IMG/VR virus record: IMGVR_UViG_3300021389_000053
Location: 1-41,025 of that record
Reading direction: 5' to 3' (one strand)
DNA: 41,025 bases
Origin: a virus
In this document: positions 1 through 41,025 of the stretch, piece after piece
Position numbering within the stretch: position 1 is the first letter of the stretch
How the letters are laid out: the number at the start of each line of letters is the position of its first letter
Notes under the pieces: generated by a model
Seen by the model: the letters and a program-made list of their open reading frames with translations, nothing else
Databases searched by the model: none
Told to the model about the DNA's origin: nothing
Program-made: the position numbers and the translations under genes

Positions 1-2
1 GC

Positions 3-215
3 GACACAGTAAATCTTACATTACCTTTATTTACTAGAGTCGATATGGGTGAAGAATGGAAAGATAAATATTATAGTGGAAAATATTTGATAACAGGAAT
101 TAGACATATACTAGCTGGAGATCAGTACACCACAGATTTAGAATTAGTCAAAGACAGTTTCAATGATGTTTTACCATCAGAAAAACCAGTATTGTCAGGA
201 GGCGGCGGTAAATGA
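3..215 (+). CDS. Baseplate hub protein (gp27/gpD-like), C-terminal fragment
   Basis: An open frame enters from the left edge and ends at TGA 213-215, giving the last 70 residues of a protein whose start lies outside the window. The readable part contains SGKYLITGIRHILAG followed by YTTDLELVKDSF and a GGGGK end. This pattern, a beta-strand pair ending in a 'ttelElvkd' strand, is typical of the C-terminus of phage late-control-D/gp27-type hub proteins, which sit under the spike and connect it to the tail tube. Its TGA overlaps the ATG of the gp5 gene (ATGA), so the two are probably translationally coupled. That coupling agrees with a hub-spike pair. The family call rests on a short tail and on position; another hub or tail protein is possible. 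Confidence 0.55.
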   Translation, partial: DTVNLTLPLFTRVDMGEEWKDKYYSGKYLITGIRHILAGDQYTTDLELVKDSFNDVLPSEKPVLSGGGGK

Positions 216-2524
216 ATCTTTTTACTGGTACAGAAGGGTTGGTCTGGTGGCAGGGTGTTGTTGAAGATGTCAACGATCCAGAGACATTGGGCCGAGTTCG
301 TGTCCGTATTTTTGGATTTCATAGTGATGATAAATCAAAAATTCCAACGGATAAATTGCCTTGGGCCGCACCAATTATGCCTATAACTAGTGCATCTATT
401 GGTGGGGTGGGACAATCGCCAACAGGTGCTCTGCCTGGCGCATGGGTTATGGGATTTTTTCGAGATGGTATGAATGCTCAAGATCCGATAGTTTGGGGAA
501 CTGTTTATGGTAAACCAAATGCAACTTCTTTGAGATCTTCTGATGGTTTACACCCACCGGCAGATGGCGAATATGTCGAAGGTGGTACTAAAGTTGACCA
601 GAGTGATGTAAACCCTCTAGCAACTGGAGCTGGGACTGATACAAGCTCCAGTGACGCAACTGCATCAAACGACCACCATAATAAGGGAAATGATAGCGCA
701 AGTCCAGATCAATCCGGCACTCCAAATGATGCAGACAATAGAGAACGCCTTTCAAAAATTACGACTAAAAATGGAAAAAGTACTTGGGTTGCGACTATCT
801 ATGCAAAGAATTTTCAAAACTTTATAAATGAATTTGAAAGAACGCCTGCACCAAATCATCCAAATGGATATACTATTTATAGTTTGGGAGGATACGTCCA
901 TAGACAAAGTAGAGGTTCTAAAAAATGGAGTTATCATGCTTCTGGTGTTGCGATTGATATCAATCCCGCTGAAAACCCATACCAAAAAACATTTGAAAGT
1001 GATATGCCAGCAAATACCTCTGCAATTGCAAGGAAATATGGCCTTGGTTGGGGTGGTGATTGGAATAGCGTCAAAGATGCAATGCACTTCAGTGTGGCGA
1101 AAGGCGAACGTGGTTCTGTACCAATAAAAAGAAATGGTATTGTACCAGACCCAGAAACAGGAAGTCAAGATTCCAAAAGTACCGGATCTTCGGTTGAAGG
1201 TTCTCCTTTGGAATATTCACCTTCTGTATCAGGTCCTAGTGGCAACACTGGAACTTATGACAAACCTGAACCAAAATCCAATGAAAATCAAACCGCTCCT
1301 CCTAGTTTGGATGTCAGTGAATGGAAAAGTGCAACCGATTATTCGGAGGGAGACTTAGTTCGTTCTCCACAATTGCAAGAAAATCAAATTGGAAGTCTAC
1401 CTCCATATACATTTAGGACTGGCATCATTACAGCTGCTGCTGCAATGCAGTGTAGCGCATTAGACTTTGGTACTGTCATGTCTTACGAGATGGGTGGTAG
1501 ATGGGACGCCAGACGCATAGGCCCAAAGACAGAGGCGTGGGGCCAACATAGGGGTGTAATACAATTTGGAGAAATACAGGCAAAAACATACGGTGTTGAT
1601 TTTAGTACGGAACAAACAGCAATTGATACACAACTTGGTCCTAACGGTGCGGTTGTAAAATTTTTACGGGCTCACGGCGTAAAAAATGGAATGGGTAGAT
1701 TAGAAATTTATTCTGCAATTAATGCTGGTGGTGTTGGAGAAAAATACTATGGAAGATCAGATGCGGCCGCTGGAGGTGCAAAGGGAACTGTTAGAGACAA
1801 AGTTAATAATCAAATGGGTGGGCATGAAGCAAATGCCAGGAGATTATTGAACAGCAAAGACGATGGTAAATACATAGAACAAAAAGTTTACCGAGCAGTA
1901 AAATCTGGAACATCTAGTGCTGGCGGAACTGGACCGGCTTCATCTAAACTGAAAGATGGAGATGTATTGTGGGAAGTTGCTCCAGAAGAATTTCAGAGTG
2001 CTTCTAGGAACACTCAAAATGCAGCATATGAGTCTGAGGCCCCATCTTCAAGCGATGGTTATTCTGTAGCGCCCCAACAAGCAGGCGGTGGGGGAGGCCA
2101 ACCAAAACCCACATCTGTGCAGAAAAAGATATCCGATCAAGATACAACAGATTTGTTTCAAGAACCGGATAATCCGTTTGCAGCAAAATATCCACATAAT
2201 AAAGCACTATTCACAGAATCGGGACACATTCAAGAATTTGATGATACGCCAGGAGCTGAAAGAGTACATACTTATCATAGAGCTGGAACTTTTGAAGAAA
2301 TACATCCAGACGGTACTAGGGTTGTAAAGGTAGTAAAAGACAATTACGAAATCATTTTTGGAGAGAATAATATTCATGTAAAGGGTACTGCAAATGTTGT
2401 AGTAGACGCTGATGTAAATGTCAAAATAGGTGGAAATGTAAATGTAGAGGTTGGCGGAAAAATCGACACTACAAGTGGTGGGAATACAACTATCAAGGGC
2501 GCTCAAATTCATCTGAATCCATAA
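212..2524 (+). CDS. 5: gp5-like baseplate spike with M15 peptidase and lytic transglycosylase-like domains
   Basis: This 770-residue protein is the membrane- and wall-piercing central spike. Residues 1-105 form the gp5 OB-fold (WWQGVVEDVNDPETLGRVRV, then LPWAAPIMP and GTVYGKPN). Around residues 175-300 there is an M15/VanY-type D-Ala-D-Ala carboxypeptidase-like domain with the zinc-ligand pattern H242, D249 (SYHASGVAIDIN) and H292 (DAMHF). Around residues 405-560 there is a lysozyme-like/transglycosylase-like domain with a candidate catalytic Glu426 in MSYEMGG. Residues about 665-770 carry the repeated short strands (NVVVDADVNVKIGGNVNVEV) of the gp5 C-terminal triple beta-helix. T4 gp5 is about 575 residues and has a single lysozyme domain in the middle, so the enzyme part here is different and doubled. 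The domains are separated by Ser/Gly/Pro-rich linkers. The start overlaps the upstream stop, and an SD-like GGAGG lies just before it. Confidence 0.9.
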   Translation: MNLFTGTEGLVWWQGVVEDVNDPETLGRVRVRIFGFHSDDKSKIPTDKLPWAAPIMPITSASIGGVGQSPTGALPGAWVMGFFRDGMNAQDPIVWGTVYGKPNATSLRSSDGLHPPADGEYVEGGTKVDQSDVNPLATGAGTDTSSSDATASNDHHNKGNDSASPDQSGTPNDADNRERLSKITTKNGKSTWVATIYAKNFQNFINEFERTPAPNHPNGYTIYSLGGYVHRQSRGSKKWSYHASGVAIDINPAENPYQKTFESDMPANTSAIARKYGLGWGGDWNSVKDAMHFSVAKGERGSVPIKRNGIVPDPETGSQDSKSTGSSVEGSPLEYSPSVSGPSGNTGTYDKPEPKSNENQTAPPSLDVSEWKSATDYSEGDLVRSPQLQENQIGSLPPYTFRTGIITAAAAMQCSALDFGTVMSYEMGGRWDARRIGPKTEAWGQHRGVIQFGEIQAKTYGVDFSTEQTAIDTQLGPNGAVVKFLRAHGVKNGMGRLEIYSAINAGGVGEKYYGRSDAAAGGAKGTVRDKVNNQMGGHEANARRLLNSKDDGKYIEQKVYRAVKSGTSSAGGTGPASSKLKDGDVLWEVAPEEFQSASRNTQNAAYESEAPSSSDGYSVAPQQAGGGGGQPKPTSVQKKISDQDTTDLFQEPDNPFAAKYPHNKALFTESGHIQEFDDTPGAERVHTYHRAGTFEEIHPDGTRVVKVVKDNYEIIFGENNIHVKGTANVVVDADVNVKIGGNVNVEVGGKIDTTSGGNTTIKGAQIHLNP

Positions 2525-2534
2525 GGAAATTAAA

Positions 2535-2972
2535 ATGGCATATGCAACAGAAACAAACAGAGATTTCGATTTAAAATTTATGAAAAACCCCATTAGTAAT
2601 GATGTGGTAATGAAAATAGATAGACCAAATCTGGCCAGATATCCTGCTATAGAGCAGAGCATCACTAATATATTGATGACCTCTAAACTGGAAAGAAAGT
2701 TTATGCCTGCATTTGGCGGAAATGTATTAAAGACTTTATTTGAGTTAATGACTGATTTTGACAAAATCAGTGTACCGGGCGAGATAAATATTAGAGAAGT
2801 TATAAAAATGTCACTGAAAAAATATGAACCTAGAATTACAGTCGAAAATGTTGTTTTTGGTGATTTTAATGAAGATAGTAACTCAAATAAACTAAATATC
2901 ACCATTATGTATTCAGTACCACCCGTTAATGAGGTGCTGTCATATACGCTAGGGATTAAAAGAGTAAGATAA
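2535..2972 (+). CDS. 25: gp25-like baseplate wedge protein
   Basis: This 145-residue protein belongs to the GPW/gp25 family, which forms part of the inner baseplate wedge and clamps the wedge core together with gp6. The family's diagnostic EPR motif is present at residues 98-100 (KKYEPRITV), preceded by the usual helical stretch with NIREVIKMSL. Length matches T4 gp25 (132 aa) closely. An AAGGA ribosome site just after the gp5 stop precedes the ATG, and the stop abuts the ATG of gp6 with no gap. In T4, gene 25 lies apart from genes 5 and 6; here it sits between them, as in marine T4-like phages. Confidence 0.92.
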   Translation: MAYATETNRDFDLKFMKNPISNDVVMKIDRPNLARYPAIEQSITNILMTSKLERKFMPAFGGNVLKTLFELMTDFDKISVPGEINIREVIKMSLKKYEPRITVENVVFGDFNEDSNSNKLNITIMYSVPPVNEVLSYTLGIKRVR

Positions 2973-5081
2973 ATGGCAAAAAATATTCAAATTTCCGAAT
3001 TAGACGTTTCAAGTATCAAAAGTAGTATAAAAGAATATATGAAAAGTGATCCTACATTTAAGGATTATGATTTTGAAGGCTCTGGACTATCAACTCTCAC
3101 AGATCTTTTGAGTTATAATACCTACTACAACTCTTTTTATCTTAATATGATATCTAACGAAATGTTTTTGGATACTGCTAGGTTGAGAGATAATGTTGTA
3201 GCTAAAGCAAAGTTATTAGGTTATACGCCGTCTTCTGCCCGATCAGCTGAGGCCTCACTGTCATGCACATTTGAAATTGTTTCGGACTACGAAGATCCAT
3301 CGGATTTTGGCAGTATAAAAATTGATAATACTTTCGTATTTTCAAAAAATAATAGTCAAACATATGAAGAATATAAATTTATTCCAAAAGTGAGTAGAAG
3401 TGTATCTCGATCTTTTGCGCCCCTAATACAACGCGATGGGACATATAGACATACATATGAAATTTTTGATTTAGAAGTTATCCAAGGATCATTTGTCGAA
3501 GAAAAGATAGTAGTAGATACTACAGATCCAAATCAAAAATTTCTTATGTCCAATTCCAATATTGATACAAATACATTAAGAGTATTTATTCAATCGAATG
3601 CTACAGATACTAACTTAACAGAATTCAAAAGATCTGTTGATACAATGTCATTGTCAGATATTAGTAAGGTCTTTTTCTTGCAAGAGTCGTATGAAGGAAA
3701 ATATGAAATTGTTTTTGGTGATGGAGTACTAGGTTCTGCTATTTCAAGTGGAAATATAATTACTATGAGTTATGTGGTTACTAAAGGTGCAGCTGCAAAT
3801 GATATGACAGGAAATTTGAAACTTATTTCTTCAAATAAAAATATTAAGTCGGCGAATATTCAAGATAACTTGCAAATAATTGGAAGAAGTTATGGCGGCG
3901 CAGACAGAGAATCTACAGATTCTATTAAATTTTATGCTCCGAAAACTTTTGAGGGACAGGATAGAGCTGTAACTGCTAGAGATTATCAGACTATCATTCC
4001 TAGAATTTATCCACAAGCATCATCTGTTAATATTTGGGGAGGCGAAGATTCTGATCCGCCCGAATATGGAAAAGTGTTTATCAGTATCAAACCAAATTCG
4101 GGATTTTATGTTTCTGCTCAAGAAAAACAATCCATAAAACAAAATTTAGTAAAAAATTACTCTGTACTGACTTTGACTCCAACCATTATCGATCCAGACT
4201 TTATAAAATTGAAAGTAACAACACAAGTAAAATATGACAACGAGTCTACAATGTTGGATGAAGCTACATTGCAAGATATTGTTAGAAGATCTATCATAGA
4301 TTATGATATGAATATGTTAAACGATTTTAATAGTTACTTTAGGTATTCTCAGTTCTTGGCTAAAATCGATCAATCAGACGAATCTATAACTAACAACTTG
4401 ACTGAAATATTGATGATTAATGAGAAACAAGTATATTTGGATACGTCTGTTAGTTACAGATTTCGATTTAATAATGCTTTAAGACCATCTACTTTGTATT
4501 CGAAAGCATTTTATATTACTGGAAACGAAAATGCATATTATCTCGATGATGATGGCCTTGGTAAAGTAAGATTTCATACTATGGATCTCAGCAGAGAAAA
4601 AGTTTATAATCCTTTATATTCTGGAACAATAAATTATGAAACAGGAGAAATAGCCATTCCTGAAATTTCTATAACAAATTTGGTTGGAACTTCTTCTACA
4701 CTAGGAGTGGTTGTTCAGCCTTTAAATAATGATATATTTCCAGTAAGGAATCAAATTATTTTACTGGATTTTGATGAACTCAATATTACAATGCTAGAAG
4801 ATACCGATGATTTTAATGAAAATTATGACATATCATCACAAAGAGTCGTGGTATCCAGAAATACCACAACTACATATAATAATACGTCTATGTCTGTTAC
4901 ATCGGCAACTGGAACTTCATCTATTACCAGAACATACTCCGACTCTCCTTCTGCTGGTACTTCGGGAACAAGTAGTGCCGGCGGATCGACCAGCGGCGGA
5001 TCGAGTACTGGCGGATCAAGCAGTGGTGGATCGAGTAGCGGCGGATCAAACAGCGGCGGCGGATACGGTGGTGGATATTAA
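2973..5081 (+). CDS. 6: gp6-like baseplate wedge protein with Gly-Ser tail
   Basis: This 702-residue protein (T4 gp6 is 660) is the gp6/baseplate-J-type wedge subunit that dimerises to form the baseplate iris ring. The N-terminus has the usual signature: DFEGSGLSTLTDLLSYNTYY, then FLDTARLRDNVV and AKLLGYTPSSARSAEASL. A central beta-rich part contains YEIVFGDGVLG and the GADRESTDSIKFYAPKTF/RAVTARDYQ segment characteristic of baseplate J-like proteins. The last 45 or so residues are an unusual Ser/Gly tail with GGSSS-type repeats ending in GGGYGGGY. The ATG directly abuts the gp25 stop, and the SD-like AAGAG lies inside the end of gp25. Confidence 0.92.
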   Translation: MAKNIQISELDVSSIKSSIKEYMKSDPTFKDYDFEGSGLSTLTDLLSYNTYYNSFYLNMISNEMFLDTARLRDNVVAKAKLLGYTPSSARSAEASLSCTFEIVSDYEDPSDFGSIKIDNTFVFSKNNSQTYEEYKFIPKVSRSVSRSFAPLIQRDGTYRHTYEIFDLEVIQGSFVEEKIVVDTTDPNQKFLMSNSNIDTNTLRVFIQSNATDTNLTEFKRSVDTMSLSDISKVFFLQESYEGKYEIVFGDGVLGSAISSGNIITMSYVVTKGAAANDMTGNLKLISSNKNIKSANIQDNLQIIGRSYGGADRESTDSIKFYAPKTFEGQDRAVTARDYQTIIPRIYPQASSVNIWGGEDSDPPEYGKVFISIKPNSGFYVSAQEKQSIKQNLVKNYSVLTLTPTIIDPDFIKLKVTTQVKYDNESTMLDEATLQDIVRRSIIDYDMNMLNDFNSYFRYSQFLAKIDQSDESITNNLTEILMINEKQVYLDTSVSYRFRFNNALRPSTLYSKAFYITGNENAYYLDDDGLGKVRFHTMDLSREKVYNPLYSGTINYETGEIAIPEISITNLVGTSSTLGVVVQPLNNDIFPVRNQIILLDFDELNITMLEDTDDFNENYDISSQRVVVSRNTTTTYNNTSMSVTSATGTSSITRTYSDSPSAGTSGTSSAGGSTSGGSSTGGSSSGGSSSGGSNSGGGYGGGY
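4980..5054 (+). repeat. Five 15-bp coding repeats (Gly-Gly-Ser-x-x) at the end of gene 6
   Basis: Five in-frame 15-base units of the form GGCGGATCGAGTAGC run head to tail with small substitutions. They encode GGSTS, GGSST, GGSSS, GGSSS and GGSNS, and a glycine/tyrosine end (GGGYGGGY) follows. The low-complexity tail looks like a flexible linker added to the conserved gp6 core. Confidence 0.9.
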
Positions 5082-5083
5082 AA

Positions 5084-8000
5084 ATGAATAAAACTAATAT
5101 TTCAAATGTAGCAAACCATATAAAATCTCAACTTCCAACCTATATTTCTTCTGATGAAGATTATTCTAGGTTTGTAAAATTTTTAGAGTTGTATTATGAG
5201 TGGATGTCTCAATCAGATAATCCGTCCGGTGTTACTGGCGATATTACAGAATATGGCGATATTGATGATACGTTAGAAATGTTTGTTTCATTGTATAAAA
5301 ATGAGCTCGCTTCATCATTTCCAAATGTTGTAAAAATAAAAGGAACTAACGAAAAAAATTCCGAAAATGTAAACCTAAATCAACTAGGAAATGCGGCCGA
5401 AACTGCTACAGAAAGTTTGTATGACCAAGAATTTTTAATGGATGGAATTGCAACATCTTTCAAACTCAATTATTTTAATCCTTTCTATTATTTCGGCGAA
5501 ACTGATGCGACAACTGTTGTCGATGAAATTGTGGTATTTAAGAATCCCGCAAGTGATGTTGCTAATAGAGGCGATGGTGATACTTTACAATCTTACATTG
5601 ATTCTTTGACCCCACCAGATGTAAGTCGGACCGGTTCCACGGGCCATTATGTAAAACTGGTTGAAAATACAGATTATGTCATAGAAGAAAATTTTATTAA
5701 ATTTATTGACTCTAATGGCGATCCTGATACTTTGATATCGAATGATATAGTAAAGGTAAGATTCTATGTAAAAACGTACTTGGATGTTTCAACAACACCA
5801 GACACAGAAGATGGTGTTAAAAGATTAGTTGAGTCCACTGGCGTCAAAAAAACTACTTACGAAAATCAAAGAAACTTTCTAAAATTTATGAAAGATTTTT
5901 ATCAATCTAAGGGCACAGAAAAATCATATGATTTTTTGTTTCGAGCTATTTTTAATGAACCAATAGAAATTTATTATCCAAAAGATAACTTATTTAAAGC
6001 TAGTAATAATATATGGGAGAGTTCTACATCTGTACGCGCTATTCCCCATGAAGTTAATTATGATAACCCTGCAATACAGAATCCTTATAGAATAACAGGA
6101 AAAGTGTCTGGTGCCACTGCCACAGTCGAATATTATAATGACTTTGAAATTGGTAGTTATGATGTTAGAGAATATTTTATAACAAATGTTTTTGGTACTT
6201 TTCAGAGCGAAGAAGATATAATAGTTGCCCAACAAAATGGCACTACATTTGAAGAAAAATTATATGAATGTGTTGTAGGGTTTGATATTATAAATGCGGG
6301 TACGGATTATTCCAGAAACCAACCCTTACATTATAATTTATCTTCGAATGGTTCGGGACAAGGTTTTGCTGCCGTAATAGATCACACAACAACTGGCAAA
6401 GTAGAAAGCATTGATATTGGATCGGCCGGCGATGGATATATCGATGGAGAACATATAGAATTTGTACACACAGGATCTTTGGGATCTGGAGCCTCAGGAA
6501 TAGTGAAAAACACTAGTGGTTTGACCACTGAATACGGCGTTTTGTTTAATCAAAATCCATCTTCTAGTGAGTATATTGCAAACGGGCCGCAAACTATATT
6601 TGATATTGGATTGTCTGGTGATGTTTATCACGATACTGCAAAAAATACAGTGGTAAGTATTGAAAATATTGATTCTAAATCTAGTTCAGTTTTTGCGTTA
6701 TATGATTTTGAGGGTATTGATAATTCTATTATCACTGTGAAGGATGGCACCCGATTTTCTGGATTAATACCAGATTTGAAATCAAATATGAACGGAATTC
6801 GGATTGAAACATCCTTAGCGTCAACTGTATCGCCGCCGTATAGTGTTGCTAATATTAATCCGACTGATGATTTGGATACAAGATATCAACATGATTTGGT
6901 ACTGACTATTTCTAGTGTAGATTCAAACGGCGCTATCACTGGTGTGAATGTTGAAAATTCTATTAATGGAATAACAGGAGCTGCGTTGGGCACTAAATCT
7001 GCCGGTAAAACATCGACAAATTCACAAGTTTTGCCTTCACCAGTAAATTTAATAAATCAATCCGGTAAATATGAATCTGGTAACGGATTCAACGCTAAAT
7101 TTGATATATCAATTACTGATAATTCTATAACTACTATTGATTTGTCTAGTGGCGGAACTGGTTTTCAATATTTGGTGAATGATGTTTTAAAAATAGATGG
7201 CAGCGCTTTTGGAGAAAATGGAAATTCTGGTACAAATGATGTTTTTGTAAAAATAACAGCGGTATCTAATGGAACATCTTATCCTACTGTTATCCAAGAA
7301 GATTTATCAAATTCTATCGATGGATATTCTACCACATCTATCAGTGGTCAAAATGCTAGTTTCAATATTTCAACAGGTATGAATCCTTATCCCAGACTTT
7401 TCTCTGTTATATCAAATAACACACCACTTTCTGTCGGATATAAACAGAATGATGTTTTTATAATTCCTGGCGATTTAGTTGGCGGCACGACACCAGAAAA
7501 CGATATTACCATTATAATCGACCAAGTAGATTCTACAGGAAGAATAGAAGAATTTTCTTTTAGGGGTATATCTCCGGTTGGGATAATATCTACTTTTGAT
7601 TTGGTAGGGACACCAGTTTTGCCGGATGTAATGTCTACATATCACAATCCGATTTTTACTTTAACTCAATATAATGCAACCCTTACGGCTGGCGAAAATG
7701 CTGTGTTTTTTGTTAGAAGAAATGGTACATCTTATATAATTTCAGAGCCCAGTTTGTCGGAGAGAGGTAAGAATTATGTAGTTGGCGACTCAATACTTAT
7801 AGATGGTGCCCAATTGGACGGTGCCAGCACTACAAATGATTTGAGTTTTGAAATTTCTTCTATTGACAGTAACGGCGGAATCACAGGAATCACCAATATA
7901 ACCGGCGTTGCTGTAAATGCATTTTCTATTACCAATCAGTTCGCCAGATCTGTTAAAGGTAAAGATGCAGAATTTGATATTGCTATTACAAACGATCTAT

Positions 8001-11000
8001 ATTCTGCAAGTGTTAGTTCTGGAAAAGGTGGTACTGGATATAACATAGGACAAATTTTGACTTTCAAGGGATCTACTTTAGCCAATCAGTGGGTTAAAAC
8101 TGGATTTACTTCAAAAATAAATCAGGTCGGTGAAAATGCACTATTTACTGATTCTGGATATATGAGACTTTCCGATATCGGTGAAACATTTAGAAAAAAT
8201 TCTACAGATGGTATTACTATTGATTTTTGGTATTTCCGAAAAGGTACTGAAATTAGTGGTACTTATGGTGGCGCATCTATATTTTCTATAAACGATGCGG
8301 TCGGCGGCACACAAAAAACATTTTTACAACAACTTCCAGATGGTACTTTAGAATTTGGAAATGGGACTGTATCGCAGACTGGCTCAGCTATTTCTTTTGG
8401 CGACTGGCATCATATTGCAGTATTTTTAGGACCAACAGAATCTAAAGTTTATGTCGATGGACAAGACTATATTGCAATCGCCAATGGTAGTTATTTTGAT
8501 ATTTCAGAATATGGAGAGTATACAGAGACAATCACTATCGATTCCACAAACACGACAGGTATTACAAAATCATATGACCCAAACAGTCTTATCGAAGTTG
8601 GTGTAACCTATACAGCAAATTCTGCACTAGGAATACAATATTTACCATCGAAGTCTATCACTGCTACAAACGGTACTACAATCGTTTGGTCGAATTTATC
8701 AGTGGGAGATGTGGTTACTCTAACATATTCAAAACCAGTAAAGAATTTTTACTTGGGTGCTAGACAAAAAGTAGATTCTTCGTATTCCATAGAAGATTAT
8801 AATCATGCTTTCTTTGGAACTCTCAGATTTACAACTGGCCAGAGATATCAGGAAGTATCTGGTTCTATAGAAGATACCGGAACAGATAATTCTATTTCTG
8901 GTGTTGGACTCAATCCGATTTATGTAAATCCGATTCCCTCTGTTCAAACAATTCGTGAATCTGCGCCATTAAAAGTTACATTTAAAGTGACAGAGTCAAA
9001 TAAATCTGCATTTTCTATGATGTTCGATTTAAACGAAACTCCTAGAATTACTAGAAGTGTAGATTCTTTAAATGGTTTGGGCGAAACTGTTACGACTACT
9101 ACAGATTTATTTGGGCCAGGCGAAACTGATAATTCTGGTAATCCTATAACACCTCAGTATACATTGACTCAGTCTTTAGATTCTGGTGGTAACGCTATAA
9201 GTGGTATGGGCAGTGGAATCGCATTTTCACCAGACTTGGGAATAGATGAAGTAATAGAAATAAGTTATTTGAGTGTTCTTGAAGATAATGTAGAATATAT
9301 TATTCGCAATGAAAATCATCCTGTGTCTGCTAATAAAATTTCTTTGCGAAAATCCGATGAAAATGGTATATATTCCACCTATGCTTTACCGGACGGAAAT
9401 TCTTTAAGGGTTAATTGGTCTTCAAAACCTAGATCAGAAATTAATTTGGTAAGTTTACTCACTGCTGGAAATAATTATAAAAGAAATCCATATGGGTATG
9501 TTAAAAACAAAACTAACGGTTATAAATCACAAGGCTCTGGGGCTTGGTTTTTGGGAAAAGGCAAGGACATCGGTAGGATAGAAAGTTTTGAAATCAACGG
9601 AAATAATTTTCAGTCAGAACTAGATGGGTTTGGTGTTGATTATACTACTGCCCCAGTAGTCGACCTAAGTTCGTTTGGTGATGGGCAAGCGGTTGTTACA
9701 GTGTTGACAGGCCCACTTTGCATTAGGCGTGGAGAGTTTTTAAACAAACAAGGATTTTTATCTGATGACAACAGATTATATGATGGTTACTTATGGCAAG
9801 ATTTTTCTTATGTTGTTAAAGTTGGAAGATATATTGACGAGTGGAGAAAAATCGTTAAAAAAATTGTCCATCCAGCTGGATTAATGATGTTTGGAGAATA
9901 TAGTATTACTACGGATGCCGTGGTCAGAAGGGGTGCCGGTGTTGCATGGGCTCAACTTATATATGAGATTATCAAAAATGTCAACATGAAAGTAAAAAAC
10001 ATGGACGGCCTTGGTCGATGGGCATATGGCGAAACCGATGGGCATTGGTATCCCACTTCGACAAGACAGGACACTAATTATCTAAATTCTCATGGAAACA
10101 TTTTTAAATATGATAACAGACAACTCAGTGTAAATTCTACAATAGATGGAATGTATAATGGTGTCGGTGAAGGAGAGGTTTCTGATGATACTGCTGGTTC
10201 TACTTCTGTGGACAATGGTTCTGGTAGGTATGCTTTATTGCAGGCCGATGGTACAAATGCTTCTGATGGTTGGTGGCAAGTTAAAAAGATAGCAATAAAC
10301 TTTAAAGAGGCTACTGGAAAAGATTATTCACATTATTATACTTCCAATCTTATAGGAAATACTGTCACTGTATATGATGTTTCTGAAGAAGATATGGTCG
10401 CGGATGATTGGATCAATACTCGACCTTGGGGAAAATTTAAAATTACTAGCGCTATGATAGATTCTTCAGTCGGCGAAAGATACGTTGTTTATGATGTCGA
10501 TCTAGTTTCTAATTATACTCCCAACATGCCCACATGGGATAATGCCGCAAGTGGTGGACCGAATATAGTAGAATTCAGATGGGACAACATATTTAGAGGA
10601 AATGTGGACAGAAACGCGAATAGTTGGATAGGCTCTATTATGGATGGCGCCAATCCAAGAGATGAAAAAATGATAATAAATATTTCTGGAAGGTGGAATA
10701 ATATATATGGAGATGTCCCAACACTACATACAACTTGGAAATCTTTGGAAAGATTTAAATTTTACTTTAGAGATATATATCCTTGGGATGAATTGACATC
10801 GTTATACTTCAGTCCTTCGGCAGAAATGACAGACTCGCCATATAACAGAAATAGAAACACAATACAAGGAAATGGGTTGATATATGTTGCAACGAAACAT
10901 CCCAATTATAATATTTGGTATAGTGTTCCAACAGACGCGTCTGGTGACACTGTGGTCGCGGTCACTGACGGAACAGATCATAAATGGAGAAATACTGTTA

Positions 11001-11353
11001 TTTCAGATGTAATAACAAAATCAGATAGAAAATACAGAGCAGTTCTTGATTCTACAGTAAAAATTTCACCCGTTTTTTTGATTATGTCAGAAGAAAATCC
11101 CTTGGCTAAAACTAAAAAAAGATTGGGCCCAACAAATTTATCTGTAGAACGATCTAAGTTTAACAATAGAGCACAATCAGGTTTGGATTATAATAAAAAT
11201 TTGATCGATTTCAATACTATTGATAAATATTCGCCAGAAACATTACACGATAAAACTAACTATGCCGCAGAATCTTCTTTAATAAAATACACTTCGGCGC
11301 CGACAACTGTTGAAGAATTGAATGAAATTTTAGAAACATCAACAATCGACTAA
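5084..11353 (+). CDS. Giant baseplate wedge protein, gp7-like position, with LamG-like domain
   Basis: This 2089-residue protein begins with a module often found in marine T4-like phages in the gp7 slot: LPTYISSDEDYSRFVKFLEL, then YYEWM and a DIDDTLEMFV stretch. It is probably the wedge initiator equivalent, though T4 gp7 is only 1032 residues. Residues about 400-1035 hold several beta-rich repeats with a G-x-GY/F-x-x-G core (GSAGDGYIDGEHI, SGGTGFQYLVNDVLKI, GGTGYNIGQILTF). A LamG/concanavalin-like domain follows at about 1035-1180 (DFWYFRKG near 1047, then DWHHIAVFLG and KVYVDGQ). The C-terminal part (from about 1590) is rich in Trp and Tyr (WAYGETDGHWYP). It lies 2 bases after gp6 and ends just before a late promoter. 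The gp7 assignment is by N-terminal pattern and synteny only; LamG suggests a surface-exposed, perhaps carbohydrate-binding, extension. Confidence 0.75.
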   Translation: MNKTNISNVANHIKSQLPTYISSDEDYSRFVKFLELYYEWMSQSDNPSGVTGDITEYGDIDDTLEMFVSLYKNELASSFPNVVKIKGTNEKNSENVNLNQLGNAAETATESLYDQEFLMDGIATSFKLNYFNPFYYFGETDATTVVDEIVVFKNPASDVANRGDGDTLQSYIDSLTPPDVSRTGSTGHYVKLVENTDYVIEENFIKFIDSNGDPDTLISNDIVKVRFYVKTYLDVSTTPDTEDGVKRLVESTGVKKTTYENQRNFLKFMKDFYQSKGTEKSYDFLFRAIFNEPIEIYYPKDNLFKASNNIWESSTSVRAIPHEVNYDNPAIQNPYRITGKVSGATATVEYYNDFEIGSYDVREYFITNVFGTFQSEEDIIVAQQNGTTFEEKLYECVVGFDIINAGTDYSRNQPLHYNLSSNGSGQGFAAVIDHTTTGKVESIDIGSAGDGYIDGEHIEFVHTGSLGSGASGIVKNTSGLTTEYGVLFNQNPSSSEYIANGPQTIFDIGLSGDVYHDTAKNTVVSIENIDSKSSSVFALYDFEGIDNSIITVKDGTRFSGLIPDLKSNMNGIRIETSLASTVSPPYSVANINPTDDLDTRYQHDLVLTISSVDSNGAITGVNVENSINGITGAALGTKSAGKTSTNSQVLPSPVNLINQSGKYESGNGFNAKFDISITDNSITTIDLSSGGTGFQYLVNDVLKIDGSAFGENGNSGTNDVFVKITAVSNGTSYPTVIQEDLSNSIDGYSTTSISGQNASFNISTGMNPYPRLFSVISNNTPLSVGYKQNDVFIIPGDLVGGTTPENDITIIIDQVDSTGRIEEFSFRGISPVGIISTFDLVGTPVLPDVMSTYHNPIFTLTQYNATLTAGENAVFFVRRNGTSYIISEPSLSERGKNYVVGDSILIDGAQLDGASTTNDLSFEISSIDSNGGITGITNITGVAVNAFSITNQFARSVKGKDAEFDIAITNDLYSASVSSGKGGTGYNIGQILTFKGSTLANQWVKTGFTSKINQVGENALFTDSGYMRLSDIGETFRKNSTDGITIDFWYFRKGTEISGTYGGASIFSINDAVGGTQKTFLQQLPDGTLEFGNGTVSQTGSAISFGDWHHIAVFLGPTESKVYVDGQDYIAIANGSYFDISEYGEYTETITIDSTNTTGITKSYDPNSLIEVGVTYTANSALGIQYLPSKSITATNGTTIVWSNLSVGDVVTLTYSKPVKNFYLGARQKVDSSYSIEDYNHAFFGTLRFTTGQRYQEVSGSIEDTGTDNSISGVGLNPIYVNPIPSVQTIRESAPLKVTFKVTESNKSAFSMMFDLNETPRITRSVDSLNGLGETVTTTTDLFGPGETDNSGNPITPQYTLTQSLDSGGNAISGMGSGIAFSPDLGIDEVIEISYLSVLEDNVEYIIRNENHPVSANKISLRKSDENGIYSTYALPDGNSLRVNWSSKPRSEINLVSLLTAGNNYKRNPYGYVKNKTNGYKSQGSGAWFLGKGKDIGRIESFEINGNNFQSELDGFGVDYTTAPVVDLSSFGDGQAVVTVLTGPLCIRRGEFLNKQGFLSDDNRLYDGYLWQDFSYVVKVGRYIDEWRKIVKKIVHPAGLMMFGEYSITTDAVVRRGAGVAWAQLIYEIIKNVNMKVKNMDGLGRWAYGETDGHWYPTSTRQDTNYLNSHGNIFKYDNRQLSVNSTIDGMYNGVGEGEVSDDTAGSTSVDNGSGRYALLQADGTNASDGWWQVKKIAINFKEATGKDYSHYYTSNLIGNTVTVYDVSEEDMVADDWINTRPWGKFKITSAMIDSSVGERYVVYDVDLVSNYTPNMPTWDNAASGGPNIVEFRWDNIFRGNVDRNANSWIGSIMDGANPRDEKMIINISGRWNNIYGDVPTLHTTWKSLERFKFYFRDIYPWDELTSLYFSPSAEMTDSPYNRNRNTIQGNGLIYVATKHPNYNIWYSVPTDASGDTVVAVTDGTDHKWRNTVISDVITKSDRKYRAVLDSTVKISPVFLIMSEENPLAKTKKRLGPTNLSVERSKFNNRAQSGLDYNKNLIDFNTIDKYSPETLHDKTNYAAESSLIKYTSAPTTVEELNEILETSTID

Positions 11354-11360
11354 AAAAGAT

Positions 11361-11368
11361 TATAAATA
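11361..11368 (+). promoter_or_regulatory. T4-type late promoter TATAAATA before gp8
   Basis: An exact TATAAATA, the T4 late -10 consensus recognised with gp55 sigma, lies in the 45-base gap between the gp7-like gene and gp8. It is 31 bases before the gp8 ATG. It fits a late transcript for gp8 and the following fibre genes. Confidence 0.75.
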
Positions 11369-11398
11369 ATATAAAAATCATATGCAAAAGGTAAAACA

Positions 11399-13102
11399 AT
11401 GGCAGCAATTATCACAAATAAACTGAGAATATTTAACGCTCAGGAATTCTTGCAATCTATAAACAGATCAGCACCAATTTGGAAAGCATCAACATCTTAT
11501 GCTTTAGGAGATCAAGTCGTAAAGGATGGCAATCTATGGATAGCTTTAAATAGTGGAACAACTGGCGCGACCGGTCCAGTTCCTGATTCTTTAGTAGATG
11601 GTAATATTACTTGGTCATCTCTGGGCCACGCGGTATATAATAACCTTTACATGTCAATCGGTAAACCTACGCCTTGGTTAAATGATGCAAATCCGCCGAC
11701 CCCAGAAGATTCTATCGGATATGGATATGCAGTAAAAACCGCAATTATAGCGATGAAAAAAGTATTAAAGGCTGATATGACTCTTGCAATTCCAAGAATC
11801 AATTGGTCATCGGGCAACGTATATACTATGTATGAGCACGATCTAGCAGAAGAGATTATTCCCAATTCGTATGTAATAACTGAAGGATCTAATCAATATA
11901 ATGTATATAAATGCATTAACAATCAAAAGTTTGTAGATGATAGTACAACATCTATTGCAGTACAATCAACTGTAAAACCCACCTCTACATCGGTATCCGA
12001 AATAGAAACCACAGCGGATGGTTATAAGTGGAAGTTTATGTATTCTATTTCTCTATCAGATTCGTTGAAATTTTTGACAAAAGATTATATTCCAGTGACT
12101 AGAATTTCTTATGATCCTAATAATGATTTGTCAAATCTAACATCAGCAGATATTCAATGGGATATTCAACAGGCTGCAACTACTGCGCCAGGCCATATCA
12201 ATCAAGTAAAAATAATGCCCAATGAGGTTGGCCAAGCGGTAACAGGTGGTTCTGGATATCATGCAAATATAGTTAGAACTGATATTGCTTTAAGTGGTAA
12301 CGATACAATACATACCATAAATGGAGTTGATTCTGCTATGACAAATGATATGTATAAAGGATATCATATGGTAGACATCAGTAAGAGTCCACCAGAACAG
12401 GGCAAAATTTTAAATACTGTTGTAACGGGCACATCTGTAACTATTACATTAGACACGTCTCTATCAGGTGGTCCAAATTCTAGTATTATTATCGCGCCAG
12501 GTGTTACCATAAACAATGGCAATGGCAGTGGATTTTCAGCATATGGTACTGTGTCGAATGGAAAAATTTCTAATATAGTTATCACTAATAAAGGTACAAA
12601 TTATACCTTTATCGATTCTGCTACTATTGATACGGATCATTTGCCTGCTCTATCATCGGGCGTTCCTAATGTAAATGCATGTAAAGTAAAACCAATCATC
12701 AGTCCCGAAAAAGGTCACGGTTTTCATGCTATAGAAGAACTTGGTGGATATTATATTATGATTGCAATGCGACTAGAATATGATGAACAAGATACTAGGG
12801 ACGATGATACATCTACTAGCAAAACAAAATCAATGTTCCCTGTTTCGGGCACATCATCTATGTTTAGACAAATTGCAATTGTTGCAGATCCCCTTGAAAA
12901 AACATCTCTTATTTCTGCAACAAGCGATTCTTATAGAGGACCTGCTTATACAACTCCAAGTGCCGATGCGTGGGGAACAACAAATGAAACTACCTTTGAT
13001 GTAGAATCTGGTTCTGGTAAAGTTTTATACACTGAAAATAGACAACCAGTATCTAGGGCCATAGACCAAATCGAAGATATCAAGGTTGTCTTTGAATTTT
13101 AA
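11399..13102 (+). CDS. 8: gp8-like baseplate wedge protein with CBM-like insertion
   Basis: This 567-residue protein is the gp8 wedge subunit (T4 gp8 is 334 aa). The start MAAIITNKLRIFNAQEFLQS and the blocks NNLYMSIGKPTPW, IPRINWSSGNVYTMYEHD and ETTADGYKWKFMYSIS are characteristic, as is the end IDQIEDIKVVFEF. Residues about 27-76 form an inserted small domain (APIWKASTSYALGDQVVKDG, then LWIALNSGTTG and ITWSSLG) that resembles the W-x-x-x-x-x-Y-x-x-GD-x-V pattern of family 5/12 carbohydrate-binding modules. A later TNKGTNYTFIDSATI stretch recalls the G-x-GY repeats of the preceding gene. AAAAGG lies 7 bases before the ATG, and a late promoter is just upstream. Confidence 0.9.
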   Translation: MAAIITNKLRIFNAQEFLQSINRSAPIWKASTSYALGDQVVKDGNLWIALNSGTTGATGPVPDSLVDGNITWSSLGHAVYNNLYMSIGKPTPWLNDANPPTPEDSIGYGYAVKTAIIAMKKVLKADMTLAIPRINWSSGNVYTMYEHDLAEEIIPNSYVITEGSNQYNVYKCINNQKFVDDSTTSIAVQSTVKPTSTSVSEIETTADGYKWKFMYSISLSDSLKFLTKDYIPVTRISYDPNNDLSNLTSADIQWDIQQAATTAPGHINQVKIMPNEVGQAVTGGSGYHANIVRTDIALSGNDTIHTINGVDSAMTNDMYKGYHMVDISKSPPEQGKILNTVVTGTSVTITLDTSLSGGPNSSIIIAPGVTINNGNGSGFSAYGTVSNGKISNIVITNKGTNYTFIDSATIDTDHLPALSSGVPNVNACKVKPIISPEKGHGFHAIEELGGYYIMIAMRLEYDEQDTRDDDTSTSKTKSMFPVSGTSSMFRQIAIVADPLEKTSLISATSDSYRGPAYTTPSADAWGTTNETTFDVESGSGKVLYTENRQPVSRAIDQIEDIKVVFEF

Positions 13103-13134
13103 TTTGTTTAACTAACTAATGAGAGAAAACACAT

Positions 13135-16100
13135 ATGACTTTAAATCTTAATGTCACCCCCTATTTTGACGATTACGACATAAACAAGGGATATCTAAAA
13201 ATACTATTCAAGCCTGGAAATTCCATTCAGGCAAGAGAATTGACTCAAATGCAGAGTTTGTTACAACAACAGATTACTAATTTGTCGGATCATTTTTTCA
13301 AAGAAGGTGCGATGGTTATTCCTGGCCAAGCTGCGGTTGATTTATATGCTCAGTATGTAAAAGTTATGCTTCCCACTGCTTTACCATCTGCAAATGATTT
13401 TGTAGGAAAAGTGGTCCAAGGAAATAAAACTGGACTGAAAGCACTAGTCGTTAAACATGTAGATATTGTAGATGGAAATAGTGATGGAGATTTTACGGAT
13501 TATGAGGTAGACGGAGACGAACCAACTACATTATATTTGAAATATCTCGATGGAGCTCCAGATTCAACTACACAAGTTAATACAGGTTCTGGATTAGTTA
13601 ATATTGAAAATTCTGTGCCCGGCACCACATCGTTTACAGTTAATGGGGAGACTGTTACTATCGCCGCAGGCGCGACTGCTACATTTGTTGAGGGAGAAAC
13701 ACTAGTAACAACTGCAACAGATGGTTCTACTTTAGCTTGCGAAGTCATGTCAAATTCTGTTGTCTCTAGACCCATTGGTCAAGGTACGATTGCTTTTGTC
13801 GAAGAAGGTGTTTATTATATCAGTGGACAATTAGTAAAAATCCAATCACAAAGTATTGTTTTGAGCAAATATACCTCCGATCCATCTGCAAAAATTGGTC
13901 TGGATATTGCAGAAACGGTCATTACTTCTAATGATGACGATTCTTTGCTTGACACATCTTTGGGCAGCGTAAATTATAATGCGCCTGGGGCCGATAGATT
14001 ACAAATAACATTGACATTAGTAAAGAAACCTTTTGATGTAGTAGACACAACTGGATTTGTCGAATTGATCAGTATTAAAGATGGAAAGATTGCTACTCAG
14101 GCAGCAAGAGATGAATATGAAATTTTAATGAAAACTTTGGCCAGAAGAACCTATGACGAATCTGGTGATTACACAGTCAGACCTTTTAAATTGGATATCA
14201 GAGAATATTATAATGAAGATAACAATGAAGGCGTTTTTGATATGTCAGATTTTGTATTTGACACAGATATTGAGGCCAGATTTTGGGCTAAAGATAGAAT
14301 GCCAGAAGAATATGGAATGACTATAGATGGAGTTGGACAATCTCATCAGATAACTCAGCAAGATATTAGAAATTACCCCGATCAGGTATTGGACACGACT
14401 CAAACAAAATATTATCCGGGCCTCACGCATCAAAATTTAATCAATGCCGTCAGAAATAAAATTGCAATTGGTATTGAATCTGGCAAGGCGTATGTAAAAG
14501 GGTATGAAATAGAATCGCGGGCGTTGACAAAAGAAAGTAAATATCTTATATATGACAAAGCAAGAGAAATTTATAAGGAAAATAATGAATTTATTCCTGT
14601 GGATTTGGGCCCATATATTTTAGTTTCGGATGTTAAAGGTTTACCAAAAGTCAATAGTTCTGTTAATTTAGTTAATTGTCATATCGGTGCTGGTGCTGCG
14701 GAAAAATGGATTTCAGTTTCGGCTGATTCTGCAAACACTTCTCAAAATGCTGCTGGAGTAGTTGTAGATGGAGTCGCTGGTGAAATTCCAGTAAACATGT
14801 TCGAGAGTGGTACTCTGTCAAGCGGAGTTCTGGGCGCAAATACATATGGTATTGATATTGTTGGTACTGCAAAAGTTAAGGCATTCCATTATTATGATGA
14901 CTCTAGTAGCGGTGCTCGTGGAAATAACTATACAACTTCAGATTTTAGACCGCCCATCACCGCGCAAGAAACAGCAATATATAAAGTATATTTGTATGAT
15001 TTGGAATTTGAAATCAATCCTAGAACTGGTGGTGAATATGCCATATCAGATGCTAGATCATTGACTTCAATAGAAACTTATGGTGCTTCTAAAGTATATG
15101 ATTTCGGTTCAAATATATTGACAAAAATGATAACAATGCAAACTAATGGTACATTTGACACAAAAACCATGTTGTATGAAAAAGATAATGATGCCATTCG
15201 GGGAATAGTTTATCATTATAATCAATATACTGGACTCTTATTGGTAAAACCATTAAATTCTGGTAATGCGGGTGGTACGAATGGCCAAGTCGGCGATTCT
15301 AATATTTTGCCAAGGGATAGTTTCAGTCTTAATAGAATAATTTTAGAAGCTGGTGGTGTAAGTTCATCTGGAACATTTACAAATAGTGGTAATTCTACAG
15401 ATACTACTATCAGTGATACAGGAGTTTCCGCTAGACTTTTCAGTAAATCTGTTGTAACTGCATCCGAGGGTAGTAGTTTGGTATCCACAGGTAACAAATG
15501 GGTTCAGACCATACGACATATAGATGATATTAGTGGTACTGCTACAGTAGATACTCAATATTCAGTTATGAAACAATTTGTTGGCGTGACTAGTGGGGCT
15601 TCTGGTTCAGTAACTCTTACCTTAGCAGCCGCAGATGAATATTTTGAACAAACGACATCTTTATATAGTGTATGGCAACCAGCTAATGGAACAACTATCA
15701 CCGCCGGTGTAGTAGGAGTTCAGTCGGGTTTCAGCTTCTCGGCGGACTTAAAGGAGGTTACTTTTAACACTTCTATATCAAGTTCGACTAGTTTAAATGT
15801 TTCAGTTCCAGTTAGAAAAACTCAATCTAAAGAAAAAATCAAAACAGAAAATACTCAGATATATATGCCATTCACATTGACAACATTAACAGGTGCAAAT
15901 ATAACAGGTATAAACTGGAATTCCATTGTAGCAACCAATGATACAAACAACACCAATACCTATGATACTGATATTGCCTCTCAGAGAACTACCTCTTCTG
16001 GTCAGTTACTTAGTACATTAACAGGTTTGGGAACCAGCACTACATTGAGTTTACCTATAAGTGAGTATCAACTGCATCATTCGGATGTGACTGAATTGAA

Positions 16101-19100
16101 AAAACTGTACGATACTTGTAATGTGAATAATTATGCGTATAGGGTAAGTGTAGATTCTTCTGATAAGAAAAATATTCACCAAATGTCAGAGTCAGAATTT
16201 GAATTTGCTCTGAAAGCATACAATTTTTGGGAACAGACCAGTGTTAGTCCGTTCGATGTAAGTTTACAGAATAGTACCAATACCATGACTTATGAATTAG
16301 TTGAGGCCGGTTTGACAAAGGATGGTATAAAAAATCCATTTTCAAGTGAAATTTTGACTATGTTTGTTTCTGGTACAACTGCGATTCCAAATCAGACGGA
16401 TATTCCTGTTAAAATTAATGATGTTACCGATAGATATATTTTAGACTCTGGTAGTAAATCAAATGTTCTAGGACTTGGAAAGGTGAGTATTAGAGGTTCA
16501 GCCGAGGCTTGTAAAGGTCGTCCCATTTTGATATATTCATATTTGTCACATGGCGTTGGTGATTATTCTTCGGTAGATTCATATCTTAATTATGATGATA
16601 TTGATTATTTTGGTAATGAGAGATTATCCGATTCCTTTGACTTTAGACCTGCTTTGGAATGGTCACAACTAGATGGTTCAGGTGGATTAGTTGGTGGCGG
16701 TTGGCCAAATGTCAGGGGTATCGTAAGTAATTCTTCTGGTGACTATCCCAGAACAGGTAGTGCTATTAGTGCAGATCTTCGTGCATATCTAGGTAGAAAA
16801 GATAAACTTTATGTCACACCAAAGGGAAAATTTTTAATAAAATATGGTAGTTCTTCATTGAATCCTATGTTACCCGATGATCCGACAGATGCCATGGTCA
16901 TATACGAATTAGTGACAGAACCATATACAGTAGGTCCAGAAGCAATATCAGTTTCTATGATGGATAATAAAAGATATACTATGAGAGATATTGGAAGGTT
17001 GGAAAAAAGAATTTCCAATTTAGAATATTATACATCTCTCAGTCTTTTAGAAAAAGATACAATAGACATGAAAGTTACAGATGCTGACGGAAACGATAGA
17101 TTCAAAAATGGGTTCATTGTAGATCAGTTTCAAAATCATAATGTCGGCGCAACAGCCAACCCAGATTATAGAGTCGCTATTGATGCTAATCGGTCAGAAC
17201 TGAGACCTTTTCATACCTCAAAAAATGTCAATCTTAAAATCAACACAGTAGAGTCATCTGGGTATGCTCTTAAAGAACAGAAAGTTTACTTGCCATATAC
17301 TAGCGAAGAAATTATGGCACAGGAAAAATCTTCAAAAACAATCAATGTAAATCCTTTTGCTATTTTCTCATTTAGGGGCAGTGTAAATCTCTATCCTTCA
17401 ACTGACGATTGGAAAGAAACTAATCAGGCCCCAGATATTGTAACAGACAAAAGAGATGAATATGAGGTATTTAAACATTTACTTCCGGAAGATGGAGTTA
17501 TGGGTACAGAATGGGGCGAATGGGAAACAAACTGGACCGGTTTAGAGCAAGGCACGCCCGTGCCGATAGATACTCGTGTTATACGGGACCCCGCAAAGTC
17601 AGGCCCTTGGTGGATCCGTCAAAACTTGATGAGAACACCGCAAACAAGAGTGGGTACAAAAACTCGATTGGGACAACTGACCACCGTTGCGCCTTTAGAT
17701 AAAAGTGAAAATTATGGAACTAAAACTCTAAAAACTGAAGTGATTCCTTATATTCGTTCGAGAAATGTTTATTTCTCGGCTGAAAGAATGAAATCAAATA
17801 CAAAATTGTATCCGTATTTTGATGGAGTATCAGTTTCAGAGTTTTGTGAAAGTACTAGAAAATTCACATTTACGGATACCAATGAGGTTATTGCTCAGTG
17901 GTTTAAAGATAATAGAGATGTGATAGTGGATAATAGAGGAAATGTTGGTTTGGTGGGAGACACCAGCGAACATAAAGTGAATGTATACGATGTTGATTGG
18001 ATAAATGCAACTACTATTACACTACATGTGGGACCAGATAATGTATTTGCACAATTTGGTGGACGCGAGGGTTCGTATACTACTGGCGAACAAATGACTG
18101 TTAAATGGCCGGATCCAGATAGTCCAACTGGTCTTTCTGAAAAACGAGTCGGAACATTGCCTAGTGGGGATAACTTAGTAGCAGCAAATTCAGATCTTAT
18201 AACAGATAAATCAGGATTTATTTCTGGAATATTCTCACTTCCAAATACTGGAAATATGAGATTTAAAACCGGCGAAAGAATTTTTAGACTATCGGATCAA
18301 TTAAACAATGCATCTGATGCAGGCACAGAAGGTCAAACAACATATTCTGCAACTGGTATTATAGAAACTGTTGCTAATCAAATTGTCTTGACAAGAGTTC
18401 CAGAATTTACGACCACTGAGGTTGATTCTGGACCAATTCGCACCACCGAGCCGGCCGAGGCCCTTGATGATTGGAGTACAGTAGCAGGATGGTATGATCC
18501 ACTAGCACAGACAATTATGGTTGATATGGATGGCGGCATGTTTATCAGTGCAGTCGACCTATTCTTTTCCACTAAAGACGATGGCACAACCTCCGATGGA
18601 TTTGTACCTGTTACATGTCAAATTAGACACACTGTAAATGGATATCCTGGCCCTAAGATTTTGGGCGAAAAAGTCTTATATCCAAAAGATGTAAATATTT
18701 CTGAACTTGGCACAGAACCTACACAGTTTGTATTCCCTTCTCCAATTTATGTACAAGATCAAACGGAATATTGTATTGTTATCTTAGCAGAAACTCAGGG
18801 TTATAGATGTCATATTTCTAGGATGGGACAAGAAGCCGTTGATGGTAGTGGAATCATTTCTACTCAACCACATGCTGGCGTTTTCTTTAAATCACAGAAC
18901 GCATCTACTTGGACAGCAGATCAAATGGAAGATTTGAAGTTTAGAGTACATCGTGCCGTATTTGATACATCTGCTCGGGGAGAAGTGATATTAGAAAACA
19001 CAGAATATGATGATAACAATAATGATCTGTGGTCAAAAGAATTTGGTCCGCAAAGTATGAAAATAACTGAAAATTCATCAAAAATTACATTTTATGTCAA

Positions 19101-20163
19101 TGATACTTCGGGACTTGTTTCGACAGACCGATGGTCAGGTCAAGGATATAACTACGTTACTTTATCAGATTTTCATGGAACATATGATGTATTTCCATCA
19201 GAATCTTTCAACGGCGACCACCTAGTTACAGAAACAACTTATGATACATTCACTATTGATATGAGAAATAGTTTTTATGCTCAGGGATCTACTACATTGG
19301 CCGCAGCTTACTCAGCTGCAGAATTGCCGACCGTGACAAATACATACACTCCAAGAAGCAATACAAATTTTGCCCCGAGGTTTATGGGCAATTTTAAATA
19401 TGATCTAATGAAACCGACTATTCAAACAATAGAATTACCAAATACTAATATTTCTGCACAGTTCCGTGGATTATCTGGTACATCTCAAGATTCTAATAGA
19501 GTGCCGGGAATTAAAGATCCTAATTATCAGTATTTTGTACCCAATAAAAATATTGAGTTTTCTTCTCCGATGATGATGGCAACAAATACAAATGAAAGAC
19601 TTTTCAACACTTCTTCTACTGAGATTGATAAAAAATCATTGGCGATAAAATTAAATTTGACTACGGAGTTTGATAATATTTCTCCTGTTGTCGATACTCA
19701 AAGAATGAGCGCAATTCTTGTATCAAATAAAACGAATAGTCCTTCAAATACAACTGCTGGACAGAGAGGATATGTTAATACAGGATTCATTGCAGAAACA
19801 GAACCCACAGGTGGTTCTATTGCAACTAAATATATGACAAAAGAAGTTACTTTAAATCAGGCTTCTACATCTTTGAAAACTATTGCGTCCGTAATCAAAC
19901 AGGCGCCATGTGATATTGATTTTTACTACAGAATTAAAACTTCAGAAGAACAAGTTTTTTTAGATAGACCTTGGGTATTAATGGAAAGACCAGATGTGTA
20001 TAGTAATAATTCTGCGAATGAAAATGATTTTAAAGAGTTTGAATTTGATTTGCAAGATTTGCCAGAGTTTACTTCTGTATCAGTAAAAATTGTAATGACA
20101 ACTACAAACTCTTCTATTGTTCCAAGAGTAAAAGACCTAAGAATAATTGCATTGGCGAGTTAA
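13135..20163 (+). CDS. DUF4815-type giant virion structural protein
   Basis: This 2342-residue protein starts with the signature of a large structural protein family of marine T4-like phages (DUF4815): YFDDYDINKGYLKILFKPGN, SIQARELTQMQSLLQQQI and HFFKEGAMVIPGQAAV. Around residues 1785-1930 there is the family's conserved beta block DPLAQTIMVDMDGGMFISAV, then DLFFSTKD, CQIRHTVNGYPGPKI and TEYCIVILAE. It occupies the place where T4 has gp9/gp10, so it is likely a peripheral baseplate or fibre-socket protein; that role is inference from position. GAGAG precedes the ATG by about 8 bases. No signal peptide or membrane segment is visible. The family recognition is firm; the precise role in the particle is not. 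Confidence 0.8.
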   Translation: MTLNLNVTPYFDDYDINKGYLKILFKPGNSIQARELTQMQSLLQQQITNLSDHFFKEGAMVIPGQAAVDLYAQYVKVMLPTALPSANDFVGKVVQGNKTGLKALVVKHVDIVDGNSDGDFTDYEVDGDEPTTLYLKYLDGAPDSTTQVNTGSGLVNIENSVPGTTSFTVNGETVTIAAGATATFVEGETLVTTATDGSTLACEVMSNSVVSRPIGQGTIAFVEEGVYYISGQLVKIQSQSIVLSKYTSDPSAKIGLDIAETVITSNDDDSLLDTSLGSVNYNAPGADRLQITLTLVKKPFDVVDTTGFVELISIKDGKIATQAARDEYEILMKTLARRTYDESGDYTVRPFKLDIREYYNEDNNEGVFDMSDFVFDTDIEARFWAKDRMPEEYGMTIDGVGQSHQITQQDIRNYPDQVLDTTQTKYYPGLTHQNLINAVRNKIAIGIESGKAYVKGYEIESRALTKESKYLIYDKAREIYKENNEFIPVDLGPYILVSDVKGLPKVNSSVNLVNCHIGAGAAEKWISVSADSANTSQNAAGVVVDGVAGEIPVNMFESGTLSSGVLGANTYGIDIVGTAKVKAFHYYDDSSSGARGNNYTTSDFRPPITAQETAIYKVYLYDLEFEINPRTGGEYAISDARSLTSIETYGASKVYDFGSNILTKMITMQTNGTFDTKTMLYEKDNDAIRGIVYHYNQYTGLLLVKPLNSGNAGGTNGQVGDSNILPRDSFSLNRIILEAGGVSSSGTFTNSGNSTDTTISDTGVSARLFSKSVVTASEGSSLVSTGNKWVQTIRHIDDISGTATVDTQYSVMKQFVGVTSGASGSVTLTLAAADEYFEQTTSLYSVWQPANGTTITAGVVGVQSGFSFSADLKEVTFNTSISSSTSLNVSVPVRKTQSKEKIKTENTQIYMPFTLTTLTGANITGINWNSIVATNDTNNTNTYDTDIASQRTTSSGQLLSTLTGLGTSTTLSLPISEYQLHHSDVTELKKLYDTCNVNNYAYRVSVDSSDKKNIHQMSESEFEFALKAYNFWEQTSVSPFDVSLQNSTNTMTYELVEAGLTKDGIKNPFSSEILTMFVSGTTAIPNQTDIPVKINDVTDRYILDSGSKSNVLGLGKVSIRGSAEACKGRPILIYSYLSHGVGDYSSVDSYLNYDDIDYFGNERLSDSFDFRPALEWSQLDGSGGLVGGGWPNVRGIVSNSSGDYPRTGSAISADLRAYLGRKDKLYVTPKGKFLIKYGSSSLNPMLPDDPTDAMVIYELVTEPYTVGPEAISVSMMDNKRYTMRDIGRLEKRISNLEYYTSLSLLEKDTIDMKVTDADGNDRFKNGFIVDQFQNHNVGATANPDYRVAIDANRSELRPFHTSKNVNLKINTVESSGYALKEQKVYLPYTSEEIMAQEKSSKTINVNPFAIFSFRGSVNLYPSTDDWKETNQAPDIVTDKRDEYEVFKHLLPEDGVMGTEWGEWETNWTGLEQGTPVPIDTRVIRDPAKSGPWWIRQNLMRTPQTRVGTKTRLGQLTTVAPLDKSENYGTKTLKTEVIPYIRSRNVYFSAERMKSNTKLYPYFDGVSVSEFCESTRKFTFTDTNEVIAQWFKDNRDVIVDNRGNVGLVGDTSEHKVNVYDVDWINATTITLHVGPDNVFAQFGGREGSYTTGEQMTVKWPDPDSPTGLSEKRVGTLPSGDNLVAANSDLITDKSGFISGIFSLPNTGNMRFKTGERIFRLSDQLNNASDAGTEGQTTYSATGIIETVANQIVLTRVPEFTTTEVDSGPIRTTEPAEALDDWSTVAGWYDPLAQTIMVDMDGGMFISAVDLFFSTKDDGTTSDGFVPVTCQIRHTVNGYPGPKILGEKVLYPKDVNISELGTEPTQFVFPSPIYVQDQTEYCIVILAETQGYRCHISRMGQEAVDGSGIISTQPHAGVFFKSQNASTWTADQMEDLKFRVHRAVFDTSARGEVILENTEYDDNNNDLWSKEFGPQSMKITENSSKITFYVNDTSGLVSTDRWSGQGYNYVTLSDFHGTYDVFPSESFNGDHLVTETTYDTFTIDMRNSFYAQGSTTLAAAYSAAELPTVTNTYTPRSNTNFAPRFMGNFKYDLMKPTIQTIELPNTNISAQFRGLSGTSQDSNRVPGIKDPNYQYFVPNKNIEFSSPMMMATNTNERLFNTSSTEIDKKSLAIKLNLTTEFDNISPVVDTQRMSAILVSNKTNSPSNTTAGQRGYVNTGFIAETEPTGGSIATKYMTKEVTLNQASTSLKTIASVIKQAPCDIDFYYRIKTSEEQVFLDRPWVLMERPDVYSNNSANENDFKEFEFDLQDLPEFTSVSVKIVMTTTNSSIVPRVKDLRIIALAS

Positions 20164-20166
20164 GAT

Positions 20167-20376
20167 ATGAAAAAAGAAAAAATAAAAGTACAAGACCACG
20201 AAGATTATGTGAGAGATAATTCTACAAATGCAATTATCAATACCGATGTAAAATCTTATAAACAACATATGAAGAAAATTAACGCAAAGAGACAAACAAA
20301 AGAAGATATCATAGATTTGCAAAATGAGATGTCAGAAATAAAAGAACTTTTAATAAAGATATTGGAGAAAAAATAA
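20167..20376 (+). CDS. Small charged coiled-coil protein of the baseplate/fibre cluster
   Basis: This 69-residue protein has two parts. The first has the pattern VQDHEDYVRDNSTNAIINTD, which matches small proteins that recur next to DUF4815 genes in marine T4-like phages. The second is a Lys/Glu-rich amphipathic helix (IDLQNEMSEIKELLIKILEKK, spanning the last 21 residues) that looks like a coiled coil. The ATG lies 3 bases after the DUF4815 stop, and its own stop is 1 base from the next ATG, so it is clearly part of the same transcript. Function is unknown; a small adaptor or assembly factor for the neighbouring large proteins is a guess. Confidence 0.75.
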   Translation: MKKEKIKVQDHEDYVRDNSTNAIINTDVKSYKQHMKKINAKRQTKEDIIDLQNEMSEIKELLIKILEKK

Positions 20377-20377
20377 A

Positions 20378-21838
20378 ATGGCCGTAGAATATCCAGACAT
20401 AGAAACTGTTTTAACCACAGATACTTTCGAAGTATGGCGTCAAAAAACTAATGCTATTACTACATTTAACAGTGCAGTGAAGGATAACATTGGAGATTTG
20501 AGCCTTCTTAGTACAGAAGATAAATTTTCTATTGTAAATTCAATCAATGAAGTACACAATGATACTGATGTAGTTGGCGCATTAATTGGTGATTTGACCC
20601 TTTTAAATTCTGATATAAGTGCTGTAGATTTAGTTTCTGCTATCAATAAAAATTATGAGTATCAAAAAAATAATACTGATAGTCAAATTTCTACAGAAAA
20701 AACAAACCGAGAAAATGCGGATATTGCGATTCAATCAGAATTAGATAGAACTCAACTATCAATGGGTATTAATGCTGACGGTACGTTTACAACATTTTCT
20801 GATGCAACATATGTGAATACATCAACCAATGTTCGCAACGCAGTAGGTACTTTAGATACTTCTCTGAAAAGTACTTCGGACTTGTTAGGCGCATTAATCT
20901 CATCAGTGGGTGCTGGGTCTAATGGTCTTTTAGATATACCAAAATCTGTAAATTACATCGACCCCACCGAAGATATCAAAGATAATATAGTTATCCTTGA
21001 CAGTAAACTTAATAGCGTTGCAAATGATGTGGCCGGTTTTCCTGCTCTTGCCGAAGGGAATACGAATAAAATAGACAATATTATTACATCTATAGGCAGT
21101 GATGCAACAGGAACTATATCCGCATATGACCCAGCATTATTAACAGCAACAGCGAGTGATTTATCAACTAATATTAAGTTGTTGGATAATAAAATTGAAT
21201 TGTTAGATGCAAAAGATACTTCGATTGACGCAGAAATTGCAAATTTGACTAGTATTGTCGGTGGAACAGATGGGAGTATTGCTGCGGCATTGATACCTCT
21301 CAATACAAAACTTACAAATATCATCGCAACTTTGGGTACTATCAGTCAAGTGGGTGCAATGGTTGAGGCCGATATTACAGTAAGTGGCGCAAAAAACACT
21401 TTCGCTAATTTAACTAATATAAAAAGTAATATTAATTTACTGGATGCAGAACTTGATGCGATAAATGCAAGGGCTAACAGCCTTAATATTTCTTCTGTGT
21501 CGGGACTGCAAGCAGCACTTAACCTAAAGTCTCCAATATCAATAATTGGAGATATAGCAGATTTGTCAGATGGATTTCCACGAAAAAATACTATAGTTAC
21601 TATTGTTGATGCGTTAAATGCATTAAATGATTCCGTGTCATCCATTGTCGCTGAACATATTTCTGGTACGGGTTTTGTCAAGAAAAATGGTGATACAATG
21701 ACTGGCGGACTTAAAATTGTCAATGCAAGTTTGATGGTAGGAGAGGTGAATCAATATAATATCGCAGATGAAGTTTCCGGTAAAATCATTGCCACTGACG
21801 ATTTAGAGGCATTTCGCGGGCGGCCGACAATACTTTGA
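20378..21838 (+). CDS. Tail fibre-like structural protein with GDTMTG motif
   Basis: This 486-residue protein begins PDIETVLTTDTFEVWRQKTN, a virion-attachment-like N-terminus common in fibre proteins of marine T4-like phages. The body consists of recurring helical segments of the type N-(I/V)-x-x-x-(I/V)-x-x-LD-x-x-(L/I), for example NVRNAVGTLDTSL, DIKDNIVILDSKL, LSTNIKLLDNKI and IKSNINLLDAEL. These suggest a trimeric coiled-coil shaft. Near the C-terminus, GFVKKNGDTMTGGLKI carries the GDTMTG motif known from many phage tail fibres. It ends with YNIADEVSGKIIATDDLEAF. GGAG precedes the ATG at a normal distance. Position after the DUF4815 gene agrees with a short fibre or whisker role; which one cannot be told. 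Confidence 0.75.
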   Translation: MAVEYPDIETVLTTDTFEVWRQKTNAITTFNSAVKDNIGDLSLLSTEDKFSIVNSINEVHNDTDVVGALIGDLTLLNSDISAVDLVSAINKNYEYQKNNTDSQISTEKTNRENADIAIQSELDRTQLSMGINADGTFTTFSDATYVNTSTNVRNAVGTLDTSLKSTSDLLGALISSVGAGSNGLLDIPKSVNYIDPTEDIKDNIVILDSKLNSVANDVAGFPALAEGNTNKIDNIITSIGSDATGTISAYDPALLTATASDLSTNIKLLDNKIELLDAKDTSIDAEIANLTSIVGGTDGSIAAALIPLNTKLTNIIATLGTISQVGAMVEADITVSGAKNTFANLTNIKSNINLLDAELDAINARANSLNISSVSGLQAALNLKSPISIIGDIADLSDGFPRKNTIVTIVDALNALNDSVSSIVAEHISGTGFVKKNGDTMTGGLKIVNASLMVGEVNQYNIADEVSGKIIATDDLEAFRGRPTIL

Positions 21839-21856
21839 AAACATACACACTGAGTT

Positions 21857-21864
21857 AATAAATA
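21857..21864 (+). promoter_or_regulatory. Late promoter variant AATAAATA before the Hint adhesin
   Basis: AATAAATA differs from the T4 late consensus TATAAATA at the first base. It is placed in the 46-base gap 20 bases before the ATG of the adhesin gene. An AAAGAG ribosome site follows. AT-rich context makes chance matches likely, so this is weaker than the four perfect boxes in the window. Confidence 0.45.
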
Positions 21865-21884
21865 GATAAAAAAGAGTATCAAAC

Positions 21885-24800
21885 ATGGCAATACCAAATT
21901 CTGGCCCAATAAAAATGTCTGACATCATCCAATATTTGCAAAAGTTGGGCGGACAAAAAAGAATTTCTCAATATTATAGAAATGGTGGAAATGTAACAGA
22001 CATCTATGATAATCGAAATATCCCAGAAAGCGGACCAATAAAATTTTCTGATTTTTATGGAAGTGGATTGCAATCTGAATATAATTGGCCAATTCCAGAA
22101 CTTTGCACAGATGATTTTATAAGTTTTGCAAAAGGTATAGAAAATTGGGATCAGGTAAACGATTCCAAAACTGAATATATTGGAAGAAATGATACCGAAG
22201 CTTCAATGGAAATACCAGTTTACAATAAAGAAGGTGCAACCATAACAATCCCTGCATTAAAATTTGAAATAGATACTGAGCGTGGAAATGATCTGAAGTA
22301 TGAAAGAATTTTAGAAAACACTTCTATTGAAGCTACAAATAAGGGATTGCCGACTGATACTTTTTCGCCAGGCTCATGGAATATGATTATTCCTAAAAAA
22401 TTCAAAAGAATTAGAATTGTGGCAGTTTCCGGTGGCGGGTCTGGTAGTGTTCAAAAAATATCTTTGACCGGTCTAGAGATGGAGAATAAGAGAACAAAAG
22501 GTACTGTAGAAAACGGATACGATGGTGGCAATTCTACTGTTTTACATGACAATTTCAGAGTATCCGTCAGGGGTGGACATGGTGGCAATCAGGACGCGGA
22601 GGATCATGACCGCAGTCGTTATGATCAAACAACGCTACATCCAACTGGCCTTCAACAATCCAGCTTAGCGGCCGCAGGCCAAAGCTTTATAATTGGTGGA
22701 ATTCCGACTTCATATGATAATAAATCAGCTGAAACACCTACAGAACATATAGCAATTGCCGATCATATGTTTGGTCTTGATGTGCCGGTTTTTGATGATG
22801 GTAGTAAATCTTTTGCGCGAAATAATTTTCCTATCAATATTCTATATGCTCCTCCGCTTCCACATGGCCGAAGACATCACAACATCTTTTCCCCATCGAA
22901 CCTTGGCCAAGGTGAAGATTCGTTGTTTGGCCCAGGCGGCCAGCCAGGATCTGAATATTCATCATCATCGACACCGCAAACTGGACCTGTTGAGGTACTA
23001 GATACAAGCTTTGGTGCTGGTGGTGCTGCGGGGCAACATGGTGGACGTGGTTCAGATGAAACTGGATATACCGTCACTCAAGCTGGTCAGAGTGGTATCA
23101 CTGGATATTTTGGTGATTTTGAGGTAAAGGGTGGTGATATTTTAAACATTCGTGTCGGCGCCGGAGGAAGTAAAAGTAAAAATACTTATAATGATTATGA
23201 TGATATTCTCGGCCGAGAGACTCAAAGAATCTCGGAATCTGGTTATGGTGGCGATGGAATGGTCCAGATAATCGGTGGTCATGGATTTGCTCATTCGTCG
23301 TTGAGTCATCCTGGCTGGGTATTGGAAGATGAAGATGGTAGTATTATTGCATCTTCATATGCAGCGAGTGAATCATCTGAAGGAGTTACATTGCTTCAAG
23401 GATCGACTTCTTCACAGAGAACCATTACGTTAATGGGTCCAAATAATGTATCAAATCCAAGAATATATCGGTTAAGATTTAGTGCTAGAATTGGAAAAAG
23501 TGGCGATGAGTCAGTTAAGACAAGATTTTGTCACATAGGAAAAAAATCAGTAAAAGTACAACCACTCAAAACGATAGTAATGGAAAATCCACCTAATCAG
23601 GAATTATATGATAATCCAGACCTATCCCCAGATGTAGAACAAGTATCCGGAACTTATCTGCCAAGAGGTACAGATGATAATGAAATAATAGATAATTGGT
23701 TTGTCCCACAATGTAATATCAGTCTTACAGTAGTGGCTAACACTAGTAGGTATGATAGTTCAGCAACATTTACAAAATCACCACAGGGTGCTGTTTCACA
23801 AGAACGTGGCGGAGGCCCAGATAGTTTTGTATTGAATAAAACCACTCCGGTTGTAGAATTTACGATGGCTAAACAAGAAAAATATGTATTAGAAAAATCA
23901 GGGTTATCTTCTACTGCTTCAACTGTATCTAATCAAAATAGAATTGCAACATATCTCAGAAGTCGTCAAGAGTTTCAATTAGACGAAAAGAATGAGAATG
24001 ACCAGAATTACTCTTCGGTAGATGGAATAAATACTTGGGAAACAGCTGATATGGCAGTTTTTCATTCTGGCGCGGGTGGATTCTTTTTAGGACTTGATGG
24101 AGCTATCAGTGAACCACCAATTAGTGCCTCACAGATTGAATATGATATGATTGGCGGTGGTAGAGGGGGAAATGGTCAGGGGTTTACGCCCGGCGGAGAT
24201 TCCGAGGATGGGTATATCCAAGGCTATTTTGGATCTCCTGGCGGCACAGGTGGCGAGACAATTTTATCAAAAAATGGTGTGGTGATTGCAACTACAGGTG
24301 TTTATACTAACAATACTCAAATGGCTCCTTCAAACTGGAACAGTACTATCTATGGTAATGGCGGCCGTAGTCAGTCATTTAACTACCGGTCGGCCGGCGG
24401 ATCACCACGCAGGATGCAACCTCTTGGTTGGACGCAATCGACTCCTAATGCCCCGAATGGTATAGTTAAAACAGGCACACTAGATGTGAAAGCTGGAGAT
24501 GTGTTAGATTTCGTTATTGGACAAGGTGGTGCCGGCGGGTTTGGGGCAAGTTGGCCAGCATCTCGAAGTGTTGGAAATAATGATGATACTGAGAATTATA
24601 CGGCAGTAGGTGCGCCGGGCGCGGGTGGACAATCTGGTGCTATCATACTTCAAGGGGTTACTTATACCGAGTCTGGTAGTCATACCGTAACAGATGAGTT
24701 ACAATTCAATCAGTCCGTTTTAGATGGACAAGTAAATCCACTTGTTTTTGGAACCACTGGACATCCGATCGATGGTGCCATAACTTGGCCTTATCCTTGG

Positions 24801-25712
24801 TGGCGAGATTGGACTATCGGCGGCGGAAGAATAAAAGAACTCTTTGGTGAGGATCCGATAAGACTTGGCAAAGATTCTATGAATACTTGGATGTTTAATC
24901 GGATAGGCCGTTATATCACAAAAGAGCAACACAGCGGCATCTACACAACAACTCCTGACCCTTACGACCCAGATGGAAACGCACCATATGTAGGTAATTT
25001 TCCTGAGTTGTACGAAAAGTACTACTGGTCGTATCAGACGGGTAGGGATGATGATGAGACTAATGTTCGTTCAAACTGGCGACTGAAAAGCAATTGGAAA
25101 GAGATTGCACAAAATTCTGATCGGTTAAATTCGCCCTCACAAGACTTGAAAACCTTTTTTAGTTGTGGATATGTTGGAGATAAGACTATAGGGCCTGGCA
25201 CAAATATTCCACATAACTATACTCCGCCGCCAGTAGTTGAAGATCCCCCATCGGTTCCAAAGAATGATCATATCTGGGATATTAATTTATGTTTCCTTGC
25301 CGGTACAATGGTTACAATGGAAGACGGATCTAAAAAGTCTATAGAAACAATAGATCTGGGCGAAAGTGTTAAAATTGGCGGAAGAATATTTGCTTGTGGT
25401 AAATTTTTAACTAATGATTTGCACGATTATCATGGTATCAAAGTTTCGGGATCGCATATGGTTTTAGAAAATGGTAATTGGATTCAAGTAAAAGATTCTC
25501 CCGATAGTACCTTTATTTCTGATGAAGTTGTGACTACATATAACTTTGGCACAGAAAATCGAAGACTCGAAATCGAAGGAATTACATTTACAGATTATTT
25601 CGAAATTGACGAAAAATTAAAACTAGAAAAATTAGGTAATAAGTATTTCGAAAATTGGACAGATGATATGATGGAAAGAAATAAAGAAGTGGTAGATATA
25701 ATAAATGAATAA
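21885..25712 (+). CDS. Glycine-rich tail adhesin with C-terminal Hint domain
   Basis: This 1275-residue protein starts with two copies of a short attachment motif (IPNSGPIKMSDI and IPESGPIKFSDFYG) found in marine phage tail fibre proteins. The body is rich in glycine clusters such as GGPGGQPGS, GAGGAAGQHGGRGS, GGGRGGNGQGFTPGG and GAPGAGGQSGAI. They resemble the glycine-rich motifs of T-even gp38-type adhesins, which pack as polyglycine sandwiches and carry receptor loops between them. Residues 1136-1275 form a Hint (hedgehog/intein) domain: Cys1136 opens CFLAGTMVTMEDGSKKSIET, and H1191 lies in the block-B-like KVSGSHMVLENG. The usual intein end (HN followed by Cys/Ser/Thr) and a C-terminal extein are absent, so splicing is not expected; N-S shift and cleavage or ester transfer before Cys1136 is possible. 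Its stop overlaps the next gene. Confidence 0.82.
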   Translation: MAIPNSGPIKMSDIIQYLQKLGGQKRISQYYRNGGNVTDIYDNRNIPESGPIKFSDFYGSGLQSEYNWPIPELCTDDFISFAKGIENWDQVNDSKTEYIGRNDTEASMEIPVYNKEGATITIPALKFEIDTERGNDLKYERILENTSIEATNKGLPTDTFSPGSWNMIIPKKFKRIRIVAVSGGGSGSVQKISLTGLEMENKRTKGTVENGYDGGNSTVLHDNFRVSVRGGHGGNQDAEDHDRSRYDQTTLHPTGLQQSSLAAAGQSFIIGGIPTSYDNKSAETPTEHIAIADHMFGLDVPVFDDGSKSFARNNFPINILYAPPLPHGRRHHNIFSPSNLGQGEDSLFGPGGQPGSEYSSSSTPQTGPVEVLDTSFGAGGAAGQHGGRGSDETGYTVTQAGQSGITGYFGDFEVKGGDILNIRVGAGGSKSKNTYNDYDDILGRETQRISESGYGGDGMVQIIGGHGFAHSSLSHPGWVLEDEDGSIIASSYAASESSEGVTLLQGSTSSQRTITLMGPNNVSNPRIYRLRFSARIGKSGDESVKTRFCHIGKKSVKVQPLKTIVMENPPNQELYDNPDLSPDVEQVSGTYLPRGTDDNEIIDNWFVPQCNISLTVVANTSRYDSSATFTKSPQGAVSQERGGGPDSFVLNKTTPVVEFTMAKQEKYVLEKSGLSSTASTVSNQNRIATYLRSRQEFQLDEKNENDQNYSSVDGINTWETADMAVFHSGAGGFFLGLDGAISEPPISASQIEYDMIGGGRGGNGQGFTPGGDSEDGYIQGYFGSPGGTGGETILSKNGVVIATTGVYTNNTQMAPSNWNSTIYGNGGRSQSFNYRSAGGSPRRMQPLGWTQSTPNAPNGIVKTGTLDVKAGDVLDFVIGQGGAGGFGASWPASRSVGNNDDTENYTAVGAPGAGGQSGAIILQGVTYTESGSHTVTDELQFNQSVLDGQVNPLVFGTTGHPIDGAITWPYPWWRDWTIGGGRIKELFGEDPIRLGKDSMNTWMFNRIGRYITKEQHSGIYTTTPDPYDPDGNAPYVGNFPELYEKYYWSYQTGRDDDETNVRSNWRLKSNWKEIAQNSDRLNSPSQDLKTFFSCGYVGDKTIGPGTNIPHNYTPPPVVEDPPSVPKNDHIWDINLCFLAGTMVTMEDGSKKSIETIDLGESVKIGGRIFACGKFLTNDLHDYHGIKVSGSHMVLENGNWIQVKDSPDSTFISDEVVTTYNFGTENRRLEIEGITFTDYFEIDEKLKLEKLGNKYFENWTDDMMERNKEVVDIINE

Positions 25713-26202
25713 AAATGATAATTTTAAAGTGAGAGACTATGCCCCAGATAAAGATTATGATACATTAACAAATTGGTTTTCAAAATTAGATGATGGGAAG
25801 GGTTGGATAGCGCCAGATAAAAATTGGTTAGAAAATGGGTTGATAATAGATGGATATTGTGCTGCATTTTTACACCTCGCAAAAACTGGAAAAGGAAAAA
25901 ATAATTTTGGATACCTTTGGCCGATAGTGTCAAATATAGAATCTAATGTTATGAAAAGAGACAGGGCTTTAGATATTTTATTAAAAAATATGACAAAATA
26001 TGCAGAAAATAAAAATTGCAATTTTCTCTATACTACCATATCTACCCCAGCTCTTATAAAAAGATTGAATACTCGACACAATATGTTGATAGCAGAAACT
26101 AATATGACATCTTTAGTTCTACCACTTGGCTCACAAGACAATATATCTTTAGAATGTATGGTTAATGATGAATATATAGAACATTTTCCTGAATCTAAAT
26201 AG
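25705..26202 (+). CDS. GNAT-like acetyltransferase-fold protein
   Basis: This 165-residue protein begins KVRDYAPDKDYDTLTNWFSK and continues through GYCAAFLHLAKTGK, a 'YLWPIVSN' strand, a helix RDRALDILLKNMTKYAENK and an NFLYTTIST strand. The order of strands and helices and the opening D-Y-x-x-L-x-x-W pattern match small GNAT-fold N-acetyltransferase genes known in marine T4-like phages. The classic acetyl-CoA loop (R/Q-x-x-G-x-G/A) is not clear; the nearest region is VMKRDRALD, so catalytic activity is uncertain. The ATG overlaps the end of the Hint adhesin by 8 bases, which suggests translational coupling and perhaps a job in modifying virion or host-surface components. The substrate is unknown. 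Confidence 0.55.
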   Translation: MNKNDNFKVRDYAPDKDYDTLTNWFSKLDDGKGWIAPDKNWLENGLIIDGYCAAFLHLAKTGKGKNNFGYLWPIVSNIESNVMKRDRALDILLKNMTKYAENKNCNFLYTTISTPALIKRLNTRHNMLIAETNMTSLVLPLGSQDNISLECMVNDEYIEHFPESK

Positions 26203-26221
26203 AATTTAACAAAAAATATCA

Positions 26222-26229
26222 TATAAATA
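26222..26229 (+). promoter_or_regulatory. T4-type late promoter TATAAATA before paralogue 1
   Basis: An exact TATAAATA lies 33 bases before the preferred ATG of the first large paralogue, in a 60-base gap. The same box at similar distance precedes the next two paralogues. Confidence 0.75.
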
Positions 26230-26248
26230 AATGAGAACTAAAAATATT

Positions 26249-26252
26249 AGGA
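26249..26252 (+). promoter_or_regulatory. Ribosome binding site AGGA that decides the start of paralogue 1
   Basis: AGGA at this place is the only SD-like element. It leaves 10 bases to the ATG at 26263 but only 4 to the ATG at 26257 and 1 to a TTG at 26254. The 26263 start (MAQRQITN) is therefore preferred, with 26257 as the alternative. Confidence 0.5.
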
Positions 26253-26262
26253 ATTGATGCAA

Positions 26263-28611
26263 ATGGCTCAACGGCAAATAACAAACATGTCTACATTCTC
26301 TAATTATGGAATGAGTAGAATTAGAACTGGATTTACAACTATAGAAGGAACTGCTTCAATAGATGGAAACGAAGTTGTTACCGGCGGTATGATGATGGCA
26401 TTAGCCATTGACATGCAGAATCAGTGGGGAATGTTTAATGGTTCGCCAGACGCTGGTAATGAATTAGTCGATAATCTTGGGGCCCCCATAACTAAACAAT
26501 TTTTTCAAGAAATAGGACTCACTAGTCCAACATCTACCGGAAATTATGCCGGTTCGGCAAACTATAGTCAATCAACACCATCATCGCCGTCTCAACATGT
26601 AATGTTATTCCAGACAACAACAGAAAGTCTTCCCAATAACGGCACAGTTTCTAGGGGATTGGATCAAAATTACAGAATAAGATTTGAATTGGATTTGAGG
26701 CCTCGTCTTTTTTATAATTTTTCGACATCTACCGGCGACAGAGAATTTGCAGATGAATTGTATCAACTAAATTTGAGAATGGATTCTTTGGGATATTATC
26801 ATTACGCCGGCGGCAATCAAATAAACGAACAACTATTTAAACCAAATTCATACTACCCCGATAGCGTATATAGGGCAGATACCTTTATTTTGCCTAATTC
26901 TGGATTTCCAAATACTTCTGGTTGGGAAGATCAAATTGGTATTCCAAATCCTATGTACGGATGGTTCAAAGTTAATGTAGGTTGTTCGAATCAACTATTA
27001 GCTTCTGGTGATATTTCAGAGCCTCAATCAGATTCAAATGGAATAATAACACTAGAAAATGGATCGACAGTCGATACATCTATTACAAGATTTCCAGGCG
27101 AGTGCGTAGACTTGACATTTGAAGATGTTACTGTGTTGTCCGATCCGTCTAATACAGGGCCTTATTATGTTGAAGGAACTATAGTAAGTGATGATCCAAA
27201 TCAACTATTTTACTATCCAGTGTTTTTAGATCAATATGCAGCAAATCAATATGATGGAGCAATCGCAAATACTGCTACTGCTATAAGTATAACAGGGGTG
27301 TCTAATACAAATCCTGTAGTAGTAACAACGAGCGCTCCACATGGATATACACAGGGTCAACCAATATCGTTTTCTAGTATTTCTCCAGCAATAAATCCGC
27401 TAAACGGTAACACTTACTACGCAAAACCAGTTTCGGGAAGTGCGAACGAATTTTCTGTATACATGAATTCAAATTGTACTATACCATTAAACGGAACTTC
27501 TTGGACTACTGCCCAACAATATGTTAGTGGTGGTAACTCTACTTCGGGAGTAGGTACATCTTCTGCAAAAATATTTTCTGAATTTCCATTATTGACAGTA
27601 TATGTTCCCACTACGACACTTGATCCTGCTAATTCTGCATTATGGGGAACTGCTACTGCACCTACTTCGGTATCTGGATTTAAAAAATATATTAACAATC
27701 GGTCTCTTAGATTCAGAAATAAGAAAAAGGGTTCTGGCTGGTTTAAAAGATTTCCAAAAACGGAACCATCATTGCAGGGTACATATCCATTTTCATATAG
27801 ACTGACAATGACAGAAAGAGGAATATTTCTATACATTCACGACGATGCTTCTTCGGACCAAGCAGACGATTATGCATGGATTGCAGTTCAAAGAACTGTA
27901 AATAATGAAACTGGAATACCAAGAGTTGATGAAGGTTCTAAGTTTCCAGTACATACCATGTATTCTTGTTCGAGAGATTCAATGTATTCTAGGGATGCGG
28001 GTGTTTATTTTTCTCAAGATGCGGCAAATTTACAGAACGCAGAAACGGTGGTCAACACAGTATATGATGAAAGAGGTAATACATACAACTTATCAAATTT
28101 AGACAACAGCAAAACATTTTATATTCTCAGTCCATACGATAGAGAAGATTATCTTGCAGATGAATATACCGCAAAAAATATTTGGAGATTTGTCGCAAGA
28201 GAATTTGATATTTTAAAGCCCACAGATGTTCATAAATTTGCCACTCGACATCAAGTTGACAGCAACGCAGTCATCAATCCACTTGAACAATTATCTATCA
28301 CGGATGAAAATAGATTTGTCATCACATTTCCCACTGGATTGACAACTCAAAGATTTATGTATCCAAAAGAAGAAATGGATTTAATTTGTTTTTCATCTGC
28401 CGAGGTGGTTGCAGAATCAAGTAATATTCCAATGACAACTTACAAGTATGATGGAACAAATATAGATAAACGCAGATATCAAGGTATGAGATCGACAGCT
28501 GCATTTGGTAATGGTATGAGAATTATGGCATTAGTGAATGGTCAAAATATCCATAATAGCGATGTAATATTAGATGTAAATGATGCGATAGGGATTGAAT
28601 ACACACCTTAA
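26263..28611 (+). CDS. Large virion-type protein of unknown function, paralogue 1 of 3
   Basis: I do not recognise a named family. The protein has 782 residues from the preferred start (784 from the ATG at 26257). It is the shortest and most divergent of three adjacent paralogues. It shares with the other two a middle block near residues 505-560 (GTYPFSYRLTMTERG, DDYAWIAVQR, FPVHTMYS). It also shares a late block from about 640 to the end: FVAREFDILKP, NAVINPLEQLSIT, FPTGLTTQRFMYP and GNGMRIMALVNG. The N-terminal part contains an ITGVSNTNPVVVTTSAPHGY stretch like those in phage fibre proteins. No signal peptide, membrane span or enzyme motif is visible. The perfect late promoter and place after fibre genes argue for a virion component, probably tail-associated. 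Two PGD-like features of other paralogues (DLCLHPY, the FREPGE block) are missing here. Confidence 0.75.
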   Translation: MAQRQITNMSTFSNYGMSRIRTGFTTIEGTASIDGNEVVTGGMMMALAIDMQNQWGMFNGSPDAGNELVDNLGAPITKQFFQEIGLTSPTSTGNYAGSANYSQSTPSSPSQHVMLFQTTTESLPNNGTVSRGLDQNYRIRFELDLRPRLFYNFSTSTGDREFADELYQLNLRMDSLGYYHYAGGNQINEQLFKPNSYYPDSVYRADTFILPNSGFPNTSGWEDQIGIPNPMYGWFKVNVGCSNQLLASGDISEPQSDSNGIITLENGSTVDTSITRFPGECVDLTFEDVTVLSDPSNTGPYYVEGTIVSDDPNQLFYYPVFLDQYAANQYDGAIANTATAISITGVSNTNPVVVTTSAPHGYTQGQPISFSSISPAINPLNGNTYYAKPVSGSANEFSVYMNSNCTIPLNGTSWTTAQQYVSGGNSTSGVGTSSAKIFSEFPLLTVYVPTTTLDPANSALWGTATAPTSVSGFKKYINNRSLRFRNKKKGSGWFKRFPKTEPSLQGTYPFSYRLTMTERGIFLYIHDDASSDQADDYAWIAVQRTVNNETGIPRVDEGSKFPVHTMYSCSRDSMYSRDAGVYFSQDAANLQNAETVVNTVYDERGNTYNLSNLDNSKTFYILSPYDREDYLADEYTAKNIWRFVAREFDILKPTDVHKFATRHQVDSNAVINPLEQLSITDENRFVITFPTGLTTQRFMYPKEEMDLICFSSAEVVAESSNIPMTTYKYDGTNIDKRRYQGMRSTAAFGNGMRIMALVNGQNIHNSDVILDVNDAIGIEYTP

Positions 28612-28641
28612 TCACAAAACTAAAATCAACAAAATATTTTT

Positions 28642-28649
28642 TATAAATA
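28642..28649 (+). promoter_or_regulatory. T4-type late promoter TATAAATA before paralogue 2
   Basis: An exact TATAAATA lies 30 bases before the next ATG, in a 67-base gap without a visible terminator hairpin. The strong ribosome site AGGAGA (28668-28673) follows, 5 bases from the ATG. Confidence 0.78.
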
Positions 28650-28678
28650 TAAGTAAAAAAACTAGATAGGAGACCTTA

Positions 28679-31600
28679 ATGTCTATTGCAAGCGGATTTA
28701 GCATTCAAAGAAATGACGTTATACAAGTGCCACATAGGCAACAATACGAAGTTCATAATGCCATAGCAGGAATTTCTGTTTATGTCTTGAGATCATTACC
28801 AGATTATAAAGACAAATCTTGGGATTGGGATATTCGCATGGGTGAAGTTAGAATTCATCTGGAAAGAGGATCGGAGGCATTAGGAGTAAATGTTAATAAC
28901 ACTACTTCAACTGGTGTCGGACCAAGTGGTGTTATTCCAACAGAAGATGAAGCCTTTGCAGAAAATTTATACACAGAAGGTTCCTTGATTGCCGGTCGTG
29001 GTTCGGTTGAATATGATTCTAAATATGGAGAATTTGGTGCTATTGTATTTGATACACAGTCAGCGCCCATGTCAGGTGAAAAAATAGAAATTTCGTATAT
29101 AGAAGATGTATCTAAGTTTAAAGGCGATGGCGGATTAATGTTTCAACTTGCACATGATCTCTGTCTACATCCATATAATAGCGCTGAAATTTTTAAATCT
29201 CATTTCGGAAACCAAAAAATAATTACTTTGGGACTAGACGGAACTACTGGAAATGAATTTCAAGAGGATATTCCTTTATCAACTGTAGCCGGAGGCAACA
29301 ATAATAACATTCTGGATGTAGCCAAGGGTGGTTCTGGTGTTGTTGATACAGTTAAAATATATAAAAATCCATTGTCAATAAGATATAATGACTCTTTTAC
29401 TGGTGAGGGTCTTGAAGCTTCACAAAGAACTGTAAAATATTTGTGGAAAGTTGTAAAAGAACATAGAGAAAGCAATCTAGCACTAGATATGAGTGGCAGT
29501 ACGGCCGGAATATCTTTTTCTGAAATAACTACAACTGACAGAACTACATATGTCACATTAATGAATGATTTTCCATTAGTGGAATCTGATCTAGGTGCGG
29601 GAGAATTTAGAGTTTCTATAAACAATCAATTATTATTAAGTGATGATTGGACCGTTACTTCAGATGATGTTAATAGAAAGGCTACTTTCAAACTGAAAAG
29701 AACCGAAGCTATGACATGGGTTGCTGACCTAGCGAATGTTAATGTAAATATTTCTTATATATGGAAAAAGTCTATAGATGTTCCTTTTGGTGCATTGGTA
29801 GGTAGAGGTGGTCTGGGACCAAATCAAGTTACTGCCGATTCGGGCGCTGGTAGCGCATCACACATTGCATTCCCACACGATGATAATATTATTGATGATA
29901 CCGAAGCGGCCCCAAATAAATATTGGGCATTTAGTAGAGCGTTTCGTGGTATTAGTGCCTCCGCGATGGATCCAGCAAATCCACAAAATGCATATTTCGG
30001 TTGGCATGCTCCAGTAGCAAATGGCGACCCGCACATTGTCACATCGCAGGCAGATGCGACCAATGCTTTTGTCGGATTGGCCAATGTTTCAGTTATTCCC
30101 GCCACAAGTGTTAGACATAAAAATACTGCAAAAATTAAGGATGGCGATTTATTTAGTTTGTCTATGATGGAAAATGAAGAATACGCAAATCCGTTTAAAT
30201 TGATTTTCCCAGCTCCACTCTCTTCTACCAATGAGATTGACATAAAAAATAAACTCAGGACAATAACCGATAAATTTTTGTTAGAGTCAGATAAAGGTGT
30301 CGATTTACTATCGGATAGCAATCTTAGTTTTACTAATAGTTATCATCCCGCAAGTAATAGAAAACCACAAAAATGGCGTTTGAGATTTCAATGGGATCCT
30401 TCAACACTGTCTGTAAAAGTTAATGTTGGGACAGAATATCAATTGAGAGATGATTGTAGCATTTCTGCTATGGATGTACGAGATGGAATAAAATCTCCAA
30501 TATTTAGAGAACCCGGCGAATTATGCGATGTTTATAAAACTCCAGCTGTTGGCCGTGGAGCTAACTTATCAATCTCTCGAGCAAAATCTCAATGGTTTAA
30601 AAAACGTCAGATAGAACAAAGTATGGCAAGTACATATCCAATGACATATAAAATTACATGTACTGATCATGGTATGGCTCTTTTTGTATTCGATCAATCT
30701 TCAGTAGACCAAGATGATGATTATGCTTGGTTTGTCATACAGAGACATGTTAATCAATCTACAGGAGAACCCGAATTCTCAGACAAATCGCCAGTTCATT
30801 GTGTTTATTCGCCTTCAAAGAGACCTGTTGATGTTTCATCTTTGACACCATATTTTGCAACAAAAGATACAGAAGATTTATCAAAACCAGATGCTATCTA
30901 TAGTTCTTTGGGAAATTTGTATAAGACCGAAGCACCGACAATTTATGTTAATAGAGATGCAACTTTTTTCGATGGAATCGTTAATGCTATTGATTTTAAC
31001 GGATATGGATATGCTTCAACTACTGCGCGTGGACAGGTAACTCCCACAACATTATCATCTTCTGATATAAAAACAGATTTATTCAGAGGAATAACTGGAA
31101 ATCAGGGTTCTGCTAGTACAAATCTTTGGTCGGAAAAAGTATGGAATTTCCGAATCGCAGTAGATGCCAATGGCAACTTACCGGAATATGTCGTAGGTCA
31201 TTATGTTAAAATGGAAATCAACACCGATGGTGATGCCGCTACTATAGAAGATTGGGGTGGTAGAATTAAATTCTGGGATCCGATCGGTGGGTTGTTGACA
31301 ATTGTTTCCACAAATGATTTACATCTAACTGGTGCCGGCGAAAAATATGACTCAGTGACAGTGCCGCCAGGCGCTGAGAATATTCTTGAGGCTGGGGGTA
31401 AAGAATTGGTAATGGGATTGTCTATGTCAGGTGATGTCACTGTTGATTTCACCCCACATGCAGGAACCACATCCCCTTACACATCAATAACAGATGTGAC
31501 TAGAGAAGCAAAAGGTATGTTGTCAACTATTCCTGTTGTAGAAAAATCTGGGCCAAAATCAGCAGTTACAGATTTAGCGATAACAGGTTTTAATTCATTA

Positions 31601-33199
31601 CCTAGACGCAGAGATACTTCTATTGCATTAGACGCTTCGCCATCGCCAGGATCTGTCACTCAAGTAGCAGGGCCGCCAGCATTCATCAGAGTACCAACTA
31701 GTGCTGGTGCAAACTTGCTGGCAAACACCGCGCCAGCTGCGAGTTGGTCGGTTGGCAGTTCGGCTTCAACGATGTCTCAAAATATTGTTTGGCCATCAAA
31801 TCTGTTAGAAAGAATGTCTACATTTAAAAATTCTTCTGCATCAGGGACCGGAATTGGAAGTGCCGCCGAAAATGTAAATATGAGTAGTTTCAAGAGTGGC
31901 GACTCTGCTCTATTAGATATTTTATATACTTCACAACCAGATAATGTAGAAAAAGTATTTGAATCTATGGTGGTATCCCTTGATGATATAGAAATTAAAA
32001 GAGATACAAAGGCGTATGTTCTTACATATGATGAATGGGTATTACGAGGCGACCCATCTACTGTTCCAAGATTTTTAGAATCTATGGATGCGGCCGGAGT
32101 TACAACTCTTGGTGCAGATTTTAAAATTCCTGCCACTGGCACCACAACTGGTGATTTGCCAAACTTTAATCAATTAATTCCTGGCATGGATCCGACAGCA
32201 ACAGGCGCTGGTGTAAACAAAATCACATTTAATACAAACAATGCTTCTACTGGTAGAAAGTTTTTTAATAATTGGCAGAATTGGTTTGAGAAGGGCGTAA
32301 TTCCTACCGGATGGGTTTCAGGCGATGATTATCCAGAATGGACTTTTGCAACTTCTCATTTGGTAAAATCTCAAGATATTGATAGTCTCAAAGATAAATT
32401 GCCCGGCGATGTGATATGGACTAATACTATTGTTCGTAATGAATATATGTATGATTTCTGGAATAAGTCTCTTTTCTTTAAAATTTCTCCAAGAGCAGGC
32501 ACAACATTTTCTATTTCTATGATAAATTACCAAACTGCAAATCCTTCGCAGGGTACTTATATTATTTCTAAACCAGAAGATAGAAATTTTCCAGAAACAA
32601 ATTTAAATGAAGTTAAATCAATAAACCGATTTGTTGTGAGAGAAAAAGATGTTTTGAAACCTTGGGATTATCATGTTTCTGCAACAATGCACGAAATAGA
32701 CTCTCATGCTATAATCAACCCACAAGAACAACTTTCAATTACTCAAGGAAGAAATTTTGTATTTTCTTTCCCAACACAATTAACATCTCAGAGATTCTAC
32801 TATCCAGAAATGGAATTGGATTTGATTTGTGTATCTTCTGCTGACTTTAGTACTCAAGCCGGTTATGTGGAAATAGACAAATATACTGATTCGGATGGTA
32901 AAAATACAGATGCTAGTACGGCAGCACAAGAAGCAATGAAAAGTGCGTTTACTGATTCGACTTCAAGTGGTTCATTAGGAAATAGATTTAGTGTTAGTGA
33001 AATAGCAGCTGGTGCATATGGTGGACATACCGGGCCCGATGATAAAGTTTACATATGGAAAAAACATAAAAGAAAATATGAAGGAATGCCATCTACCCTA
33101 CCTAATGGTAATGGTATGAGAATCTTTTTGCAAGTCACTGGTGGGGCAATCCGACACAGTGACGTCGAAGAAGGCACAGCACCGCCCATGACTAGATAA
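28679..33199 (+). CDS. Large virion-type protein of unknown function, paralogue 2 of 3
   Basis: This 1506-residue protein is not a family I can name. It starts SIASGFSIQRNDVIQVPHRQ, closely matching the start of paralogue 3 (GGFSIQRNEMISIPQQ). Other shared blocks are DLCLHPY (about residue 160), the DGIKSPIFREPGEL segment (about 600), TYPMTYKITCTDHG (about 650), DDDYAWFVIQRHVN (about 678) and PVHCVYSPSKRP. Near the end come RFVVREKDVLKPWDYHVSA, IDSHAIINPQEQLSIT, FPTQLTSQRFYYP and GNGMRIFLQVTGGAIRHSDV. A roughly 600-residue segment between the middle and late blocks is unlike paralogue 3. No catalytic motif or membrane segment is seen. Own late promoter and excellent SD predict high late expression, which fits a structural or adhesin role. 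Confidence 0.78.
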   Translation: MSIASGFSIQRNDVIQVPHRQQYEVHNAIAGISVYVLRSLPDYKDKSWDWDIRMGEVRIHLERGSEALGVNVNNTTSTGVGPSGVIPTEDEAFAENLYTEGSLIAGRGSVEYDSKYGEFGAIVFDTQSAPMSGEKIEISYIEDVSKFKGDGGLMFQLAHDLCLHPYNSAEIFKSHFGNQKIITLGLDGTTGNEFQEDIPLSTVAGGNNNNILDVAKGGSGVVDTVKIYKNPLSIRYNDSFTGEGLEASQRTVKYLWKVVKEHRESNLALDMSGSTAGISFSEITTTDRTTYVTLMNDFPLVESDLGAGEFRVSINNQLLLSDDWTVTSDDVNRKATFKLKRTEAMTWVADLANVNVNISYIWKKSIDVPFGALVGRGGLGPNQVTADSGAGSASHIAFPHDDNIIDDTEAAPNKYWAFSRAFRGISASAMDPANPQNAYFGWHAPVANGDPHIVTSQADATNAFVGLANVSVIPATSVRHKNTAKIKDGDLFSLSMMENEEYANPFKLIFPAPLSSTNEIDIKNKLRTITDKFLLESDKGVDLLSDSNLSFTNSYHPASNRKPQKWRLRFQWDPSTLSVKVNVGTEYQLRDDCSISAMDVRDGIKSPIFREPGELCDVYKTPAVGRGANLSISRAKSQWFKKRQIEQSMASTYPMTYKITCTDHGMALFVFDQSSVDQDDDYAWFVIQRHVNQSTGEPEFSDKSPVHCVYSPSKRPVDVSSLTPYFATKDTEDLSKPDAIYSSLGNLYKTEAPTIYVNRDATFFDGIVNAIDFNGYGYASTTARGQVTPTTLSSSDIKTDLFRGITGNQGSASTNLWSEKVWNFRIAVDANGNLPEYVVGHYVKMEINTDGDAATIEDWGGRIKFWDPIGGLLTIVSTNDLHLTGAGEKYDSVTVPPGAENILEAGGKELVMGLSMSGDVTVDFTPHAGTTSPYTSITDVTREAKGMLSTIPVVEKSGPKSAVTDLAITGFNSLPRRRDTSIALDASPSPGSVTQVAGPPAFIRVPTSAGANLLANTAPAASWSVGSSASTMSQNIVWPSNLLERMSTFKNSSASGTGIGSAAENVNMSSFKSGDSALLDILYTSQPDNVEKVFESMVVSLDDIEIKRDTKAYVLTYDEWVLRGDPSTVPRFLESMDAAGVTTLGADFKIPATGTTTGDLPNFNQLIPGMDPTATGAGVNKITFNTNNASTGRKFFNNWQNWFEKGVIPTGWVSGDDYPEWTFATSHLVKSQDIDSLKDKLPGDVIWTNTIVRNEYMYDFWNKSLFFKISPRAGTTFSISMINYQTANPSQGTYIISKPEDRNFPETNLNEVKSINRFVVREKDVLKPWDYHVSATMHEIDSHAIINPQEQLSITQGRNFVFSFPTQLTSQRFYYPEMELDLICVSSADFSTQAGYVEIDKYTDSDGKNTDASTAAQEAMKSAFTDSTSSGSLGNRFSVSEIAAGAYGGHTGPDDKVYIWKKHKRKYEGMPSTLPNGNGMRIFLQVTGGAIRHSDVEEGTAPPMTR

Positions 33200-33215
33200 T
33201 AATCAAAGTATTTTT

Positions 33216-33223
33216 TATAAATA
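33216..33223 (+). promoter_or_regulatory. T4-type late promoter TATAAATA before paralogue 3
   Basis: An exact TATAAATA preceded by a T-run lies 27 bases before the ATG of paralogue 3. The 50-base leader, with the box and an AAGGAGA ribosome site (33238-33244), closely resembles the leader of paralogue 2, as expected if promoter and gene were duplicated together. Confidence 0.78.
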
Positions 33224-33249
33224 GAAATAAAACATTTAAGGAGACATAA

Positions 33250-36200
33250 ATGCCAACTTCATTAGAAACGAAGTATCTTTCGGGCGGTTTCTCTATCCAG
33301 AGAAACGAAATGATATCTATTCCACAGCAGAAATTTCATCAAAGATTTCAATTTACTAATAAATTTAATCAAACATTTGTACGTCTGGACAAACCAGCAC
33401 AAGGGTTGGGCCAAGATGAAACAAAACAAATTGATAGAATTCCGCCATATGAAGTACGTTCAGAAGAAAGAAAAGTAGTTTCCGGAACTATGACAACAAT
33501 TAAAAAACCATTGGCGTATATGTTTTCTCCAATTGATTTGACTAGTAAAGCTGAACTTAGTGTAGAGACTGTAGATGTAACTGGAAAAATTACAAGTATT
33601 AGTATTGCGAACGGCGGTGTTGGTTATTCTCCTTCTACCATATTCAATGTTTGTATTAGAGGTGGCGCGCCCGGCGGATCGGGTTCGGTAAATGATTTGA
33701 AACCTGCCGAAGTTCTAGCATATTCAGATGGTAACGGAAGAATATCCACAATCGACATTGTTGATGGTGGTGTGGGTTATGAAATGTCACCTTCAGGATT
33801 TCCTGCTATCTCAGCAGAACTAGATGAAACTCCTGTCGAGGGTAATTTTATTGTAACAAGATTTAATGGACCACTACAATCAACCGGAGTCGGAGCGGTA
33901 ACTTCCGCTAATATAAATGGTGCTGGAACTGTTTTGACAGGACATAGGCCTGGCGTTTGGTTCATAAAACATAATACAAACCAACCTTTGACAACTTCTG
34001 GATCGGGCGATCTGGCAGGGTTTTCGGGACAATTATACGTCAATAATCAGTCCATTGTTACTAAATTTGTTTTAATGTCATATGGTGAAGGATTCGCAGT
34101 AGATGATACAATTACCATACCACAGTCTCAGATCGGTGGACTTGCTGCTGATACCACATCGAATCAAGTTGTTTTAAGAGTTACGAATGTTGCATCACAA
34201 GCACAAGTGGAAGCAGATCATGGTTCTGCTATTTGGAGATCTGAAAGCTTTGATTTAAACATGGATGTTATATTAGAATACAATATAGACACTAGTATAG
34301 ATCTTAATACTCCTAATGGATTATTAAGAAATTTAGCATCTGACTTGTGTTTGCATCCATATGCAAATTATTATACTTCTTCATTTTCTACATTAGAACA
34401 GGGTAGTGCAGAATTAACTTTTTCTGGTAGTGGACTTACTGATTTGACAGCTGGCGCCAGTATGGACAATATTATTGCTACTCTAACAGATCCATTGACA
34501 AATTTGGCACTTGATGGAGATACCGGATTTCAAATTGAAGATGTAGGGAAAAGAATTATAGAACCATTTGGTAGTGGAACAATGGTAATCACGGATGTTG
34601 GTAATGATGATGGCGCCGGTGCAGCAGCTGATTCTACAAGAGATCATAATAGTCATCCAGCTGGTTGTGCCGTTTGTTCATTGACTCCCAATACAGGATC
34701 GGCCGATGAAAGAACGACAGAAGAAGTAAATACTTTCTCAATTCCTACTCAACTTACATATAAACCAAAATATTGGCGTTTAGCTATCAAGAAAGATAAA
34801 TGGACGGTAGGATTTAATTCTGGTGCGGCTGTTAATAATTCGAATCACGAAGGAATGAAACTCAATGAAGGTGGGTTTGAATCACAACCTTACAATCTAA
34901 TATATCCACATATAAAAGCAGAAGAAAAACTTCATGTTCCTGTTACTACTCTTGGACAACAAAATCATAGAGATGTTATGAGTTGTATTCGTAGAATTGG
35001 AGATTTATTTGTCGTAGAATCTGAAAAGGCAACAGATTTACTGTCCTCAACAGATGATATTACTCCTGCTACAACTTCTGTGCCGACAACTGTACATTTG
35101 ACACCGCCCGTCAGAGATCAACGCAAACCACAGAAATGGCGAATGAGATTTTATTACGATTCGCGGGACGAATACATATATGTTAATGTTGCAACTCCTT
35201 TGCAAATATTAGACGATGGGAATTTGACATCAGGGCAGGGACGCGATGGTATTAAACAGGCCATATTTAGACAACCCGGCGAACTAAGTGAAGTTTATTT
35301 TAATTTTTCGTCAGAAACTAATAAAGCAAAAAGTGGGTTTTTCAGAAGACAAGGTAAAACAGAGACAGGGATCGAAGGGTCGTATCCTATGGCATATAGA
35401 TTAACTTGTACCGATCATGGTACTGGATTTTTCTGTTTTGATCAAGCTTCTGTCGATCAGGATGATGATTATGCTTGGTTCGTTGTACAGAGACATGTTA
35501 ATAATGTTTCTGGCACTATTGAATCGGAAGATGGAAAAACACCTGTTCATTGTTTATATGCTCCATCTAAGAGACCAGATGAAACCAGTAACTACAATAC
35601 TGGATTTTTTGCTTCTGTTAGTAGTGATACGGATCCTGCCACTGGCGAAACGGTAATGACATCAAAAAGTTTAGATGAAATGGAGATTTATGACGTCAAT
35701 GGTAGAAAATTGAGGCCAGGAATACCCTTAGATACATCTATTATTACACATTCTGGTCCGGTTCAGGTTAGAGCAGATGCATATCAAAGTGGACAAAATT
35801 ATTTACAAAAAGGTACTACTGGATATCCACTTACAGATTCCGCAGCACTTGGTTCTGGCGGTTCTCTATCTGGTTTTACTACTGTAAATGATTTCTTTCA
35901 ATTCCCAGATGTCACCTCAACGAATTATCCAGAAAATGTTGGATGGGCAAACCACACATCCGCGACCGCATCTCCATCTGTTACGGGTAGAGATGGGTGG
36001 GCCTTACAATATCCTTCCCAAGTCACTGATACTAATTTTGTTCCTGTAGGAGATTTTGTTACGGCCGATACTGTAACAAACAGATATTTAAGTACAACTA
36101 AAGGTACGGGTGATACATCAGTATGGGGTGCTTTGGGCAATGCCGGCAACGGACTTATAAATTATGTTATGGCATGGAATCAAATGCAAGGTCCCTCAAA

Positions 36201-38037
36201 ACTTGGCGTGACACCATCAAGAGTGAGACATAGAAGTTCGACCGGAGTTGATACTTTCTTAGATGCAAATAAAGACTTCTCATTTATCAATAGAGCAGAA
36301 GAACCTGCTAGAACGAATCCAGATGGAAAACCAAGAGAATTACCTCTTTCTTCTGCTGTTGCAATTTTTAATCCAAAAACCACTGAAGCAAAAAGACTTG
36401 CAGATTCAAGAGCTCATGTTATTATTTATTATACTTCTATCACATACACACCTTCAGGCAGCGATTATATTATTAGATCCAAGCAAGATCCACTGACCGT
36501 TGGCGTTGCACTCAGCGGCAACAACCCCCTTACATTGGCCGAAAATATCGCGCAGATGTTGGACGTTGCCGCCACCGTTGGTGGACCATATTCTTTCCAA
36601 GAATCAGAATTGCAACCGGTCAGCGGTCGCGGTATTCATGGTGGTGTGACACAGGGATTGGTAGTCGAAAAAGCTCTAGTTAGTGAGAATTCGAACGACG
36701 AAGGATCGCTTTTATGTCGTATAGGTAACATTTTAGACAAAGAAACCGTATTGCCACAAGTTGGAGACGAAATTTGTTTTGCTAAAGAGAATGGTAAAAG
36801 TGGCGTCAAAGTCGGCGGAAGAGTTTCTGCCGTCATACAAACATTTCCAAAAGATGACACTATGATATACGAATATTCGTGGAAAGGTGCTGGATATAAT
36901 AATGAATATGCGAATTTCTATGGTAGAAGTGGTGTCAACTCTCACCCATTATTTGAAGTAAATAGACTTAAAGTTTTTGTTAATGGAGTTGAAGCTGATT
37001 CTGCTATTTTGGGACAAAATTATAATATTGATAATGATGGTGATATTCAGTTTGGAACTACAACTTCTAGTTTAGAATATTTTGGAGTGCCTAAATCCAT
37101 GTATGCATATAATGTGTCTGATGATACATTAAAATTTGCGTTACCAATACAAGATAATACTATTGTAAAACTGAGTTATGAAAATTATTCGGATACTGAA
37201 GAGAGGGATACTGGAAAAGGTACTTATTTGATTAAAATTCCCGAAGACAGAGATGTTCCTAATATTTGGCAAGATATACATTCTGTCTCCAAAGGTATTT
37301 ACAGGTTTTGTGTGCGCGAAAGTGATGTATTTAAACCGTGGGATTATCATGTTTCTGCTGTCGTTCCACAAATTGACAGTCCAGCGTGTATCAACCCTGT
37401 TGAACAATTGTCAATTACACAAGATAAAACTATAATATTTAATTTTCCGACTCCTTTGGCATCCCAGAGATTTATCTATAGTAATGCTGAATTAGATATT
37501 ATTTGTGTCGCAAATGCTGGTAGTTCGACTCAGGGTGGTATCATTAAAACATCAGAATCTAAATACGATTTGGATCATATGCAACACAGCGGATATAGAA
37601 ACTATACTAATGATAAGACATATCCACCTACATTAGATTCATCAACTGCCAGTACAACTCTTGCTTCAACTCAGTTTGGAGAGGATGCAAATGGGTTGAC
37701 TACCGATGCAAATGTAAGTAAGTCGGCCGGACTCAATCCAGCTGGTGAACCACTCTCATTAAACTATAGAAGAGAATACTACTGGCATAATGTATATCAA
37801 GGCGGATTGACTTTGGCAACTGGTCAAAGAACAGGGGCAACAGCTAGTCCGGTTGTTAGAGCATTTGATACTGCCGAAAATTCTACCACAAGAACTTATT
37901 TGGGTATGCATTCGACAAAACCATATGGTAATGGTATGAGAATATTTATTCAATGTCGGGGTGGTTCTATAAGGCCTCAATATTCTGATTTCACCCCAAG
38001 AGATCAAGTTGCTGTAGAAACTAATACATTTACATAA
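33250..38037 (+). CDS. Large virion-type protein of unknown function, paralogue 3 of 3
   Basis: This 1595-residue protein, the largest of the three, is of no family I can name. It has the paralogue start GGFSIQRNEMISIPQQ, then two G-x-GY beta repeats (ISIANGGVGYSPSTIFNV and IDIVDGGVGYEMSP, residues about 115-180) like those in the gp7-like protein. DLCLHPYANYY (about 365), DGIKQAIFRQPGEL, SYPMAYRLTCTDHG (about 711), DDDYAWFVVQRHVN (about 737) and PVHCLYAPSKRP follow. The end has YRFCVRESDVFKPWDYHVSA, SPACINPVEQLSIT, FPTPLASQRFIY and GNGMRIFIQCRGGSIRP. The extra length compared with paralogue 1 is N-terminal and between the shared blocks. A terminator follows the stop, so it closes the three-gene block. 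Virion localisation is inferred from promoter and context. Confidence 0.78.
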   Translation: MPTSLETKYLSGGFSIQRNEMISIPQQKFHQRFQFTNKFNQTFVRLDKPAQGLGQDETKQIDRIPPYEVRSEERKVVSGTMTTIKKPLAYMFSPIDLTSKAELSVETVDVTGKITSISIANGGVGYSPSTIFNVCIRGGAPGGSGSVNDLKPAEVLAYSDGNGRISTIDIVDGGVGYEMSPSGFPAISAELDETPVEGNFIVTRFNGPLQSTGVGAVTSANINGAGTVLTGHRPGVWFIKHNTNQPLTTSGSGDLAGFSGQLYVNNQSIVTKFVLMSYGEGFAVDDTITIPQSQIGGLAADTTSNQVVLRVTNVASQAQVEADHGSAIWRSESFDLNMDVILEYNIDTSIDLNTPNGLLRNLASDLCLHPYANYYTSSFSTLEQGSAELTFSGSGLTDLTAGASMDNIIATLTDPLTNLALDGDTGFQIEDVGKRIIEPFGSGTMVITDVGNDDGAGAAADSTRDHNSHPAGCAVCSLTPNTGSADERTTEEVNTFSIPTQLTYKPKYWRLAIKKDKWTVGFNSGAAVNNSNHEGMKLNEGGFESQPYNLIYPHIKAEEKLHVPVTTLGQQNHRDVMSCIRRIGDLFVVESEKATDLLSSTDDITPATTSVPTTVHLTPPVRDQRKPQKWRMRFYYDSRDEYIYVNVATPLQILDDGNLTSGQGRDGIKQAIFRQPGELSEVYFNFSSETNKAKSGFFRRQGKTETGIEGSYPMAYRLTCTDHGTGFFCFDQASVDQDDDYAWFVVQRHVNNVSGTIESEDGKTPVHCLYAPSKRPDETSNYNTGFFASVSSDTDPATGETVMTSKSLDEMEIYDVNGRKLRPGIPLDTSIITHSGPVQVRADAYQSGQNYLQKGTTGYPLTDSAALGSGGSLSGFTTVNDFFQFPDVTSTNYPENVGWANHTSATASPSVTGRDGWALQYPSQVTDTNFVPVGDFVTADTVTNRYLSTTKGTGDTSVWGALGNAGNGLINYVMAWNQMQGPSKLGVTPSRVRHRSSTGVDTFLDANKDFSFINRAEEPARTNPDGKPRELPLSSAVAIFNPKTTEAKRLADSRAHVIIYYTSITYTPSGSDYIIRSKQDPLTVGVALSGNNPLTLAENIAQMLDVAATVGGPYSFQESELQPVSGRGIHGGVTQGLVVEKALVSENSNDEGSLLCRIGNILDKETVLPQVGDEICFAKENGKSGVKVGGRVSAVIQTFPKDDTMIYEYSWKGAGYNNEYANFYGRSGVNSHPLFEVNRLKVFVNGVEADSAILGQNYNIDNDGDIQFGTTTSSLEYFGVPKSMYAYNVSDDTLKFALPIQDNTIVKLSYENYSDTEERDTGKGTYLIKIPEDRDVPNIWQDIHSVSKGIYRFCVRESDVFKPWDYHVSAVVPQIDSPACINPVEQLSITQDKTIIFNFPTPLASQRFIYSNAELDIICVANAGSSTQGGIIKTSESKYDLDHMQHSGYRNYTNDKTYPPTLDSSTASTTLASTQFGEDANGLTTDANVSKSAGLNPAGEPLSLNYRREYYWHNVYQGGLTLATGQRTGATASPVVRAFDTAENSTTRTYLGMHSTKPYGNGMRIFIQCRGGSIRPQYSDFTPRDQVAVETNTFT

Positions 38038-38059
38038 TTATTAGAATAACAAAATTTAA

Positions 38060-38067
38060 AATAAATA
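38060..38067 (+). promoter_or_regulatory. Possible late promoter variant AATAAATA overlapping the terminator
   Basis: AATAAATA, one base off the late consensus, sits directly before the terminator stem and 41 bases before the ATG of the repeat-rich gene. If used, its transcript would begin within the GGGG arm. Its placement is less natural than that of the perfect boxes, so it may be chance in AT-rich DNA. Confidence 0.3.
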
Positions 38068-38096
38068 AGAGGGGAACTTAGTTTCCCCTTTTTTTT
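38067..38096 (+). terminator. Rho-independent terminator after the paralogue block
   Basis: GGGGAAC (38071-38077) pairs with GTTTCCCC (38081-38088): a GC-rich stem of at least six pairs with a short loop. Eight T residues (38089-38096) follow, and the A/G-rich bases before the stem can pair with the start of the T-run. This is the only clear intrinsic terminator seen in the window. Confidence 0.88.
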
Positions 38097-38108
38097 ATAA
38101 GAGTACTA

Positions 38109-41025
38109 ATGACAGATATTGCTAATATATTTTTATTCAATGACTTAAAAAAAGTTAGGATTGGAATCGAAAGACCTTCCAATTACATAGCTGTTCCAAC
38201 TACAGATCCAGAAAATAGAGATTTTAGTCTTTCTATCAATGACAATCTATATGAATTTAGATATCCTTATGGTTGGAACATTCCACAGGATACCGTTTTT
38301 ACCGAAGGAAACATCGAATATACTTTTCAAACACAAGGTTTGAGACTTTTCGGATATTTTCAAGATCATTGGAAAATTAAAGTAAAATCTAATCTTATTA
38401 TGGTGTCTGATCTCCCATTCGCTATGGCTACAATAACATTTAATGGCGGAGATATTGAAAAAAATGGTATATCTGTCGGAAATTCTACAACAGTCGTTAA
38501 TGGAGATACGATTAGAATTTCAGTATCAGATTATATTCCTAATACAAATCAACCAAATATTTTTGACATAGATATATCGGGAATTATTGTCCGATGGATA
38601 GTAGAACTTTCCGATCCGCATTTCATGGGATTTGATTCTGAAGTTAGTAGGCCAGGATCTAGTGATAATCAAGAAGTGTCTTATAGGGCTCAGACAAATG
38701 TTATAAACTCTATAAAATTTCTTATCGTTAATGTGGTGGAAAAAAACGAATCTATTAGTCACGACATTGAACAAATAAAAGAAATTGTAACCGCAACAAT
38801 TAGAGAAAATATCTCAGAGATATTAACACATACCATAACTGAATTTGGTATAGAAGAAACGGCAGACATATTTACTTTAAATGAAATTTTAAAAGAAAAC
38901 ATATATGATACCGAAACTCTCATACAAGAAGTGATCGAACCGGCAGAATCTATAACAACAAACGAAATAGATCCAGTTTCAGAAATAGAAACCTTGTCAT
39001 TGTCAGATATCGATCCAGTATCAGAAACAGAAGTTTCTGCCGAATCAGATATTGGTACAGAAACCGAAACTGAAGTTTCTGCCGAATCAGATATTGGCAC
39101 GGAAACAGAAACAGAAGTGTCGGCTGTATCTGATGTAGGTACAGAAACCGAAACTGAAGTTTCTTCTGAATCTGATGTGGGTACGGAAACTGAAACAGAA
39201 GTTTCTTCTGAATCTGATGTGGGTACGGAAACTGAAACAGAAGTGTCGGCAGTGGCCGATGTAGGCACAGAAACCGAAACTGAAGTTTCTTCTGAATCTG
39301 ATGTGGGTACGGAAACTGAAACAGAAGTGTCGGCTTTATCTGATATAGGCACAGAAACCGAAACAGAAGTGTCGGCAGTGGCCGATGTAGATACAGAAAC
39401 AGAAATAGAAGTTTCTGCCGAATCAGATATTGGTACAGAAACAGAAACAGAAGTTTCTGCCGAATCAGATATAGGTACAGAAACCGAAATCGAAATATCT
39501 GCTGTATCTGATATAGGCACAGAAACCGAAACAGAAGTGCCGGCAGTGGCCGATGTAGGCACAGATTCGGAAACTGAAATATCCGATGAATCTGATGTGG
39601 GTACGGAAACCGAAACCGAAATATCTGCTGTATCTGATATAGGCACAGAAACCGAAACAGAAGTGTCGGCTGTATCTGATGTAGGTACAGAAACCGAAAC
39701 TGAAATATCCAATGAATCTGATATAGGTACGGAAACTGAAACTGAAAATATTACTACTTCAGACGTTGATAGTATCGAGGAAAAAATAACTGAATTTTTG
39801 GCGACTGTCGATAGCGTATCCGAAAAAATAACTACAGATCTTTTGGCAACCGTTCTAGAACAAGTATCGGAAGATATAACTCTTTCTGATACGGAATCGC
39901 TCAGCGAATCAGAAATAGTAAATTTATTAGAATCAGAATTTGATAATATTTTAGAAAATGAAAATTTATCAGACATAGATCAAGAAATAATAAATGAAAC
40001 ATTTTCTCTTTTAACACAAGAAGCACTAAGCGAAGTAATACGAAATAGTTTTTTAGATAGACCTATAGCTGATATATTAGACACAACAACCACATCTGAT
40101 AGAGATAGTGAAAATATTATAGAAACGGTAGATCTTTCTGAACAAGAACAAGATATTGCTAAAGAAATTACGACATCTGTAGATACACCAGATTTAGATG
40201 AATCTATCGAAACTATATTAGAAGAAACCAAAGAAGATGCAGGAACAACATCCTCTGATAGTTCCGAAGTTTCTTTAGATTCTGATACAAAGTCAGGCAC
40301 AGATTCTAGTGAAACAATAGATTCATCTGTTGCAAGTTCTGACAATACTGATACATCTGAAGATGGCACCGTTACATCATCTGATAATTCTGATACATCC
40401 GAAGATGGTAATGTTTTATCGGCTGACAATTCTGAGGTAGTTGTAGAAAGATCTATACTTTTAGATTCACCTACAGATGAGACTCCAGAAGTTGCTGCGT
40501 TTTTAGATTCACCTACAGATGAGACTCCAGAAGTTTCTGTACTTTTGAGTTCTCCAACTGATGAGACTCCAGAAGTTTCTGCGTTTTTAGATTCACCTAC
40601 AGATGAGACTCCAGAAGTTTCTGCATTTTTAAATTCGCCTACAGACGAGACTCCAGAAGTTGCAGCCCAAATAAATTCACCTACAGATGAGACTCCAGAA
40701 GTTGCAACCCAAATAAATTCGCCTACAGACGAGACTCCAGAAGTTGCAACCCAAATAAATTCACCTACAGATGAGACTCCAGAAGTTGCAACCCAAATAA
40801 ATTCGCCTACAGACGATACACCAACTGTAGCAGGAACACTTGATCCGCCAACAGATGAGATTTCAGAAGTTGCAGGAACATTTGATCCGCCAGCTGACGA
40901 TACACCAACTGTATCGGGAACACTCGATCCGCCAACTGACGATACACCAACTGTAGCAGGGTCAGTAGACGCGCCCACGGACGATACACCAACTGTAGCA
41001 GGGTCAGTAGACGCACCCACGGACG
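38109..41025 (+). CDS. Acidic repeat-rich fibre-like protein, N-terminal part (open at right edge)
   Basis: From ATG 38109 the frame stays open to the window edge, at least 972 residues, with no stop. Residues 1-205 are a mixed beta-rich part (MTDIANIFLFNDLKKVRIGI, RYPYGWNIPQDTVFTEGNIE, IIVRWIVELSDPHFMGFDSE) that I cannot assign. A predicted helical part follows (about 205-290). Residues 308-545 are 17 exact-length 14-residue repeats of consensus EVSAESDIGTETET without any Lys or Arg. Residues 546-785 form a Ser/Asp/Glu-rich spacer with helical parts. From residue 786 a second array of 14-residue repeats, consensus DSPTDETPEVAAFL, continues off the edge. The SD is weak (AAGAG, 5 bases before the ATG). 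It follows a terminator and thus starts a new unit. Strong acidity and tandem repeats suggest an extended fibre stalk or surface adhesin; that is inference. Confidence 0.72.
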   Translation, partial: MTDIANIFLFNDLKKVRIGIERPSNYIAVPTTDPENRDFSLSINDNLYEFRYPYGWNIPQDTVFTEGNIEYTFQTQGLRLFGYFQDHWKIKVKSNLIMVSDLPFAMATITFNGGDIEKNGISVGNSTTVVNGDTIRISVSDYIPNTNQPNIFDIDISGIIVRWIVELSDPHFMGFDSEVSRPGSSDNQEVSYRAQTNVINSIKFLIVNVVEKNESISHDIEQIKEIVTATIRENISEILTHTITEFGIEETADIFTLNEILKENIYDTETLIQEVIEPAESITTNEIDPVSEIETLSLSDIDPVSETEVSAESDIGTETETEVSAESDIGTETETEVSAVSDVGTETETEVSSESDVGTETETEVSSESDVGTETETEVSAVADVGTETETEVSSESDVGTETETEVSALSDIGTETETEVSAVADVDTETEIEVSAESDIGTETETEVSAESDIGTETEIEISAVSDIGTETETEVPAVADVGTDSETEISDESDVGTETETEISAVSDIGTETETEVSAVSDVGTETETEISNESDIGTETETENITTSDVDSIEEKITEFLATVDSVSEKITTDLLATVLEQVSEDITLSDTESLSESEIVNLLESEFDNILENENLSDIDQEIINETFSLLTQEALSEVIRNSFLDRPIADILDTTTTSDRDSENIIETVDLSEQEQDIAKEITTSVDTPDLDESIETILEETKEDAGTTSSDSSEVSLDSDTKSGTDSSETIDSSVASSDNTDTSEDGTVTSSDNSDTSEDGNVLSADNSEVVVERSILLDSPTDETPEVAAFLDSPTDETPEVSVLLSSPTDETPEVSAFLDSPTDETPEVSAFLNSPTDETPEVAAQINSPTDETPEVATQINSPTDETPEVATQINSPTDETPEVATQINSPTDDTPTVAGTLDPPTDEISEVAGTFDPPADDTPTVSGTLDPPTDDTPTVAGSVDAPTDDTPTVAGSVDAPTD
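39030..39743 (+). repeat. Tandem array of 17 x 42 bp coding repeats (array 1)
   Basis: Seventeen 42-base units follow each other with no insertion or deletion (714 bases). Each begins GAA and encodes 14 residues of consensus EVSAESDIGTETET, with residue 5 usually E or V and residue 2 V or I. Units starting at 39156, 39198 and 39282 are identical at DNA level, which shows recent duplication or gene conversion, while others differ at several synonymous sites. No unit contains a basic residue. Confidence 0.95.
40464..41025 (+). repeat. Tandem array of 13+ x 42 bp coding repeats (array 2), running off the edge
   Basis: Thirteen full units (40464-41009) and a partial one encode 14 residues each, consensus DSPTDETPEVAAFL, changing along the array to NSPTDETPEVATQI and then DPPTDDTPTVAGTL and DAPTDDTPTVAGSV. 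Units at 40674 and 40758 are identical and alternate with a TCG/GAC variant (40716, 40800), hinting at an 84-base duplication step. The array's end lies outside the window. Confidence 0.95.

Follow-up and report, generated by a model that had tools for sequence, protein, structure and literature searches.

Hint domains usually act alone. The Hog region of hedgehog proteins joins a Hint domain to a sterol recognition region, an intein ends in a C-terminal His-Asn followed by a nucleophilic +1 extein residue, and a type A BIL domain ends in a terminal Asn (the title of structure 6y75 names C1A-N143A). In hedgehog, a Gly precedes C258, the domain carries a TXXH and an SCYA motif, and the sterol region has been proposed to be a helix-loop-helix (PMC9163320). 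The Hint-like Vint domain is eukaryotic and follows a VWA domain (PMC2362128).

The phage Hint family described here is represented in a viral DNA stretch of 41,025 nucleotides (IMG/VR record IMGVR_UViG_3300021389_000053, hereafter the window), and it resembles the hedgehog Hog region in several respects. The domain lies at the C-terminus of varied N-terminal partners, a Gly precedes the first Cys (Cys1) in most members, Cys1 is followed by Phe, the motif B His is present, there is no terminal Asn, and predicted helices follow the Hint core. It differs from Hog in having TDY(F) instead of SCY(A), a core that is about 40 residues shorter, a separate partner gene, and a location on virion proteins, with no sterol known; no sequence match of the family to hedgehog was detectable. 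BIL domains (2lwy, 6y75) share with it the Hint fold, motif A, varied fusions, and the lack of a nucleophile behind the domain, whereas in the phage family TDY replaces the terminal Asn of type A BIL, the tail is helical, and a partner gene is dedicated to the domain. Where inteins have His-Asn and the +1 residue, the phage family has TDY, then about 35 residues and a stop. Vint (8r2c) is likewise a C-terminal Hint-like domain and aligns up to residue 129 (Z 10.3), and Pfam searches gave no VWA match.

Two further comparisons are with phage proteins. Phage Hints that end in HN (here referred to as HN-type; L197-L248) occur in the same virus types, match the family profile in hhalign (97.9% probability, E 4e-13, with the motif B His aligned), and sometimes stand in tandem with the family domain in one chain (L072, L090, and L238). 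Unlike the family, they end in HN, usually have more protein behind them, and are never paired with the partner gene when alone (0/28). The other group consists of Bacteroidetes-phage proteins of phrog_17252, the family to which the partner belongs (hhalign 99.5%, E 3e-23). These also lie beside virion structural genes, but have no Hint upstream in the records examined. The Hint fold and processing by a C-terminal Hint are known already. No hedgehog-like phage Hint that has TDY where others show HN or SCY and that comes with an obligate partner gene was found in the profile libraries or in the literature searched (open-licence papers).

The Hint domain of the window protein

In the translation of the window ORF (Table 1), CFLAGTMV begins at Cys1136 and GSHMV at residue 1189, which places the His at 1191, and the stop comes 140 residues past Cys1136 without an HN motif. 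As a single sequence, the protein matches Pfam Hom_end_hint with E 4e-4 and Hint with E 0.18, both under the cut-off and over motif A only. The call of a terminal Hint domain in an earlier note, made from the DNA letters, was therefore a good one, although not obvious from databases, and it is borne out by the family profile (hhalign) and by an AlphaFold2 model. Residues 1-64 match phrog_30374, a PHROG family of unknown function; the gp38-type adhesin with polyglycine sandwiches, which the glycine clusters had brought to mind in the note, has no support in Pfam or PHROG profiles, and these gave no match in the N-terminal part beyond these residues.

The AlphaFold2 model of the domain, built from 73 sequences, has a pLDDT of 95.1 and a pTM of 0.87. 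Alignment depth matters here, as 11 sequences gave a pLDDT of only 40. The model has the beta fold of the Hint superfamily, with Cys1 at the domain start. In VIA-align, its residues 1-105 matched BIL domains (such as 2lwy and 6y75) with Z 11.8-12.4, inteins with Z of about 10-12 (best 12.0), and hedgehog with Z 10.5-10.8, so that the Hint fold was recovered against all three classes (Z 10-12); in Foldseek, too, the core matches Hint folds. The domain had earlier been described as a 140-residue Hint with Cys1136, His1191, and no terminal Asn. The residues stand, but the size does not: the core comprises about 105 residues and is followed by two predicted helices (residues 1241-1274; model residues 106-115 and 118-139). 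The Asp of FTDYFE (model residue 102) appears to fall at the position of the terminal Asn of many inteins and of the Cys in the SCY of hedgehog, to judge from where the aligned ranges end and from the lengths of known inteins.

Table 1. Features of the Hint locus and of the DUF4815 gene in the window.
Feature	Position	Strand	Basis and remarks
DUF4815 tail protein of 2342 aa, unsplit in the window	13135..20163	+	Pfam; split by Hint and partner in relatives
Stretch matching the split site and the L244 in-frame Hint insertion, residues 1764-1789	18424..18501	+	Alignment to relatives
Gly-rich virion-type (tail) protein ending in Hint domain, 1275 aa	21885..25712	+	ORF, translation
Predicted scissile bond Leu1135-Cys1136 (Gly-Cys in most Hint relatives)	25287..25292	+	Sequence, family alignment
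Hint core, aa 1136-1240 (model residues 1-105)	25290..25604	+	AlphaFold2 model, structure alignments, hhalign
His1191, motif B His (SxxH), invariant in family	25455..25457	+	Sequence, family alignment, hhalign
Thr1236-Asp1237-Tyr1238 (FTDYFE), putatively at the place of HN in inteins and SCY in hedgehog	25590..25598	+	Position inferred from aligned-range ends
Two-helix C-terminal tail, aa 1241-1275	25605..25709	+	AlphaFold2 model; less conserved than core
Partner of the phrog_17252 family, 165 aa, with a weak likeness to GNAT	25705..26202	+	Profile; overlaps Hint stop by 8 bases

Distribution and conservation of the family

A single-sequence search of IMG/VR with the window Hint found 14 relatives, and a profile search at least 236. 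Neither the window Hint nor the whole protein matched any of 50,697 GenBank phages, and the best match of another member among GenBank phages had 27% identity (E 0.06). The domain was present in one GTDB genome, on a viral-looking MAG contig. In these searches the family is virus-only, and its many carriers are uncultured and widespread bacterial viruses, probably marine. A LigA match in two members was taken as chance. On a contig classed as viral (L255:3517-4065), an HN-type Hint is directly followed by a Hog-type domain that has SCYA and matches PDB hedgehog with E 1.2e-14.

Cys1 and the motif B His are invariant in all 123 distinct sequences, positions 1-2 are always Cys-Phe, and Cys1 is the sole conserved Cys of the domain. 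In motif B (Thr-x-x-His), the Thr position is occupied by Ser or Ala. FTDYF, including its D and Y, is invariant in the 73 aligned members (73/73) at the place expected for HN, and the domain ends no more than 16 residues from the stop in 126/126. Compared with L002, the nearest relative, the window domain has a dN/dS of about 0.05 (dN 0.025, dS 0.494); the median over 380 pairs is 0.10. Judged from these sequences, Cys1 and His are under strong purifying selection.

Of 92 distinct upstream stretches, 86 (93%) have Gly directly before Cys1 (position -1). The linkers upstream of Cys1 are themselves Gly-rich (Gly 52-62% at positions -2 to -5), and in three fusion-partner groups Gly stands at -1 in 29/30 vs. 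at -2 in 1/30. Selection here acts on a position that is not part of the folded domain, and of the sequence evidence this speaks most strongly for use of the bond before Cys1. Leu stands at -1 in the window and in its two closest relatives, and because Leu rather than Gly precedes its Cys, cleavage is less certain in the window than in the family at large. The hedgehog-like layout that the earlier note saw in the window protein thus stands for the family in the Gly before Cys1, the lack of a terminal Asn and of an extein, TDY for SCY, and the predicted two-helix tail, while the window itself departs from it at -1.

Upstream proteins and the split DUF4815 tail protein

The N-terminal parts fused to the domain belong to at least seven unrelated groups of virion-type proteins, including Gly-rich, glycine-zipper, DUF4815 tail, disordered-looking, and window-type proteins, among others. 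As it ends so many unrelated proteins, the domain appears to be a portable processing module not tied to adhesins. The idea that it serves an adhesin tip, ester-linking it to a small molecule or a host-surface group, is not sustained: the same module ends DUF4815, glycine-zipper, and other proteins, and no acceptor molecule was identified.

In loci L018-L021, L023-L027, L089, L092, and L099, the N-part of DUF4815 is fused to the Hint and followed by the partner gene and then by an ORF for the C-part. The break lies in the same linker in these split loci, at residues 1764-1789 of the window protein. In L244, two HN-type Hints are present in frame at this linker, with no partner gene in the record. 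The occurrence of different Hint types at one DUF4815 site suggests that the virus benefits when the chain is broken or processed at this point. A split-intein reading was rejected, since the C-part is without a C-terminal intein piece, has its own Met start, and differs at its N-terminus between L092 and the rest. The L092 C-part is without the N-terminal extension of the others, and no conserved (acceptor) N-terminus was found across the DUF4815 C-parts, which argues against a re-joining of the halves. Behind the last HN of the in-frame Hints in L244 (L244:1-5712) is a Lys, not a nucleophile. L089 (L089:229-5438) has an interruption of the DUF4815 frame at about 3429-3444, probably from a sequencing error, the near-identical L092 being intact.

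The partner gene

A profile search found the partner family in every Hint locus that extends far enough downstream (97/97), and loci found by the partner family alone had the Hint in 80 of 81, the single exception being cut off; the loci behind these counts are related, not independent. The partner gene follows at the Hint stop in some loci; in others two genes intervene and it lies 1.2 kb on. Twelve large contigs each contain exactly one Hint and one partner, close together. The partner is present in 18/20 loci that have this Hint and the HN-type in tandem vs. 0/28 with the HN-type only (Fisher 2.6e-11, a significance overstated by the relatedness of the loci). Of the two tandem loci without a partner, L227 lies near a contig end, while L238, whose Hint is divergent, is a genuine exception. 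The earlier note had missed both this downstream gene, the main feature of the locus, and the DUF4815 split. L238 and L239 have three tandem Hints in one protein (starting at 3001, 3445, and 3871 in L238), the last of FTDY type, and no partner gene. In one virus group (Gly-rich), Hint and partner are separated by two genes, one for a short-chain dehydrogenase and one that is aspartyl/asparaginyl hydroxylase-like (L096:984-2217).

The phrog_17252 profile matches 33 of 37 partner members (best E 4.5e-24); with E 0.0012, the window partner is a distant member of this downstream-gene family. GNAT-like proteins are acyltransferases. Membership of the partner in GNAT was unconfirmed: its best match to Pfam Acetyltransf_1 (E 0.013) is below the cut-off, the acetyl-CoA loop (R/Q-x-x-G-x-G/A) is absent, and hhalign against cellular GNATs gave nothing significant. 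The partner has a conserved Cys, which is also present in two of three Hint-less phrog_17252 relatives; such relatives adjoin structural genes in Bacteroidetes phages.

Between the window and L002, the partner is 32% and the two-helix tail 31% identical, vs. 94% for the Hint core and 92% for the next gene. The partner gene of the window was thus exchanged, with its place kept filled. Hint core and partner showed no co-evolution when unrelated fusion types were compared (rho about 0). Similarity of the two-helix tail follows that of the partner to a small degree (partial rho 0.2-0.3); the trend is missing where 1.2 kb separate the two, so that physical linkage can account for it.

Proposed mechanism and alternatives

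We consider it somewhat probable that the Hint and its partner form a portable, hedgehog-like self-processing system, in which a thioester forms at Cys1 and the upstream protein is released or transferred with the partner's help. With neither a terminal Asn nor an extein, the Hint cannot splice. Cys1 would attack the preceding peptide bond (after Gly, or Leu in the window) to give a thioester, whose formation the motif B His may aid. The upstream virion protein would then be freed by hydrolysis or passed to a nucleophile, and the partner may act on this step as an acyl acceptor, a transferase, or an assembly factor, possibly docking via the two-helix tail. This reading draws on the Hint fold of the model, the invariant Cys1 and His, the Gly at -1, the partner gene specific to this Hint type, and the DUF4815 split at one site. 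Weighing against it are the Leu at -1 in the window, Ser or Ala for the motif B Thr, the weak GNAT likeness of the partner, its Hint-less relatives, and the lack of correlation between Hint and partner similarity across unrelated fusion types. It is doubtful whether the pair is a two-component conjugation system, in which the partner enzyme would move the virion protein from a Gly-Cys thioester to a specific acceptor, whether another virion protein, some small molecule, or a group on the host. If true, phages would have an equivalent of hedgehog processing in which a second gene supplies the acceptor chemistry.

Hydrolysis before Cys1 may also simply free the C-terminus of the virion protein, with no transfer, the partner only chaperoning assembly or, as a tail-docking inhibitor, setting the time of the cut. 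Such self-removal would fit the flexible Gly-rich linkers, the lack of a conserved acceptor, and the partner relatives next to structural genes in Hint-less phages, as well as the DUF4815 halves, which are separate genes and, to judge from the L092 C-part, are probably not re-joined. However, a mere hydrolysis would require no Gly at -1, nor would every genome have to carry a dedicated partner, and we regard self-removal as possible but on the unlikely side. A role of the partner as a protein ligase, which receives the acyl group of the Hint thioester and links the virion protein through its new C-terminus to an amine, e.g., of a neighbouring virion protein, seems rather unlikely: an obligate pairing specific to this Hint type, the conserved Cys of the partner, and the halves of one tail protein on either side of the pair speak for it, but the GNAT assignment is weak, the Cys recurs in Hint-less relatives, and the DUF4815 C-parts share no acceptor N-terminus.

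The Hint might instead be a non-catalytic structural cap or a docking domain for the partner, with Cys1 and His kept for folding only. The joint divergence of partner and tail in the window would agree with this; that Cys1, His, and Gly -1 are all under selection, the Gly outside the folded domain, makes it improbable. A degenerate intein, i.e., a dead and drifting remnant whose C-terminal half-reaction was lost, would account for the missing HN and extein, but is disfavoured and indeed most improbable in view of a dN/dS of about 0.05-0.1, active-site residues invariant across many virus lineages, and the obligate partner gene.

Significance and genome context

If the favoured reading of a self-processing Hint assisted by its partner is true, it would be a further way for virion proteins to mature, in which the two genes move as a unit between unrelated virion proteins and can break a tail protein in two, and the 105-residue core would be a small thioester-forming domain, possibly useful in itself. 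The association with the Hint is also a first functional lead for phrog_17252, a phage family with no assigned function. In the window, the ORF lies within a T4-like tail module, with baseplate hub and wedge, DUF4815, and sheath-like proteins around it. Three consecutive proteins of 785, 1506, and 1595 aa (26254-28611, 28679-33199, and 33250-38037) each match the tail sheath family phrog_12249 towards the C-terminus.

Follow-up and report, generated by a model that had tools for sequence, protein, structure and literature searches.

What could a T4-like virus gain from three consecutive genes for proteins of 782, 1506 and 1595 amino acids (aa)? The question is raised by the genes P1, P2 and P3 (Table 1) of the window, as we call the whole stretch of DNA analysed here, 41,025 bases of linear sequence taken from a virus record. 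Their lengths and reading frames had been given correctly in the first-pass annotation, and an alternative in-frame ATG at 26257 would make P1 784 aa long instead of 782. The left part of the window bears a T4-type baseplate cluster, the products of which include a gp5-like hub with lytic domains, wedge proteins of the gp25, gp6 and gp8 types, and others. P1, P2 and P3 come after these gp5/25/6/8-type baseplate genes, one after another and in the same direction, and adjoin baseplate and tail-fibre genes. Among isolates, those with the nearest gp6-like proteins (approximately 35% identity) are phages of Methylophilales, Pelagibacter and cyanobacteria, and the virus is thus without a known close isolate; judging from the same phages, it is probably marine.

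Several other genes of the window were noted. The gp5-type hub (212-2524, plus strand) seemingly contains two different lytic segments, an endolysin-like one at about aa 171-320 and, as judged by eye only, a second at about aa 410-510. At 21885-25712 (plus strand), a glycine-rich tail protein of 1275 aa is encoded, the C-terminus of which gave a weak match to the Hint (intein-like) profile PF05203 (E 0.004, under the cut-off). Beyond P3, an open frame of at least 972 aa (38109-41025, plus strand), interrupted by the window end, consists of a non-repetitive N-terminal part followed by long acidic 42-base tandem repeats (TETEVSAESDVG and SPTDETPEVA units), and the big minus-strand ORFs at 38759-41020 are apparent shadows of these repeats. 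Relatives of this acidic repeat protein, of 1141-1877 aa, occur after P3 in other contigs.

The relationship between the three proteins was apparent in BLASTP comparisons of P1 with P2 (E 3e-31), P1 with P3 (9e-23) and P2 with P3 (8e-54, with 40% identity between P3 526-789 and P2 484-728), and a profile built solely from compact relatives of the family matched all of them (E 1e-52 to 1e-64). As judged from these alignments, P1, P2 and P3 are true paralogues, their homology being far above chance; the six blocks previously proposed to be shared are present in each protein in the same order, and are indeed homologous. Three consecutive members in the same order were found in about 30 other IMG/VR contigs, several of which are near-copies. 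In a tree of the core, constructed without a formal topology test, P1, P2 and P3 form three clades, each with the same spread of contigs, which indicates that the duplications predate the clade. The earlier count of three paralogues holds for the window and fails in two longer relatives, where a fourth family gene is located approximately 12-15 kb downstream of P3. The N-terminus of this fourth paralogue is near the compact form (VSINRNN ... DDLLANG), and in one of the two contigs (L292) a relative of the acidic repeat protein encoded at 38109 lies between it and P3. Since the fourth gene is found downstream in these longer contigs, the number three may reflect the end of the window, which precedes the position expected for such a gene.

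A separate problem is the expression of these genes, each of which was previously assigned its own late promoter. The T4-type element TATAAATA precedes all three genes, its first base lying 41 nt (P1), 37 nt (P2) and 34 nt (P3) ahead of the ATG. Its five copies in the window compare with 6.2 expected by chance, therefore the number of copies alone is no evidence, and only position and conservation are informative. All four plus-strand copies in the window precede a gene by 34-41 nt, and P2 retains the element upstream in 13/13 distinct cassettes and P3 in 10/13, compared with 0.7% of windows at large. Because of this positioning and conservation, the copies preceding P2 and P3 are well supported as putative conserved late-type promoter elements. 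Before P1 the element is kept in two of 12 cassettes, those of the closest relatives only, and thus the proposal stands for P2 and P3, whereas for P1 it is limited to the window and these relatives.

The alignments describe the giants as a compact core interrupted by insertions of up to about 600 residues, the sites of which coincide in P2 and P3. Insert A, of approximately 490-530 residues in all, separates the N-terminal strand (GFSIQRN) from the KPQKWR block, insert B (593 residues in P2 and 563 in P3) follows the PVHC(V/L)Y motif, and insert C (56 and 119 residues, respectively) precedes the final GNGMRI block. Core blocks are nearly gap-free, with 43-99% identity between orthologues, and the conserved part is spread across the whole chain, both ends included. 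The inserts vary in length, with differences reaching hundreds of residues, their identity falling to about 18-35% in distant orthologues, and the variable segment of P1 (aa 350-482) is mostly absent from the latter. The inserts evolve several-fold faster than the core (dN/dS mostly 0.1-0.4 versus 0.02-0.14, dS being near saturation for the more distant pairs), and such values indicate that they are real, selected, fast-changing protein. Profile, orthologue alignment and dN/dS thus agree with the idea of a common scaffold with variable insertions, as suggested in the first-pass annotation. The 'long unrelated segments' described there between the shared blocks do exist, but they are insertions at identical positions in P2 and P3. 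Within insertion A of P3, aa 97-180 bear a weak likeness to a segment of the gp8-type PHROG 438. Larger still are the proteins of two other contigs, in both of which P3 has about 2000 aa (above 2000): in one of them (L054), P1 has 3398 aa and a further family fragment lies upstream, and in the other (L058), P1 is an open frame of at least 2160 aa.

Table 1. Coordinates of P1, P2 and P3, of their parts and upstream elements in the window, and of the fourth paralogue in two longer contigs (L292 and L293).
Feature	Position	Strand	Evidence
Putative late promoter element TATAAATA, T4-type, before P1	26222..26229	+	exact match
P1, 782 aa, PHROG 12249 core with moderate insertions	26263..28611	+	PHROG 12249 E 1.6e-48
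P1 variable segment (aa 350-482)	27310..27708	+	60-95% gaps in distant orthologues
P1 C-terminal core (aa 483-763)	27709..28551	+	compact-relative profile E 1.2e-58; dN/dS 0.02-0.09
Putative late promoter element TATAAATA before P2	28642..28649	+	exact match
P2, 1506 aa	28679..33199	+	PHROG 12249 E 1e-42; profile E 7.5e-65, three pieces
P2 insertion A (aa 13-505)	28715..30193	+	profile and motif mapping; orthologue lengths vary
Conserved putative helix motif inside P2 insertion A (~aa 153-166)	29135-29176	+	helix assignment inferred
P2 core block 1 (aa 506-712)	30194..30814	+	profile positions 29-212
P2 insertion B (aa 713-1305)	30815..32593	+	dN/dS 0.16-0.30 versus 0.04-0.12 in adjoining core
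P2 core block 2 (aa 1306-1405)	32594..32893	+	profile positions 217-324; orthologue identity 72-97%
P2 insertion C (aa 1406-1461)	32894..33061	+	profile and orthologue alignment
P2 last core block with GNGMRI (aa 1462-1491)	33062..33151	+	profile
Putative late promoter element TATAAATA before P3	33216..33223	+	exact match
P3, 1595 aa	33250..38037	+	PHROG 12249 E 5.7e-32; profile E 9.8e-53, three pieces
P3 insertion A (aa 20-547)	33307..34890	+	profile, orthologue and motif mapping
Conserved putative helix motif inside P3 insertion A (~aa 358-371)	34321-34362	+	helix assignment inferred
P3 core block 1 (aa 548-780)	34891..35589	+	profile; P3 526-789 versus P2 484-728
P3 insertion B (aa 781-1343), site as in P2	35590..37278	+	profile and orthologues
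P3 core block 2 (aa 1344-1423)	37279..37518	+	profile
P3 insertion C (aa 1424-1542), site as in P2	37519..37875	+	profile and orthologues
P3 last core block with GNGMRI (aa 1543-1574)	37876..37971	+	profile
Fourth paralogue, contig L292	13354-17301	+	TATAAATA upstream
Fourth paralogue, contig L293	3049-8976	-	TATAAATA upstream

Contrary to the initial impression that the family could not be assigned, P1, P2 and P3 all match PHROG 12249, labelled 'tail sheath' in the database. The accompanying view that it is not a T4 component was corroborated, as no T4-like isolate was present among the phage matches of tblastn. Pfam contains no domain matching P1 or P3 and gave only a sub-threshold match in P2, and a sequence search of the PDB with two family profiles returned no matches. 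The relatives detected by tblastn are encoded by jumbo phages (Erwinia Alexandra and Yoloswag types, Dickeya, Pseudomonas Lu11 and HRDY3, and NCTB). Their proteins are compact, of about 320-430 aa, and present in one to five copies, mostly in tandem: there are two in Alexandra (gp153/154), Lu11 (gp246/247) and HRDY3, five in NCTB (BN7874_241-244 and 246), and one in PaBG (gp261) and several other genomes. In Lu11, HRDY3 and PaBG, the family is located near tail-fibre genes. Six tandem members of 296-654 aa were also noted on bacterial-genome contigs of two Pseudoalteromonas genomes (L289 and L290), where they probably belong to a prophage or a phage-plasmid; a further record, L146, is apparently the same element as L289.

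PaBG provides a link to the virion. Gene product 261 of this phage, of 34,778.16 Da and annotated as 'Unknown', is a Coomassie-visible protein of the published virion proteome (PMC7412058). The family copy PaBG_00261 has a mass, computed from Met5, of 34,777.7 Da, matching the published value; the computed masses of products 257 and 263 also match the published ones, and therefore the PaBG numbering agrees with that of the publication. The suggestion that P1-P3 are virion proteins is supported through this relative.

The most informative comparison was that of predicted structures. When PaBG gp261 was modelled by AlphaFold2 with 57 relatives, a model of high confidence was obtained (pLDDT 90.8, pTM 0.91), in which two strands are joined, at the site of insert B, by a turn of about six residues. 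Foldseek found no significant match to this model in the PDB (best E 0.074). A second look with VIA-align, confined to the top 1000 of Foldseek and the only source of the match, aligned residues 4 to 323 of the model with chain K of 8rk3, the baseplate of the small Pseudomonas phage JBD30 (Z 15.8, rmsd 3.7, 252 residues; next best Z 4.6). P1 of the window, folded separately, yielded a weak model (pLDDT 55, pTM 0.56), and this low-confidence model was aligned over residues 17-759 with chain G of the same structure (Z 14.2, 250 residues; next 3.0). As the best Z for models with no clear match is 7-8, both values stand clear of the baseline. The two chains correspond, by length and residue numbering, to gp47 (K, 318 aa) and gp48 (G, 307 aa). 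It is strongly supported by both models that the shared core would adopt the gp47/gp48 fold, predicted over the whole chain. A Foldseek search of BFVD gave matches to siphophage proteins, one of which has the length of gp18 of Sphingomonas phage MMDA13, itself encoded in a JBD30-like cassette. A direct sequence link to gp47/gp48 was considered and dropped: HMMER gave no match between the family and these proteins, and hhalign only a non-significant one (E 0.08 over 31 N-terminal columns). The genes for gp47 and gp48 are adjacent and both products match PHROG 687, whereas P1-P3 match PHROG 12249 instead.

It was shown previously that gp47 and gp48 pair into heterodimers, three of which make up each of the three bent lateral arms that embrace type IV pili (PMC11445458), and gp47/gp48-type arms have already been extended to Mesyanzhinovviridae in the work on phage Lydia (PMC11946847). 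Our literature search revealed no paper tying such arms to jumbo or T4-like phages, though one may exist elsewhere. On the basis of the predicted fold, we consider it reasonably probable that P1-P3 are subunits of lateral baseplate fibres ('arms') as in JBD30. Globular, beta-rich subunits, the products of at least two tandem paralogous genes, would make up such an arm as a short chain, and not as a long trimeric spike. The compact core of each subunit would provide the contacts between subunits and with the baseplate, so that the cores stack, and the large, fast-evolving inserts, placed in the same loops, would face outwards and contact the host or host filaments in a variable manner. It is by analogy with JBD30 that we infer the assembly of the arm, its position at the baseplate, the function of the inserts, and a target such as pili or other filaments. 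Alternating heterodimers cannot be general, however, since single-copy genomes such as that of PaBG exist. A more specific version is put forward tentatively, as a possibility which we would not yet call probable: a heteropolymer of three or four giant components might form, in T4-like viruses, a bead-chain lateral fibre of the kind known in small siphophages that bind pili, and display long, fast-changing loops. If so, one conserved scaffold could offer several binding surfaces, perhaps to pili or other host filaments. The locus was previously proposed to encode an expanded receptor-binding or virion-decoration set; presence in the virion is supported via PaBG gp261, and receptor binding by P1-P3 is likely, given the fold match to gp47/gp48.

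A fold does not fix a function, and proteins sharing it might be placed elsewhere, at the periphery of the baseplate or as a decoration of the virion surface (a ring, a collar or a sleeve of the tail), forming no arms and binding no receptor. Such a role would be compatible with the existence of single-copy genomes and with PaBG gp261 being visible in the virion without an assigned location. We regard it as rather unlikely, as every solved protein of this fold that our comparisons brought up is a subunit of a baseplate arm, the genes adjoin baseplate and tail-fibre genes in the window and lie near the latter in three jumbo phages, and rapid diversification of loop inserts would be unusual in a component with a purely internal structural role. 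A reading as ordinary trimeric fibres or spikes that bind the receptor and contain insertion domains appears improbable, even though the genes follow fibre genes and the products are large and variable. In trimeric fibres it is usually the N-terminal anchor that is conserved and the C-terminus that varies, whereas the conserved part of P1-P3 spans the entire chain, and the fold match is to a subunit of a heterodimeric arm.

The classification of gp47 with nitrilase-like hydrolases, noted by the authors of the JBD30 study (PMC11445458), would make virion-borne enzymes another option; this is very improbable in view of the lack of Pfam matches for gp47, gp48 or the family members tested, and of any catalytic set recognisable in the alignments, which were judged by eye only. 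Hardly any credence can be given to tail sheath proteins, a reading which rests on the label of PHROG 12249 and on the RefSeq names of Alexandra gp153/154 and Lu11 gp246/247, and which we reject. The Pfam sheath profile PF04984 has no match in P1-P3, but separate PF04984 frames of 527-628 aa were present in all eight jumbo or reference records tested (over the cut-off in seven), and two of the triplet contigs have separate sheath genes of their own. Furthermore, the sheath proteins of PaBG are gp76 and gp213, not gp261 (PMC7412058), the catalogued sheath of a Yoloswag-type phage has 563 aa against 323-396 aa of the family members there, and the true NCTB sheath gave no match to the family profile. 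Sheath chains were also absent from the VIA-align second look at the top 1000 of Foldseek, which proves nothing. Because genomes with the family carry separate sheath genes, the 'tail sheath' label, also propagated in RefSeq names, is very probably mistaken.

If P1-P3 are interpreted as arm subunits, approximately 12 kb of a virus genome, and a family which databases call 'tail sheath', would acquire an identity that can be tested. Such an interpretation would link both the jumbo myophages and the T4-like viruses to an arm for pilus binding hitherto described in siphophages, and the predicted fold, together with the fast-changing inserts, suggests a host-attachment device so far undescribed in T4-like viruses. 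A scaffold tolerating insertions of several hundred residues at fixed loops would be a natural layout for changing host attachment.

Among known systems, the jumbo-phage proteins of PHROG 12249 share with P1-P3 the core sequence family, the frequent tandem arrangement and the vicinity of tail or fibre genes. They differ in being compact, without large insertions, and in usually having one or two copies, whereas the window members belong to a T4-like virus, not a jumbo phage, and reach 782-1595 aa through insertions at fixed sites, outside the usual range of about 320-430 aa. Another candidate is suggested by the BFVD entries A7KUT2, A7KUT3 and A7KUT4, which match the fold of the compact model and may, as we assume, belong to Bacillus phage 0305phi8-36, the bearer of three curly baseplate fibres. 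Curly (corkscrew) baseplate fibres occur in 0305phi8-36 and in Bacillus phage BpSp, and the point of likeness is that high-copy virion proteins were proposed to form lateral baseplate fibres (PMC2147016, PMC4870245); BpSp gp133, the curly-fibre candidate, had no significant match to the family profile, and we treat this connection as a lead only.

With JBD30 gp47/gp48 the likeness comprises the predicted near-whole-chain fold, tandem genes of the same fold (three here plus one in longer relatives, and two to six in most relatives) and association with the baseplate. The JBD30-type family (PHROG 687), also represented by Lydia gp67/68 and in M6, FoX4 and MMDA13, is one of siphophages, with two genes for proteins of about 260-545 aa in the order tape measure-gp47-gp48-distal tail, whereas the genes of the window follow baseplate genes of the gp5/25/6/8 types. 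The gp47-like member is enlarged to approximately 509-544 aa in Lydia, QH16 and Summit (L283, L285 and L286), and insertions in this fold may therefore occur in siphophages too. Since both sequence membership and gene order differ, we do not file P1-P3 in the gp47/gp48 family, although by analogy they most likely work as gp47/gp48 do. Arm proteins of the gp47/gp48 fold and PHROG 12249 are thus known; new are giant, insertion-bearing members, forming sets of three or four components, in T4-like viruses.
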